Source of the DNA: a virus
Length of the DNA stretch: 44,309 nucleotides
Strand: one strand, 5' to 3'
IMG/VR virus record: IMGVR_UViG_3300046689_000634
Span: 1 to 44,309 of that record
Numbering within the stretch: the stretch's first letter is position 1; each line of letters begins with the position of its first letter. Positions 1 through 44,309 of the stretch are shown here, piece after piece. Below the pieces are notes generated by a model. That model was not told the DNA's origin. It did not search any database and saw only the letters and a program-made list of their open reading frames with translations. Made by a program: the position numbers and the translations under genes.

Positions 1-39
1 GCAGATGAACGTGCAGCTCGCGACCATGTATCAGTGGAC
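1..39. repeat. Terminal overlap, left copy (circular genome)
   Basis: These 39 bases recur at 44271-44309 with one difference (G at 34, A at 44304). Both versions encode the same glutamine in the same frame of the glycoside-hydrolase gene, and the gene reads on without a break from the end of the window to its start. The simplest reading is that the contig is a closed circle, or a circularly permuted phage genome, of about 44,270 unique bases. Confidence 0.9.
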
Positions 40-148
40 CGACGGCGACCAGGTCCTCGACGCCGGCTCGCGCTTCGGCATCCGCAAAACCGACGGCACG
101 TTCCGCGAGCGCCTGATCGAGGTGCTGTCGACGTGGGCGAACAAGTGA
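2..148 (+). CDS. 3' end of TIM-barrel glycoside hydrolase (continues from 43585-44309)
   Basis: The window opens inside this gene. It encodes the last 48 residues, starting QMNVQLATMYQW and ending LIEVLSTWANK, with stop TGA at 146-148. Joined with the piece at 43585-44270 it makes a protein of 277 residues. This part would hold the last barrel strand and the final helix. The next gene overlaps its stop by four bases (GTGA). The family call and catalytic residues are described under the 5' part. Confidence 0.85.
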   Translation, partial: QMNVQLATMYQWTDGDQVLDAGSRFGIRKTDGTFRERLIEVLSTWANK

Positions 149-393
149 GGACTCGGATCGAGAACATCAGGAGCGAGCTGCAGCGGGGCGGGCAGCAGTT
201 CTCGGCGTCCGAGTGTCGGCTGATGCTGCACGAGCTCGAGCGCGTGCCGCAGCTCGAGGCCGCGCTGCAGGCGTACCGGGACGACCACGTCGACTGCGTG
301 CGGCTCGAGGGCGCCGCCGAGGCCGACGACACGCGCTGCGATCGGTGTCGCGCTGCGGAGGCCTTCCTGCACCAGGAGTACCACGACCGGTGA
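145..393 (+). CDS. Hypothetical coiled-coil protein, 82 aa
   Basis: The start is taken as GTG at 145, which overlaps the preceding stop as GTGA. An in-frame GTG at 133 is the alternative. The product is charged and helical, with a heptad-like Leu/Glu stretch (ELERVPQLEAALQAYRDDH) and three cysteines near the C-terminus (C..RLEG, CDRC). The CDRC pair could bind metal or form a disulphide. I do not recognise the family. Its stop overlaps the next start by four bases (GTGA at 390-393), so it belongs to a tight early operon. Confidence 0.7.
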   Translation: MRTRIENIRSELQRGGQQFSASECRLMLHELERVPQLEAALQAYRDDHVDCVRLEGAAEADDTRCDRCRAAEAFLHQEYHDR

Positions 394-665
394 GCGCCAA
401 CAACGACCTGCGGCTGCAGAACCAGCTGCTGACGGTCCAGGCGCGCAGCGACGCCGCCGAGCTCGCGCGGCTGCACAACGTCCTGACCCAGGCGCGCGAG
501 ATGCTCGAGAAGACCGCGAACGCGCTGCAGGTCACGCACCAGGAGCTCGAGCACGCGCGCACGCAGCTCGGGGCGATCCGCGCCCTGGTCGACCGCTGGC
601 GCCTGGCCGGGCTGCGCGGCTGCGCTGACGACGCCGAGCACGCGCTCGCGACGGGGACGCACTGA
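390..665 (+). CDS. Hypothetical coiled-coil protein, 91 aa
   Basis: It starts with GTG at 390, overlapping the preceding stop. Residues 5-70 form a long amphipathic helix rich in Leu, Gln and Glu (for example ARLHNVLTQAREMLEKTANA), a likely coiled coil. The last 12 residues (AEHALATGTH and the acidic residues before it) recur at the end of the next gene, see the repeat entry. No function can be assigned. It overlaps the next ATG by one base (TGATG). Confidence 0.7.
   Translation: MSANNDLRLQNQLLTVQARSDAAELARLHNVLTQAREMLEKTANALQVTHQELEHARTQLGAIRALVDRWRLAGLRGCADDAEHALATGTH
627..665 (+). repeat. 39-bp direct repeat at gene 3' ends, copy 1 (copy 2 at 842-880)
   Basis: The last 39 bases of two successive genes, stop codon included, are 37/39 identical (627-665 and 842-880). 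Both read in the same frame and give the same C-terminal tail, AEHALATGTH. This looks like a recent local duplication, or a recombination scar between adjacent small genes. Confidence 0.85.
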
Positions 666-880
666 TGGGGAGCGCCTTCTATGCGGAGCCGCTCTACGGG
701 CAATCGGCCGCGGACGTGGTGACGTTCCTGATGTTTCCATCGGACGACACCGCGGACCTGCTGGTGCATCAGAGCCACGGTGAGTGCGCGCTCGAAGGTC
801 CGCACCGCATCGCTGACTGTGGACGCTTTCGACGTGAGGCCGACGAGGCCGAGCACGCGCTCGCGACGGGGACACACTGA
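665..880 (+). CDS. Hypothetical protein, 71 aa
   Basis: ATG at 665 overlaps the preceding stop by one base. The N-terminal half (MGSAFYAEPLYGQSAADVVT) is unlike the neighbours and the family is not recognised. The C-terminus ends in the same AEHALATGTH tail as the previous gene, which suggests that the 3' end was copied onto a different gene. Third positions are less GC-biased in the middle (for example TCT, TTT, CAT), which fits recent acquisition or a non-essential gene. Confidence 0.6.
   Translation: MGSAFYAEPLYGQSAADVVTFLMFPSDDTADLLVHQSHGECALEGPHRIADCGRFRREADEAEHALATGTH
842..880 (+). repeat. 39-bp direct repeat at gene 3' ends, copy 2
   Basis: Second copy of the repeat at 627-665, with two substitutions. 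It ends in the stop codon of the 665-880 gene, immediately before the AGGAGGTGA ribosome binding site of the excisionase-like gene. Confidence 0.85.
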
Positions 881-892
881 GGAGGTGACGGG

Positions 893-1114
893 ATGGGCGC
901 AGTAGCAGCGATCCGGCGGGCGGCGGGGAGTGACTCGCCGTGGATGTCCCCGAAGCAGGCCGCGGACTATCTGGGCGTGAGCCTCGACGCGATCTACGAC
1001 GCCTGCGCGACGAAGGGCCTACGCCACAGCAAGCTCGGACACTCGACCGTCCGGTTGCGCCGGGAGTGGGTCGACGAATGGGCCGACAGCCGGGCCCGGG
1101 TGCGCGAACCGTAA
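893..1114 (+). CDS. Excisionase-like helix-turn-helix protein, 73 aa
   Basis: A strong ribosome binding site (AGGAGG, ending 7 bases before ATG) fixes the start. The sequence from residue 16 (WMSPKQAADYLGVSLDAIYD) through RLRREWVDEWADSR has the winged helix-turn-helix pattern of the MerR/HTH_17 excisionase family: 'aa.yLgvs...iy...' followed by a basic wing and an aromatic final helix. It lies just upstream of the integrase promoter and reads toward it, the usual place for a recombination directionality factor. It could instead be a small transcription regulator of int. The DNA-binding role is well supported; the excisionase role is inferred from position. Confidence 0.8.
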   Translation: MGAVAAIRRAAGSDSPWMSPKQAADYLGVSLDAIYDACATKGLRHSKLGHSTVRLRREWVDEWADSRARVREP

Positions 1115-1120
1115 CACCAC

Positions 1121-1149
1121 GTAACAATCATATGATTCTGTGGTAGACT
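1121..1149 (+). promoter_or_regulatory. Integrase promoter with palindromic operator
   Basis: -35 GTAACA (1121-1126), 17-base spacer, -10 TAGACT (1144-1149). The spacer begins with the perfect palindrome AATCATATGATT (1126-1137, sharing the last -35 base). The same 12 bases occupy the same promoter position at 4540-4551. A protein bound there would block RNA polymerase. The area is AT-rich against a very GC-rich background. Confidence 0.7.
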
Positions 1150-1172
1150 GGCGCCCTGGGGGACTGACTGAC

Positions 1173-2594
1173 ATGCCGAGACACGCTGCTTCCGCGACCC
1201 GAGGCCTCATCAAACGTCACCGCGACGACTGTGCGACCCGTCGATACCTCGACCGCTGCGACTGCCCCTGGCGCGGGAAGTATCGCGCGCACGAGGTCCT
1301 GCTGGCGAAGTGGGCCGGGCAGCCCGTCAAACCGCGCGACGCGGGCGCCGCCGTCACCGTGCTGCGGCGGATGCAGGCCGCGGTCGACGCCGGCGAGTTC
1401 GACCCCAACGGCGAACGCGCCCCGCTCGGCGACGACACGAGCCTGCGCGCGTTCATCACCGAGTACAAGTCGCGGTACGCCGAGAAGCACGACCTCTCGC
1501 AGGCCAGCCTCTACCCGATGCTCGACGTGATTGCGCGCGGGCGCCTCGGCGGCCTGACCCTCGAGGAGCTCGCCGGCAACCCGTCGACGATCGAGGACTG
1601 GCTCGACGCGCCCGAGAAGGACCCGAAGGGGCGCGCGCGGACGTGGAGCGCGAAGACCTACAACGCCTACCACGGGCTGCTGCACACCCTCTGCGAGCGC
1701 GCGACCGTCTGGACGGTCAAGGGCGTGGCCCGCATGGCGCACAACCCGATGAAGGCGATCGACTGCAAGGTGGCGGCGCAGCCCGGGCACTTCCGCGAGC
1801 GGCATCTCGACGAGGACGTCGAGGATCGGTTGTTCGCGGCGTGCGACACGTTGAACCGGCCGGCGCACCCGACCACCAAGGCGAAGCTGACGCAGGCGAT
1901 CGCCGACGACATCCGCACCCGCCTCGCCGCCGGCGAGCTCGGGGTCGCGGTCGCCCGGCGCTACGCCATCTCCCCCGCGGTGGTGTCGTCCATCAAGCAC
2001 GGCGACATCTGGAACCCCGAGCGCGTGGTCGGCACCAAGGGCACCGAGATGCGCCGGCGCCTGGTCGCGGCCTTCGACGCCGGCCTGCGCGCGGGCGAGA
2101 TGCTGCAGATCACGCTGGCGCACGTCAACTGGCGGCTGCAGCGCGTGCGGCGCGAGGACGGCACCGAGCTCGCCGGCTACCAGCTGGCGCTGCCGCCCGA
2201 GCTCACCAAGGGCGGCAAGCGCACGGGCGAGACGCAGTACGTGTTCGTCGCGACCGAGCGCGGCAAGGCGATGCTCGAGGCCCGGCGGTTTCAGCTGAAG
2301 AACAACAAGCCGACGCAGCAGTTCGTCTTCGGCGACGAGGCGGGCCGCCAGGTGAAAGGGTTCCGGCGGATGTGGCGCGAGCTGTTCGAGCTGGCCGGCC
2401 TGACCTGGGGGCGGGACCACGGGGTCGTGTGGCACACCATCCGGCACGAGTACATCTCCCGGGTGGCCGAGCTCACCGACCCGGTGATCGCGCAACAGCT
2501 CGCGCGGCACGCCAACCTGGCGACGACCGAGCTCTACTTCAACACCCGTCGCGACAGGCAGCTGTCGGCCGCTGCTGGCCTCAGTCGGCGGTAA
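1173..2594 (+). CDS. int: Tyrosine-family phage integrase
   Basis: Site-specific recombinase that would join attP (2677-2725) to the host tRNA-Pro gene. With start ATG 1173 (GGGGGA ahead of it; an in-frame GTG at 1140 lies inside the promoter) it has 473 residues. The catalytic set is visible: Arg306 in GLRAGEML, His421 and Arg424 in HTIRHEY, His446 in LARHANLATT and nucleophile Tyr455 in TELYFNTRRD. The N-terminal 60 residues carry a Cys-containing basic segment (RRYLDRCDCPWRGKYR) resembling the arm-binding domain of phage integrases. An extra helix-turn-helix-like segment, about residues 239-283, interrupts the region just before Arg306 (see findings). It stops 5 bp before the first 31-bp arm repeat. 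Confidence 0.95.
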   Translation: MPRHAASATRGLIKRHRDDCATRRYLDRCDCPWRGKYRAHEVLLAKWAGQPVKPRDAGAAVTVLRRMQAAVDAGEFDPNGERAPLGDDTSLRAFITEYKSRYAEKHDLSQASLYPMLDVIARGRLGGLTLEELAGNPSTIEDWLDAPEKDPKGRARTWSAKTYNAYHGLLHTLCERATVWTVKGVARMAHNPMKAIDCKVAAQPGHFRERHLDEDVEDRLFAACDTLNRPAHPTTKAKLTQAIADDIRTRLAAGELGVAVARRYAISPAVVSSIKHGDIWNPERVVGTKGTEMRRRLVAAFDAGLRAGEMLQITLAHVNWRLQRVRREDGTELAGYQLALPPELTKGGKRTGETQYVFVATERGKAMLEARRFQLKNNKPTQQFVFGDEAGRQVKGFRRMWRELFELAGLTWGRDHGVVWHTIRHEYISRVAELTDPVIAQQLARHANLATTELYFNTRRDRQLSAAAGLSRR

Positions 2595-2598
2595 TATG

Positions 2599-2629
2599 CC
2601 GGCCAAAATCGTGAAGCCATCGTGAAGCC
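2599..2629 (+). repeat. 31-bp direct repeat flanking attP, left copy (likely integrase arm site)
   Basis: This 31-bp stretch recurs without mismatch at 2806-2836, on the other side of the tRNA-derived core. Each copy begins CCGGCCAAAA and contains two tandem 11-bp units (ATCGTGAAGCC twice). Paired direct arm repeats around an attP core are typical binding sites for the N-terminal domain of lambda-type integrases. Confidence 0.85.
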
Positions 2630-2654
2630 AAACCCGCAAATGTGCGATTGGCGT

Positions 2655-2668
2655 GGGGCTTCGGCCCC
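2655..2668 (+). terminator. Hairpin with TTCG tetraloop after int
   Basis: GGGGC (2655-2659), loop TTCG, GCCCC (2664-2668). It is a very stable short hairpin 60 bases after the integrase stop. No T-run follows, so factor-independent termination is uncertain. Confidence 0.45.
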
Positions 2669-2676
2669 CTGGACGG

Positions 2677-2725
2677 TCGGTTCGGGACCGAGGGGTCGCA
2701 GGTTCAAATCCTGCCGCCCCGACCA
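2677..2725 (+). other. attP core: 3' half of tRNA-Pro(CGG)
   Basis: The segment reads as a tRNA 3' half in order: anticodon stem and loop (TTCGGGA, anticodon CGG at 2683-2685, stem 3' side CCGAG), variable loop GGGTC, T stem-loop GCAGG-TTCAAAT-CCTGC (2698-2714), acceptor strand CGCCCCG (2715-2721), discriminator A and CCA (2723-2725). No matching 5' half lies upstream, so this is not a tRNA gene. The outermost anticodon-stem pair (G2676/G2692) is mismatched, so identity with the host gene probably starts at 2677. Integration into the host tRNA-Pro(CGG) gene would rebuild an intact tRNA. Confidence 0.9.
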
Positions 2726-2736
2726 CACTTCCCGCA

Positions 2737-2756
2737 AAATCCTAAGAAATCCTAAC
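2737..2756 (+). repeat. Tandem 10-bp repeat next to attP core
   Basis: AAATCCTAAG is followed directly by AAATCCTAAC, 11 bases after the tRNA CCA end. The unit resembles the AAATCCTG of the T arm. It may be an extra integrase or excisionase contact site. It is short, so this is tentative. Confidence 0.5.
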
Positions 2757-2805
2757 CTTTCGACGCGGTGCCTACCGGCAGCTACCTGCTGCTGTAGGCC
2801 ACTAT

Positions 2806-2836
2806 CCGGCCAAAATCGTGAAGCCATCGTGAAGCC
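2806..2836 (+). repeat. 31-bp direct repeat flanking attP, right copy
   Basis: Perfect second copy of 2599-2629 with the same two tandem ATCGTGAAGCC units, 207 bp downstream and in the same orientation. A CCTAC/GTAGG inverted repeat (2771-2798) lies between it and the core. Apart from these sites I see nothing coding in 2597-2881. Confidence 0.85.
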
Positions 2837-2881
2837 GGAGGAGCCCTCCATCCGGCTCGACGGATGTGAGGCGCAGGCGTC

Positions 2882-3769
2882 GTGAGCACCGCCGCGACCC
2901 TCGCCGCCAATGCCCGTGCCACCGAGCAGCGGGTCGTTGCCTTCTTTGCCGCGCGCGGCTTGCGTCCCTCGCCCCGGGCGTACGGGGCGTGCGCCCGCGT
3001 CGTCGCGGGCCGGCGCTGCGGGCTGAGCTCGGGGACGTACTCGTGTGAGTGCCAGCAGTTCCACCGGCTGTTCGATCACGGCCGGACCTGGCTCGACCCC
3101 GCCGGTCATCGTGTGATCTCTGGTGAGCCGTACGGGATCGACGACGAGGTCCTGCGGCGCTTTCAACAGCAGGTGGCTGACCCCTTGGACCTCGTCGTCA
3201 GCACAGAACCCAACTCTCCCTGGTTCCCGGGCCACACGTCCCTCGTGCTCGTGCAGCGGAGGACCTCGACCGCAAAGGAGCACGTTATGAGGATCGTTCC
3301 ACCGTCCGCACCGCCGAAGCCACCGCGGCTCCAGATGGAGCAACGGCAGATTTACGAGGCTCTGGGGGCCGCGCGCGAGCACGGCCACGTCATAGAGGTC
3401 GAGTTTTATTGTGAGCGGCCGGCTTGTGCAGCCCGCGAGATTCGCGTCACGTTGAAGGACCACGACAGCAACCTGGTCCCCCACATGGCCCACCACGTCG
3501 TGGCCTGCCCGATCTGCAGCCATCCCGTCAAAGTGCATTGGGTCCGAAGCGCCCACGACCAGGCGCGACACGACGAGGCCCTTGCCCGTAGCAGCGTGAA
3601 CACGCAGATGTTCCTGCGGGATCTCCCGCCTGACGAGCTCGGGGCGGTGCCCGCGAGCGTGCTGTGCGACGAGCGACTACCGCCAACCCCGCCAGGGTGG
3701 TTTGATGACGCGCCACCACCCGAGCCGAAACCCACGCGCGTATTCCGATCGAAATCGAGGACCGAATGA
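2882..3769 (+). CDS. Hypothetical protein with central zinc-ribbon-like Cys pairs, 295 aa
   Basis: GTG start, 45 bp right of the arm repeat, so in the prophage this would be the outermost gene at one end. Residues about 15-130 form a globular domain with aromatic and acidic residues (FHRLFDHGRTWLDPAGH, EPYGIDDEVLRRFQQQV). A second part (about 150-235) has CERPACAA and CPICSH pairs, likely a Cys4 zinc ribbon. The C-terminal 50 residues are Pro-rich and disordered. Third positions are less GC-rich than in the structural genes, as is common for cargo. The stop overlaps the next ATG (ATGA). I do not recognise the family. Confidence 0.7.
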   Translation: MSTAATLAANARATEQRVVAFFAARGLRPSPRAYGACARVVAGRRCGLSSGTYSCECQQFHRLFDHGRTWLDPAGHRVISGEPYGIDDEVLRRFQQQVADPLDLVVSTEPNSPWFPGHTSLVLVQRRTSTAKEHVMRIVPPSAPPKPPRLQMEQRQIYEALGAAREHGHVIEVEFYCERPACAAREIRVTLKDHDSNLVPHMAHHVVACPICSHPVKVHWVRSAHDQARHDEALARSSVNTQMFLRDLPPDELGAVPASVLCDERLPPTPPGWFDDAPPPEPKPTRVFRSKSRTE

Positions 3770-4092
3770 TGCGAGGCGATGTCCGTTTCCACCACGAGGG
3801 CGACAAGTTCGCCATCTCCACCAACACCGACACCGAGCGCGACTTCCTCGATGGCGTCGCGTCGGCGCTCGCCGAGCTCAAGCCAGGTGCGGAGGAGCTG
3901 GCGCGCTGGCTGCCCCTCGTCGTCGACATCTCCGCGAAGCACCGCGGCTACAAGGCCGACGTGGTCGAGCGGCGCCTGCTGGTCGCCGGCGCCTGGCTGC
4001 CGAGCGACACGGCGTCGATCGTCGCCGGCAGCCGCGTCACCGAGGAGGCAGCGACCAGCGGGCTCGGGCCCCTGGCGCTGGCCGAGGTCTGA
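3766..4092 (+). CDS. Hypothetical protein, 108 aa
   Basis: The start overlaps the previous stop, so translation is probably coupled. The product is acidic at the N-terminus, with a helical middle (RDFLDGVASALAELKPGAEE) and no Cys clusters, signal peptide or membrane segment. A stop at 4092 and a 22-bp gap separate it from the next gene. No family recognised. Confidence 0.65.
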   Translation: MMRGDVRFHHEGDKFAISTNTDTERDFLDGVASALAELKPGAEELARWLPLVVDISAKHRGYKADVVERRLLVAGAWLPSDTASIVAGSRVTEEAATSGLGPLALAEV

Positions 4093-4114
4093 TGTCGACT
4101 GAGGGGACGAGCTC

Positions 4115-4522
4115 GTGACCACGGGCTGCGTCTTCTGCGGCGAGCCCTACGAGGGCAGCCTGGCCGAGCATCTCGAGAAGCACTGCGATGGGAAGCAGGG
4201 CCACATCGAGGCGCGCATCGAGGCGCGCGACCTGGCCGACGCGCCGGAGTCGCGCGCCCGGCACACGGACCCTGAGACGTCGCACGCCGCGGCGGCGTGT
4301 GTGAACGAGCTGAAGATCGACAGGCGGATTGTGGCCGCGCTCAAGGCGATCGCGCCGGCGAGCTCGGAAGGGGTGAGTGAGTACACGGGGCTGCGGTTGG
4401 TCGTGGTGTCGCCCCGCTTCAAGCCGCTCGAAAGCATCGGGCTCGTCTACCGCGCGACGAAGGTCCGCAACCGCAGCGGACATTGGGCGATCGGGTGGGC
4501 GCTGACGGACAAGGCCTCGTGA
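4115..4522 (+). CDS. Zinc-finger plus winged-helix DNA-binding protein, 135 aa
   Basis: GTG start preceded by GAGGGG. The N-terminus has a C2HC finger (CVFCGEPYEGSLAEHLEKHC). The rest begins with ARHTDPETSHAAAACV, a phrase typical of small phage winged-helix proteins. A predicted wHTH follows, with SPRFKPLESIGLVYRA as the recognition helix and beta-wing and a C-terminal GHWAIGWALT strand. Probable role: transcription or replication-associated DNA binding in the cargo region. It ends 12 bp before the -35 box of the next promoter. Confidence 0.7.
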   Translation: MTTGCVFCGEPYEGSLAEHLEKHCDGKQGHIEARIEARDLADAPESRARHTDPETSHAAAACVNELKIDRRIVAALKAIAPASSEGVSEYTGLRLVVVSPRFKPLESIGLVYRATKVRNRSGHWAIGWALTDKAS

Positions 4523-4534
4523 AATGATAGCTAC

Positions 4535-4563
4535 TTGACAATCATATGATTCACTGATAACCT
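4535..4563 (+). promoter_or_regulatory. Promoter with palindromic operator for the TGT/DpdA-like operon
   Basis: Consensus -35 TTGACA (4535-4540), 17-base spacer, -10-like TAACCT (4558-4563). The spacer starts with the palindrome AATCATATGATT (4540-4551), identical to the integrase promoter operator and at the same register. Shared control by one repressor is the natural inference. The ribosome binding site GGAGG lies at 4571-4575. Confidence 0.75.
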
Positions 4564-4582
4564 CCGCGGCGGAGGTTTGGTG

Positions 4583-5275
4583 ATGGCAACGAGAGAGAGC
4601 GGAAAGATGAAGGCTTACGTCGGGCAGACGCGCGCGGCCGTGCTCATCGACGAGCTCGCCGGCGCGGGCATCGGCGAGTGCGTGTGCCGCGGAGAGTTTC
4701 CCCCGCGGCGGTCGTTCTCGTGGTTCTACGACAACGGCGCGTTCAGCGACTTCAAGGCGGGCCGGCCGTTCGCCGTCGCGAAGTTCTGGCGCGAGCTCGC
4801 GCACATGGTCGACGTGGTCGAGCTGCAGGGGCACACCCTGCCCGACTTCGTCGTGCTGCCTGACCTGGTCGCCGGCGGCTGCGCGTCGCTGACCGAGTCG
4901 GCCAGCTGGCTCGAGGTCGTGCGCGGCTACGCGGCGCGCGGCGTGCGGTTCTACGTCGCGGTGCAGGACGGCATGACCGCGGCCGACGTCGAGGGGTTCC
5001 TCGAGCTCGCCGGCGACCTGGTGAGCGGCTTGTTCGTCGGGGGCTCCCTGCCCTGGAAGCTCGAGACAGGCGCCGCCTGGGTCACCCTGGCGCACGCGCG
5101 CGGCCTTCTGTGCCACGTCGGGCGCGTCGGCACCGCGGCGCGCGTGCAGTGGGCGCTCCGCATCGGTGCGGATTCGATCGACAGCTCGCTGCCGCTGTGG
5201 AGCTCGGCCAAGCTCGGCATCTTCCTCGAGGCGCTCCGCGGTCGGACGCGCTTCGGGCTGCAGGAGGTGGCGTGA
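4583..5275 (+). CDS. TIM-barrel protein resembling TGT/DpdA-type base-exchange enzymes
   Basis: ATG 4583 sits 7 bases after GGAGG; 230 residues. Motifs spread over a barrel-like pattern: YDNGAF (49-54), VVLPD (Asp94), VAVQDGM (Asp129), FVGGS (151-155), CHVGR (177-181) and GADSIDSS (Asp197, Asp200). Equivalents of these (GGxxVGE-like, late-barrel GxDxxD) occur in tRNA-guanine transglycosylases and in DpdA, which inserts 7-deazaguanines into DNA. This rests on recalled motif similarity, not alignment. The length is about half that of a full TGT, and no preQ0-making genes are present. It heads its own operon under the operator shared with int. Alternative: an uncharacterised TIM-barrel hydrolase. 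Confidence 0.55.
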   Translation: MATRESGKMKAYVGQTRAAVLIDELAGAGIGECVCRGEFPPRRSFSWFYDNGAFSDFKAGRPFAVAKFWRELAHMVDVVELQGHTLPDFVVLPDLVAGGCASLTESASWLEVVRGYAARGVRFYVAVQDGMTAADVEGFLELAGDLVSGLFVGGSLPWKLETGAAWVTLAHARGLLCHVGRVGTAARVQWALRIGADSIDSSLPLWSSAKLGIFLEALRGRTRFGLQEVA

Positions 5276-5583
5276 TGACGCGCACCTACCCGACGATCGA
5301 CCTGGCGGTGCGCGCGTTCGTGCGGCACGGCAAGAAGAAGGGGTTTGTGCGGGTGCTCGGCGGCGGCTGGTGGCAGGTGCAGGCCGGCCGGTCGTTCGCC
5401 TGGCGGGCGCAGGGGTTCGCGGACCTGCGTCGCAAGCTGCTGGCGCACTCGGTGCTGATGCAGCACCCGGGCGGGTCGGCGACGTTCACCGAGCCCGTCG
5501 TCAAGGCGGCGACGATCGGCGAGGTCGGCACGCTCGTGGTCGGCGAGCAGATGTTCCTGGCGCAGCTGCGGAGGCAACCATGA
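5275..5583 (+). CDS. Hypothetical protein, 102 aa
   Basis: ATG overlaps the previous stop by one base, with GGAGG just upstream. The product is basic and aromatic at the N-terminus (RHGKKKGFVRVLGGGWWQVQ), suggesting nucleic-acid contact by a small beta domain. No recognised family. It is the second gene of the operon that begins with the TGT/DpdA-like gene. Confidence 0.65.
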   Translation: MTRTYPTIDLAVRAFVRHGKKKGFVRVLGGGWWQVQAGRSFAWRAQGFADLRRKLLAHSVLMQHPGGSATFTEPVVKAATIGEVGTLVVGEQMFLAQLRRQP

Positions 5584-5753
5584 TGCGGCAACGCTGCTAC
5601 ACGGCGCGGTTCACCCGGGGCACCGACGTGCGCGCGTTCACGGTGTTCGCCTGGAACAAGGACGACGCCTACGTCGCCGCGCTGCGGGAGCTCGAGGCCG
5701 TCGTCGCCGACGCCCGCGCGTGGGCCTACTACGGCGTGGAGCGTGCGCGATGA
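5580..5753 (+). CDS. Hypothetical protein, 57 aa
   Basis: ATGATG start overlapping the previous stop. A small alpha/beta protein: basic strands (YTARFTRGTDVRAFTVFAWN) followed by an acidic helix (DDAYVAALRELEAVVADARA). GC-rich third positions and the four-base overlaps at both ends support it as a real gene. Function unknown. Confidence 0.6.
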   Translation: MMRQRCYTARFTRGTDVRAFTVFAWNKDDAYVAALRELEAVVADARAWAYYGVERAR

Positions 5754-6160
5754 AGCTGCCGGTGCGACGTGAGAAGGCCGAGCAGGCGGCCGGCGTGCAG
5801 CTGCTGCGCAGCGCGTGCGGCGCGCACGTCTACGTGCTCGGGCATCCGCGGCCGGCGGGCGACCGCCCGAGCACGATGCAGACGCCCGGCTTGCCGGACG
5901 TGATCGCGTTCCTGCCGGTGCCGCGGACCTGGACGGTCGACGTGCCGATCGTGCTGGTGATGTGGGAGGCGAAATCGAGCCGGGGCCGGCTGCGCCCCGA
6001 GCAGACGACGTTCCTCGAGCTCTGCCAGGCCGCCGAGGTGCGCCACGTCGTCGGCGACCTCGACGCGCTCATCGCCTGGCTGATCGAGTACGGGTTCCTG
6101 CAGCGCGGCCAGGTGCCGCACTACCGGCTGCCGGCCGAGCCCGCGGCGGTGCAACCATGA
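5750..6160 (+). CDS. VRR-NUC family nuclease, 136 aa
   Basis: PD-(D/E)xK endonuclease fold. The metal-binding set is visible as GLPD (Asp50) and WEAK (Glu73, Lys75), followed by RLRPEQTTFLELCQAAEV and VVGDLDALIAWL, the usual VRR-NUC C-terminal helices. VRR-NUC proteins in phages are small, structure-selective or Holliday-junction-type nucleases that act on replication or recombination intermediates. Overlaps at both ends place it in the operon after the TGT/DpdA-like gene, so a link between a modified or branched DNA substrate and this nuclease is possible but unproven. Confidence 0.85.
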   Translation: MKLPVRREKAEQAAGVQLLRSACGAHVYVLGHPRPAGDRPSTMQTPGLPDVIAFLPVPRTWTVDVPIVLVMWEAKSSRGRLRPEQTTFLELCQAAEVRHVVGDLDALIAWLIEYGFLQRGQVPHYRLPAEPAAVQP

Positions 6161-6348
6161 TGGCGAAGCGCGGCTACTCGCGCGCGTTCGCGCCGCACGG
6201 GTCGACGGGCAAGCGGTACCTGCTCGACCAGATCCCCGCCGGCCTCTGGGCGCGCGTGCGCGCGAAGGCCAAGGCCGACGGCGTCTCGCTACGGGCGCTC
6301 ATCTTGCAGCTGCTCCAGGCCTGGGTCGACGCGCCGCCGCCGGCCTGA
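6157..6348 (+). CDS. Ribbon-helix-helix-like small protein, 63 aa
   Basis: ATGATG start overlapping the previous stop. After a basic tail, YLLDQIPAGLWARVRAKAKA and SLRALILQLLQAWVD match the strand-helix-helix pattern of Arc/MetJ-type DNA-binding proteins ('ip..l...vk..A...g.Sl..li...l..w'). It is the last gene before the regulatory island, so it may bind one of the palindromes there. That is inferred from position only. Confidence 0.65.
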   Translation: MMAKRGYSRAFAPHGSTGKRYLLDQIPAGLWARVRAKAKADGVSLRALILQLLQAWVDAPPPA

Positions 6349-6372
6349 ACCCACCCCACCCCTGCCAGGCTC

Positions 6373-6397
6373 CTCGGTCGTACGCGGTACGACCGAG
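6373..6397 (+). terminator. Perfect 11-bp hairpin after the cargo operon
   Basis: CTCGGTCGTAC (6373-6383), loop GCG, GTACGACCGAG (6387-6397). It lies 25 bases after the last cargo stop, followed by CCCCCAATCC rather than a T-run. The position suits transcription termination between cargo and packaging genes. The site is symmetric, so a protein-binding role is also possible. Confidence 0.55.
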
Positions 6398-6471
6398 CCC
6401 CCAATCCCTTGAATTAGGTAGTCACCGCCGGCCGTGACCTGTCCTGTCAGCCCGACCTCAACCGTGTAAAT

Positions 6472-6487
6472 AGTTCCACGTGGAACA
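6472..6487. promoter_or_regulatory. ParB parS-like site
   Basis: The palindrome GTTCCACGTGGAAC (6473-6486), within AGTTCCACGTGGAACA, equals the core of the bacterial chromosomal parS consensus TGTTNCACGTGNAACA except for the first flanking base. No parA or parB gene is present in the window. It lies between the terminator-like hairpin and the packaging promoter. Confidence 0.7.
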
Positions 6488-6491
6488 ATAA

Positions 6492-6509
6492 TTGTCAGTC
6501 GACTGACAA
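6492..6509. promoter_or_regulatory. 18-bp perfect palindrome (operator-like)
   Basis: TTGTCAGTCGACTGACAA is fully symmetric around GTCGAC. It lies 5 bp after the parS-like site and 3 bp before the TTGTCA -35 box, whose sequence repeats the palindrome half-site. This is the geometry of a repressor or activator binding site controlling the packaging promoter. Confidence 0.65.
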
Positions 6510-6512
6510 AAC

Positions 6513-6542
6513 TTGTCACCGACGGTGTGTACCTGGTATACA
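6513..6542 (+). promoter_or_regulatory. Probable promoter for packaging genes
   Basis: -35 TTGTCA (6513-6518), 18-base spacer, -10 TATACA (6537-6542). Transcription would start near 6549, 13 bases before the TTG start of the small terminase, leaving almost no leader. Confidence 0.55.
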
Positions 6543-6557
6543 CTCGCCGGCGGCCGG

Positions 6558-6588
6558 TCGGTTGACACCACGTCCACATCGGTTGACA
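6558..6588 (+). repeat. Direct repeat TCGGTTGACA, two copies 21 bp apart
   Basis: TCGGTTGACA occurs at 6558-6567 and 6579-6588, two helical turns apart, over the start of the small terminase gene. It could be a terminase (pac/cos) recognition element or an operator. Both copies contain TTGACA, but I see no matching -10 boxes. Confidence 0.5.
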
Positions 6589-7098
6589 TCGCGACAGGCG
6601 TTGTTCGTCGAGGCCTTCCTGGGCCCCGCCGCGGGCAACGCGACAAAGGCCGCCCTGGCGGCCGGTTACAGCCTCGCCGGCGCGCGCCAGGCCGGGCACA
6701 AGCTCCTGCAGAAGCCCCAAGTCGTCGCCAAATTGGGTGACACCAGGGACAAATTGGGGACGGCCGTCGCCGTCGCCGACGCGGCGCTGATTACGCACGG
6801 CGTGCTGACCGGCGACCAGGCGCTCGAGCGCCTGAGCCTCATCGCGCAGGCCGACATCACCGAGCTCCTCCCCAAGCAGCACCGCCTCCGCAAGCTCCCG
6901 CGGCAGCTGCGGCTCCTCATCAAATCCGTCAGGCCCACCGCGCACGGCGAGGTGCTCGAGGTGCATGACGCGATGCGCGCGACCGAGCTCCTGGCGCGCG
7001 CCGGCGGCAAGCTGAAGGAAACCATCCAGGTCGAGTCGCTCGAGGACGTGCTCGCACGGTCGTGGAAGTACCACCGGCCGGAGAGCGTGGCCTCGTGA
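6562..7098 (+). CDS. Terminase small subunit, 178 aa
   Basis: DNA-recognition subunit of the packaging motor. LTSRQALFVEAFL, NATKAALAAGYS and GARQAGHKLLQKPQV form the typical N-terminal helix-turn-helix of Terminase_2 proteins; the helical rest is the oligomerisation part. No ATG or GTG is available: start TTG 6562, or TTG 6583, which gives MTSRQALF and may be better. No clear ribosome binding site is seen for either, which fits a nearly leaderless mRNA from the 6513-6542 promoter. The stop overlaps the large-subunit GTG (GTGA). Confidence 0.85.
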   Translation: MTPRPHRLTSRQALFVEAFLGPAAGNATKAALAAGYSLAGARQAGHKLLQKPQVVAKLGDTRDKLGTAVAVADAALITHGVLTGDQALERLSLIAQADITELLPKQHRLRKLPRQLRLLIKSVRPTAHGEVLEVHDAMRATELLARAGGKLKETIQVESLEDVLARSWKYHRPESVAS

Positions 7099-8618
7099 GC
7101 GCCGACCTCGACGCGCGCGCGATCGCCGCCTGGCGCCTCGACCCCGTCGCCTTCGTCGTCGACAACTTCAACGTGCAGCCCGACCCGTGGCAGGTCGATG
7201 CGCTGCGCGCGTTCGCCAACCCCGCGATCCAACGCATCAGCCTGCAGGCGTGCGCCGGGCCCGGCAAGAGCGCGGTGCTGGCCTGGTGCCTGCTCAACTT
7301 CCTCGCGTGCTACGGCGACGCGGGCGATCACCCGAACGGCGCCGCCGTCTCCATCACGCAGCAGAACCTGCGCGACAACCTGTGGAAGGAGCTCGCGAAG
7401 TGGCACGCGCGCTCGGCGTACGTGAGCTCGCGCTTCACCTGGACCGCCGAGCGCATCTTCGCCAACGCGCACCCGTCGACGTGGTTCCTGTCGGCCAGGA
7501 CCTGGCCCAAGACCGCGAGCCCGGACGAGCAGGGCAAGACCCTCTCGGGGCTGCACGGGCGCTTCGTCATGGCGGTCGTCGACGAGTCAGGCGCCATCCC
7601 CACGACCGTGCAACGCGCCGCCGAGCAGGCGCTCGCGACCGGCCCGCAATTCGGAAAAATCATGCAGGCCGGCAACACGCTGACCCTCGACGGGATGCTG
7701 TACGCGGCGGCCTCGAGCCTGCGCGACCAGTGGTTCGTCGTGCGCGTGACCGGCGACCCTGACGACCCGAAGGCCTGGGTCCACAGCCCCCGCGTCGGGC
7801 CCGAGCCGGCCAAGTGGGCCGCCACGCAGATCGCCGCCTACGGTCGGGACAACCCGTGGGTGATGGCCTACATCCTCGGGCTGTTCCCGCCGGCCAGCAT
7901 CAACGCGCTCCTGGGCGTCGACGAGGTCGAGGAGGCGATGGCCCGGCACCTGGCGCCGGATGCCTTCGAGTGGGCGCAGAAGCGCCTGGGCGTCGACGTC
8001 GCGCGCTACGGCGACGACCGGACCGTCATCTTCCCGCGCCAGGGCATGGCCGCCTTCCAGCCGATCGTGCTGCGGCACGGGCGGGGCAGCGCGGTGTCGG
8101 TCGACATCGCGACGCGCGTGATGAACGCGAAGGTGAAGTGGGGCGCCGAGGCCGAGTTCTTCGACGCCACCGGTGGGTGGGCAGCCGGCGCGGTCGACGT
8201 CCTGCGGGCGCAGGGCTACACGCCGATCGACGTGCAATTCGCGGCGCCGAGCTACGACAACCGCTACGCCAACCGGCGAGCCGAAATCTGGTTCTCGATG
8301 GCCGAGTGGGTCAAGCGCGGCGCCGCGCTGCCCCCGATGCCCGAGCTCCTCAAGGAGCTCATCACCCCGACCTACACGTTCAAGAACGGCAAGCTGCTGC
8401 TCGAGGACAAGGACCTCATCAAGAAGCGCATCGGCACCTCGCCCGACCTGGCCGACGCGCTCGCGCTCACCTTCGGGATGCCGGAGATGCCCGGGGGCCT
8501 CGGCGCCCGCGCCGTCGGCCACGCGCTCACCGAGTTCGATCCGTTCCGCCCGCCGCAGGACAGCGACCAGTCCGGCGTCGGCCACGCGATCACCGAGTTC
8601 GACCCGAACGAGAGGTGA
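7095..8618 (+). CDS. Terminase large subunit, 507 aa
   Basis: ATPase and nuclease of DNA packaging. Walker A GPGKS (55-59), Walker B VVDE (Asp163-Glu164), RNase H-like nuclease with VDVARYGDD (Asp301) and SPDLADALA (Asp451, Asp454). The start is GTG 7095, overlapping the small-subunit stop. The last 45 residues contain a short duplication, VGHALTEFDP then VGHAITEFDP, 21 codons apart, after the nuclease domain (see findings). Its position directly after the small terminase and before the portal is standard for tailed phages. Confidence 0.95.
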   Translation: MSADLDARAIAAWRLDPVAFVVDNFNVQPDPWQVDALRAFANPAIQRISLQACAGPGKSAVLAWCLLNFLACYGDAGDHPNGAAVSITQQNLRDNLWKELAKWHARSAYVSSRFTWTAERIFANAHPSTWFLSARTWPKTASPDEQGKTLSGLHGRFVMAVVDESGAIPTTVQRAAEQALATGPQFGKIMQAGNTLTLDGMLYAAASSLRDQWFVVRVTGDPDDPKAWVHSPRVGPEPAKWAATQIAAYGRDNPWVMAYILGLFPPASINALLGVDEVEEAMARHLAPDAFEWAQKRLGVDVARYGDDRTVIFPRQGMAAFQPIVLRHGRGSAVSVDIATRVMNAKVKWGAEAEFFDATGGWAAGAVDVLRAQGYTPIDVQFAAPSYDNRYANRRAEIWFSMAEWVKRGAALPPMPELLKELITPTYTFKNGKLLLEDKDLIKKRIGTSPDLADALALTFGMPEMPGGLGARAVGHALTEFDPFRPPQDSDQSGVGHAITEFDPNER

Positions 8619-8622
8619 GCTG

Positions 8623-9456
8623 ATGGCAACCGTTCTCGGTTCCGGCGTCACCGACCGCACCACCCCGGGTGTCGGCAACCGCGGCAGCGGCGCGCCGACC
8701 TCGAGCGCGACGAGCGCCGGCAAGGTCGACCCGATGGCGCTCATCAAGGAGGCCGAGCAGGGGCTCGCCGGCACGAGCGCGAACATCGACGTCGTCTTGT
8801 CGCGGCTGCAGGCCAAGGGCGTGTACGCCGCGCGCGCGACGCACGCCGGCGAGCTGCCGAGCGACGACAAGATCGTCCTGTCCGACGGCACGGTGGTCGA
8901 CCTGATCGGCGGCAACCCGGGCGATCCGTTTGGCGCGCTGGTCATCGGCCCCGGCGCCTACGGCAACCGCCCGGTCATCGTGAACGGGAAGGTCGTCAAG
9001 TTCAACGACTGGCAATCGACCGTCCCCACCGGCTCCGCGACCTGGGACCCGATCGCCAACGGCGCGCCGGGCCCGTGGGGGGGCGGCAAGGGCCCCGCCA
9101 CCCCGGGCCAGGACCAGCCGCCCGGGACGCCTCCGCCAGGCGCGCCGCCGGCGCCCAAGGGACCGAAGGCCCCCGACCAACCAGGCGACCCGCCCGACCT
9201 CCCGCCCAAGGGGCCGAAGCAGCGCGAGCCGGACCCACCCGGCGAGGGCAACGGCCCGCCGCCGGCGCCGGTGCCGCAGCCGAACCCGACCCCGGCGACC
9301 TCGCCGAACACGATGAACCTCTACTCGGCCGCCTACCAGGCCGCGCTGCGCGCGCGTCGCCGGAGCTCGGGCTCGGGGCGCTCGAGCACGGTGATGGCTG
9401 GCTTCGGCGGCGGCGGCGCCCCGAGCACGCAAACCGCGACGTTGTTGGGGAGGTAG
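8623..9456 (+). CDS. Virion-associated hypothetical protein with Pro-rich tail, 277 aa
   Basis: ATG 8623 follows GAGAGG. The N-terminal 130 residues are compact, with beta-type repeats (DDKIVLSDGTVVDLIGGNPG). Residues 145-230 are a Pro/Gly/Lys low-complexity linker. The C-terminus (TMNLYSAAYQAALRARRR) is helical and basic and would suit contact with DNA or the portal. It lies between terminase and portal, where many podoviruses keep small head or packaging factors. No family recognised. Confidence 0.7.
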   Translation: MATVLGSGVTDRTTPGVGNRGSGAPTSSATSAGKVDPMALIKEAEQGLAGTSANIDVVLSRLQAKGVYAARATHAGELPSDDKIVLSDGTVVDLIGGNPGDPFGALVIGPGAYGNRPVIVNGKVVKFNDWQSTVPTGSATWDPIANGAPGPWGGGKGPATPGQDQPPGTPPPGAPPAPKGPKAPDQPGDPPDLPPKGPKQREPDPPGEGNGPPPAPVPQPNPTPATSPNTMNLYSAAYQAALRARRRSSGSGRSSTVMAGFGGGGAPSTQTATLLGR

Positions 9457-9460
9457 CCGG

Positions 9461-11293
9461 ATGGCCGCAGGACCGATCCCCGGCGCCGCCCCCGTTGACC
9501 CGGGCCAACGCCCGCCGCCGCTCACGAGCGCGAGCGATCGCATCAAGATGCGCGACCGCTACGAGACGCTCCGCTCCGCGCTGAAGCTCGAGCGCGCGAC
9601 CTGGGACAGCCACTACAAGCTGCTCGCCGACTTCTTCGTCCCGCGGCGGCCGCGGTTCATGGTCACCGACCGCAACAAGGGCGACCGCCGCAACCAGCAC
9701 CTGATCGACGCGACCGGCCGCATGGCGGTGCGGACGCTGCAGGCCGGGCTGCACGCCGGGCTCACCTCGCCGGCGCGCCCGTGGATGAAGCTGTCGACGC
9801 CGTCGCCCGACCTGAACAAACGGCCGGCGGTGAAGCAGTGGCTGTTCGACGTGCGCGATCGCATGTTGTCGGTGTTCGAGCTCTCGAACGTCTACAACGC
9901 GCTGCCCCTGCTGTACGGCGACCTCGGCGTCTTCGGCACGTCGGCGATGACGATCCTCGAGGACGACCACGACCTGTTCCGCGCGTTCGTCCCGCCGATC
10001 GGCAGCTACGCGATCGCCTGCGACGCGCAGGGCCGGGTCAACACCTACTGCTACGACACCATCCTGAGCGTGCGGCAGCTGGTGATGGAGTACGCCGGCC
10101 TGAGCCCGTACCGCCCGCACGACCCCATCGACTGGTCGATGTTCTCCACGCACGTCAAGGACCTCTGGGACCGCGGCGTGTACGAAGCGCCGATCGAGGT
10201 GTCGTGGATCGTCGAGCCGAACGTCGACCAGGACGCCAGCCGCGTCGACTACCTCGCGATGCCGTACCGCTCGTGTCACTTCGAGCGCGGCGCGCCCGTC
10301 GCGCACGGTCGGCTGCTGCGCGAGGGCGGCTTCCAACAATTCCCCGTGATGTGTCCGCGGTGGGACGTCACCGGCAACGACTACTACGGCACCGACTGCC
10401 CGGGCATGACGGCGCTCGGCGACGTGATGGGGCTGCAGACGATGCAGCGCAAGAAGGGCCAGGCCGTCGAGAAGCTGATCAACCCGCCCGTGATGGCGCC
10501 GACGCACCTCCGCACGCAGAAGACCTCACTGCTCCCGGGCGACATCACCTACGTCGACGTGCGCGAAGGGCAGCAGGGGATCAAGCCGGTCCACGAGATT
10601 CGGATGACCCTGCAGGATTTTCGGCAGGACATCCTGCAGACGCAGGCGATCGTGCAGCAGGCGTTCTTCGTCGACCTGTTCCGCATGATGACGCAGCTCG
10701 ACGAGCGCGGCGGCGTGCAACCGATCACCGCGGCCGAGGTCAACGAGCGCCGCGAAGAAAAGCTGCTCGCGCTCGGCCCCGTGCTCGAGCGCACCAACGA
10801 CGAGCTCCTCGACCCGTTCATCGATCGCGTGTTCGCGCTGATGGCGCGGCACGAGGGGATGATTCCGCCGGCGCCGCCCGAGCTCGCCGGCGTGCAGCTG
10901 CGCGTCGAGTACACGTCGATCATGGCGCAGGCCCAGAAGCTCGTGGGCGTCGTCGCGCTCGATCGCTTCCTTCAGGCCACCGGCTCGATGGCCGGCATCT
11001 GGCCCGAGGCCACGCTCAAGGTCAAACCGTTCACCGCGGTCGACGAATACCAGGACGCGCTCGGCGTGGACCCCGACCTGGTCCGCACGGACGAGGAAGC
11101 CGGCGCGATCATGGACGCCCGCCAGAAGGCGCAGCAGCAGGCGCAGGCGCCCGAGTCGCTGCAGCGCACCGCGGCCGGCGTCAAGAGTCTCGCCCAGGCG
11201 CCCACCGGTGGGCCCAACAACGAAAGCGCGCTGTCGCAGCTCCTCGCGGGCGTGCAGGGCGCCCCGGGCGGCAGCGGCCCCGCGCCGGCGTAA
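9461..11293 (+). CDS. Portal (head-tail connector) protein, 610 aa
   Basis: T7 gp8-type connector: twelve copies would form the ring through which DNA enters and leaves the head. Recognised from the overall pattern: an N-terminal helix with RDRYETLRSALKLERATWDS, ADFFVPRRPRF, RTLQAGLHAGLTSPARPW and GDLGVFGTSAM, then a long helical crown region. The C-terminal 90 residues are Gln/Ala-rich. Ribosome binding site GGGGAGGT precedes ATG 9461. The length is somewhat above the T7 portal's roughly 536 residues. Next to terminase on one side and a Bbp19-like protein on the other. Confidence 0.93.
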   Translation: MAAGPIPGAAPVDPGQRPPPLTSASDRIKMRDRYETLRSALKLERATWDSHYKLLADFFVPRRPRFMVTDRNKGDRRNQHLIDATGRMAVRTLQAGLHAGLTSPARPWMKLSTPSPDLNKRPAVKQWLFDVRDRMLSVFELSNVYNALPLLYGDLGVFGTSAMTILEDDHDLFRAFVPPIGSYAIACDAQGRVNTYCYDTILSVRQLVMEYAGLSPYRPHDPIDWSMFSTHVKDLWDRGVYEAPIEVSWIVEPNVDQDASRVDYLAMPYRSCHFERGAPVAHGRLLREGGFQQFPVMCPRWDVTGNDYYGTDCPGMTALGDVMGLQTMQRKKGQAVEKLINPPVMAPTHLRTQKTSLLPGDITYVDVREGQQGIKPVHEIRMTLQDFRQDILQTQAIVQQAFFVDLFRMMTQLDERGGVQPITAAEVNERREEKLLALGPVLERTNDELLDPFIDRVFALMARHEGMIPPAPPELAGVQLRVEYTSIMAQAQKLVGVVALDRFLQATGSMAGIWPEATLKVKPFTAVDEYQDALGVDPDLVRTDEEAGAIMDARQKAQQQAQAPESLQRTAAGVKSLAQAPTGGPNNESALSQLLAGVQGAPGGSGPAPA

Positions 11294-11296
11294 CCA

Positions 11297-11689
11297 ATGG
11301 CCCGCAACGAGCCCGGCCCCCCCAACGCGGCGAACGTCGCCGATCAGCGCGCGCTCGAGAAGGGCGCCAAGCGTCGGCGCCGGCTCGAGCTCGAGGACCT
11401 GCGCGCGGTGCTCGGCACGGGCGAAGGGCGCCGAACGATCTGGCGCGTGCTCACCCAGGCCGGCGCGTTCAAGAGCGTGTTCAACCCCGAGGCGGCGGTC
11501 ATGGCGTACCAGGCGGGTCAGCAGGACCTCGGGCACTGGCTGCTCGCCGAGCTCGCCGAGCTCGACCCCGCCGCCGTGTTCCGCCTGGCCGAAGAAGCGC
11601 GCGGCCGCGAGCGCAAGGAGCTCGAGGTCGACGACGCGATGCGGGTGGAGTTCGCCGGCGACTACGCCCGCGAGGGAGCTGACACATGA
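11297..11689 (+). CDS. Bbp19-like structural protein, 130 aa
   Basis: Basic N-terminus (KGAKRRRRLELEDLRAVL), then TGEGRRTIWRVLTQAGAFKS, FNPEAAVMAYQAGQQDLGHW and a helical acidic end. This arrangement matches the small family typified by Bbp19 of Bordetella phage BPP-1, found between portal and scaffold genes. Its function is unknown; it is assumed to be a virion or assembly protein. Only 3 bp separate it from the portal gene and it overlaps the scaffold gene by four bases. Confidence 0.75.
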   Translation: MARNEPGPPNAANVADQRALEKGAKRRRRLELEDLRAVLGTGEGRRTIWRVLTQAGAFKSVFNPEAAVMAYQAGQQDLGHWLLAELAELDPAAVFRLAEEARGRERKELEVDDAMRVEFAGDYAREGADT

Positions 11690-12387
11690 AACCGTTGATC
11701 GCGTACCCGTTCTTCGCCCCCGAGCCCGCCGTCGCGGACCCGCCGCCGGCTGCGCCGGCCGCACCTGTCGTACCTGTGCCTGCCGCATCAGCGGCGCCGG
11801 GTCCAGCTGCGCCGGCCGCGGCGCCGGCCGCGCCACCGGTTGCACCTGCGGCCGCCGACATTCCCCCGGCGGGCGCGGTGCCGGTGGCGCCCGCGCCGGC
11901 GGGCCCGGTCGTGCCGGAGGTCTACACGCTCGCCCTTCCGGCGAACACGCTCTTCACGCAGCTCGACGTCGATGCGACGGCCGCCGAAGCGAAGGCCATG
12001 CAGCTGACACAACAGCAGGCACAGGCGCTTCTTCAGGTGCGCTCGGACAGCCTCCGAGCCCAGGCCGACACGTACCTCGCCGAGACAAAGGCCGACCCCG
12101 AGGTGGGCGGCGCCAAGTTTGAGACGAGCGTCGCCGACGCCGTGCGCGGCCGCGATGCGTTGTTTCCACCTGGATCGAAAGGGGCGGATCTGATCCGTCA
12201 CCTCCTCGACGTGACCGGCTTCGGCAACCACGTCGAGTTCATTCGCGGCTTCGCTCGCATCGGTCGCAGCGCGCGCGAGGACCGCGCGCCTGGCGGCGGC
12301 GGCGGCGCAGTCGCACCACCCAACGAAACCCTCGAGCAGCGCGCCGCGCGGCAGTTCTACCCGACGAACGCGCCGCCCGCGCAGTAG
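11686..12387 (+). CDS. Capsid scaffolding protein, 233 aa
   Basis: The internal scaffold that shapes the procapsid and then leaves. Residues 10-75 are almost only Pro, Ala and Val (disordered). The core has LTQQQAQALLQVRSDSLRAQ, TKADPEVGGAKFETSVADA and GFGNHVEFIRGFARIGR, which match the phage scaffold (capsid assembly) family. The C-terminus is Gly-rich, then basic. The start ATG overlaps the previous stop, and the gene lies directly upstream of the capsid gene as expected. Confidence 0.85.
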   Translation: MKPLIAYPFFAPEPAVADPPPAAPAAPVVPVPAASAAPGPAAPAAAPAAPPVAPAAADIPPAGAVPVAPAPAGPVVPEVYTLALPANTLFTQLDVDATAAEAKAMQLTQQQAQALLQVRSDSLRAQADTYLAETKADPEVGGAKFETSVADAVRGRDALFPPGSKGADLIRHLLDVTGFGNHVEFIRGFARIGRSAREDRAPGGGGGAVAPPNETLEQRAARQFYPTNAPPAQ

Positions 12388-12396
12388 GAGTACACC

Positions 12397-13404
12397 ATGG
12401 CAGCACTTGGCACGGGCGCCTTGACCCTCGCGGATTGGGGCAAACGCCTCGACCCCGACGGCAAGATCGCCACCGTCTGCGAGCTCTTGGCCCAGACCAA
12501 CGAGCTCCTGACGGACATGAAGTGGATCGAAGGCAACCTCCCGACCGGACACCGCTCGACCGTCCGCACCGGGCTCCCCTCCGTCACCTGGCGCCGCATC
12601 AACAACGGCGTGACGCCGAGCAAATCGACGACCGCGCAGATCGACGAGAACGCCGGCATCCTCGAGGCCTGGTCCGAAGTGGACAAGGACCTCGCCGAGC
12701 TGAACGGCGACATCGCGGCGTTCCGCTTGTCGGAGGCGCGCGCGTTCCTCGAGGCCATGAACCAGCAGATGGCCGCGGTCGTGTTCTACGGCAACCAGGG
12801 CCTGACGCCGGAGGAGTTCAACGGTCTCGCGCCGCGCTACGCGGACTCGACGCTCGGCAACGGCGCGAACATCATCAAGGCCGGCGGCGCCGGCAACGAC
12901 ATGATGTCGATCTGGCTCGTGGTGTGGGGCGACCAAACCTGCCACGGGATCTTCCCGAAGGGCAGCAAGGCCGGCATCATCCACGAGGACTTCGGCGAGC
13001 AGACCGTCGTCGTGGGCACCGGCATCGGCGGCGCGCGGATGCGCGCGTACCAGGAGCGGTTCCAGTGGAAGGCCGGGATCGCGGTCAAGGACTGGCGCTA
13101 CGTCGTCCGCATTTGCAACATCGACACGAGCCTGCTCATCGCGGACTCGACGCCCTTCTCAGCGGACCTCCTCAAGCTGATGGCGAAGGCCTGGCACCGC
13201 ATCCCCACGCACGGGATGGGCACGGCGGTGTTCTACGCGAACCGGACGATCGGGCAGTGGCTCGACATCCAGGCGCGCGCGTCGGTCACGACCGGCGGGC
13301 AACTCGGCTACGACGTGGTCGACGGCAAACCGATCACCACGTTCCGCGGCATCCCGATCCGACGCTGCGACGCGCTCCTCGAAACCGAAGCGGCCGTGCC
13401 GTAG
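12397..13404 (+). CDS. Major capsid protein, 335 aa
   Basis: HK97-fold shell protein of the Bbp17/podovirus type, inferred from position between scaffold and a Bbp16-like protein and from the sequence. It has an N-terminal arm (LTLADWGKRLDPDGKIATVC), WIEGNLPTGHRSTVRTGLP, ARAFLEAMNQQMAAVVFYGN and a GGARMRAYQERFQWKAGIAV segment near the centre, all common in this family. Ribosome binding site GTAGGAG precedes ATG. No decoration domain or frameshifted longer form is visible. Confidence 0.9.
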   Translation: MAALGTGALTLADWGKRLDPDGKIATVCELLAQTNELLTDMKWIEGNLPTGHRSTVRTGLPSVTWRRINNGVTPSKSTTAQIDENAGILEAWSEVDKDLAELNGDIAAFRLSEARAFLEAMNQQMAAVVFYGNQGLTPEEFNGLAPRYADSTLGNGANIIKAGGAGNDMMSIWLVVWGDQTCHGIFPKGSKAGIIHEDFGEQTVVVGTGIGGARMRAYQERFQWKAGIAVKDWRYVVRICNIDTSLLIADSTPFSADLLKLMAKAWHRIPTHGMGTAVFYANRTIGQWLDIQARASVTTGGQLGYDVVDGKPITTFRGIPIRRCDALLETEAAVP

Positions 13405-13444
13405 ACCGACGGTCACACGAACCGGAAACCAGAAGGAGAACCCC

Positions 13445-13882
13445 ATGTATGTAGATGCTCTCCTCGTCGTGTCCGACGGTCAGCAGATCACTGCGACCGC
13501 CGTCTCGACGAGCTCGATCGACCTCGGCAACGTGACGCCCAAGCGGCAGATCGGCGACGGCGAGCCGATGGGCTTCAAGGGCCACGTCAAGGCCAACGGC
13601 GTGACCACCGGCAGCGTGGTGGTCAACGCGATCTCGAGCGCCGCGGCGGCGCTCAGCGCGCCGACCGTCATCGGCTCCGTCTCCCTCGCCACCGCCGACC
13701 TGCTCGCCGGCGGCGAGTTCTTCGTGTTCATCAGCGACGGCTTCCCCAAGCAGCAGTTCATCGGGCTGCAGTACGTCGTCACGGGCACGGTCGACTCGAC
13801 CATCCAGGCCGAGCTCGCGCTCGACTCGATGGCGGGCGGCAAGCCGGTCAGCTACGCGAAGGCGTTCACGGTCACCGGGTAA
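13445..13882 (+). CDS. Bbp16-like head protein, 145 aa
   Basis: AGAAGGAGA precedes ATG 13445. The sequence is beta-rich: MYVDALLVVSDGQQITATAV, SSIDLGNVTP, GEPMGFKGHV, TVIGSVSLATADLLAGGEFF and QFIGLQYVVTG. The same order is found in Bbp16 of BPP-1 and relatives directly after the capsid gene. Probably a head decoration or head-stabilising protein. Confidence 0.75.
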   Translation: MYVDALLVVSDGQQITATAVSTSSIDLGNVTPKRQIGDGEPMGFKGHVKANGVTTGSVVVNAISSAAAALSAPTVIGSVSLATADLLAGGEFFVFISDGFPKQQFIGLQYVVTGTVDSTIQAELALDSMAGGKPVSYAKAFTVTG

Positions 13883-13900
13883 TTCAGCAGTGGGCCCCAC

Positions 13901-13929
13901 AGCCGGCGAGCTCGAGGTGCTCGCCGGCT
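13901..13929 (+). terminator. Perfect 11-bp hairpin after the head genes
   Basis: AGCCGGCGAGC (13901-13911), loop TCGAGGT, GCTCGCCGGCT (13919-13929), 19 bases after the Bbp16-like stop. There is no T-run, so it is either a partial terminator or an mRNA-stabilising structure that sets expression of the very abundant head proteins apart from the genes downstream. Confidence 0.55.
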
Positions 13930-13963
13930 GGTATCTCCCGCAGTCAACGCAAGCGAGGCACAC

Positions 13964-14362
13964 ATGACGAAACCGAAAGTGCCGGGCGCCGGCCCGACGG
14001 CCGACGAGCAACCGCGGCAGCAACCGACCAACGCGCCAGCCATCAAGGTGCGCGCGATCCGCGAGGGCTACTACGAGCACCTCCGGCGCTTCCCGGGCGA
14101 CATCTTTGAAATCCGCGGGGACCGCTACCCGGCCGACGTCGTGCGGCAGATCGGCGCGGCCGACGGCCGCGGCACCGTGCCGTTCACCCTGCACAAGGCC
14201 GGCGAGGTGATCGAGTTCTCGGAGACGTGGATGGAGCTCGTCACCGACCAGAGTCTGCCGCTGAACCAGCGCACCGCGCAGCAGATGCTGACCGAGGAGC
14301 ACGACAACCTCCTGCGCGATCGCATCGGGACCTCGACCGGCAATCAGAACCCGCTCGGCTGA
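13964..14362 (+). CDS. Hypothetical head-completion-region protein, 132 aa
   Basis: ATG 13964. A disordered Pro/Gln N-terminus (25 residues) precedes a small beta domain (AIREGYYEHLRRFPGDIFEI) and a charged helical tail (QQMLTEEHDNLLRDR). Position between head and tail genes suggests a small structural protein. The EGYYxxLRRxPGDxFE phrase is common in phage proteins of this position, but the function is unknown to me. Confidence 0.65.
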   Translation: MTKPKVPGAGPTADEQPRQQPTNAPAIKVRAIREGYYEHLRRFPGDIFEIRGDRYPADVVRQIGAADGRGTVPFTLHKAGEVIEFSETWMELVTDQSLPLNQRTAQQMLTEEHDNLLRDRIGTSTGNQNPLG

Positions 14363-14364
14363 CG

Positions 14365-17300
14365 ATGCCGTCGAACACGACGCCGGCGACGGCCCAGGAC
14401 CTGGGGACGTTTCCGTTCGCGACGTTCACCGCGAGCGTGGTCGGGACGTCGGCGCCGTACTACGAGGTGTGGTTCAAGTTCACGCCGACGGCGACCCAGA
14501 CGCTCGGGCTCAACATCCACGCGCCGATCGCGGGGAACTACTGGCCGGAGAGCACGCTGTGGACCGGCACGCCGCCCGCCGCGCTCACGCCCTATCCGAC
14601 CGTGCAGGTCGACGCCATCAACTCCGCGGCGGTGTTTCCGGTGGTCGCCGGGGTCACCATCTACGTGCGCGTGCGCCAGGCGAACACCGGGCTCGGCATC
14701 GACGGCCCGATGTCGCTGACGGGCTTCGTCGCGCCCAACATCGCGCCGGCCGGCACCGTGATCGCGATCCCTGACGCGGACATGGGGTTCTGGGGCGCGG
14801 AGCTCACCGCGGCGGTGGGCGGCGTCTCGCGCTACAACCCCGCGATGCCTGTCTCCGAGTGGGGGGACATGCTCGTGCTCGGCGGCCGCACGGCCCTCAA
14901 TCCGAAGCCGACGATCACGGACATCAAAATCTACGACGACCCGCTCGGCGCCTGGACCCTCGTCGCGACGATCCCGGGGATGCTCGGCAACTCGGCGATT
15001 TACCAACAGATCAAGGCGAGCCCGGGCAGCGGCTCGTTCTACTTCGGGGGCACGTCTGGGGGCGGTGCCGTGTTCCTGCACCGCGCCAGCTCCGCGGGCG
15101 TCGTCCTCGGGTCGTGGACCCTGCCGACCAACTCGAAGCAGCTCGCGGCGATGGCGATCAGCCGCGACGATGCGCGCGTGTTCTACAGCTCGCTCAACGC
15201 GGGGCAGGCGATCCATGCGTACGACCTGGTCGGCAACGCCGCGCTGCCCGACCTGGTCGCGGCCGCGGCGACCTACGCGCAAGACCTGCTCGTGCTCGCC
15301 GACGGCAGCGTGATCGTGTCCTATCAGGGCACGGGCTCGAACCAGGTCAAGCGGTTCAGCGCCGCCGGCGCGCTGCTCAACACGTACAGCTTTCCCGGGT
15401 TCGACTGCCATCGCGTGGCGCGCGACCCGGCCGACGACGCGGCGACGTTCTGGATCTGGTTCCATGTGGGCGGGCAGAAGACGTCGCGCTTCAGCCAGGT
15501 GCGCGTGGCCGACGGCACGGTGCTCGTGACGTTCGTCGCGCCGATCTACCTGGGCGGCGCCTCCAACGAATACACCGACGCGGCGCCCACCTGGGGCACG
15601 TCGAATACGTGCCCCTTCCTCGTGTACCAGGGCTTCGGCGGCAGCGGCGGCGGCCCAGGCGGCCCGCCCGACACCGGCGGCGGCCCCACCCCTGGCGATG
15701 GAAGCGGCGGCGGCGGCGGTGGCAGCGCGGCGTATCCGCCCGAACCGTGCGAGCTCGGGCCGCCGGTGGCGGTGTGTTGGAGCGGGCAGCCGTTGCGCCC
15801 GCCGGCGGTGGAGATGGTCGCCGGGCCGGCGCTCGCGACGAGGAGCTCGAGGGCGGCGACCCCGCGCACGACGACGATGCCGGCGGCGGCGATCGTCATC
15901 ACGGACTTTGTCAACGCGCCCGCGGCCATCCTGTCGGCGGTGGATGGCACGTACCTGGGTAGCGTGCCGCTGTCGGCCACCGACTTCGGCGACTACCTGC
16001 CGAGCGGCATCCTGTGTTTGTTCGACACCAACGACAGCAACAAGGTCGTGCTGTTCGCGGGGACGACGGCGACCGAGCTCCTGCGGCTCGGCCCCTTCGA
16101 CCTCGGGGCGTACAACATCAGCAGCGACCAGCTGCACACGTTCGTCGTCGCGACGCGCCTCGGCGGGCCCAACGGCGGGCTCGCGAAGATCCGTACCGTC
16201 TCCGACACGGGCGTCGTCGGCGGGACCACCTGGACGCTGCCGACGACGTCGTACGGCCTGTTGGGGATGGCGCCGAACCCGACGCGCACGATCCTCTACT
16301 ACACGAGTCTCACCACCGGTGGCGGCGGCACGGGCTCGGCGGTGTACCGCTACGACCTGGTCAACAGCGTCGCCCTCTCGAACCTCGCCGCCGCGGTGAC
16401 GAACTACTCGGCGACGAAGGACGTGGTCGTGCTCGCGGACCAGTCGATCCTGGTGGGGTACCACTCGGCCATCTTTGGGCAGCAGGAGAAGATCGTCCGC
16501 TACGACCCGAGCGGCGCGGTGCTGAACACCTACACCCTCGGGCTCCGCAACGACGTCATCCTCAATCGGTTCAACCGCGCGATCGACGGCACGTCGATCT
16601 GGGTGTGGCTCGAGCCCGCCTCGGGAGCGTTTCCGCACACCGTCTGGTTCAAGCAGATCCGGCTCACCGACGGCGTCGTGCTCACCACGCTGACGCCGGT
16701 GGAAGCTGGCTCGGCGGGCAATCCGGCGCTCGGGCAAATCTCCAACTCCTGCCCGATTCTGCAGTATCCCGGCCCTGGCGGCGGCCCGGGCGGCCCGCCG
16801 GACACCGGCGGCGGCCCGACCCCGGGCGACGGGAGCGGGAAGGGCGACAGCGCGGAGGCGACCTACCCGCCGGGCGCGTGCGACGTCGCGCCGGCCGCGG
16901 CGCCGTGTTGGGACAGTCAACCGCCAGGTCCGCCGGCGGTCGAGATGGTCGCCGGCCCGGCCCTCGTGCGCGCGAGCTCGAGCGCGCCGACGCCGCGCGT
17001 GGTGACGACGATGCCGGCCGCGCTGATCCTCGCCACCGATACCGGCCCGCCGGCGGCGCTGATCAATATCCAGCTGGCGACCTTGGTCCGCACCGTGCCG
17101 CTGCCGAGCAGCTCCTCCGTCGCGGTCCTGCCGGACGGGCGGTACTCGATCATCAACGGCGACGTCAGCACCAGTAAGGTCGTGCAGGTCTATGCGGCCG
17201 ATGACACGTTGCTGACGGCCGTCGCCGGCATCCCGTCGGCGACCTGGGCGCCGGATTCCCCGATCGCGGCGGCGAATGGGTCCTTCTACATCGGCCAAAA

Positions 17301-18057
17301 ATCGGCCGTCCCGCCGAAGCTGTACAAATACTCGCCCGCCGGCGCGGTCCTCGACAACTGGACGTTGCCCACCGGCGGCGTGGCCCTCGGGTCGATGGCG
17401 GTCGCGCTCGACGAAAGCGTCTGTTACTTCACGACCGCGCTCGCGCAGCAGCCCGTGCATCGCTACGACCTCGTCAACCGCGCCGCGCTGAGTGACCTGG
17501 TGGCGGGCCGCACCGGCTACTACACGCTGCCCAACATTTTCGCGGTGCCGGGGTCGACCGACATCGTCGTCACGTACAAGCGCGCGGCCGACGGGTTCGC
17601 GGACGCCATCCGCTACACCGCGGCCGGCGCCGTCGTCACCACGTATGTCGCCGGCGCCTCACCGAGCGCCACCGCGCATGGCGCCCTCGACCCCGCGCAA
17701 ACCGCCACCTGGTGGCTCCGCACGTTTCCCACGAACGATGCCAACGAGACGTCCACGTTCGTCGAGTTCGATCTGCTCACGGGCGCGGCGGTTCACACGT
17801 ACATCGTGCCCGGCATCGCGGGGGTGCCGCTCGGCGTGTGCGGCTGGATCAAGCGGGCCATCACCGTGACCACCGGCGGCCCGCCTGGCGGGGGCGGCCC
17901 GCCTGGCGGCGGCCCGGCGCCGGGCGACGGGAGCGGGCGCGGCGACAGCGCGGCGGCGACCTATCCGCCCGGCCAGTGCGTCGTGGCGCCGGCGGCGGCG
18001 CCGTGTTGGTGGGGTCAACCGAGTCAACCGCCCTCAGTCGAAATGGTGAAGCCATGA
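14365..18057 (+). CDS. Triple beta-propeller virion protein with Gly/Pro hinges, 1,230 aa
   Basis: The N-terminal 130 residues resemble a jelly-roll/pre-peptidase C-terminal domain (YYEVWFKFTPTATQTLGLNI). Three related units of about 370-400 residues follow. Each holds propeller-like repeats (for example VYRYDLVNSVALSNLA, VHRYDLVNRAALSDLV), then a Gly/Pro hinge and a module with two Cys and the closing motif PPxVEMV (YPPEPCELG..VCW, YPPGACDVA..PCW, YPPGQCVVA..PCW). Hinges lie at about 15640-15850, 16770-16980 and 17870-18057. It sits directly before tail tubular A. A surface appendage or receptor-binding role is inferred. No catalytic residues identified. Confidence 0.7.
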   Translation: MPSNTTPATAQDLGTFPFATFTASVVGTSAPYYEVWFKFTPTATQTLGLNIHAPIAGNYWPESTLWTGTPPAALTPYPTVQVDAINSAAVFPVVAGVTIYVRVRQANTGLGIDGPMSLTGFVAPNIAPAGTVIAIPDADMGFWGAELTAAVGGVSRYNPAMPVSEWGDMLVLGGRTALNPKPTITDIKIYDDPLGAWTLVATIPGMLGNSAIYQQIKASPGSGSFYFGGTSGGGAVFLHRASSAGVVLGSWTLPTNSKQLAAMAISRDDARVFYSSLNAGQAIHAYDLVGNAALPDLVAAAATYAQDLLVLADGSVIVSYQGTGSNQVKRFSAAGALLNTYSFPGFDCHRVARDPADDAATFWIWFHVGGQKTSRFSQVRVADGTVLVTFVAPIYLGGASNEYTDAAPTWGTSNTCPFLVYQGFGGSGGGPGGPPDTGGGPTPGDGSGGGGGGSAAYPPEPCELGPPVAVCWSGQPLRPPAVEMVAGPALATRSSRAATPRTTTMPAAAIVITDFVNAPAAILSAVDGTYLGSVPLSATDFGDYLPSGILCLFDTNDSNKVVLFAGTTATELLRLGPFDLGAYNISSDQLHTFVVATRLGGPNGGLAKIRTVSDTGVVGGTTWTLPTTSYGLLGMAPNPTRTILYYTSLTTGGGGTGSAVYRYDLVNSVALSNLAAAVTNYSATKDVVVLADQSILVGYHSAIFGQQEKIVRYDPSGAVLNTYTLGLRNDVILNRFNRAIDGTSIWVWLEPASGAFPHTVWFKQIRLTDGVVLTTLTPVEAGSAGNPALGQISNSCPILQYPGPGGGPGGPPDTGGGPTPGDGSGKGDSAEATYPPGACDVAPAAAPCWDSQPPGPPAVEMVAGPALVRASSSAPTPRVVTTMPAALILATDTGPPAALINIQLATLVRTVPLPSSSSVAVLPDGRYSIINGDVSTSKVVQVYAADDTLLTAVAGIPSATWAPDSPIAAANGSFYIGQKSAVPPKLYKYSPAGAVLDNWTLPTGGVALGSMAVALDESVCYFTTALAQQPVHRYDLVNRAALSDLVAGRTGYYTLPNIFAVPGSTDIVVTYKRAADGFADAIRYTAAGAVVTTYVAGASPSATAHGALDPAQTATWWLRTFPTNDANETSTFVEFDLLTGAAVHTYIVPGIAGVPLGVCGWIKRAITVTTGGPPGGGGPPGGGPAPGDGSGRGDSAAATYPPGQCVVAPAAAPCWWGQPSQPPSVEMVKP

Positions 18058-18896
18058 CCGCGATCGAGATTTGGAACCTGGCGCTGCTCAAGATTGGCGT
18101 CACGCAAACGGTGCAGGACCTGTCGGAGGCCTCGCGCGAGGCCTGGACCGGCGCGCTCGTGTACGACCACTACCTGCGCGCGGCGCTGCGCCGCTTCCCG
18201 TGGGCGTTCGCGACGAAGTACCAGCGGCTCGTGCTCATCCAGGGGCCCGCCTGGCCGACCGCGATCGTGCAGGCCTGGGACGCCGGCAGCGCGGGCCCGC
18301 CCGTGAGGCCGCCGCAGGTCTACGCGCCCGGCGTGGTGGTCATGTTTGCCGGCAACGTCTACTACTGCATCCAGGGGCACACCGCCGACGCCTCGATTCA
18401 GCCGCCGCACCCGGACTACTGGACGTCGACGCCGCCCGAGAACGCGAACGGCGACTGGTACTACGCCTACCGCGAGCCGATCGACTGCGTGTTCGAGCGG
18501 CGCCTGGTGCCGCCGGGCAACTACGGCCGGCGTTTCCACGGCACGCCGATCCCGTTTCGCAAGGGGCGCGACACCAACGGGCTCATGGTGTTCAGCAACG
18601 AGCAGGACGCCGTGCTGGAGTACACGACGCTCGACTGCCTGCACCTGTGGACCGACGACCTGTTCGTCGAGTACCTCACCTGGCTGCTCGCGTCGGCCGC
18701 GGCGCCCGGGCTGACGCGCATCGCCGATATGAGCAAGACCGCGCTGCAGATGGCGGAGAACACGATCGCGGTCGCCGAGGTGGTCGACGCGCGCGAAGCG
18801 CAACAGGAGAAGCCGGGCGACGCCGAGTGGATTCGCGCGCGCGGCGGCTACGGGGCCTTCGGCGACTACGGCGGTGATCCGAGCAGGTATCGCTGA
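18054..18896 (+). CDS. Tail tubular protein A with carbohydrate-binding-like insertion, 280 aa
   Basis: T7 gp11-type adaptor that joins portal to nozzle. The N-terminus (AIEIWNLALLKIGVTQTVQD) and LRAAARR-type helices match; IDCVFERRLVPPG and YLTWLLASAAAPGLT follow in the usual order. Between about residues 85 and 125 there is an inserted segment (VYAPGVVVMFAGNVYYCIQG ending DYW) resembling CBM5/12 chitin-binding modules, which T7 gp11 lacks. The start overlaps the previous stop by four bases, the stop overlaps TTB by one. Confidence 0.85.
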   Translation: MTAIEIWNLALLKIGVTQTVQDLSEASREAWTGALVYDHYLRAALRRFPWAFATKYQRLVLIQGPAWPTAIVQAWDAGSAGPPVRPPQVYAPGVVVMFAGNVYYCIQGHTADASIQPPHPDYWTSTPPENANGDWYYAYREPIDCVFERRLVPPGNYGRRFHGTPIPFRKGRDTNGLMVFSNEQDAVLEYTTLDCLHLWTDDLFVEYLTWLLASAAAPGLTRIADMSKTALQMAENTIAVAEVVDAREAQQEKPGDAEWIRARGGYGAFGDYGGDPSRYR

Positions 18897-21028
18897 TGCC
18901 GTCCCCTGCCGGCAGCGTCGTCCAGCGCGCGTTCACCTCCGGCGAAATCTCGCCGGCGGCCGCGGCGCGCGCCGACCTGGTGAAGTACACGTCGGGCCTG
19001 CGGACCTGTCGCAACTTCATCGTGCAGAAGCACGGCGGCGTCACCAAGCGGCCCGGCTTCCGGTTCATCGCGAAGACGAAGTTTGGCGCGCTCGGGTGCC
19101 GGCTGGTGCCGTTCATCTTCGAGGCGGCCGACCAGACGTACGTGCTCGAGGTGGGCGAGTACTACATTCGCTTCTTCTGGCACGGCGCGCCGGTGATGGA
19201 TGGCGGCAGCCCGCTCGAGGTCGTGACGCCCTGGAACCACAACGAGGCGCAGGAGGTGCGGTGGTCGCAGTCGGCCGACGTGATCATCTTCACGCACCCG
19301 AACCACCCGGTGATGCAGCTCGAGCGCCAGGCCCACACCACCTGGGTGCTCTCAGCCAAGGTGTTCACGCCCACGATCGAGCCGCCGCTCGGCATCGTCG
19401 GCAGCTTCCTCGGCACCGGCACCTACAACCCGACCTACGTCGTGACGTCGCAGAAGATCGGCACGTACGAGGAGTCGCTCGGCTCGCCGCCGCTGTCGCT
19501 GACGGGCGCGCCGATGCCGACGCCGTCGAGCCCGATCAGCATCCATCACACGTATCCGGCCGACGGCGCCGCGCAGTACAACGTCTACTGCGACCCCTAC
19601 GGCAACGGCATCTTCGGGCTGCTCGGGTCGTACGAGAAGAGCTACCTCGGCTTCAACGACGTCGGGTTCTTGCCCGACTACACCATCAGCCCGCCGATCG
19701 CGCAGGTCGTGTTCGACGCGCCCGGGAACTACCCGGCGTGCTGCACGTTCTTTCAGCAGCGCATCTGGTTCGCCCGCTCGAACAACGAGCGCGAGAAAAT
19801 CTGGGGCTCGCGCGTCGGCGCGTTCAGCAACTTCGCGATCAGCGTGCCGCTGCAGGACGACGACGCGGTCAACTTCGTGCTCGCGCAGAAGACCCTGAGC
19901 CCGGTCGTCGACCTCATTCCGATGCGGCAGCTCATCGTGCTCACCGACACCGGCGAGTGGCGCATCCGCGGCGACCAGGACAACGTCGTCACGCCGACCG
20001 GCATCAACGCGGAGCCCGAGAGCTACGCCGGCGGCTCCGAGTTCGTACGGCCGATCACCATCGGCAACACGGTGCTGTACTGCCAGGCGCGCGGCACCAT
20101 CGTGCGCGAGCTGAAGTTCGACTTCACCGCGCAGGGGTTCGTCACGCGCGACCTGACCCTGTTCAGCAATCACCTCTTCGGCGCGAGCTCGCTCGGCGAC
20201 GTGGGCAAGGTGTGCTTCCTGATGGACATGACGTACCAGCAGCAGCCGAACAGCATCGTGTGGACGGTGCGCGCGAACGACGGCGTGCTGCTCGGCCTGA
20301 CCTACGTGCCCGACCAGGAGATTGAAGGCTGGCACCGCCACGACACCGACGGCATGTTCGAGCAGGTCACGGCCGTGCCGAACACGTCGATCGGCGAGGA
20401 CGAGCTCTACGCCGTCATCATTCGGCACATCGGTGGCGTCGACACGCGCTACATCGAGAAGCTCGATCGGATGCAGGTCGACGAAGAGGCCGACTGGTTC
20501 TTCGTCGATTCCGGCCTGACGTACGAGGGCCCGCCGGCGAGCTCGTTCTCGGGGCTCGGGCACCTCGAGGGCAAGGTCGTCGCGGTGCTCGGCGACGGCC
20601 AGGTCGTCTTCGACGGCGACCCGAGCTCGCCGCGCGCGGCCGCCTTCACGGTCACCGGCGGCGCGATCGCGGCCCTGGGCGCGAGCTACTCGAAGGTGCA
20701 TGCGGGCCTGCCGATTCGCTTCGCCGAGGTGCAGTTCCTGAGCATCGACGTGCAGGGCGTCGCCATTCGCGAGAAGCGCAAACAGGTGCGCGCGATCTCG
20801 CTCGTGCTCGACCAGAGCTCGATCAGCTTCTGGGCCGGCCGCGACCTCGATCATCTGATCAAGAAACGGCCGGAGGCCTGGGAGGTGGCGGCGGCGCGCG
20901 TCACCGGCTTGTACGAGCTGAACATCACCACCAACTTCGACGAGAACGCCTCGGGGTGGGTGCGCCACACGGACCCGACGCCGTTCACGTTGCTCGCAGC
21001 CATCCCGCTGCTCGCGGTGGGCGGATGA
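18896..21028 (+). CDS. Tail tubular protein B, 710 aa
   Basis: T7 gp12-type nozzle protein of the short tail. The N-terminus has the family signature FTSGEISPAAAARADLVKYT, TCRNFIVQKHGGVTKRPGFR. The rest is a beta-rich propeller-type body (YNVYCDPYGNGIFGLLGS, DTGEWRIRGDQDNV, EIEGWHRHDTDGMFEQVTAV) ending in a KRPEAWEVAAARVTG-type helix. Length is close to the T7 protein (about 794). Adjacent to tail tubular A, as in all T7-like phages. Confidence 0.92.
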   Translation: MPSPAGSVVQRAFTSGEISPAAAARADLVKYTSGLRTCRNFIVQKHGGVTKRPGFRFIAKTKFGALGCRLVPFIFEAADQTYVLEVGEYYIRFFWHGAPVMDGGSPLEVVTPWNHNEAQEVRWSQSADVIIFTHPNHPVMQLERQAHTTWVLSAKVFTPTIEPPLGIVGSFLGTGTYNPTYVVTSQKIGTYEESLGSPPLSLTGAPMPTPSSPISIHHTYPADGAAQYNVYCDPYGNGIFGLLGSYEKSYLGFNDVGFLPDYTISPPIAQVVFDAPGNYPACCTFFQQRIWFARSNNEREKIWGSRVGAFSNFAISVPLQDDDAVNFVLAQKTLSPVVDLIPMRQLIVLTDTGEWRIRGDQDNVVTPTGINAEPESYAGGSEFVRPITIGNTVLYCQARGTIVRELKFDFTAQGFVTRDLTLFSNHLFGASSLGDVGKVCFLMDMTYQQQPNSIVWTVRANDGVLLGLTYVPDQEIEGWHRHDTDGMFEQVTAVPNTSIGEDELYAVIIRHIGGVDTRYIEKLDRMQVDEEADWFFVDSGLTYEGPPASSFSGLGHLEGKVVAVLGDGQVVFDGDPSSPRAAAFTVTGGAIAALGASYSKVHAGLPIRFAEVQFLSIDVQGVAIREKRKQVRAISLVLDQSSISFWAGRDLDHLIKKRPEAWEVAAARVTGLYELNITTNFDENASGWVRHTDPTPFTLLAAIPLLAVGG

Positions 21029-21804
21029 CGCACAGCATGGACGTCGCGCACTTCAACCAGGTCGCGAACGACCCGACGGTGCGCCCGTGGCTCGGCGGCA
21101 GCGGCGCGCTCGACTTCGCGCGCGTGATTGACGACCCGAGCAACTTCGCGTTCGCCAGTGAGCACGGCGGCATCCTCGCGGTCGCGCTCGGCTCGGGGCG
21201 CTACGACATCCACACGCTCTTCCTCGAGGAGGGCCGCGGGCTCGAGGCGCTCGAGACGGCGCGCGACGTGGCCGACTTTCTCTTCGGGCGCACCGACTGC
21301 GTCGAGGCGCGCACGACGGTCCCGCTGCTCAATCGTGCGGGGCTCGGCCTGGCGAAGCGCATCGGGTTCGAGCTCCGGTTCGAGAGCGCGCTGCCCTGGC
21401 ACGACGGCGACACGGTGCCGGCCGGGTTCTACACGCTCACGCTCGAGCGATGGGCGCTCACCGCGCCGAGCGCGCGGCACGCCGGCGCCGAGTTCCACCA
21501 GGCGCTCGAGGCCGAGAAGCACCGGCTCGGCTCCACGCTCCCCGGCCATCCTGACGACGAGGTCCACGATCGGATCGCCGGCTCGGCGGTGATCATGACG
21601 CGCGGCGGCCAGGTCGAGAAGGCGGTGCGGTTCTACAACGTCTGGGCGCAGGTGACGCGCTACGACACGATCGCGCTCCTCCGAGTCTATCCGCCGATCC
21701 TCGACGTGCAGGGGTTCACGATGTCGATGACCGCCGGCGGCGAGCTCGTGATGTTGCGCTGTGGAGAAGGGAGAGAGGTATGCCCGTCGGCATCGGTATC
21801 CTGA
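21025..21804 (+). CDS. GNAT-like acetyltransferase-domain virion-region protein, 259 aa
   Basis: The N-terminal 150 residues follow the GNAT plan seen in podovirus proteins at this locus: a strand pair GGILAVALGSGRYDIHTLFL, EEGRGLEALETARDVADFLF and ARTTVPLLNRAGLGLAKRIG. The C-terminal part (EFHQALEAEKHRLGSTLPGH, AVRFYNVWAQVTRYDTIALL) is a separate domain. The acyl-CoA loop is not clear, so activity is doubtful. Similar proteins sit between the nozzle and internal proteins of BPP-1-like phages by recall. Its end overlaps the next gene by 25 bases. Confidence 0.6.
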   Translation: MTHSMDVAHFNQVANDPTVRPWLGGSGALDFARVIDDPSNFAFASEHGGILAVALGSGRYDIHTLFLEEGRGLEALETARDVADFLFGRTDCVEARTTVPLLNRAGLGLAKRIGFELRFESALPWHDGDTVPAGFYTLTLERWALTAPSARHAGAEFHQALEAEKHRLGSTLPGHPDDEVHDRIAGSAVIMTRGGQVEKAVRFYNVWAQVTRYDTIALLRVYPPILDVQGFTMSMTAGGELVMLRCGEGREVCPSASVS

Positions 21805-22334
21805 TCGGGGTCACGGTCGGTGGCATCGTGATGGATGTCATCGGCAAGATCAAAGCGGGCAACGCCGCCAAGAACATTGGCGACTACAACGCCGCGCAGT
21901 ACGAGCTCCAGGCGCAGGACGCGATCCAGCGCGGCGGCGCCGACGAGGAGAAGTTCCGCGCCGGCGTCAAGACGCTGATCGGCGGGCAGCGCGCCGGGTT
22001 CGCCGGGCAGAACGTCGACATCGGCCAGGGCACGCCCGTCGACGTCGTCAGTGATACCGCCTTCCTCGGCGAGCTCGACGCGCTCACCATCCGGCAGAAC
22101 GCGCAGCGCGAGGCGCACGGGTATGAGGCGATGGCCCAGAACGCGCGCATGGGTGGCGACGCCGCCAAGAGCGCCGCCTACTGGAGCGCCGGCGCGACCG
22201 CGCTCGGCGGTGCCGGCTCGCTGCTGGCCGCCCGCTACGGGTGGGGCCGGTCGACGACGCGCGGCGGCACGAACCTCGGCAACTCCTCGAGCGGGGTCGG
22301 CGACTTCAACAACTATGCCCAGGTGACCGGCTAA
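21780..22334 (+). CDS. Internal virion protein, gp14-like, 184 aa
   Basis: Small, Ala/Gly-rich protein with a hydrophobic N-terminus (GIGILIGVTVGGIVMDVIG) and a helical core (KAGNAAKNIGDYNAAQYELQ, AGVKTLIGGQRAGFAGQNVD). This, the length, and the order nozzle - small - medium - giant protein match T7 gp14-gp15-gp16. In T7 these are ejected into the host envelope to form the DNA channel. The call rests on position and character rather than a motif. Confidence 0.7.
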   Translation: MPVGIGILIGVTVGGIVMDVIGKIKAGNAAKNIGDYNAAQYELQAQDAIQRGGADEEKFRAGVKTLIGGQRAGFAGQNVDIGQGTPVDVVSDTAFLGELDALTIRQNAQREAHGYEAMAQNARMGGDAAKSAAYWSAGATALGGAGSLLAARYGWGRSTTRGGTNLGNSSSGVGDFNNYAQVTG

Positions 22335-24010
22335 TGCCGCGCGTGCAAGCGTACGGGCCGCGGCGCGTCGAGCTCCGACCCATCGCCGGCGGGCAGCGCA
22401 CGACCGTGCCCGGGCCCGATTCCTTCGGCGCGGTGTTTGGCGAGACGGCCACCCGGCTCGGGCTGCCGATCCTCATCAACCAGTGGACCGAGGAGCGCAA
22501 CAACGCCGACCAGGTGGCGCACCTCGAGGCGGTCAACAAGCTCGACGCCTTCACCAACGACCTGCTCTACAACCCGTCGAGCGGCGCGCTCCAGGTCAAG
22601 GGCAAGGACTCGCTCGACCTGGCGAACACGGTGATGCCGAAGTACGAGGAGACGGCCGGCGAGATTATGAACGGCCTGTCGAACGACCGGCAGAAGCAGG
22701 CGTTCCACGCTTCCGTCTTGCAGCGCCAGCGCGACGTGTCCCTCACGCTGATGCGGCACACCGCCGGCGAGATGCAGGCCTACGACCAGGGCGAGACGGC
22801 GTCGGCCGTGAAGAACGCCGTCAACAGCGCGATCGCCAACCCGCTCAACCCGCAGGCGATTCACGACGGCCTCACGCGCGCCGAGGCGGTCACGATCGAT
22901 CACGGCCAGCGCGCGGGGTGGGGGCCCGAGGAGCTCGCCATGCAGCTCGGCGCCATCCGCACCTCGACGCACACCGGCGTGATCGACGGGCTCCTGTCGC
23001 GCGGCCAGGACAAGCTCGCGCGCGCGTACTACGAGGAGACGAAGGCGCAGATCAACGGCGAGAGTCAACCGAACATCGAGAAGGCGCTCGACGCCGGCTC
23101 GACGCTCGGCGAGTCGCAGCGCCAGGCCGACGCGATCATGAAGAGCACGACCGACGAGGCCGCCGGGCTGAACCAGGCCAAGAGCATCGAAGACCCGAAG
23201 GTGCGCGCGGCGACCGAGGAGCTCGTCCACCGCTACTACACCTTGGCCGAGGAGCAGCGCCGGCAGACCGCCGAGCACGCGACGATCGAGGCCGGCAACC
23301 TGATCGACGCGAACCCCGCGCTCGGGGTGCGCGCGATCCCGCCGCGGATGTGGACGACGTTCACGGTGCCCGAGAAGGCCGGCCTCGAGGCGTACGCGAA
23401 ACGCAACGCGCCCGGCGAGGCGGTCGTGAAGACCGATTGGGGCACGTACTACGGCCTGATGAAAGAGGCCAACGAGCACCCCGAGCTGTTCGCGAAGCGC
23501 AACCTGATGCTGTCGAAGGGCGCGCTCGCCAACGCCGAAATCAAACAGCTCATCGAAATCCAGACGACCGCGCGCGAGAAGAAACCCATCGAGCCGCTGC
23601 TCGACGGGTTCCGCACGATCGACGACACGCTCAAGGGCTACCTGATCGGCGCCGGCATCGACGTGCGCGACAAGGCCAACGATCCGGTCGTCGAGGCGTT
23701 CCACGAGCTGGTGAACAAGCAGGTCGTGCAGCTCGAGGGGCTGACGAAGAAGAAGGCCGACAAGACCGACATCGAGAAGATCGCGGCCGACGTGATCAGC
23801 CGCCAGATCCTGAGCTCGCCGACGACGATGCAGTCGCTGTTCAACCTGCCGCGGACGCCGAAGCGGTTGATCGAGGCGACGATCGACGACGTGCCGCCGT
23901 TCATGCGCGGGCAGATCGAACGCGCGCTCATCGGGAAGAAGGTGCCCGTCACCGACCAGAACATCCTGAGCATGTACAAGGCGCAGCAGCTCCAGCAGAG
24001 GCCGGAGTAG
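22334..24010 (+). CDS. Internal virion protein, gp15-like, 558 aa
   Basis: Almost wholly helical and charged (RQKQAFHASVLQRQRDVSLT, EELVHRYYTLAEEQRRQTAE, LEAYAKRNAPGEAVVKTDWG). There is no membrane segment or catalytic motif. Its place between a gp14-like and a giant gp16-like gene, with a one-base stop/start overlap upstream and direct abutment (TAGATG) downstream, indicates the middle ejection protein. A tubular role in the periplasm is known for T7 gp15 and only inferred here. Confidence 0.7.
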   Translation: MPRVQAYGPRRVELRPIAGGQRTTVPGPDSFGAVFGETATRLGLPILINQWTEERNNADQVAHLEAVNKLDAFTNDLLYNPSSGALQVKGKDSLDLANTVMPKYEETAGEIMNGLSNDRQKQAFHASVLQRQRDVSLTLMRHTAGEMQAYDQGETASAVKNAVNSAIANPLNPQAIHDGLTRAEAVTIDHGQRAGWGPEELAMQLGAIRTSTHTGVIDGLLSRGQDKLARAYYEETKAQINGESQPNIEKALDAGSTLGESQRQADAIMKSTTDEAAGLNQAKSIEDPKVRAATEELVHRYYTLAEEQRRQTAEHATIEAGNLIDANPALGVRAIPPRMWTTFTVPEKAGLEAYAKRNAPGEAVVKTDWGTYYGLMKEANEHPELFAKRNLMLSKGALANAEIKQLIEIQTTAREKKPIEPLLDGFRTIDDTLKGYLIGAGIDVRDKANDPVVEAFHELVNKQVVQLEGLTKKKADKTDIEKIAADVISRQILSSPTTMQSLFNLPRTPKRLIEATIDDVPPFMRGQIERALIGKKVPVTDQNILSMYKAQQLQQRPE

Positions 24011-27000
24011 ATGCCCGGGCCCCAGGACCCGAACGTCAACCCGTTCGACGCGATCGCCGATCAGCTGTTTGGCGGCGCGCCGACGCGCATGAAGGTCGCC
24101 GGCGACGTCGCCGACCAGGACACGCCCGACGACGCGGCGAAGATCCTCGACCTGTCGCACGCGACCGGCCTGCCGCCGGATGTGGTGCGGCAGAACCTGG
24201 CGGGCATCAAGAAGCACGTCGACAAGCTGGCGACGCCCTACCAGGACATCCTCAACCAGACGCCGCACACCGCGACCCTGATGCAGCAGCCGACCGAGCG
24301 GGCCGCGGCGAAGGACGACCTCGAGCAGCTCGGCACGCTCGAGTGGCTGACCAACGCGATCCCGCGCGCCTGGTCCCGCGGCAACGCCTCGCTCGAGCTC
24401 TCGCAGCTGCGGTTCAAGGACCTGATGGGCGACACGCCCCTGACGGCCGCGGAGCACCGGCGCATCGCGGACCTGAAGCAGCAGACCGGCGAGGGCGGCG
24501 CGCTCGGCACCGAGGGGCACTGGTTCCGCGGCGCGCTCGCCGGCTCCACCGAGCAGCTCCCGCTGTTCCTCGGCTCGTTCAAGGAAGGGTTCCACTACGG
24601 CCTGGCCGGGCAGACGCTCGGCCTCGTCGGCGCCGTCGGCGGCGGCATCCTCGGCGGGCTCGTCGCCGGCCCGCCCGGCATCGTGGGGGGCGCGCTCGAG
24701 GGCGCGACCGCGCTGACCGCGGCCGGCGGCGAGGCCGGCTTCCTGGTGGGCAACGCGAAGTTCGCCTTCGAGACGGCGGCGGGGCAGAGCTACGAGGCGC
24801 TGCTCAACATGAAGGACGAGCTCGGGCGCCCGCTCGACCCGAAGGTCGCCCGGGTGGCCGCCATCGCCGCCGGGATGGCGAACGGCGTGCTGATGACCGC
24901 CGGCACCCGGCTGCTGCTCAAAGGGCTCCCAGGCGCCGACAAGCTCGTGGGCGCCGCCGGCCAGAGCGCGATCGAGACGGCGCTCAAGGTGCCGCGCGTC
25001 CGGTCCGCGCTGCTGCAGCTCGCCGGCCAGTACGGCAAGACGCTGACCCTCGAGACGATCAACATGGTCGGCCAGCGCGCGGTGCAGATCCTGGCCGAGG
25101 AGGCCGCGAAGGTCGCCGACACCGCCCAGGGCGGGCTGCCGCCGCCGCCCGAGGGCGACCAGTCGTTCTTCCGCGAGGACGGCACGCAGAAGGGCGAGGG
25201 GTTCTTCGGCAACCTGCGCCTGCCGACCGGCGTCGCGAGCGAGTTCTCAATCGCCGACAGCGAGAAGATCAAGGACAAAGCCGGCAAGTACCTCGACTAC
25301 CCGAGCCTGGTGCCGACGCTGACGGTCGACGAGGTCAAGGCGGTGATGGCCGCGGCCGCGGACCCGACCGGCAAGACGAAGATCCCGGGCAGCGTCTACA
25401 CGAAGGCCGAGGCGTTCGCGCTCGAGCGCCAGAAGGCCGGGCTGCCGTTCTTCGCGCAGCCGGGCGAAGCGAACACCACCGTCTACCCCGAGCTCGAGCG
25501 CCTGGCCGCCGGCCGCACGCGCATCCCGCTGCGCTCGCCCATGGAGATTGCCGCCGACCTGGTGCAGTCGGGCCTGAGCGCCGCGCAATCGTTCGCGCTG
25601 CTCACGCTGCCCGGCCCGACGGGGCACTTCCTGCGCGAGGTCGCGCGCGCCCACGATGCCGGCCAGGTCGAGACGTGGCTGCTCGCCGTCGGCAAGGGCG
25701 TCGAGAAATCCGCGACCGCGAAACGCGCGCCGGCGGTCGTCGAGCAGCTCCTCGCGCAGGCGACCCAGGACGGCCCCCACGAGACGCTGTACGCCCCGAT
25801 CGACGACTGGACGACGTACTGGCAGAGCAAGGGCGTCGACCCCGCGGAGATGGCGACGCGCGTCACCGGCGACCGCCAGGCGTACCAGCAGGCGCTCGAC
25901 GGCAAGACCGAGCTCGCGATCCCGACCGCCAAGTACGCGGTGACGCTCGCCGGCACCGAGCACAACGCGCACTTCGCGAAGTTCCTCCGGCTCGACCCGA
26001 GCCTGATGAACGCCGACGAGGCGGCGCGGTTCCAGCAGGAGCTCGCGAAAGAGTTCCGCAAGCCGACGACCCCGCCCGCGGGCGCGCCCGCCACCCCCGA
26101 GCAGGAGGCGGCGACGGCCATTCACGCGGACCAGACCGAGCGGCTGATGCGCCAGGGCCTGACGCGGGCCAACGCGGAAACCAGCGCGACCGTCATGCAA
26201 CGGTGGATCACGACGTTCGCGCGCGTGATGAACCAGGACCCGCGCGACATCTATCGTCGCTACGGGTTCACCATCGGAGGACCCAATGAAACAGCACAAG
26301 AGGCCATCGCCCGCCGTGCGGCCGACGAAGCACGCGGCGAACGTCCAGCGACTACAGCTCGAGCGGGCGAAGGCGGCGCCGCCGCCGGTGAACCCGCAGC
26401 CACAGCTCCAGGCGGCGCAGGGGGTACGGAAGAACCCGTCGCCGGCGCCGGGCGCCCCACCGGACCCGGGGGAGCTGATCTAACCGCCGTCATGCAGGCG
26501 GCCACCGAGGCCGACCTTAACAAGCTGCTCGTCCACCCGGACGAGCGGCTCAGCAACCTGGCGGCCGACGAAATCAACCGGCGCGCTACAATAGGCGCAC
26601 CTGATGCCTCCGAAGCCGGAACCGGAGCTGCGGCCGGGGAACGACCCGGCGACGGTGGCGTACAACGCGAGGCTCCTGGCGCAGCACGGGTACCCGATGC
26701 CGGAGGCGAAGGCGCACGCCCTGAACCACGCCGGCTACCGGCCCCCGATCCAACCGAGCGATTCGTCCGGCCCACCCCCGAGTCCGTCGCTGCCCGCGTC
26801 ACCCCAGAAATAACGCGCGAGCTGGAGCGCATGCTCCAAGAGGCCGAGGACCAGCCCTACGAGGGCCGGCGGTGGCACTTCCTCGACCCGGAGGAGTCCG
26901 GTGCGCGCGGGCTGCGCGGCAACGCCGCCGGCGGCCAGGCCATCATCCAGAAGGGCCACGGCCAGGCGGATGTCTACGGCGACATCCTCACGTACTCGCC

Positions 27001-30000
27001 GTTGAACCCGGTCACGTCGGGCGAGCGCAAGGGCGAGCTCGCGCGCGGTGGCAAGTGGGGCGCCGACGCGCCCGGCGCCAAGGTCGTCAACGCGATCCGC
27101 GACCTGCTCGCCGGCAAGGGCGTCAAGAACAACCTCGGCGAAGGCGCGCTGCGGGTGGCCGAGCGGCGCGCGATCAACGACTACAGCGTCATCGAACGCC
27201 CGATGTATCCCCCGCATTGGGGCACCGACGCGACGCCTGACTTCGTCGCCACGGTCCAGCGTCTGATCGACGCGGTCGACGACCCGACGAAGACGCTCGA
27301 GCAGGGCGGCGTCGGCATGGGCGTACGCTTCCCCGACCAGCCCGCGGGCGGGGCGACCGGCCTCGATGCCGCGCCCGCCGAGCGCAAGGACGGCGCCCTG
27401 ATCCTGTCGGCCGCGCGCCCGACCGAGACGCAGAACACGCCGTACCGGCGGTCGCCGCTCACCTCGACGCTGGCCTCCTTCAGGGCGCTGCCGGCGAAGC
27501 TCGCCCAAGCGGCGGCCCTGTTCCGCTCGTACCACCTCCTGACGAAGGAGGAAGCGCGGACGAAGGACCCCGCGGTGCTCGTCGACCGGGCCGTCACCGC
27601 GATGAAGCGCAACCTGCGGGCCCTGTGGGAGGCGTACCCCGCCGACTGGCGCGAGCGCGCGCAGCACTGGTACGTCGGCGCGAACCGCATCGCGCACGAG
27701 CTCGCCGGCGCGCATGGCGTCACCGTCGACCAGGCGGTGGGCGTGCTCGCGGCGCTCTCGCCGCAGATGGACTGGTTCAAGAACGTCAGCCTCGCCGAGC
27801 GGGTCCTGCGCTCGGTGAAGGAGTTCCAGCAGACCAACCCGACGTTCACGCCCGACCTCTTCGCGGACTACGAGCGCCGCGCCCTGGCGACGACGGAGGA
27901 CCGCATCACGCAGCGCCGGCGGGCGGGCGCGCCGTTCACGCGCGCCGAAGAAAAGGCCTTCCGCGCGAAGAAGGCCGCGATCGTCGACGAGCTCCGCGCG
28001 CAGGTCGTCGGGCACTCGTGGACGGACCTCGACCTCGAGGGGAAGGCGGTGTTCCTCCGGGCGGTCGATGAGCGCACCCCCCGGGACTATTCGGTCATTT
28101 CGCCGGAAGGCGATCGCCCGGACCTGGCGCGCACGGCGAGCGGCGCGCCCGCCGCGATCGGGTGGGGCACCTACAACTTCATCGCGAACGCGATCAGCAT
28201 CGCGCTCGACGGCAGCCCGGAGAACATCAGTGCGCGGTTGGGCATCGAGCACAAGGTGCGCTCGTTCTTCAACAACGTCAGCCATCCCTTCGACCCGCGG
28301 TTCGTGACGATCGACACGCACGCCGTCGCGGCGGCGTTCCTGCACCCGTTCTCGGGCGACGCCGAGCCGGTGCGGAACGCGATGGGCATGAAGCACCCGG
28401 ACGGCGGCTCGGTCCCGCAGCACGCGCCGACGGGGCTCTCGGGCACCAACGGGATCATCGCGCAGGCGTACTTCGACCTCGCGCACGAGCTCGGCGTGGA
28501 CCCGCGCGCGCTGCAGTCGGTGACGTGGGAAGCGGTGCGCGGCCTCTTCGAGCCCGGCCAGAAACGCGGGGCCGCGGGGGTGCAACTCGGCTCGAAGATC
28601 GACGCCCTCTTCAAACAGTACGAGCGTGGTAAAATCAGCCATGCCGAGTTCGTCACCGCGCTCCACGACGCCGCCGGCGGATTCGTCCCACCCGCCTGGG
28701 TCGACTACCCGGTATCGGAACAAGGCGCACTGGCTGGCGCATCAGTTCTTCCCCGACGACCCGAGCTTTCCGCTGGACCCGGAGGTGGAGGCGTCGATTC
28801 CGAAGGCGCTGCCGGGGCGCGTCCCGCAGAACGAGACGGAGTACTACTCGGACCTGTAGGCAGCCGCACCTTCGAGCAGGGCCCGCCGCCTGACCAGGGC
28901 GGGCTGTTCGACCACCCCCCCACCGACACCCTCGACACCGGCGAACAACAGCCGCGCCTACCCGGCGCCGAAGGCGTGCGCGACGAGAACGTCCCCACGC
29001 CGGCGGTCGCCGAGGCGCCGTTCTCGCTGACCGCCGAGATCGCGCAGCGCGCCGCCAAACAGAAGACGCTGTTCCAGGGCCCCCCGCACGCGCCGATCGT
29101 CCTCTACCAGGGCGTCTATCACGGCAGCCCGCACCTGTTCGATCGCTTCGACATCACCAAGGTGGGCACCGGCGAGGGCGCGCAGGTCTACGGGTGGGGG
29201 CTCTACTTCGCGAGCCGGAAGGAAGCCGCGCAGTGGTACCGCGAGAACCTGGCCGGCAAGCCGCGGCCGGCGCACCTCGCGCACGAGGGCGTCAACATCT
29301 TCGACGAAAACGGGCTCTACCACCTGCGTGACTCGGCGCCGGGCGACCGGCTCCCCAAACGCGCGCAAGACCCGAAGCTGCAGGACGGCCTGCTCGAGCT
29401 CAACCAGATGCTCGCGCACGACCGCCTGAAACCAGGGCCCGAGGGGCTCGCGACCGCGCGGACGTTTCTCGAGGCGGGCCTCGCACGCGACAAGGAGCAC
29501 CTCAAGTCGTTCGCGCGCGAGAACCCTAACAACCCCGACGTGCAGCTGGCGACCCGCGCGATCAAGCGGGGCATATCGGAGAAGCAGAACGCCCTGGCGG
29601 TGCTCGACACGTACGGCGACAAGCTCACGATCGAGCCCCCGCAGAAACCCGGGCGCCTCTACCACGTCGAGCTCCCCGACGATGCGACGTTCCTGAATTG
29701 GGACAAGCCGCTGCACGAGCAGGACCCGAAGGTACTCGAGATTCTCGACAACTCGGGCCTGGGCAAGGCGCTCGGCCAGGGACACTACGAGGACGCGCGC
29801 GACAACTTCCTGCGCGACCTCGAGCAGGCCGTCGGTCCCGACAAGGCGCCCGAGGCCGTCGCGCTCGCGACGCGCCTGTTCGAGCACCCCGAGGAGCTCC
29901 GACCGAAACAGGCCGACGACGAGCGGACGTATCTCTGGCTCCATCAACTGACCAAGGGAACCAACATCGACCTGAACCGCATCCTCGACATTGACCGCTA

Positions 30001-33000
30001 CGGCATCGACCAGCACTACGTCGAGAGCGTCGCCGAGCGGATGATGGACGAGCGGGCGCGGACGAAGGCCGACGACTATATCGACCAGCACGCCGACGAC
30101 GCGCCCGGCTCCGACCTGCAGGTCAAGGAAGGGAAGGACAAGCTCTCGTACGACGTCGTGGACTCAAGCGGGCACGTCTACGATTCCTTCGAGACAGAGG
30201 AGGAGGCGCAGACCGCGGCCGACGACGCACGCCAGAGGCTCGAGGACGAGTGGCAGCAGGATGCCTACCAGTTCGAGCGCAATCGGCTGAACGTCGACGA
30301 CTACCGCGCGAAGGCGCGCGAGCAGCTCGGGGTCGGGGCCGGCCCGCTCGGGTTCCTCGGCCTGGACCGCGGTGAGAACACCGGCGAGGTGCTCTACCAG
30401 AAGCTCGCCAACGCCGTCGGCCCTGAGAACGCGAGCCGGCAGCTGGCGGCGCTCGGGATCAACGGCATCAAGTATCTCGACCAGGGCAGCCGCGCCGCGG
30501 GCGAGGGCTCGCACAACTACGTCGTCTTCGACGATCGCCTGCTCGACATCACGAAGTACGAACAGCGGGGCGACCAGCCGCGGGGCTCGCTGTCGATCGG
30601 CCCGAACCGGGAGCTGCACATTCAGCTGCTCGAGGGCAAGGACCTCTCGACGTACCTCCACGAGAACGCGCACGGATTCCTCGAGGTGATGGGCGACCTG
30701 GTCGCCGAGCTCCAGGCCGCGGGCGACCAGGGGCGCACGCCGGAGCAGCAGAAGTTCATCGCCGACTACGGCGAGCTGCTCAAGTTCATGGGCGTCACCG
30801 AGCGATCGCAGATCGGCACACCGCAGCACGAGAAGCTCGCGCGCGCGTTCGAGGCGTACCTCCACGAGGGCAAGGCGCCGAGCGTCGAGCTGCGCGGCGT
30901 GTTCCACACGATCAAGGGCTGGATGCTCGACATCTACAAATCGCTGAAAGAGCTCAACGTCACCCTCACGCCAGAGGTGCGTGGCGTGTTCGATCGGCTG
31001 CTCGCGAGCGAAGACGCCATCAAACAGGCGCAGGAGCAGGCCGACGTGCGGCCGTTGTTCACCACCGCGGCCGAGGCCGGCATGAGCCCCGAGGCCTTCG
31101 CGAAGTACCGCGACGTCGTCGCGCAGGCCTCCGCGGCCGCGCAGGACGAGCTCGACCGGCAGACGCTCGGCGAGCTGCAGCGCAAGCGCACGGAGTGGTG
31201 GCGCGCCGAGGCCGACGTCACGCGCCAGGAGGTGCTCGAGGCCTTCAACGACCACCCGATCTACCGCGCGCTCGCGCTCATCAAGAACGGCGACCGACCC
31301 GACGGCACGCCGATCACCGAGGGCGAGGAGGGCATCCCGATCAAGCTGGCGAAGGCCGACCTCGCCGACTACCCGCCCGAGGTCCTGGCGGCGCTCAGGA
31401 AGCACGACGCCTACCGCAACGAGGGTGGCGTCGCGCCCGAGGCGCTCGCCGAGCTCACGGGGTTCTCGTCGGCCGACGAGCTCGTCCAGGCGATCGCGCA
31501 GTCGCCGCGGTTCGAGGTGGCGGTCGAGGCCGAGGTCGCGAGCCGGATGCAGCAGAAGCACGGCGACATGCTGCTCGACGGCACGCTGCCGGCGAAGGCC
31601 GAGGCCGCGGTGTTTGGCGTCGGCCGGCAGCGCGTGGTCGAGGCCGAGCTCAAGGCGCTCACCTCCGAGCTCGTGCGCGGCACCATCCCGCCGCGCGAGG
31701 CCATCCGCGCGCACGCCGAGGAGCGCATCCGCGGCACGCGCATCCGCGACCTGAAGCCGGGGCTGTTCCTGGCGGCCGCGCAGCGCGCGAGCGCGAAGGC
31801 CTTCGAGCTCTTGTCCCAGGGCCGTGACCGCGTCGGCGCCGTGCAGGCCAAGCAGCAGGAGCTCGTCAACCTCACGCTCTACCGCGAGGCGATGAAGGCG
31901 CTCGACGAGGTGCAGGTCGCGGCCGACTACCTGCGCGGGTTCGATCGCAAGACGACGCGGTCCCACATCGGCAAGGCGGGCGGCGAGTACCTCGATCGGA
32001 TCGACAGCATCCGCGCGCGCTTCGACTTCACCAAGCAGACGCTGCGCCGCATCGACAGCATGACGTCGCTCGATCGGTGGGCGCAGGCGCAGGCGGCCGC
32101 GCACATGATTCCGCTCGACCTGCCCGACGAGGTCCTGAACGAGTCGCGGCGCACCAGCTACAAGAACCTCACGCTCGAGGAGCTGCGCGGCGTGCGCGAC
32201 GCGGTGAAGCAGATCGCGCACTTCGCGCGGCTGAAGGACCGGCTGCTCGAGAACGAGCGCAAGCGCAACCTGGCCGAGGTGTCGCTCGAGACGACGGCCA
32301 GCATCATCGAGCACGCCAAGAAGACCATGCCGCAAGGCCCGGGCGGCCTGCACGCGCCCGGCACCGCGCAGACGCGCCGCTTCGCCACGTTCCTCGCCTC
32401 GCACATCAAGCTCGCGACGTTCCTCCGTGAGATGGACGGGTTCAAAGACGCCGGCCCGCTCTGGGAGCACGTCATGCGGAAGCTGAACATCGCCGGCGAC
32501 AACGAGGCGGTCGCGAACGAGAAGGCCACGATCGCGGTCGGCGAGATTTTCGACGCCTACAAGGGCCAGGAGACGACGCTCCACAAGCCGCTCTACATCC
32601 ACGCGATCGACGGCAGCCTCTCGAGGGCCGAGCGCCTGATGGTCGCGCTGAATTGGGGCAACGAGGGGAACCGGCAGCGCCTCCGTGACGGCTATCACTG
32701 GACGAACGACCAGGTCGAGGCCATCCTGCACACGCTCGACGCGCGCGACGTGAAGGTCGTCAACGAGCTCTGGGCGCACCTCGAGAGCTACTGGCCCGAC
32801 ATCGCGGCGAAGCAGCGGCGCGTGACGGGCATCGTCCCGGCGAAGGTCGTGGCGACGCCGTTCCAAACGCTGGCCGGCGACTTCACCGGCGGCTACTTCC
32901 CGCTGAAGTACGAGGGGCAGCTGTCGGCGCGCGCGGCCGCGCACGTCGACGCCACGTTCGCCGAAGGCATCAAGCAGGCCAGCTACAACAACGCGAGCAC

Positions 33001-34366
33001 CGACCGCGGCCACACCAAGGCCCGGCTCGAGCACGTCGAGCTCCCCGTGCGGCTCGACCTGGGCGTCATCACGCAGCACCTGAACCAGGTCATCCACGAC
33101 CTGACGCACCACGAGGCGCTCATGGACGTGTCGCGGCTGCTCGGGCACAAGGACGTGCAGCAGGCGATCTACGCGCACTACGGCGACATCACCTACGGCC
33201 AGATCAAGGGCGCGCTGCGCGACATCGGGTTCGGCAGTCAGCCGGCGCCGGGCTGGTATCAGACGATCAACAGCATCCGCGCGAACATGGTCACCGCCAC
33301 GCTCGGCTTGAACGTGGTCACCTCGTTGATGCACAGCGCGCAGATCGGCCGCGGCATGGCGCGCGTCGGCGTGGCGCCGGTGCTCAAGGGCTTGAGCAGC
33401 TGGCTCTCGAGCGCGAAGAACGCCGAGGGCTCCGTCGCCTGGATTGAACAGAACAGCGACATGATGCGGCTGCGCTGGAAAACGCAGCAGCGCGAGCTCA
33501 ACGAGGTCCGCAACCAGGTCGGCCTCAACCAGGGCAAGGTCAGCGCCGAGATTCACGACGCGCTCGCGAAGCTCGGGGTCGACCCGCACGTCATGCCGGT
33601 GATCGCGGATTCGTACTACTACATGATTCGGAAGATCGTGCAGTTTGCGGAGATTCCGACGTTCCTCGGCGCCTACGAGAAGGCGATGAAGGAGACGAAC
33701 GCCAACCACGAGAAAAGCATCCAGCTCGCCAACCAGGCGGTGATCGATTCGATGGGCTCGGGCATGGTGAAGGACCTGTCGCAGGTGCAGCGCGGCGGGA
33801 TGGGGCGCGTCTTCACCACGTTCTACGACTACCACAACGCGGTGTACAACCAGGTCTACGAGCTCGTGAAGGCGAGCGAGAACCCCGGGCGCAAGGTCGT
33901 CGACGCCTCGCTGCTGCTGCTCGCGCCGATCGCGCTCGGCACCCTGATCCACACCCTTACCGGGCCGAGCAAGAAGAAGAAGCGCGGCGAGTCGGATTGG
34001 GCGCTGTGGGCGAAGGAGCTCGGCGGCGAAGGCCTCGACTACGGGCTCAACTTCTTCGTCGGCGCGCGCGAGCTCTCGGGCGCGCTCACCGGCCGATCGT
34101 ACGCGGGCCCCGCCGGCCTGCGGATGTTCAACACCGGCCGGCAATTCATCTACCGCGTGGGCGACCTGACGCAGGAGGAGTTCGAGAACGGCGGCGCCAA
34201 GGCCGAGAAGAAGATCGGCGCCGCGCTCAAGGCGACCAACGAGCTCGCCGGCGAGCTGTTTGGGTACCCCGCCCGGCAGGTCGATCGCACGGCCGAGGGC
34301 ATCAATGCCGTGATGTCGGGCAAGAGCAAGAACTACAGCGACATCGTCTTCGGGCCCAGGAAGTAA
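24011..34366 (+). CDS. Giant polyvalent internal virion/ejection protein, 3,451 aa
   Basis: Occupies the gp16 position. Visible parts: helical N-terminus; Gly-rich hydrophobic stretch about 205-305 (VGGGILGGLVAGPPGIVGGA), likely membrane-active; a KGEGFFGNL...YPSLVPTLTVDEVK module about 387-490; a domain about 1150-1560 with ALSPQMDWFKN and VTIDTHAV, reminiscent of DUF7178 phage proteins; an ADP-ribosyltransferase-like domain about 1700-2195 (YHGSPHLFDRFD, GEGAQVYGWGLYF, GINGIKYLDQGSR); a zinc-peptidase motif HENAH (2217-2221) followed by AFEAYLHEGKAP; a long helical C-terminus with a Lys-rich patch KKKKR. The modules are those of phage polyvalent proteins ejected with DNA. Three small genes appear nested in linkers at 758-824, 864-934 and 1543-1616. 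Confidence 0.85.
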   Translation: MPGPQDPNVNPFDAIADQLFGGAPTRMKVAGDVADQDTPDDAAKILDLSHATGLPPDVVRQNLAGIKKHVDKLATPYQDILNQTPHTATLMQQPTERAAAKDDLEQLGTLEWLTNAIPRAWSRGNASLELSQLRFKDLMGDTPLTAAEHRRIADLKQQTGEGGALGTEGHWFRGALAGSTEQLPLFLGSFKEGFHYGLAGQTLGLVGAVGGGILGGLVAGPPGIVGGALEGATALTAAGGEAGFLVGNAKFAFETAAGQSYEALLNMKDELGRPLDPKVARVAAIAAGMANGVLMTAGTRLLLKGLPGADKLVGAAGQSAIETALKVPRVRSALLQLAGQYGKTLTLETINMVGQRAVQILAEEAAKVADTAQGGLPPPPEGDQSFFREDGTQKGEGFFGNLRLPTGVASEFSIADSEKIKDKAGKYLDYPSLVPTLTVDEVKAVMAAAADPTGKTKIPGSVYTKAEAFALERQKAGLPFFAQPGEANTTVYPELERLAAGRTRIPLRSPMEIAADLVQSGLSAAQSFALLTLPGPTGHFLREVARAHDAGQVETWLLAVGKGVEKSATAKRAPAVVEQLLAQATQDGPHETLYAPIDDWTTYWQSKGVDPAEMATRVTGDRQAYQQALDGKTELAIPTAKYAVTLAGTEHNAHFAKFLRLDPSLMNADEAARFQQELAKEFRKPTTPPAGAPATPEQEAATAIHADQTERLMRQGLTRANAETSATVMQRWITTFARVMNQDPRDIYRRYGFTIGGPNETAQEAIARRAADEARGERPATTARAGEGGAAAGEPAATAPGGAGGTEEPVAGAGRPTGPGGADLTAVMQAATEADLNKLLVHPDERLSNLAADEINRRATIGAPDASEAGTGAAAGERPGDGGVQREAPGAARVPDAGGEGARPEPRRLPAPDPTERFVRPTPESVAARVTPEITRELERMLQEAEDQPYEGRRWHFLDPEESGARGLRGNAAGGQAIIQKGHGQADVYGDILTYSPLNPVTSGERKGELARGGKWGADAPGAKVVNAIRDLLAGKGVKNNLGEGALRVAERRAINDYSVIERPMYPPHWGTDATPDFVATVQRLIDAVDDPTKTLEQGGVGMGVRFPDQPAGGATGLDAAPAERKDGALILSAARPTETQNTPYRRSPLTSTLASFRALPAKLAQAAALFRSYHLLTKEEARTKDPAVLVDRAVTAMKRNLRALWEAYPADWRERAQHWYVGANRIAHELAGAHGVTVDQAVGVLAALSPQMDWFKNVSLAERVLRSVKEFQQTNPTFTPDLFADYERRALATTEDRITQRRRAGAPFTRAEEKAFRAKKAAIVDELRAQVVGHSWTDLDLEGKAVFLRAVDERTPRDYSVISPEGDRPDLARTASGAPAAIGWGTYNFIANAISIALDGSPENISARLGIEHKVRSFFNNVSHPFDPRFVTIDTHAVAAAFLHPFSGDAEPVRNAMGMKHPDGGSVPQHAPTGLSGTNGIIAQAYFDLAHELGVDPRALQSVTWEAVRGLFEPGQKRGAAGVQLGSKIDALFKQYERGKISHAEFVTALHDAAGGFVPPAWVDYPVSEQGALAGASVLPRRPELSAGPGGGGVDSEGAAGARPAERDGVLLGPVGSRTFEQGPPPDQGGLFDHPPTDTLDTGEQQPRLPGAEGVRDENVPTPAVAEAPFSLTAEIAQRAAKQKTLFQGPPHAPIVLYQGVYHGSPHLFDRFDITKVGTGEGAQVYGWGLYFASRKEAAQWYRENLAGKPRPAHLAHEGVNIFDENGLYHLRDSAPGDRLPKRAQDPKLQDGLLELNQMLAHDRLKPGPEGLATARTFLEAGLARDKEHLKSFARENPNNPDVQLATRAIKRGISEKQNALAVLDTYGDKLTIEPPQKPGRLYHVELPDDATFLNWDKPLHEQDPKVLEILDNSGLGKALGQGHYEDARDNFLRDLEQAVGPDKAPEAVALATRLFEHPEELRPKQADDERTYLWLHQLTKGTNIDLNRILDIDRYGIDQHYVESVAERMMDERARTKADDYIDQHADDAPGSDLQVKEGKDKLSYDVVDSSGHVYDSFETEEEAQTAADDARQRLEDEWQQDAYQFERNRLNVDDYRAKAREQLGVGAGPLGFLGLDRGENTGEVLYQKLANAVGPENASRQLAALGINGIKYLDQGSRAAGEGSHNYVVFDDRLLDITKYEQRGDQPRGSLSIGPNRELHIQLLEGKDLSTYLHENAHGFLEVMGDLVAELQAAGDQGRTPEQQKFIADYGELLKFMGVTERSQIGTPQHEKLARAFEAYLHEGKAPSVELRGVFHTIKGWMLDIYKSLKELNVTLTPEVRGVFDRLLASEDAIKQAQEQADVRPLFTTAAEAGMSPEAFAKYRDVVAQASAAAQDELDRQTLGELQRKRTEWWRAEADVTRQEVLEAFNDHPIYRALALIKNGDRPDGTPITEGEEGIPIKLAKADLADYPPEVLAALRKHDAYRNEGGVAPEALAELTGFSSADELVQAIAQSPRFEVAVEAEVASRMQQKHGDMLLDGTLPAKAEAAVFGVGRQRVVEAELKALTSELVRGTIPPREAIRAHAEERIRGTRIRDLKPGLFLAAAQRASAKAFELLSQGRDRVGAVQAKQQELVNLTLYREAMKALDEVQVAADYLRGFDRKTTRSHIGKAGGEYLDRIDSIRARFDFTKQTLRRIDSMTSLDRWAQAQAAAHMIPLDLPDEVLNESRRTSYKNLTLEELRGVRDAVKQIAHFARLKDRLLENERKRNLAEVSLETTASIIEHAKKTMPQGPGGLHAPGTAQTRRFATFLASHIKLATFLREMDGFKDAGPLWEHVMRKLNIAGDNEAVANEKATIAVGEIFDAYKGQETTLHKPLYIHAIDGSLSRAERLMVALNWGNEGNRQRLRDGYHWTNDQVEAILHTLDARDVKVVNELWAHLESYWPDIAAKQRRVTGIVPAKVVATPFQTLAGDFTGGYFPLKYEGQLSARAAAHVDATFAEGIKQASYNNASTDRGHTKARLEHVELPVRLDLGVITQHLNQVIHDLTHHEALMDVSRLLGHKDVQQAIYAHYGDITYGQIKGALRDIGFGSQPAPGWYQTINSIRANMVTATLGLNVVTSLMHSAQIGRGMARVGVAPVLKGLSSWLSSAKNAEGSVAWIEQNSDMMRLRWKTQQRELNEVRNQVGLNQGKVSAEIHDALAKLGVDPHVMPVIADSYYYMIRKIVQFAEIPTFLGAYEKAMKETNANHEKSIQLANQAVIDSMGSGMVKDLSQVQRGGMGRVFTTFYDYHNAVYNQVYELVKASENPGRKVVDASLLLLAPIALGTLIHTLTGPSKKKKRGESDWALWAKELGGEGLDYGLNFFVGARELSGALTGRSYAGPAGLRMFNTGRQFIYRVGDLTQEEFENGGAKAEKKIGAALKATNELAGELFGYPARQVDRTAEGINAVMSGKSKNYSDIVFGPRK
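26286..26483 (+). CDS. Nested small gene 1, +1 frame, 65 aa
   Basis: ATG 26286 has a strong ribosome binding site, CGGAGG, 5 bases upstream, although it lies inside the giant gene. The product is basic and Pro/Gln-rich (MKQHKRPSPAVRPTKHAANV). By hand count 58 of 65 sense codons end in G or C (89%), while the giant frame over the same bases has 35 of 66 (53%). The rest of the genome is close to the nested value. So the nested frame carries the coding signature here and the giant frame reads it as a Gly/Ala/Glu linker. Function unknown. Confidence 0.6.
   Translation: MKQHKRPSPAVRPTKHAANVQRLQLERAKAAPPPVNPQPQLQAAQGVRKNPSPAPGAPPDPGELI
26604..26813 (+). CDS. Nested small gene 2, +1 frame, 69 aa
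   Basis: Same frame as nested gene 1. The product looks like a genuine small protein: MPPKPEPELRPGNDPATVAY, NARLLAQHGYPMPEAKAHAL, NHAGYRPP. Of the first 50 codons 47 end in G or C, against 25 of 50 for the giant frame. The last 19 codons lose this bias as the giant frame regains it. No obvious ribosome binding site is present (TACAATAGGCGCACCTG precedes ATG), so translation may depend on coupling. Function unknown. Confidence 0.6.
   Translation: MPPKPEPELRPGNDPATVAYNARLLAQHGYPMPEAKAHALNHAGYRPPIQPSDSSGPPPSPSLPASPQK
28641..28859 (+). CDS. Nested small gene 3, +1 frame, 72 aa
   Basis: Same +1 frame. The first 22 codons overprint the C-terminal end of the upstream module, whose own frame keeps high GC3 up to about 28705. 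From there to the stop at 28857 the nested frame has 45 of 49 codons ending in G or C, the giant frame 19 of 49. The sequence NKAHWLAHQFFPDDPSFPLD and VPQNETEYYSDL reads as a natural acidic C-terminus. Alternative: it is the relic of a separate ancestral gene end now read through. ATG 28641 or GTG 28626; no clear ribosome binding site. Confidence 0.55.
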   Translation: MPSSSPRSTTPPADSSHPPGSTTRYRNKAHWLAHQFFPDDPSFPLDPEVEASIPKALPGRVPQNETEYYSDL

Positions 34367-37282
34367 ATGGTCGGCCCCAAAACGCCGCGCGCCCCGCTCG
34401 CCAAGCAGATCGGCGCGAACGGCTCGACCGGCCTCGTGCGCGTCGACCCGGCCGGCCATCCCGAGGCGGTGCCCTACGCCGAGCTCGTGCCCTTCCTCAT
34501 CGACCAGGGGGTCGTCTTCCCCGGCGGCGGCACGGGCGGCGGCGGGGGTGCCGGCGGGGGACAAGGCATCCCCGGGCCACAGGGCGAGCCGGGCGACCCG
34601 GGTGACCCCGGGCCACCCGGCCCACCTGGCGCACCAGGGGCGTCAGGACCGACGGGTCCGGCCGGCCAAGGCCTGCCGGGCCCGCCAGGCGATCAGGGCG
34701 ACCCCGGCGAACCGGGACCGCCAGGACCGGCGGGATCGATCGGCGCGACCGGCCCGGCCGGCGTCGGGCTGCAAGGCTTGCCCGGGCCCCCGGGACCGCA
34801 GGGCGATCAGGGCGACCCGGGTGACCCCGGCCCGCCCGGCGCGGCCGGGGCCACGGGAGCGTCAGGACCGACGGGGCCGGCCGGCCAAGGCTTACCGGGG
34901 CCGCCTGGCGACCAGGGCGACCCTGGCGAACCAGGGCCACCGGGACCGCAGGGACTCCAAGGGCCACAGGGCGCGACCGGCGCGAATGGCGCCGACGGCG
35001 CGACCGGGCCGCAAGGGAGTCAGGGATTCCCCGGGACCGTGGGTCCACAGGGCGACCAGGGCGACCAGGGCGATCCTGGCCCGCCTGGGCCGCAGGGGCT
35101 CCAAGGGCCCCAGGGCGCCACCGGCGCGAACGGCAACGACGGCGCGACCGGGCCGCAGGGGATTCAAGGCCTGCCCGGGCCGGTGGGTCCACAGGGCGAG
35201 CAGGGCGATCCTGGTGACCCCGGCGTGCCAGGACCGTCGGGGCCGGCCGGCGCGACCGGGCCGGCGGGTGTCGGGATTCAAGGCGTACCCGGGGGACCGG
35301 GCCCACAAGGGGAGCAGGGCGACCCGGGCGATGTCGGGCCGCCAGGACCGCAGGGCGTGCCTGGGCCGCAGGGCACGACCGGCGCGAACGGGAACGACGG
35401 CGCGCCCGGTTCGACGGGGCCGCAAGGGATTCAGGGCTTCCCCGGGCCGGTCGGTCCAGTGGGCGACCAGGGCGACGCCGGCGATGTCGGGCCGCCTGGC
35501 CCGCAGGGCGTGCCCGGCCCACAAGGTGCCACCGGCGCGAATGGCAACGACGGCGCGCCCGGCTCGACGGGACCCCAAGGGATTCAGGGATTCCCCGGGC
35601 CGGTGGGCCCGCAGGGCGACCAGGGCGATCCTGGTGACCCAGGCCCGCCTGGCACGCCAGGCGCGGCAGGGGCCGCAGGGGCGTCAGGACCGACGGGGCC
35701 GGCCGGCCAAGGCTTACCGGGGCCGCCTGGCGACCAGGGCGACCAGGGCGATCCTGGCCCACCAGGACCGGCAGGGCCGATCGGCGCGACCGGGCCGGCG
35801 GGCGTCGGGATTCAAGGCGCCCAAGGGGGACCGGGCCCGCAAGGCGAGCAGGGCGACCCGGGCGACCCGGGCCCCCCAGGACCGGCGGGTGCCGCGGGCG
35901 TCGCGGGTTCGACTGGCGCCATGGGACCGCAGGGACCACAGGGTGTGCCCGGCGCGGAGGGCGCCGAGGGCGAGGTCGGGCCGCCTGGACCCGTCGGGCC
36001 GCAAGGTCCGCTCGGCGCGACGTTCCCGCTCTACGCCGTCGTCGACGACTTCAACCGCAACGACGAGTCGCCGCTGAAGGCGAGCACCTGGCGGGCGGTC
36101 GCCTACTACGCCAACCGGCTCAAGCTCACCTCGAGCGCGGTCGCCCAGGTGACGACGCCGTCGGGCGCGATGGCGTGGAACACGCCGTTCGACCTCAACT
36201 TCAACGCCTACGTGCGCGTGCCCGTGCTGCCGAACGTCGACACCAGCTTCGTCGCGATCGACATGGTGGTGGACCCCGCGGGCACCGGCGACGGGTTCCG
36301 CGTGCAGCTGTACAACGGCAGCGGCAACTTTCTCCTGTACCTCTATCGCATCACGGGCGGGGCCACCGTCGGCCTGGGCCCGGTGCCGGTGCTCCTGCCC
36401 ATCGTCGCGGGCAACTGGATCGGCATCGAGCGATACGGGACGACGATTCGGACGTGGCTGCGGGCCGGCGGGGTCTGGACGAAGGTGCAGGAAACCATCG
36501 ACACCTCGTCGGCGGTGCCGTTGTACCCGACGCTGGTGATCGACGGCACGACCGTCGCGCGGCTCGACGACTTCGGCGGCGGGCCGGTGCACGGCGAGGT
36601 GCCCGCGAACGTCGCGCTGACGGATGCGAGCAACACGTTCGCCGAGCGCCAGTACATCAAGCCGGGGCCGAGTTACGCCTACCCGCAGCTCTGCCTGACC
36701 GACACCACCGCCGCCGCCAACCAGCAGAAGTTCCGCTTGGTCAATGCCGTCGGGCGGCTCTACCTGCAGCCCATGGACGACGCCGAAACGACGGCCGCCG
36801 CGACCGTCACGATCGATCGCACCGGGCTGATCGCCACCACGGGCGCGTACGTGGAACGCAACCGCGCCGCGGCGATGGGCGAGTGGCAGGACGAACCGTT
36901 CAGCGCGGCGAAGTTCTCGGGGCAGAGTCCGCTGGTCTGGACCGTGGGCTCGGCGGCGATCATCAACAATCGGTACAGCGTCGTGGGCAAGACGTTGTTC
37001 TGGCAGCTGTATCTCTCGTGGTACTCCGGCGCGAACGTGCTCAGTGGGTCGCCGAACGGCGTGCTCTTTCTCACGCTGCCGGGCGGCTTCACCTGTGCGG
37101 GCCACGGCGGTATCACTGCGGTCGACTTTAGCGCCGGGATCGCCGGGATGCCCTACAACGGGATGCTGTTTCTCTCGTCGACCGCCGGCAACTATCTCCA
37201 ACTCAACGCCGGGGACAACCGCAACTTCGCCCTCACCGACATCCCCGGCCTCGTCTTCAACATCACGATCGAAATTGCATGA
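34367..37282 (+). CDS. Collagen-like tail fibre protein, 971 aa
   Basis: The first 60 residues ([20 protein letters not shown], Gly-rich hinge) probably attach to the tail. Residues about 65-547 are nearly unbroken Gly-X-Y repeats ([19 protein letters not shown] and variants), expected to form a collagen triple helix. The C-terminal 420 residues form globular domains ([20 protein letters not shown], a LamG-like beta sandwich; then [15 protein letters not shown] and a final domain ending in FNITIEIA), probably the receptor-binding trimer. Long arrays of Gly-Asp/Gln-Gln triplets favour hydration. It follows the internal proteins, the place of gp17 in T7. Confidence 0.88.
34558..36012 (+). repeat. 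Collagen-coding repeat tract
   Basis: About 485 Gly-X-Y triplets. At DNA level larger units of roughly 100-200 bases recur (for example GGCCGGCCAAGGCTTACCGG at two places; GGCGCGAATGGC variants). Such arrays expand and shrink by recombination, so fibre length may vary between isolates. Confidence 0.85.
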
Positions 37283-37318
37283 GCGTCGGAAACCGCACGT
37301 AACGGAGGAGCTTCCAAA

Positions 37319-37687
37319 ATGGCACAGAACAAAGCACTGCGAATTGGTCCGGTGGCCCTGACGACCACGATGACCACGAACATCCTGAACCCGGCCGCGG
37401 CCGGCGCGGGCGTCGGCTACACGCCGACCGCGAGCTACATCCGCTTGAAACACATCCGCATCGTGAACAAGACCGGCACGCCGGCGACGTTCTCGCTGTG
37501 GATTGGTGCGACGGGCGGCAACGTCGCGGGCACCGAGTTCATGGGCACCGGCTTGTCCGTGCCGGCGAACCAACCCTACGACTGGTACGGCGACGTCTAC
37601 CTGGCCGCGACCGACTTCCTCGTGGGCGGCGCGGGCACGGCGACCGCGTTGACGTTGCAAGCGGAGGGCGAGGTCGGCCTCGCGTAA
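37319..37687 (+). CDS. Hypothetical beta-rich structural protein, 122 aa
   Basis: Strong ribosome binding site (GGAGGAG) before ATG. Thr/Ala/Gly-rich beta pattern: RIGPVALTTTMTTNILNPAA, YIRLKHIRIVNKTGTPATFS, GDVYLAATDFLVGGAGTA. Proteins like this (a beta-sandwich with KHIRIVNKT) often lie beside fibre genes and may be fibre accessory or head-decorating subunits. No catalytic residues are visible and the exact function is unknown. Confidence 0.65.
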   Translation: MAQNKALRIGPVALTTTMTTNILNPAAAGAGVGYTPTASYIRLKHIRIVNKTGTPATFSLWIGATGGNVAGTEFMGTGLSVPANQPYDWYGDVYLAATDFLVGGAGTATALTLQAEGEVGLA

Positions 37688-37700
37688 AGGAGCACACACC

Positions 37701-38087
37701 ATGAACGTGATCAGTCGCACACCCGTCTCGAACACCAACGCGCCCGACCTCTCGCTGTTCTACACGCCGATCGTGTCGCCAGCGAACGGGAAGCTGATCT
37801 GCCAGGTCGAGAACCCCGACCCGCGCAGCGGCAAGGCGCTCGGGCCGTACAAGGAAGGCAGCAACGATCCGCAGTGGGTCGGCCCGCGCGTCTCGCTGTC
37901 GTGTCAACCGAACGGCGTGCTCGAGGCGCGCCCCGAGGGCGCCGACGGCGCGTACGAAATCGTGCAGATCGACGCCGCCGGCAACGTCACGTTCTGGCCC
38001 GGCCAGAGCAAGCTCGGCTCGCCGCTCTACTGGTCGACCTGCTACAAGTTCCTCGGCAGCGTCGACGTGCCGGAGCTCCCCAAATGA
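37701..38087 (+). CDS. Hypothetical protein, 128 aa
   Basis: AGGAG precedes ATG 37701 by 9 bases. A short compact protein (VISRTPVSNTNAPDLSLFYT, VTFWPGQSKLGSPLYWSTCY). No signal peptide. The stop overlaps the glycoside-hydrolase ATG by four bases (ATGA), so its product is probably made in proportion to that enzyme and may belong to the same fibre or depolymerase complex. Family not recognised. Confidence 0.6.
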   Translation: MNVISRTPVSNTNAPDLSLFYTPIVSPANGKLICQVENPDPRSGKALGPYKEGSNDPQWVGPRVSLSCQPNGVLEARPEGADGAYEIVQIDAAGNVTFWPGQSKLGSPLYWSTCYKFLGSVDVPELPK

Positions 38088-39415
38088 ACAACACCGTGCT
38101 CGCGATGTTGTCCTCGAGCGGCGGCGCCGCCGGCGCGCATCCCTTGCCCACCCGCAAGGGGATCGTGCGCGCCGACGGCAAGGCCGTGCGCGACGACACC
38201 GGCAGCTTCCATCCGTTGGGCATGACGTTCTTCTGGGCGATGCAGGGCTGGCGCGGCGAGCGCGATCGCTTCCTGAAGAACCTCGACTGGCTCGTGCAGC
38301 ACGGCCGGCCTGACTACCTCCGCATCCTCGGCCAGGTCGACTGGTCGGGGCGTGCGATCGATCCCGCCTGGCCCGACTACGACCAGGTCTACACCGGCGC
38401 GCGCGACGCGATCTACGGCCGCGGGATGCGGCACGAGCTCACGATGCTCGGCTCGCCGTACCCCGACCCGGCCGGCCTGGCGCGCCGGCTGTCGGGGCTC
38501 ATTCGCCCGAAGGCCGAGACGGTCATCAACAGCGAAATCTGGAACGAGTGGGCGCAGAACGGCGGCTCGCTCCAGGCGATGAAGGACGCCGCGCGCGTGT
38601 TCCTCGAGCAGTCGGGCGTGGCGCTCGTCGCGCTGAGCTCCGATATGGGCGACACCGACATCAGCCCCGCGACGCTCGTCACCGCGCACACCGATCGCGA
38701 CGGCGGCGACGACGGGTGGCGGATGGTGCGCCAGGGCTACGACGCGATTCACGCGCCGTGCACGTACTCGGGCAACGAGCCGCCGGGCATCAACTCGAGC
38801 CTCAACACGCTCGAGAGTCCGCTGCAGCTCGCGATGCTGCGCGCGGTGTCGGTGCAATCGGGCGGCGCGCTCTGGGTGCTGCACGTCGGCGACATGGTCA
38901 TGGGCCTCGAGGACCCGTCGCACGGCAGGCACGCCAACCTGTGGGAGATCGATCGCCTCGCGGAGTCGATCAAGGCCGTGCGCCAGGTGGACACCTGGAT
39001 GCCGTCGGGCGTCGAGAATTGGCACAAGAGCGCCGGCAACCCGAACATCCGCCCGCAGGCGCTCGTCGCCGACATCACCGGCTGGCCCGACGGCGGGCCG
39101 GGTGTCAACCGCGCCTACTGCGCGCTGACCGACGGCGCCTTCACGCAAACGCTCTGCGGCATCAAGGGGACGCGCACGTTCACCCAGGTGATGGAGGACG
39201 GCGCGACGTACCGCGTGACCGGCATCCAGCCGGAGACGGGCGAGCTCCTCGACGTCACGCTCAAGTCGGGCCAATCGTTCACGATCAATGGCCCCGCCGA
39301 CGGGATGCTCGGCTACATCCTGAACGGCACGCGCGTGCCGGGCGGGGCGGTGCTGCGCGCGCCCGTCGTCTATCCCCCGATCGTCGTCGCCGAAGACGTG
39401 CTGCTCGAAACGTAA
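38084..39415 (+). CDS. Glycoside-hydrolase-like TIM-barrel protein, 443 aa
   Basis: ATG 38084 overlaps the previous stop. Barrel features: an N-terminal strand FHPLGMTFFWAMQGWRGERD, DYLRILGQVDW, and NSEIWNEW with Asn154-Glu155, the clan GH-A acid/base pair position. The nucleophile strand is not certain (GALWVLHVGDMVMGLED may hold it). The C-terminal 100 residues (TFTQVMEDGATYRVTGIQPE) form a beta domain common in GH5-like enzymes. Likely a tail-borne depolymerase for a surface polysaccharide; it lies in the fibre cluster. A lysin role is possible since no classical endolysin is present. Confidence 0.65.
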   Translation: MNNTVLAMLSSSGGAAGAHPLPTRKGIVRADGKAVRDDTGSFHPLGMTFFWAMQGWRGERDRFLKNLDWLVQHGRPDYLRILGQVDWSGRAIDPAWPDYDQVYTGARDAIYGRGMRHELTMLGSPYPDPAGLARRLSGLIRPKAETVINSEIWNEWAQNGGSLQAMKDAARVFLEQSGVALVALSSDMGDTDISPATLVTAHTDRDGGDDGWRMVRQGYDAIHAPCTYSGNEPPGINSSLNTLESPLQLAMLRAVSVQSGGALWVLHVGDMVMGLEDPSHGRHANLWEIDRLAESIKAVRQVDTWMPSGVENWHKSAGNPNIRPQALVADITGWPDGGPGVNRAYCALTDGAFTQTLCGIKGTRTFTQVMEDGATYRVTGIQPETGELLDVTLKSGQSFTINGPADGMLGYILNGTRVPGGAVLRAPVVYPPIVVAEDVLLET

Positions 39416-39430
39416 ACCACGGAGGCTCCC

Positions 39431-39745
39431 ATGACTGAAGTACAACGCAAGGTCACCCCGCACCCGGTGCCCGAAGGCTGGCCGGCTGACGGGATTCACC
39501 ATCAACCGGAAGACCCGCCGGCCGAGGGCGGTGAGACGCCGCCGACCGAGGGTGGCGCCGGCGCGCATCCCGACCACGAGCTCCCGGGCGGCTCGAGCGA
39601 AGGGCATCCTGACCAGGGCCTGCCGGGCGATCGGCCGGAGGTCCCTGACCACGAGCTCCCCGGCGGGTCGGCCCGGCCAGGCCACGACCTGCCGCCGTCG
39701 ATGGGCCCGAAGCTGCACGGCGACAGCGCGAAGAAGCACAAGTGA
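39431..39745 (+). CDS. Acidic Pro/Gly repeat protein, 104 aa
   Basis: GGAGG 6 bases before ATG. A disordered protein with repeated short motifs: HPDHELPGG, HPDQGLPGD, VPDHELPGG and GHDLPP, spaced 10-16 residues apart. Ends in a Lys-rich tail. Similar HPDQGLPG-type repeats occur in hypothetical proteins of many phages near fibre and lysis genes. Not a signal or membrane protein. Overlaps the next start by one base. Confidence 0.6.
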   Translation: MTEVQRKVTPHPVPEGWPADGIHHQPEDPPAEGGETPPTEGGAGAHPDHELPGGSSEGHPDQGLPGDRPEVPDHELPGGSARPGHDLPPSMGPKLHGDSAKKHK

Positions 39746-39891
39746 TGTGTCGACCAGCCTGGCGGCGTCCCGTGCCTGGCGAGGGCCTCCCGCTCGTCGC
39801 CCGGCTGGTCGGCTGTTTCTTCCTCGTCCTCGCGCTCGTGGTGTTTCTGCTGATGTGGAGCTGGCTCGTGCTGCACGGGATCGGCTTCTGA
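39745..39891 (+). CDS. Single-pass membrane protein, 48 aa (lysis-cassette candidate)
   Basis: Too small for most gene callers. A basic N-terminus (MCRPAWRRPVPGEG) precedes one hydrophobic helix (CFFLVLALVVFLLMWSWLVL). Its position as the first of three tiny membrane genes after the hydrolase, and the one-base overlap upstream, suggest holin or antiholin/regulator. No experimental-type motif distinguishes these. Confidence 0.55.
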   Translation: MCRPAWRRPVPGEGLPLVARLVGCFFLVLALVVFLLMWSWLVLHGIGF

Positions 39892-39904
39892 AGGGAGACG
39901 AGAC

Positions 39905-40045
39905 ATGGCGTCGCTCAAGGTGATCCTGATCGTGCTGGCGTTCGTGTGCGAGCTCCTGGCGGCCGCCGGCGTGCCGTCGCCGCCGCGGTTCAACCTGATG
40001 GCGGCGGGGCTCGCCGCCTACTTCGCGGCGCTGTTGTTCACCTGA
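39905..40045 (+). CDS. Two-helix small membrane protein, 46 aa (holin-like)
   Basis: Ribosome binding site GGGAGACGAG before ATG. Two hydrophobic stretches (VILIVLAFVCELLAAAGV and NLMAAGLAAYFAALLFT) are separated by the turn PSPPRF. This is the common pattern of a very small phage membrane protein often annotated as putative holin. The stop overlaps the next ATG (TGATG). Confidence 0.6.
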   Translation: MASLKVILIVLAFVCELLAAAGVPSPPRFNLMAAGLAAYFAALLFT

Positions 40046-40185
40046 TGACGCGCCCCGCGCTCGTCCTGTTGAGCGGGCTGCTCGCGATCAACGTGTTTCG
40101 GGTGGTGTGCTGTCACTGCACGATTCACGCGCCACCGGCGCCGCCGCCCGTCGAGCAGCCGGCGCCGCCTGACCCGCCGCCTTAG
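40045..40185 (+). CDS. Small Pro-rich membrane-anchored protein, 46 aa (spanin-like)
   Basis: N-terminal signal-like helix (ALVLLSGLLAINVFRVVC) with CC/HC cysteines near residue 24, then a Pro-rich tail (APPAPPPVEQPAPPDPPP). Short, Cys-bearing and Pro-rich is the profile of outer-membrane spanins (Rz1), although no consensus lipobox (L-A/S-G/A-C) is clear and no inner spanin was found. Its stop overlaps that of the convergent gene on the - strand. Confidence 0.5.
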   Translation: MTRPALVLLSGLLAINVFRVVCCHCTIHAPPAPPPVEQPAPPDPPP

Positions 40186-40466
40186 TCGGCGCGACGCGCT
40201 TGCGCGATGAACGCGAGCACGAGCTCGCGGAGGTCGGGCTCGAGGCGCTCGAGGTCTGCATCGCCCGCGACCCGGAAACCGTCGGTCGTGTAGACCAGGA
40301 CGCTGTGGCAGTACGCGCACACCGTGATGTCGCCCGTCGCGGGGCGCGGCTGCGGCTCCGCGGGGTCGACCGACACGCCGGTCGCGCCGTCGAGCACGCG
40401 CTGACACGCAGGACAGCTGCGCGGTGGCGTGCGGTCGGTGAAGACGAAGGCCTCGCGCTTCGCCAT
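40182..40466 (-). CDS. Zinc-ribbon protein, 94 aa
   Basis: Last gene of the leftward operon. Cys pairs CPACQRVL (18-21) and CAYCHSVL (50-53) form a four-Cys zinc ribbon, followed by an acidic helix (DLERLEPDLRELVLAFIAQA). Small zinc-ribbon proteins in phage immunity regions often modulate transcription, but no partner is known here. Its TAA and the + strand gene's TAG share bases (40182-40185), so the two transcription units converge head-on. Confidence 0.7.
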   Translation of the reverse strand: MAKREAFVFTDRTPPRSCPACQRVLDGATGVSVDPAEPQPRPATGDITVCAYCHSVLVYTTDGFRVAGDADLERLEPDLRELVLAFIAQARRAD

Positions 40467-40750
40467 CAGTGGGGCTGCTCGAACGGGAGCGGCTCGATGC
40501 GCGCGCACTGCATACAGATGCGCGGCGTCTCGGCCGGCACCTCGGCGACGCGCGCGGGGTTGAAGGCGATCGGCTCGCCGCAGTCGTGGCAGTCGGCGAG
40601 GCCGGCGCCGGTGGGCGCCTGGCCGTGCGGGTAGTCGGCGACGCGCCGGCAGATCCACACGTCGGGCACGCCGGGCTCGGTCGGCACCAGGCCGTCCCGC
40701 GTGCCCTTGTAGAACCCGCCGCCGTCGACGCGCCGGCCGTTGTTGTTCAT
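40466..40750 (-). CDS. Zinc-ribbon protein, 94 aa
   Basis: Starts MNNNGRRVDGGG on the - strand, overlapping the upstream gene by four bases, and its stop overlaps the next ATG by one. Cys pairs CHDCGEPIAFNP and CMQCARIE form one zinc ribbon related in pattern to DksA/TraR-type fingers (CxxCGxxI...CxxC), which bind RNA polymerase. The DksA-like part is only the finger; the coiled-coil arm is absent. Function otherwise unknown. Confidence 0.7.
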   Translation of the reverse strand: MNNNGRRVDGGGFYKGTRDGLVPTEPGVPDVWICRRVADYPHGQAPTGAGLADCHDCGEPIAFNPARVAEVPAETPRICMQCARIEPLPFEQPH

Positions 40751-40872
40751 CGCCGCTTCACCAGCCAGCGCCAGGCGCCGACCAGCAGCGCGGCCGCGCA
40801 CGCGAGCTCGAACGCGAGCACCACGCCGCTAATGATATTCGCGCCGAGCAGCAGCCAGTCGACGGTGTTCAC
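40747..40872 (-). CDS. One-helix membrane protein, 41 aa
   Basis: Too small for most gene callers. GTG start; one long hydrophobic segment (GANIISGVVLAFELACAAALL, followed by VGAWRWLVKRR with a positive end that would face the cytoplasm). Lies between the HigA-like regulator and the zinc-ribbon genes, overlapping the latter by four bases. Possibly a membrane anchor or superinfection protein. Unknown. Confidence 0.55.
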   Translation of the reverse strand: MNTVDWLLLGANIISGVVLAFELACAAALLVGAWRWLVKRR

Positions 40873-40885
40873 GTCTTCTTCCGCA

Positions 40886-41374
40886 TCAGAAGCCTTCGAG
40901 CTGATGTCGCGGGAGCGCGTGTCGGTGCTGCGCGGCGGGCCCGCAGGTACACCCGGCCACGCGCGAGCACCCGGGCGGGTGCGCCGGCGCGGCCTCGACC
41001 GGGCGCCCCTCGAACGCCAGGCAGACGACCACGCGCAGCGCGACCGCGGCGACCACCACCTTCAGCACGCGCTGTTTGAGCGCCTGCCGGCGGTGCAGCT
41101 CGTAGCGATCTTGGAGCTGGCGCCAGTACGCGACGGTCGTCTGGGTGAACAGCGTCGCCAAGCGCACGGCGGTCGGGAGCGACACGCCCTGCTTCTCGCG
41201 GACGATCAGGTTCACGGTGTGGCGCGTCATCCCCATCAGCTCGGCGGCGAGCTTCTGATTCAGGCGCGCGTCGTGGATGTACTTGTCCAACACGTAGCCC
41301 GGGTGAACGCCAGGGGGCAACGTCTCGAGCGGAATGATCGGCACCTCGCCGGGCGCCAGCTTCGGTCGCGCCAC
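40886..41374 (-). CDS. HigA-like HTH protein with C-terminal membrane segment (probable repressor), 162 aa
   Basis: GTG 41374 follows GGGGGAG. Residues 10-85 match HigA/XRE antitoxin-type helix-turn-helix proteins: HPGYVLDKYIHDARLNQKLA, AELMGMTRHTVNLIVREKQG, PTAVRLATLFTQTTVAYW. Unlike HigA (about 100 residues), it continues with a hydrophobic stretch (VLKVVVAAVALRVVVCLAF) and a Cys/His-rich tail (CSRVAGCTCGPAAQHRH). High GC3 through the tail shows it is coding, not a frameshift artefact. No HigB toxin gene is present. It is divergent from the early + genes, the place of a lysogeny repressor, and the only regulator of its kind in the genome. Confidence 0.7.
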   Translation of the reverse strand: MARPKLAPGEVPIIPLETLPPGVHPGYVLDKYIHDARLNQKLAAELMGMTRHTVNLIVREKQGVSLPTAVRLATLFTQTTVAYWRQLQDRYELHRRQALKQRVLKVVVAAVALRVVVCLAFEGRPVEAAPAHPPGCSRVAGCTCGPAAQHRHALPRHQLEGF

Positions 41375-41451
41375 AACAACCTGCTTTCTCCCCCGCGACG
41401 GCCTCAACTCAGCAGTTGCTGTGTCGATGAACGCCGAATGAACAAGACGGC

Positions 41452-41480
41452 AACCTACCAAAAGATGCAGAGAGTGGCAA
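41452..41480 (-). promoter_or_regulatory. Probable leftward promoter of the regulator operon
   Basis: On the - strand: -35 TTGCCA (41480-41475), 17-base spacer, -10 TAGGTT (41457-41452). Transcription would start near 41445, some 70 bases before the GTG. The leader contains small inverted repeats (CAACT/AGTTG, 41405-41418). The 41375-41552 intergenic region is otherwise AT-rich and non-coding. Confidence 0.5.
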
Positions 41481-41530
41481 GTAACAAACTGCAGACGAGC
41501 CAGGTATACACCCAGAAATGTAAGGGGTGT

Positions 41531-41547
41531 CGTCACACAGTGTGACG
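41531..41547. promoter_or_regulatory. 17-bp palindromic operator between divergent early genes
   Basis: CGTCACACAGTGTGACG is symmetric around a central A (41539). It sits just upstream of the first rightward early gene and is unlike the AATCATATGATT and TTGTCAG...CTGACAA palindromes elsewhere. A TATACA box at 41505-41510 could be the -10 of a rightward promoter. Confidence 0.6.
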
Positions 41548-41552
41548 GTGTG

Positions 41553-41852
41553 ATGCACACGGTTACATCGGCCGATTCCAGTCGGTTTATGGTTGCCGAC
41601 GGTATGGATAGCACGATCGATCTGAGTGGCACGTTGACGGTCGACGACCTGGCGCGCTTGCTGCGCGTCTCGCCGCGGTGGATTCGCGCGCTGGTCCGCG
41701 AGGGACGGTTCCCGATCGCGCCGATGCCGCCGCTCAATCAGAAGCCGCGCTGGTGGGGCCCATCGGTGCGCGCCTGGTGCGAGCAGCGCGGCTACGGCGT
41801 GCCGGCGCCGGCGCCGGTGACCGAGGAGCCGACGACCAGCGGTGGCGCGTGA
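41553..41852 (+). CDS. Helix-turn-helix early protein, 100 aa or shorter
   Basis: First gene of the rightward early operon. TLTVDDLARLLRVSPRWIRA, LVREGRFPIAPMPPL and the WGPSVRAWCEQRGYG end match the excisionase/AlpA-type winged HTH (pattern 't..dlA.llrvs.rwir'). Starts at 41550 (GTG), 41553, 41589 or 41604 (ATG) are all possible; none has a clean ribosome binding site, and codons before 41604 are less GC-biased, so 41604 (83 aa) may be correct. A role as Cro-like or Cox-like regulator is inferred from divergence to the HigA-like gene. Confidence 0.7.
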   Translation: MHTVTSADSSRFMVADGMDSTIDLSGTLTVDDLARLLRVSPRWIRALVREGRFPIAPMPPLNQKPRWWGPSVRAWCEQRGYGVPAPAPVTEEPTTSGGA

Positions 41853-42034
41853 CGCGGCGGTGGCCGCTGGTGATCTGGTGGCGCGCGATCTGCGCGTGCT
41901 GGCGCGCGCGGCGCCTGGTCGCGCTCGAGCAGCGGCGGCGCGAGCTCCTCGGCGCCGTTGATCCGTTGTCGGTGCAGTGGCTGCGCGACGAACGCTACGC
42001 GCGCGGCCAGCTCGGCGCCGGCGACAAGCACTGA
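41849..42034 (+). CDS. Hypothetical basic protein, 61 aa
   Basis: GTG 41849 overlaps the previous stop (GTGA). Trp/Arg-rich N-terminus (VTRRWPLVIWWRAICACWRA) with an Arg-rich helix, amphipathic and probably membrane- or nucleic-acid-associated. Third positions are GC-rich. Unknown family. Confidence 0.55.
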   Translation: MTRRWPLVIWWRAICACWRARRLVALEQRRRELLGAVDPLSVQWLRDERYARGQLGAGDKH

Positions 42035-42048
42035 GGGATGGGCGCCAG

Positions 42049-42483
42049 GTGGCTGACAAGCTCCTCGCAGAATGGTTCTGGACCGATCGGTGGGTGGGCT
42101 CGCGCGCGTTCCTCCTGCCGATGGAAGCACGCGGGCTCTACCGCGAGATGCTCACCCAGGCCTGGCGCCGCGGCGCCCGGCTCCCCAACAACCCCGAAGC
42201 CATCCGCCGCGCGACCGGCACGACGATCGCCGAGTGGCGGCGCAGCTGGCCGAAGGTGAAGCCGTTCTGGCATGTGCTCGGCGCCTTCCTGGTGAACGAC
42301 ACGCAGCGCGCGGTGTACGCCGACTGCGTCGCGCGCCAGGCCTCGGCGACGGCGCGCGCGCAGGCGGCCGCCGGCGCCCGTTGGGATGCTCGAGCAGATG
42401 CTCAAGCATCTGCTCAAGCAAAGCTCGAGCAGTGCCCTCCGTCTCCGTCTCCGTCTCTGGGTACCAGCGATCGTCGTACTTGA
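42049..42483 (+). CDS. DUF1376-type phage replication-region protein, 144 aa
   Basis: GTG 42049 with GAGGGA upstream. The core matches DUF1376/YdaU-like proteins encoded beside phage replication initiators: LLAEWFWTDRWVGSRAFL, MEARGLYREMLTQAWRRG, LPNNPEAIRRATGTTIAEWR. The usual longer C-terminal replication part is missing; instead a repetitive tail (ARADAQASAQAKLEQC) encodes iteron-like DNA repeats at 42387-42431. This is the only recognisable replication gene in the genome. It probably helps load host replication proteins at the adjacent repeats, by analogy with lambda O; that role is inferred. Confidence 0.7.
   Translation: MADKLLAEWFWTDRWVGSRAFLLPMEARGLYREMLTQAWRRGARLPNNPEAIRRATGTTIAEWRRSWPKVKPFWHVLGAFLVNDTQRAVYADCVARQASATARAQAAAGARWDARADAQASAQAKLEQCPPSPSPSLGTSDRRT
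42387..42431 (+). repeat. 12-bp-spaced iterons (candidate replication origin)
   Basis: TGCTCGAGCA (42387-42396), TGCTCAAGCA (42399-42408), TGCTCAAGCA (42411-42420) and AGCTCGAGCA (42422-42431). The first three are exactly 12 bp apart; the fourth is off by one base. Units are themselves near-palindromic, so 42392-42415 also forms an 11-bp hairpin. An AT-rich stretch follows at 42478-42496. Iterons inside a replication gene followed by AT-rich DNA is the lambda ori layout. Confidence 0.55.
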
Positions 42484-42495
42484 AACAATTAGAAC

Positions 42496-42513
42496 CTTCG
42501 CGCGGACGCGAAG
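42496..42513 (+). terminator. Hairpin after the DUF1376-type gene
   Basis: CTTCGCG (42496-42502), loop CGGA, CGCGAAG (42507-42513), 12 bases after the stop and just before ATG 42521. No T-run. It may modulate translation of the next gene rather than end transcription. Confidence 0.4.
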
Positions 42514-42520
42514 TACGCCC

Positions 42521-42871
42521 ATGGCTGACGACGTCAAGAACCAAACGCGGCAACTCGCGAAGCTGGTGCGCGAGCTCGTCAGGCCAGGTCCCTACGATCA
42601 CCTGGCCGACCTGCTCTACGACCTCCGCAACTGGTGCCGCGCGCTGAAGGTGCCGTGCGAGGACGACGCGCTCAACGCCGCGCTGCGCCTGGTCGAGTCG
42701 AACACACCGCTCGTCGCTGCGCGGGGCCGGCGGCCTGGGAGGCGGTCGGTGGATACGGTCGCCGTGTCGTCGGTGCCCGCGCACGACGAGGTGATCAGCA
42801 AACGCGACGCGCCAGGCGTGCAGGCCTGGGTGTTCGCCGAGCTCGCGCGCCGGAGCCGGAGGCGGGCGTGA
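42521..42871 (+). CDS. Hypothetical helical protein, 116 aa
   Basis: ATG 42521; no good ribosome binding site, and the hairpin at 42496-42513 lies just upstream. Helical N-terminus (DDVKNQTRQLAKLVRELVRP), YDHLADLLYDLRNWCRALKV, then a less ordered tail and a basic end (RSRRRA). No recognised domain. Its stop overlaps the following GTG. Confidence 0.6.
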   Translation: MADDVKNQTRQLAKLVRELVRPGPYDHLADLLYDLRNWCRALKVPCEDDALNAALRLVESNTPLVAARGRRPGRRSVDTVAVSSVPAHDEVISKRDAPGVQAWVFAELARRSRRRA

Positions 42872-43152
42872 GGACCTGGACGCGGGCCCGGGCCTGGCAG
42901 GTCTGCGGTAACTGCGGCGACGTCGTGCCGGTCGGCGAACCGCTGCTGCTCGTCGAGCTCAAGACGACGGTGCTCGAACGGTGCGAGGCCTGCGCGGGCC
43001 CGGCGCCGCCCGACCTGCCGGCCTGGGTCGAGCGCGGCGGCCAGGTCGAAGTGGACGCGCGGTGGAGCGCGCTGGTGCCGAGCCCGTTGGCGCGCGCGAA
43101 GCCGCTGCCGCTGCCGCTCGAGCCTGAGCGCGAACCCGGTGAGGAGGGGTGA
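42868..43152 (+). CDS. Zinc-ribbon protein, 94 aa
   Basis: GTG 42868 overlaps the previous stop. Cys pairs CGNCGDVV (14-17) and CEACAGP form a four-Cys zinc ribbon; the C-terminus is Pro/Leu/Glu-rich. Part of the early operon whose small proteins mostly carry Cys pairs, perhaps adaptors to host transcription or replication proteins. Unknown specific role. Confidence 0.65.
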   Translation: MRTWTRARAWQVCGNCGDVVPVGEPLLLVELKTTVLERCEACAGPAPPDLPAWVERGGQVEVDARWSALVPSPLARAKPLPLPLEPEREPGEEG

Positions 43153-43395
43153 ATGGCGAAACAGAAGGCAGCGTTGACGTACCGCGACGGCGTCGGGCTC
43201 GAACGCTGCGTGACGTGTCACGCCGCCGTGCGCGCGGCCGATGGCGCGCCGGTCGCTATGGTGCGCGTCGAGGACCTCGAGACGCTCGCGCAACTCGTCT
43301 TTCGCGTGCGGCCGCGGGGCGCCGCCGCACTGCTCGAGCGCCTGGCGCAGGCGGCCGGCCATCGGATTCTGCGTGAGGAGGCCGTGCATGGGTGA
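43153..43395 (+). CDS. Hypothetical protein with Cys-pair, 80 aa
   Basis: GAGGAGGGGTGA before ATG gives a strong start. One CVTCH pair after a short basic strand, then a helical C-terminal half (EDLETLAQLVFRVRPRGAAA, LLERLAQAAGHRILREEAV). The single pair cannot make a full zinc ribbon alone; a dimer could. Unknown. Confidence 0.6.
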   Translation: MAKQKAALTYRDGVGLERCVTCHAAVRAADGAPVAMVRVEDLETLAQLVFRVRPRGAAALLERLAQAAGHRILREEAVHG

Positions 43396-43588
43396 CACGC
43401 GCATGGTCGGGTACAGCTACCTGCTCGTGAGCCGGGCCGACCTGCGGCACCTGGTCGCCGGCACCGTCACGCCCAAGGTGCGCGCGCGCGCGACGAGCCT
43501 CGAGGAAACCCTCGAGGCTCGTCTTCGCCGCAACGCGGCGCGCCGGGTGGCGCGCCCCGCCGGCGGCGAGAAGGGAAAGCAGCCATGA
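43388..43588 (+). CDS. Hypothetical basic protein, 66 aa
   Basis: ATG 43388 overlaps the end of the previous gene. Sequence: beta strand GYSYLLVSRADLRHLVAG, then a Lys/Arg-rich helical tail ending GEKGKQP. The middle codons form a perfect 14-bp hairpin in the DNA (43492-43523). Overlaps the glycoside-hydrolase ATG by four bases. Confidence 0.55.
   Translation: MGDTRMVGYSYLLVSRADLRHLVAGTVTPKVRARATSLEETLEARLRRNAARRVARPAGGEKGKQP
43492..43523 (+). repeat. Perfect 14-bp inverted repeat inside a coding region
   Basis: GACGAGCCTCGAGG (43492-43505), loop AAAC, CCTCGAGGCTCGTC (43510-43523). Encodes TSLEETLEARL in the 66-aa protein. A stem of this length with no mismatch inside a gene is not expected from codon choice alone; an mRNA processing or translational-control element just before the hydrolase gene is possible. 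Confidence 0.75.
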
Positions 43589-44309
43589 GGATCGGCTTGA
43601 ACGGCGGCGGGACCACGTCGGTCGACGCGGACGTCGTCAGCTCGTGGGGCCCGATGACGACGCGCGCCGGCGTGAACAACGTCGACGAGGCCGCCGACAT
43701 TTTGCACCTCTGCGATGCCGCGATCCCGCGGCCGGTGCGCGCGTTGTTCCTGGTGCAGAGCGTCGACCCGGGCCTCGTGCACGACCTCGGCGTGTTGCTG
43801 GCCGGGCGCACGGATGTCGGCATCGAGCTCGGGAACGAGCTCAACCTGTGGGACGTGTCGCCGGTCGACTTCGGCGCGTTCGTCATGGAGTCGTACACGA
43901 AGCTGCGGGACGGCCTCGGCTACATCGGCGAAATCTGGAGCGGGGGCGTCTCTGACTGTCGGCTGAACAATGGCTTGGCGTACCTCGACACCGCCGGCGT
44001 CGTCGACTGGCCGAGCGATCTTGGCTGCGCGCTGCATCGCTACCCGGCCGACCCGTGGACGCAGGACCCAACGCCCGGCCAGGAGCTCGCGCCGCGGTGG
44101 CTCGAGCAGGCGCAGATCGTCACGCTGCTGGCGAACCGGCCGATCGCGCTGACCGAGTTCGGGTACCACTTCGAGCTGCAGTTCAAGGGGCACGGCCAGT
44201 ACCGGCGGTCGACGATCCTGACCGAAGCGCAGGGCGCCGCGTACTTGGCGGCCGACCTGACCTGGTTCGAGCAGATGAACGTGCAGCTCGCGACCATGTA
44301 TCAATGGAC
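43585..44309 (+). CDS. TIM-barrel glycoside hydrolase, 5' part (continues at 2-148)
   Basis: ATG 43585; with the 3' part at 2-148 the protein has 277 residues, a bare barrel. Clan GH-A features: LGNELNLW with Asn84-Glu85 as acid/base at the end of strand 4, LHRYP (His151), and ALTEFGY with Glu191 as nucleophile at strand 7. It resembles GH5/GH39-like endo-hydrolases; the substrate cannot be named. No signal peptide. Its place among early regulatory genes is odd for a tail depolymerase; it could be a lysin, a lysogenic-conversion enzyme or a moron. Distinct from, but the same fold class as, the enzyme at 38084-39415. Confidence 0.75.
   Translation, partial: MRIGLNGGGTTSVDADVVSSWGPMTTRAGVNNVDEAADILHLCDAAIPRPVRALFLVQSVDPGLVHDLGVLLAGRTDVGIELGNELNLWDVSPVDFGAFVMESYTKLRDGLGYIGEIWSGGVSDCRLNNGLAYLDTAGVVDWPSDLGCALHRYPADPWTQDPTPGQELAPRWLEQAQIVTLLANRPIALTEFGYHFELQFKGHGQYRRSTILTEAQGAAYLAADLTWFEQMNVQLATMYQW
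44271..44309. repeat. Terminal overlap, right copy
   Basis: Repeats window bases 1-39 with one synonymous change (CAA here, CAG at the start). See the left copy. Confidence 0.9.

Follow-up and report, generated by a model that had tools for sequence, protein, structure and literature searches.

A short DpdA-like protein of a temperate phage, and the link of its family to single preQ0-pathway genes

A compact run of five genes lies between the integrase and the terminase of a 44,309-base virus record with a GC content of 70% (here called the window, the whole stretch of DNA that was analysed). A first-pass annotation made from the sequence alone read the first of these genes as a short relative of tRNA-guanine transglycosylase (TGT) and of phage DpdA, paired with a nuclease under one regulated promoter. 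The locus raises the question of what such a protein would do in a phage, on which nucleic acid it would act, and from where it would draw its base. The window is a temperate phage, carrying an integrase and a portal that is about 44% identical to the portal of epsilon15-like phages. A complete tRNA-Pro(CGG) at 2649-2725, directly after the integrase, is a candidate attachment site and could name the host. ARAGORN also called a tRNA-Phe on the minus strand at 19614-19693, within a region of long plus-strand open reading frames (ORFs), which is probably a false call, and an Rfam search of the window gave no match.

The five-gene operon and its upstream region

The genes run head-to-tail, with adjacent pairs overlapping by one or four bases, and an operator-like palindrome precedes them:

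1126-1137, no strand: second copy of AATCATATGATT, before the integrase
4540-4551, no strand: AATCATATGATT, perfect 12-bp palindrome, operator-like, before the operon; one of two copies in the window
4583-5275, plus strand: gene 1, short DpdA-like transglycosylase by predicted TGT fold and motif conservation, 230 aa (phrog_15826, 4e-28); key residues D50, D94, Q128, G153, G154, H178 and D200
5275-5583, plus strand: gene 2, 102-aa protein with no credible family match, overlapping the gene 1 stop by one base
5580-5753, plus strand: gene 3, 57-aa protein with no credible family match and coding-type GC, joined to gene 2 by an ATGA overlap
5750-6160, plus strand: gene 4, candidate VRR-NUC-type nuclease, 136 aa, with a WEAK (E-x-K) motif (PF08774, E 1.2e-4)
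6157-6348, plus strand: gene 5, Arc-like ribbon-helix-helix (RHH) protein, 63 aa (phrog_6506, 6e-7)

The five overlapping genes first proposed are borne out by their coordinates in the sequence and by GC contents of about 0.70/0.50/0.95 by codon position, a coding-type pattern found in all five as in the terminase and integrase. The description of genes 2 and 3 as small proteins without known function holds, as does that of gene 5 as an RHH protein. For gene 4, the Pfam VRR_NUC score of 22.5 bits falls just below the cut-off of 23.8, an AlphaFold2 model run without relatives (pLDDT 48) is too poor to judge the fold, and tblastn found no phage match. The only relatives found for genes 2 and 4 come from two contigs, both copies of the window phage, and none of the operon genes was found in terminase relatives, most of whose contigs are short. 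To the extent that it could be examined, the local operon apart from gene 1 is ordinary phage gene packing.

A single regulated promoter had also been proposed. The palindrome AATCATATGATT occurs exactly twice in the window against 0.04 occurrences expected, and both copies lie within the 17-base spacer of promoter-like hexamers read by eye (GTAACA...TAGACT and TTGACA...TAACCT). A consensus promoter scan called neither these hexamers nor any operon promoter on the operon strand, and the single regulated promoter is therefore putative. We may fairly infer that a shared repressor acts at both copies, for which gene 5 is one candidate; because the palindrome is common to operon and integrase, the operon of gene 1 probably switches with the lysis-lysogeny programme.

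Fold and active site of gene 1

Gene 1 belongs to a PHROG of unknown function, and is matched by no Pfam model up to an E-value of 5, the TGT model PF01702 included, and by no NCBIfam model. The NCBIfam DpdA equivalog NF041059 leaves out gene 1 and also places the phage DpdAs of Sonali (gp87) and JenP1 under its cut-off. When gene 1 and its profiles were searched by sequence against the PDB, the matches were all weak and meaningless and were set aside. Distant relatives in isolated phages already bear the label "DpdA-like tRNA-guanine transglycosylase": the proteins so named in Bhagsy, Sonali and Aoka (SEA-PHAGES) belong to the gene 1 family together with ReqiPine5 gp03, and are 24-30% identical to gene 1 over the alignment.

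The superfamily is indicated by predicted structure and by profile comparison. An AlphaFold2 model built from 76 aligned sequences (pLDDT 93.8, pTM 0.91) has a TGT-type TIM barrel rather than an unrelated fold. Foldseek against the PDB places TGT at the top (E 7e-6, probability 1.0), and the VIA aligner gives a best Z of 16.5 over 213 of 230 residues at 3.0 A, with TGT in all 50 best PDB rows listed; viral structure matches include named queuine tRNA-ribosyltransferases. In hhalign the family profile scores 47.4 against phage DpdA (E 3.6e-6) and 41.4 against cellular TGT (E 4e-5), although the N-terminal half of the family is not sensibly aligned in the global comparison with TGT. Forty column shuffles per comparison (80 in all) reached at most 20.1 for DpdA and 21.2 for TGT, so that the real DpdA score is more than twice that of its shuffled controls; reversed profiles scored about 14.5, and the unrelated profiles of QueC, QueD, QueE and Vut did not exceed 19.9. 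Among known DpdA phages, the family profile matches the DpdA of Salmonella phage 7-11 at 5.6e-5 and those of Seurat and Sonali (gp87) weakly. Together with the active-site motifs and the gene neighbourhood described below, the predicted model and these comparisons give strong support for placing gene 1 in the TGT/DpdA superfamily, as a short member without a zinc site.

Against bacterial TGT (PF01702), the TIM-barrel fold, the nucleophile region and the base-pocket motifs align, whereas gene 1 is about 140 residues shorter. The C-terminal zinc site of TGT (CxCxxC...H) is absent, with no Cys conserved across the family, and the protein ends about 30 residues past D200. Phage DpdA of the Enterobacteria phage 9g, CAjan and Rosebush type (PMC6884629) shares with the family the motif order D(S/N)GAF, D-(I/V), GG, HxG and S-x-D-S-S. 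The two differ in length (270-360 aa in DpdA, about 200-230 aa in the family) and in the DpdA motif FHxGE, where the family has Q128 in place of His. Salmonella phage 7-11, which has no preQ0 genes, encodes a lone DpdA (234 aa) that is short like gene 1 and has the DNGAF and PDV motifs as well; this protein falls in the DpdA profile (about 3e-18) and only weakly in the gene 1 family.

Conservation was counted over 101 non-redundant relatives. P93, D94, Q128, G153, G154, H178 and D200 are invariant, N51 is invariant where the alignment covers it, and D50 is Asp in 98 of 99 members. The TGT alignment pairs DSIDSS with DMFDCV, VQDGM with VQGGM and FVGGS with the GG motif, while that with DpdA pairs DNGAF with DSGAF, PDLVAGG with LDVIGDW, FVGGS with IAIGGC and SIDSS with STDSS. 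Since the first of these sets D200 at the position of the TGT nucleophile, D200 is the likely nucleophile, and Q128, G153 and G154 align with the TGT base pocket. By motif order and the DpdA alignment, rather than by direct alignment with TGT, D50 and D94 would be equivalent to TGT D102 and D156. The roles of these two TGT residues are established. H178, aligned to the IHGLR His in the DpdA of 7-11, may correspond to the conserved His that DpdA2 lacks (PMC6884629).

These counts amend the aspartates named at first, Asp94, Asp129 and Asp197, whose absence from homologues was to speak against the assignment. D94 stands; position 129 is Asp or Asn with one exception, and D197 varies widely and is no conserved catalytic residue, the invariant residue being D200, while D50 had been overlooked. 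Taken literally, the absence of a conserved Asp197 would fail gene 1, though only because the wrong aspartate was named.

The solved structures nearest in fold are tRNA enzymes, and an earlier suggestion was that single preQ0 genes in phages raise tRNA queuosine (PMC6884629), from which it could be argued that gene 1 is a phage TGT whose target is the tRNA of host or phage, and that its effect during infection is on translation and not a mark on phage DNA. We regard this as unlikely: gene 1 has neither the zinc site of TGT nor its additional C-terminal part, its nearest characterised phage relatives by profile are DpdAs, which are tied to DNA modification, and several family members lie near DNA methylases, which are common in phages, or near a DNA polymerase gene.

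Gene neighbourhood of the family

Relatives were gathered by family pattern alone, taking the best 80 of 526 viral-contig matches and 55 in genomes, and every ORF up to 3 kb from the family gene was surveyed with phmmer and clustering. The commonest same-strand neighbours include QueC (16 loci), Vut_1/YhhQ (11), QueD (9) and QueE (8), YhhQ being a preQ0 transporter (PMC6884629). Of 101 relatives, 41 have a gene for preQ0 synthesis or uptake no more than 1.5 kb from the family gene, 30 with a synthesis gene (QueC, QueD, QueE or FolE), 11 with a YhhQ/Vut_1 transporter and none with both; in the remaining 60, the window included, a pathway gene was not found nearby. Pfam searches of whole records found nine QueC, six QueD and one FolE in 49 records and four Vut_1 in 47, and none of these 20 genes is more than 1,019 bases from the family gene when distances are taken between midpoints. 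Under uniform placement, such clustering would have a probability of about 10^-25 on a naive estimate, a figure that overstates the case because of the relatedness of the phages. One short contig holds another Vut_1, which also adjoins the family gene.

A tree of 97 members, with weak support for many of its inner branches, requires 26 or more changes of neighbour state, and the link has thus been gained or exchanged repeatedly. The recurrence of preQ0 genes and transporters ties the family to 7-deazaguanine, despite its "unknown" label in PHROGs and the lack of a Pfam model. FolE, QueD, QueE or QueC neighbours are a trait shared with phage DpdA, which has the full preQ0 set where the gene 1 family usually sits beside one pathway gene or transporter. 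The transporter lies just upstream in Bhagsy, ReqiPine5 and Aoka and is absent in the window. Arthrobacter phage Sonali (L012) carries both a short family member (5884-6501) and, at 8871-9761, a DpdA of canonical type accompanied by a complete preQ0 cluster, which suggests that the two enzyme types have different targets.

Many members have a single preQ0 step next to them: QueE alone in L067, L082 and L142, QueD alone in L021, L061 and L063, and FolE alone in L073. Other neighbours are more varied. Downstream of the nearest relative (L003, 2699-5101) is a frame with ParB_N, N6/N4 DNA methylase and PLP-enzyme domain matches; a DUF1643 gene (L004, 5702-6223; 1e-41) directly follows a member that is about 52-54% identical to gene 1; and PAPS-reductase-type genes occur near members in L013 (6598-7515) and L010 (7463-8506), from ReqiPine5 and vB_EliS_R6L.

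The nuclease pairing fares differently. Gene 1 and the VRR-NUC gene had been thought to recall modification-restriction logic, in which the mark would protect self and the nuclease would cut unmarked competitors; the two genes do belong to one transcription unit of overlapping genes, and gene 4 does resemble VRR-NUC. Across the 49 family-bearing records, however, a VRR-NUC gene is present in four and adjoins the family gene in the window only, the other three lying at distances of about 6 kb (L051), 20 kb (L024) and 40 kb (L066). Confined to copies of the window phage, genes 2 and 4 are likewise not shared with other members, with the caution that fast-evolving small genes can be missed. VRR-NUC was accordingly rejected as a conserved family partner; among the family neighbours no conserved nuclease partner was found, the operon's own being a VRR-NUC candidate. 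Because the pairing is not conserved, the modification-restriction logic is unsupported, and we consider it highly improbable. Most likely the VRR-NUC and RHH genes are ordinary early phage genes carried on the gene 1 transcript.

Precursor supply, proposed mechanism and significance

Pfam searches of the whole window found no QueC, QueD, FolE or Vut_1, and a profile built from the QueE of the relatives, the sole probe used for that gene, found no QueE either. As no preQ0-synthesis or uptake gene was detected, gene 1 would depend on a precursor from the host, which is the best reading of the window and agrees with what was first suggested. There is precedent in the phages 7-11 and MED16, which have DpdA only and carry low dADG (PMC6884629, PMC8306585), at trace level in 7-11 (PMC6884629). 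In phage Orion, which has a lone DpdA and a host without preQ0, the DNA is unmodified (PMC6884629); an enzyme of this sort can thus stand idle when alone. Orion, and the missing pathway gene of the window, lend themselves to a reading in which gene 1 is idle or nearly so in its natural host, as the orphan of a pathway-bearing ancestor, or exchanges a base other than 7-deazaguanine. That seems to us quite unlikely, given that the catalytic positions are all intact and that the window's close relatives include pathway-linked members: on the tree it groups with L006 and L024 (QueC) and L026 (QueD and QueE), and the close relative L021 carries QueD.

We think it probable that gene 1 encodes a DNA transglycosylase which exchanges guanine for a host-supplied 7-deazaguanine, marking or shielding the phage DNA, from an operon switched together with the integrase. 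In such an enzyme D200 would attack the sugar of a guanine in DNA and the guanine base would be released; D50, D94, Q128 and G153/G154 would hold the 7-deazaguanine (preQ0 or a close relative), which would then take the place of guanine. Phage DNA modified in this way may be marked and shielded from host nucleases, while the downstream products would be a phage nuclease (VRR-NUC) and perhaps an autoregulator (RHH). The family as a whole invites a broader and more speculative idea, to which we give a small chance, that these are minimal DNA transglycosylases and that each phage brings along just the one precursor step, or the importer, in which its host is deficient or limiting. Members with only QueD or QueE might then insert intermediates other than preQ0, and in the window phage the co-expressed nuclease might also read the mark.

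Gene 1 itself represents a short version of an enzyme type already known; the wider result is the link of its mostly unlabelled family to single preQ0-pathway genes or an importer. The 526 relatives in one viral collection, "unknown" in PHROGs and outside Pfam, are thereby joined to the 7-deazaguanine DNA-modification pathway. A 2019 phage survey set QueC and FolE singletons aside and found YhhQ uncorrelated with group (PMC6884629); in the present family a single QueC, QueD, QueE, FolE or YhhQ repeatedly adjoins the short enzyme. The link can therefore be tested directly, by asking what base is present in each phage and if the adjoining gene determines it.

What the first reader, a model, noticed from the sequence alone, without database searches (positions are those of the whole stretch)
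26286..26813. Two small genes nested in +1 frame inside the giant 3,451-codon gene
At 26286-26483 and 26604-26813 the codon signature switches frame. Hand counts: nested gene 1, GC3 89% against 53% in the giant frame; the first 50 codons of nested gene 2, 94% against 50%. The first has a strong CGGAGG site before its ATG. Between and around them the giant frame regains GC-ending codons. The giant frame reads these stretches only as Gly/Ala/Pro/Glu linkers between modules. It looks as though small genes sit in, or gave rise to, the linkers while the long frame stays open through them. Such dual coding in a polyvalent protein is not something I know to be described.
Basis: partly seen in the sequence, partly recalled or inferred. 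Interest (0 to 1): 0.88.

Follow-up and report, generated by a model that had tools for sequence, protein, structure and literature searches.

The report
Small genes trapped inside giant phage gene
A giant phage gene runs straight through older, conserved small genes by reading them in a different frame as spacer protein, and the same arrangement recurs in many phages, which points to a way such giant multi-domain proteins grow.

Summary
In the 3,451-codon ORF (24011-34366) codon usage shifts by +1 at three module junctions, not two: n1 (26286-26483), n2 (26604-26813) and n3 (28713-28859). Synonymous recoding of the giant protein never reproduced this (0/300).

n2 is nested in the same frame at the same junction in two other phages. 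Where the linker is free, n2's own frame is conserved and the giant frame is not. n3 is a truncated member of an uncatalogued small-protein family that starts inside the 3' end of the DUF7178 module. Of 33 unique DUF7178 loci with n3, 32 have it in +1. In 20 it is fully nested in a long ORF; in about nine the DUF7178 ORF still stops near the start of n3; a few stop just after it. Nested-frame similarity beats giant-frame similarity in 78/78 pairs.

Best reading: small overlapping genes came first. Loss of an upstream stop let the module frame run through them in their nearly stop-free frame, making linkers and fused giants with the small genes trapped inside. n2 (and other phages' n3) look maintained; n1 looks intact but has no relatives; the window's n3 looks decayed. 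Translation is inferred, not shown; function is unknown.

The parts
24011..34366 (+). Giant ORF (3,451 aa): T7 gp16-like polyvalent internal virion protein. Core = aa 1-757 plus aa ~2180-3451, with ~1,420 aa of inserted modules between
   Evidence: alignment to Pseudomonas phage PfDIW6 (2,039 aa) and Cobetia phage Carin1
26276..26280 (+). Shine-Dalgarno-like GGAGG (within CGGAGG) a few bases before the n1 ATG; of 13 +1-frame ATGs in the giant only this one has a 5-nt SD
26286..26483 (+). Nested gene n1 (65 aa), +1 frame, at the end of core module A; no relatives found
26484..26603 (+). Stretch between n1 and n2 where the giant-frame codon signature returns ('DLTAVMQAATEADLNKLLVHPDERLSNLAADEINRR')
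26604..26813 (+). Nested gene n2 (69 aa), +1 frame; homologues nested in the same frame at the same junction in L014 (17421) and L094 (7891)
26717..27301 (+). Module B of the giant (aa ~903-1097, 'LPAPDP...'), conserved in the giant frame and overlapping the 3' third of n2
27524..28690 (+). DUF7178 module of the giant
   Evidence: Pfam PF23802 E 5.9e-25
28641..28859 (+). Nested ORF n3: from ATG 28641 (no SD) to TAG 28857; only 28713-28856 has nested codon usage and family similarity. N-terminally truncated member of the DUF7178-associated small family, probably a fossil
29114..29260 (+). ART-PolyVal-like module of the giant following n3 (aa 1702-1750; Pfam score below its curated cut-off)
   Evidence: giant-frame homologues
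21780..24010 (+). Upstream gp14-like (21780-22334) and lysozyme-like, gp15-position (22241-24010) genes

Best explanation
The stretches are older small genes that the giant frame has overprinted. In the ancestral layout a module gene such as DUF7178 ended a few codons inside a small downstream gene read in +1. Loss of the module gene's stop let its frame run through the small gene in that gene's -1 (= +2) frame, which is nearly stop-free in the most GC-rich genomes, and join the next module. The small gene's sequence then also encodes a Gly/Ala/Pro/Glu linker. Shown from sequence: the +1 codon signature, conservation of n2 and n3 in the nested frame but not in the giant frame, and the series from free-standing overlap to full nesting. 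Inferred: that the giant is made as one chain (no stop intervenes and both halves of the core protein lie in it); that n1, n2 and intact n3 copies are translated by internal initiation at their own ATGs, most with Shine-Dalgarno-like sites; and that the window's truncated n3 survives only as linker. What the small proteins do is unknown; because n3 tracks DUF7178 in fused and unfused forms, an accessory to that module (chaperone, packaging or restraining partner) is the guess I would test first.
For: Codon signature beyond the synonymous-recoding null. In GC3-rich ORFs: 19 +1 and 0 +2 segments in 38 ORFs of 1,500+ aa; 0 +1 and 1 +2 in 226 ORFs of 300-1,500 aa. n2 found nested in +1 in L014 and L094; first 43 codons Z 5.4/9.6/20.8 in the nested frame against -0.1/1.7/5.9 in the giant frame. 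n3 family beside DUF7178 in 33 of 67 unique loci, 32/33 in +1; 20 nested, about nine with the DUF7178 stop inside or before n3, a few just after. n3 similarity: mean Z nested 15.2, giant 2.9, third frame 2.6; 78/78 pairs favour nested. SD of 4+ nt at 17/22 n3 starts against 18% of background +1-frame ATGs. n3 modelled as a compact helical protein, pLDDT 87.5, pTM 0.74. Stop-free 66-codon windows in this genome: 69-100% in +2 against 13-23% in +1. Core protein is a single ORF without the insert in PfDIW6.
Against: No transcript, ribosome-profiling or proteomic data. n1 has no relatives in IMG/VR or the phage records. n2 has only two relatives, and its start in the window has no clear SD. The window's n3 lacks its first helix and an SD. 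Relatives are distant, so no clean dN/dS per frame could be computed. Modules that follow n3 in the giants were not found as separate genes behind free-standing n3 copies, so the fusion step is inferred from stop positions only.
Confidence: 0.8

Rival explanations
1. All nested stretches are fossils: small genes once lay here, but after fusion only the giant frame is translated and codon usage has not yet re-equilibrated.
For: Fits the window's n3, which lost its start, SD and first helix yet keeps its codon signature, and n1, which has no relatives.
Against: Nested n3 copies in many giants keep the whole domain, start codon and SD over large divergence while the giant frame there is not conserved; n2 is kept in three phages.
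Confidence: 0.13
2. De novo birth of small genes inside an older giant frame (ordinary overprinting in the other direction).
For: For internal overlaps in viruses the contained gene is often the newer one, as with phiX174 E (PMC8227390).
Against: Nested codon usage is the genome-typical one and the giant's is atypical there; the n3 family also exists free-standing beside unfused DUF7178 genes.
Confidence: 0.04
3. Paired compensating frameshifts inside an older continuous linker: the ancestral giant protein was encoded in the nested frame there and two indels moved the reading frame.
For: Would also give a shifted codon signature bounded by the giant frame.
Against: Two stretches end exactly at nested stop codons and n1 and n2 begin at ATGs; the same frame recurs in distant phages; free-standing n3 genes exist.
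Confidence: 0.02
4. Compositional artefact: Gly/Ala/Pro/Glu linkers in a 70% GC genome mimic an out-of-frame signal.
For: Linkers are indeed G/A/P/E rich and out-of-frame ORFs are long in this genome.
Against: The drop is at free third positions; 0/300 synonymous recodings give any shifted segment; nested-frame homology across phages.
Confidence: 0.01

Closest known systems
Polyvalent proteins of phages and conjugative elements (Iyer et al. 2017, PMC5512222)
   Same: Giant multi-domain phage protein encoded among virion genes, with LPD22 and an ART-PolyVal-like domain
   Different: The paper treats fusion of domains; a text search finds no mention of 'overlap' or 'linker'. Small genes nested in the linkers are not described there
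Hepatitis B virus polymerase/surface overlap, spacer-as-linker model (Pavesi, reviewed in PMC8227390 section 8)
   Same: Proposed there that a short gene lay between two domain genes and that a de novo frame inside it became the linker joining them into one multi-domain protein; direction inferred from codon usage
   Different: A single animal-virus case inferred from codon usage; here a recurrent arrangement in tailed phages with both unfused and fused states present
Nested phage genes such as phiX174 E in D (PMC8227390) and lambda Rz1 in Rz (own knowledge)
   Same: Small gene wholly inside another gene on the same strand in another frame
   Different: For D/E the internal gene is taken as the newer one; here the long frame appears to be the newer one at the overlap
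T7 gp16-type internal virion protein genes (PfDIW6, Carin1)
   Same: Gene order gp14-like, lysozyme-like, giant; homologous N- and C-terminal core
   Different: Unlike PfDIW6, carries about 1,420 aa of inserted modules with nested small genes at their junctions

Membership tests
Same-strand nested overlapping genes (dual coding) | Internal ORF fully inside a longer ORF in another frame, both open | tested here: met
Same-strand nested overlapping genes (dual coding) | Internal frame shows coding constraint independent of the long frame | tested here: met
   n2 and n3 family; not testable for n1
Same-strand nested overlapping genes (dual coding) | Both products are translated | not testable with these tools
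   Needs ribosome profiling or proteomics
Polyvalent protein | Several distinct domains incl. polyvalent-associated ones, encoded among virion genes | tested here: met
   LPD22 51.4 bits and DUF7178 88.8 bits above cut-offs; ART-PolyVal 24.9 bits, below its 31.2 cut-off
T7 gp16-like internal virion (ejection) protein | Position after gp14-like and lysozyme-like genes, homologous core in related podoviruses | tested here: met
   gp14 model 0.1 bit under its cut-off
T7 gp16-like internal virion (ejection) protein | Packaged in the virion and ejected | not testable with these tools
   No proteomics
DUF7178-associated small family (n3, defined here) | Full domain DPL..l...G.PLT+..Yl...PL.aE.e...P, own start near the DUF7178 3' end, +1 frame | tested here: inconclusive
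   Window copy matches the C-terminal part (E 3.1e-13), in position and frame, but lacks the first helix and an SD
Any catalogued family for n1, n2, n3 | Significant profile match in Pfam, PHROGs or NCBIfam | tested here: not met
   (NCBIfam tested for n3 only; best n2 hit phrog_2423, E 0.025, for the L094 copy)

The most novel reading that the evidence does not exclude
Giant polyvalent phage proteins commonly grow by losing stop codons at overlapping gene junctions and overprinting the small downstream gene as linker; the trapped small genes, an uncatalogued class, stay functional and are made from inside the giant's mRNA as partners of the adjoining effector modules.
Probability: 0.45. Interest if true: 0.85.

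Novelty: new variant of a known kind. Interest (0 to 1): 0.74.

Why it matters
If right, it gives a concrete, testable route by which multi-domain phage effector proteins are assembled (stop loss across an overlapping gene, with the linker supplied by the overprinted gene). It runs opposite to the usual direction of overprinting for nested genes, and it reveals a conserved class of small phage genes absent from Pfam, PHROGs and NCBIfam, probably because gene callers discard ORFs inside larger ones. Maps of giant phage ORFs in GC-rich genomes would need rescanning.

Tried and rejected
Nested products against Pfam/PHROGs and phage records: no convincing match. Viral scans with n1 and n2 alone returned only an identical contig. 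Two genome-contig scans and a repeat module-B viral scan (74) added nothing; one alignment was too diverse to search. Modules that follow n3 in giants were not found behind free-standing n3 genes. Profile comparison of n2 and n3: not significant, E 0.13. n3 fold search: no match. Substitution counts by codon position were too saturated to give dN/dS (36, 58). Compensating frameshifts and composition were rejected as above. Rejected as a clue: ORF 22483-26289 in the third frame, whose TGA overlaps the n1 ATG; that frame is never the best-scoring coding frame there.

Full report
The window is a 44,309-base IMG/VR virus record of a podovirus with T7-like ejection-gene order: a gp14-like gene, a lysozyme-like gene, then the 3,451-codon ORF at 24011-34366. 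Alignment with Pseudomonas phage PfDIW6 (2,039 aa) and Cobetia phage Carin1 (2,854 aa) shows a shared core: aa 1 to about 757 and about 2180 to the end. PfDIW6 is one ORF without the insert; the window's giant has some 1,420 aa of extra modules between the halves. Core similarity stops at nt ~26281, about five bases before the ATG of the first nested gene. Because the C-terminal half must be in frame with the N-terminal half and no stop intervenes, I infer that the giant is translated through.

Observation. A 3-state codon-usage Viterbi given no coordinates recovers both stretches and a third, 28713-28856, ending at a nested TAG. Recoding the giant protein synonymously 300 times never gives a shifted segment, and giant-frame GC3 is 15-22 SD too low. 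Only 13 ATGs lie in the +1 frame of the giant; n1 has the only one with a 5-nt Shine-Dalgarno site, and n2 starts at another.

Relatives of n2. No close relative of the phage is held beyond identical contigs. Two more distant phages, L014 (IMGVR_UViG_3300018059_000004) and L094 (IMGVR_UViG_3300037264_002141), share module A and module B. In both, the giant frame is open through the junction and the same +1 frame carries an n2 homologue starting MP at an ATG with an SD-like site. Over the first 43 codons, where the giant frame is free linker, nested-frame Z is 5.4, 9.6 and 20.8 against -0.1, 1.7 and 5.9 for the giant frame. Towards the end of n2 both frames are conserved because module B ('LPAPDP') begins there. 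AlphaFold gives n2 a two-helix core (pLDDT about 90 in the core, 74.8 overall, from three sequences).

The third stretch. n3 matches a +1 nested segment in L015. A DUF7178 scan brought 80 loci, and a profile built from nested products finds the family at the DUF7178 C-terminus in 33 of 67 unique loci, 32 of them in +1. Twenty are nested inside an ORF open more than 150 nt beyond; about nine have the DUF7178 stop inside or just before n3; L141, L135 and L147 stop just after it, like intermediates, while L137 ends with its contig. In free-standing cases the SD of n3 often lies in the conserved DUF7178 'AGGINPPEW' codons. 17/22 n3 starts have an SD of 4+ nt against 18% of background +1 ATGs. All 78 n3 pairs are more similar in the nested frame (mean Z 15.2) than in the giant frame (2.9; third frame 2.6). 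The predicted fold is compact and helical (pLDDT 87.5), without a known match, and the family is absent from Pfam, PHROGs and NCBIfam. A GenBank phage, Rhodobacteraceae phage LS06-2018-MD07 (OP947163), has a diverged nested copy (L007:11921-12163, E 7.5e-9 in the restricted search). The window's copy lacks the first helix and an SD: probably a fossil.

Generality and direction. Among GC3-rich ORFs, 38 of 1,500+ aa hold 19 +1 segments and no +2; 226 ORFs of 300-1,500 aa hold no +1 and one +2. The +1-only pattern has a simple cause: the giant frame is the +2 frame of the small gene, stop-free over 66 codons in 69-100% of windows here against 13-23% for +1. In less GC-rich relatives the advantage is small or absent (L107, L103), so there the open frame is less easily chance. 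Genome-typical codon usage in the nested frame, and free-standing n3 genes, make the small genes the older partner; codon usage is an accepted criterion for this (PMC8227390). The loci in these counts were chosen through DUF7178 or tail-nozzle similarity, so the fractions are not a census.

What is not shown. Translation of any nested gene, function, and the fusion event itself. Modules that follow n3 in the giants were not found as separate genes behind free-standing n3 copies. n1 rests on codon signature, start, SD and stop alone.

Known parallels. Polyvalent proteins are described (PMC5512222) without mention of overlaps. The nearest idea is the model for the hepatitis B polymerase spacer, a de novo frame inside a short gene acting as a linker between two domain genes (PMC8227390). 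No paper found in the searched library describes nested small genes in phage polyvalent proteins; most subscription literature is not covered.

Noticed in passing
   Followed up: yes
window 34500-34800: Start of the collagen-like tail-fibre gene (34367-37282) also has lowered GC3 (0.68-0.78) with high GC1; probably Gly-X-Y repeat composition, since GC2 is high too.
   Followed up: no
window 22483-26289: 1,268-codon open frame in the third frame over the lysozyme-like and giant genes; its TGA overlaps the n1 ATG (ATGA). Looks like a shadow ORF.
   Followed up: partly
L149:7034-7237, L149:3074-3229, L027:9615-9800, L114:5282-5458, L131:7631-7828, L166:2882-3073, L097:7772-7942: Other +1 nested small ORFs inside long ORFs, not recognised as n1-n3 relatives; suggests several small-gene families are trapped this way.
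   Followed up: no
L141, L135, L147 (n3 near 6950-7220): DUF7178 ORFs that read through n3 and stop shortly after it: candidate intermediates between overlap and fusion.
   Followed up: partly
L071:14733-15396: Long +1 stretch followed by +2 near the end of a gp16-like ORF; looks like a frameshift or broken gene rather than nesting.
   Followed up: no

Follow-up and report, generated by a model that had tools for sequence, protein, structure and literature searches.

Positions 28641-28859 of the viral contig analysed here are read as an embedded, independently started gene which encodes a small acidic protein and lies in the +1 frame of a giant ORF, just behind a DUF7178 domain; we put the probability of this reading at roughly 0.86. 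The window comprised the full 44,309 nucleotides of IMG/VR record IMGVR_UViG_3300046689_000634 (positions 1-44,309). Sequence comparison indicated that homologues of the small gene occur together with DUF7178 in numerous phages and prophages, where they are embedded in the DUF7178 frame, overlap it, stand separately or lie on the opposite strand. The features of the window on which the analysis draws are as follows.

24011-34366, plus strand: giant ORF of the polyvalent type, 3451 amino acids, which holds the small gene out of frame; the same-frame fusion is kept in relatives
27491-28711, plus strand: DUF7178 domain region of the giant protein, with the PF23802 match, the AlphaFold2 model and the fold matches
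28253-28255, plus strand: codon of an invariant Lys (giant amino acid 1415, HKVRSFFNN), possibly catalytic
28313-28315, plus strand: codon of an invariant Asp (giant amino acid 1435, VTIDTHA), possibly catalytic
28641-28859, plus strand: predicted embedded small gene, 72 amino acids from ATG to stop, +1 frame relative to the giant ORF
28712-28858, plus strand: giant-frame spacer read from the same DNA, rich in Gly, Ala, Pro and Arg and low in GC3
28713-28856, plus strand: conserved core of the small protein, YRNKAHWLAHQFFPDDPSFPLDPEVEASIPKALPGRVPQNETEYYSDL, with ten subfamily-invariant columns kept and 48-49% identity to the nearest relatives

The giant ORF and its frame switch

The giant protein matched Pfam PF23802 (DUF7178) at amino acids 1195-1270 (E 5.9e-25; 88.8 bits against a curated cut-off of 27) and the LPD22 domain (E 1.3e-13), with a further weak match to ART-PolyVal that was below the family cut-off. 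Its neighbours are T7-like structural genes (head-tail adaptor, major head protein, tail, internal virion protein and tail fibre). With several LPD and enzyme domains on one polypeptide (LPD22, an ART-PolyVal-like part and DUF7178) in a virion gene context, it belongs with the giant multidomain polyvalent proteins of phages, which are thought to be internal, ejected virion proteins (Iyer et al. 2017, PMC5512222); the position of the giant among the structural genes suggests the same for it. A search of that paper for overlap and frame terms gave no mention of out-of-frame embedded genes. Directly downstream of the giant is a gene for a 971-amino acid collagen-like tail fibre (34367-37282). Elsewhere in the window, two very long ORFs occupy the same DNA on opposite strands (14227-18057, plus; 14344-17460, minus), and the plus-strand ORF has no family match.

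GC3 of the giant frame was 0.956 except in three stretches in which it was low. In the stretch considered here, which begins with ATG 28641 and ends with the stop at 28857-28859, GC-ending codons between 28710 and 28856 numbered 45/49 in the +1 frame and 20/49 in the giant frame. The original prediction had reported this move of coding bias into the +1 frame (as 45/49 against 19/49), and had placed the takeover right behind the VPPAWVDYP sequence with the same stop; our results agree with it almost to the codon. When the giant peptide was encoded anew by 2000 synonymous redraws, GC3 in this stretch never fell below 0.84, and 49-codon windows with such a GC3 profile were confined to 26582-26585 and 28700-28727 within the giant ORF. 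An isolated indel error behind the frame switch is unlikely because a second IMG/VR contig (L001) agrees base for base across the stretch; the two are identical over 13.9 kb, with no gaps and with three mismatches, all at the very end of L001. The +1 frame also stayed open in 845 of the 2000 redraws, so that openness of the ORF alone is weak evidence, and it is the conserved +1 protein that makes the case.

A small protein family beside DUF7178

Relatives of the DUF7178 region were taken from viral contigs, bacterial and archaeal genomes and phage records. Translation of the DNA downstream of DUF7178 in all frames revealed a common small protein in the +1 frame, with a consensus of about DxxLxxLxxxGxPxTRENYLxxAYxxxxPxxxxAExExxLP. 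An HMM built without the window recovered the window ORF at E 1.4e-6, the nearest relatives of which were L105, L109 and L112, and the window keeps each of the ten columns that do not vary in seven giant-gene relatives, which form its subfamily. This similarity does not derive from the giant frame: among 2000 synonymous redraws that left the giant peptide unchanged, the highest score was 0.6 bits, against the 30.8 bits observed. Such conservation in the +1 frame indicates that the ORF is a real, conserved small gene. The embedded family to which it belongs is genuine and apparently undescribed so far.

The small proteins are acidic (pI below 5 in 64 of 79), and no match to them was found in Pfam or NCBIfam, among BFVD structures or among the PDB sequences of solved structures. 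In PHROGs, one family member only gave a marginal match, to phrog_6087 (E 0.0014). Residues 31-72 of the window protein, which form the core, were modelled by AlphaFold2 with a pLDDT of about 90. The window's own small peptide as query matched only the sister contig, and tblastn with the nested peptides at permissive E values returned only noise; the small-protein alignments A2 and A3 were too diverse for scans of the collections, while scans with single proteins worked.

A total of 79 distinct small-gene variants adjoining DUF7178 was obtained from loci which are related, so that these counts are not independent. Seventy-one were on the same strand and in the +1 register relative to DUF7178: 37 were embedded, the open DUF7178 frame continuing far beyond the small ORF, 27 overlapped the 3' end of DUF7178 and 7 came just after its stop. 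A further three followed the DUF7178 stop in another register (L095, L101 and L135), and five were on the opposite strand (L007, L011, L018, L066 and L067), the partner gene in these loci converging on the end of the DUF7178 gene. In addition, scans with the small protein only, with no DUF7178 anchor, gave 41 loci; DUF7178 was next door in 40 and the remaining one begins at a contig edge, which indicates that the two genes are near-obligate partners in the data searched. Prophages with the pair were also present in cultured bacteria, namely Jannaschia seohaensis DSM 25227, Pseudofulvimonas gallinarii DSM 21944 and Bradyrhizobium strains (loci L091, L088 and L098-L100). Among loci with long fused DUF7178 ORFs, the small gene was weak in L109 and was not detected in L020, L034, L106-L108, L110, L111 or L150; the +1 frame contained many stops in the low-GC loci L106-L108, L110 and L111. 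Rhodobacteraceae phage LS06-2018-MD07 (L084, OP947163.1) has a weakly matching copy of the nested ORF at 5091-5240 (E 3.7e-4), within a giant CDS whose only annotation is methyltransferase, and the record carries no feature for the nested ORF.

In the window phage itself, the nested ORF could be a decayed relic, once a gene and now a mere linker of the giant protein, and the change of the N-terminal GxPxT of most relatives to TTRYRN, together with a weak ribosome-binding site, fits such decay. The ORF is nevertheless intact, with its stop present, a +1 GC3 of 45/49 and the ten subfamily-invariant residues retained, and ATG 28641 requires of the giant frame a CAT His codon, which is rare elsewhere in the giant gene (4/82). 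A relic is on this evidence unlikely.

Selection on both frames and the start of the small gene

Differing sites at DUF7178-frame codon positions 1, 2 and 3 were compared in 18 close pairs, and amounted to.132/.079/.369 upstream of the small ORF and.322/.127/.081 inside it; inside the small ORF, the wobble position is that of the +1 frame. In 48 of 71 variants no stop interrupted the DUF7178 frame over the length of the small ORF, compared to 8.7 (sd 2.3) expected if only the +1 frame codes; phages of 42-55% GC are among the 48. The only very close relative of the window is practically identical to it, and the evidence for selection comes from other lineages. There, small ORFs were found fully enclosed by a larger ORF that is read in a different frame, with signs of selection on both, a pattern which indicates that in embedded cases both frames are maintained: constraint acts on the +1 frame, and the giant frame serves as an open spacer under loose constraint. 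Giant-frame identity among relatives over the spacer was 22.8%, against 17-18% expected from +1 coding alone. As this conservation of spacer residues is only slightly above the level forced by the +1 frame, and may be due to shared ancestry, no function is claimed for the spacer.

The N-terminal, DUF7178 and C-terminal pieces (the latter designated C1 and C2) of the giant were mapped in relatives. Convincing C1/C2 matches were always in the open frame of DUF7178 (L002, L003, L005, L006, L012, L016, L049, L064, L079, L094, L109, L150, L156, L160 and L161), while only the ART-like part was found in other ORFs (L042, L074-L076 and L089), in L042 with a short adjoining C1 match. The mapping argues that the giant is a real, conserved fusion. 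The alternative, that high GC has produced the giant ORF by chance and that the DUF7178 protein, the small gene and the downstream protein are three separate translation units, is quite unlikely. It is true that +1 coding alone would leave the giant frame of the window open with P 0.75, that the DUF7178 gene of L112 (67% GC) ends inside the small ORF, and that in L004 the downstream part may start at a frame-0 ATG. However, relatives of 42-57% GC are also open (for example L141, L159, L064, L079 and L161), where the chance of openness is mostly 0.002-0.07 (0.24 for L161), C1 and C2 do not leave the DUF7178 frame, and many giant ORFs extend thousands of bases past the small ORF.

An in-frame upstream ATG was present in the +1 frame in 59 of 64 testable variants, compared to 31.7 expected from the overlapping protein, and in 13 of 13 GC-rich embedded variants (3.3 expected). 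An ATG with a Shine-Dalgarno match of at least 5 bases was observed in 24 variants against 3.4 expected, and in L043, L060, L064 and L070 a GGAGG, written by the AGGI codons of DUF7178, is located five bases before the ATG. Because an upstream ATG accompanied by a Shine-Dalgarno motif is enriched sevenfold, the small gene appears to have its own start and not to be a frameshift product. Independent initiation at an internal ATG is thus demonstrated statistically for the family at the sequence level; in the window it would presumably take place at 28641, the only ATG nearby, upstream of which no clear Shine-Dalgarno sequence was seen.

Programmed frame use had been proposed in the original prediction, and in its explicit form a +1 frameshift near 28705 would add the +1 segment to DUF7178 as an alternative C-terminus, giving a shorter product. 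The +1 register of 71 of the 79 variants would suit such a mechanism, as would the fact that the conserved core in the window lies more than 60 nt from any start codon. Against this, several variants have a +1-frame stop shortly upstream of the ATG, and inspection of 28700-28715 by eye revealed neither a slippery heptamer nor a stalling stop codon; no slippery site was seen near 28700. Frameshifting is further disfavoured because copies exist on the opposite strand and, in L095, L101 and L135, in a different register after the DUF7178 stop; the +1 segment is accordingly not confined to extensions of the upstream frame. With start signals across the family and five opposite-strand variants, programmed frame use is not needed, and we consider it very unlikely. 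The notion of a compositional artefact of a Gly/Ala/Pro-rich linker was refuted: such linkers bring higher GC to the first two codon positions, but their amino acids do not explain the GC3 drop (simulated minimum 0.84), the +1-frame homology or the codon-position flip in relatives.

The independently started small gene is the one proven case of such a switch in the giant ORF, and the rule of three frame switches that had been suggested is not supported beyond it. Low giant-frame GC3 with high +1 GC3 was also observed at 26231-26470 and 26531-26830, and the +1 frame of the latter reads ...GNDPATVAYNARLLAQHGYPMPEAKAHALNHAGYRPP..., which looks protein-like. The two other nested peptides (1 and 2) had no relatives among the examined loci, and peptide 2 had no credible relative in phage records.

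Origin, parallels and possible role

A read-through fusion of separate genes had been put forward as the source of the giant. The nested frame does appear to be genuinely coding, and many relatives have a separate or overlapping small gene next to DUF7178, so that the arrangement could plausibly have arisen when the DUF7178 frame was extended through such a gene; the state of three separate genes that had also been anticipated was not found in relatives, C1 and C2 always sharing the DUF7178 frame. In the ancestral state, the small gene would have followed DUF7178. In some lineages loss of the stop would then have let the DUF7178 frame run on through the small gene, and in one set of lineages the extended frame would have acquired more domains and become the giant. 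Read in the giant frame, the small gene would yield the spacer rich in Gly, Ala, Pro and Arg, and it would have retained a start of its own. The direction of change would presumably be from separate to embedded to giant.

In architecture the embedded, dual-coded gene corresponds to Rz1 within Rz, the two-component spanins of lambda, T7 and P2, in which a small gene is embedded in or overlaps a larger phage gene, usually in the +1 frame, and embedded, overlapped and separated architectures are found. For that pair, the embedding of Rz1 in the +1 frame of Rz, the series of architectures and stop-codon loss as a route to embedding have been described (PMC6139136). Here, unlike Rz/Rz1, the host gene encodes a DUF7178 protein or a giant fusion, and there are pairs whose members lie on opposite strands. 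The two spanin products act together, as the small protein and DUF7178 probably do. An o-spanin lipoprotein needs a lipobox Cys. Cys is absent from the conserved region of the 47 embedded-type small proteins counted and from the 72 amino acids of the window protein, and a two-component spanin (o-spanin) was therefore ruled out.

The AlphaFold2 model of the DUF7178 domain (407 amino acids) had a pLDDT of 95.2. Its fold list was led by AGOG (1xqo; the best match, Z 7.8, 194 amino acids aligned), the queuine salvage enzyme DUF2419 (Z 7.6) and OGG1 (8xwc; Z 7.0, rmsd 3.5), the rows for these proteins spanning Z 7.8-6.6, which is below the level that would settle the fold; the best Foldseek match had an E of 0.47. 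The invariant Lys and Asp (K255 and D275 of the model) are 20 residues apart and were conserved in all of 84 sequences, and we take this Lys and the TIDTH Asp to resemble the HhH-GPD catalytic pair. DUF7178 aligns in fold with the HhH-GPD glycosylases AGOG and OGG1 and may share a catalytic Lys/Asp pair with them; its Z scores are under 8, it has no match among PDB sequences, and any glycosylase activity is putative. It is probably an HhH-GPD DNA glycosylase-like domain, given a moderate fold match. This glycosylase-like nature is absent from the name of the Pfam entry, and no mention of DUF7178 was found in the papers searched.

Since the small gene and DUF7178 nearly always occur together, the DUF7178 domain is probably the partner or target of the small protein, which could be an inhibitor, chaperone or subunit of this glycosylase-like domain. 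Ugi and p56 are small acidic phage proteins that inhibit a DNA glycosylase. The small proteins described here resemble them in acidity and differ in having no sequence match to any solved structure, and inhibition by them is hypothetical. It is conceivable, though on balance doubtful, that the small protein is a dedicated acidic inhibitor or immunity protein for a packaged and injected HhH-type DNA glycosylase domain; it would then shield the producing cell from the glycosylase destined for injection. If so, an antidote located inside the gene of the enzyme would mean that every cell which makes the enzyme also makes the antidote.

The family has no Pfam or NCBIfam entry and at most marginal PHROGs similarity, yet recurs in dozens of phage and prophage lineages, and the location of a small gene inside another gene makes it likely that annotation overlooks it. 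The series from opposite strand through separate, overlapping and embedded to embedded in a giant fusion would allow the origin of dual coding to be studied step by step. Finally, the near-exclusive pairing with DUF7178 provides a first handle on the role of an uncharacterised, probably glycosylase-like domain.
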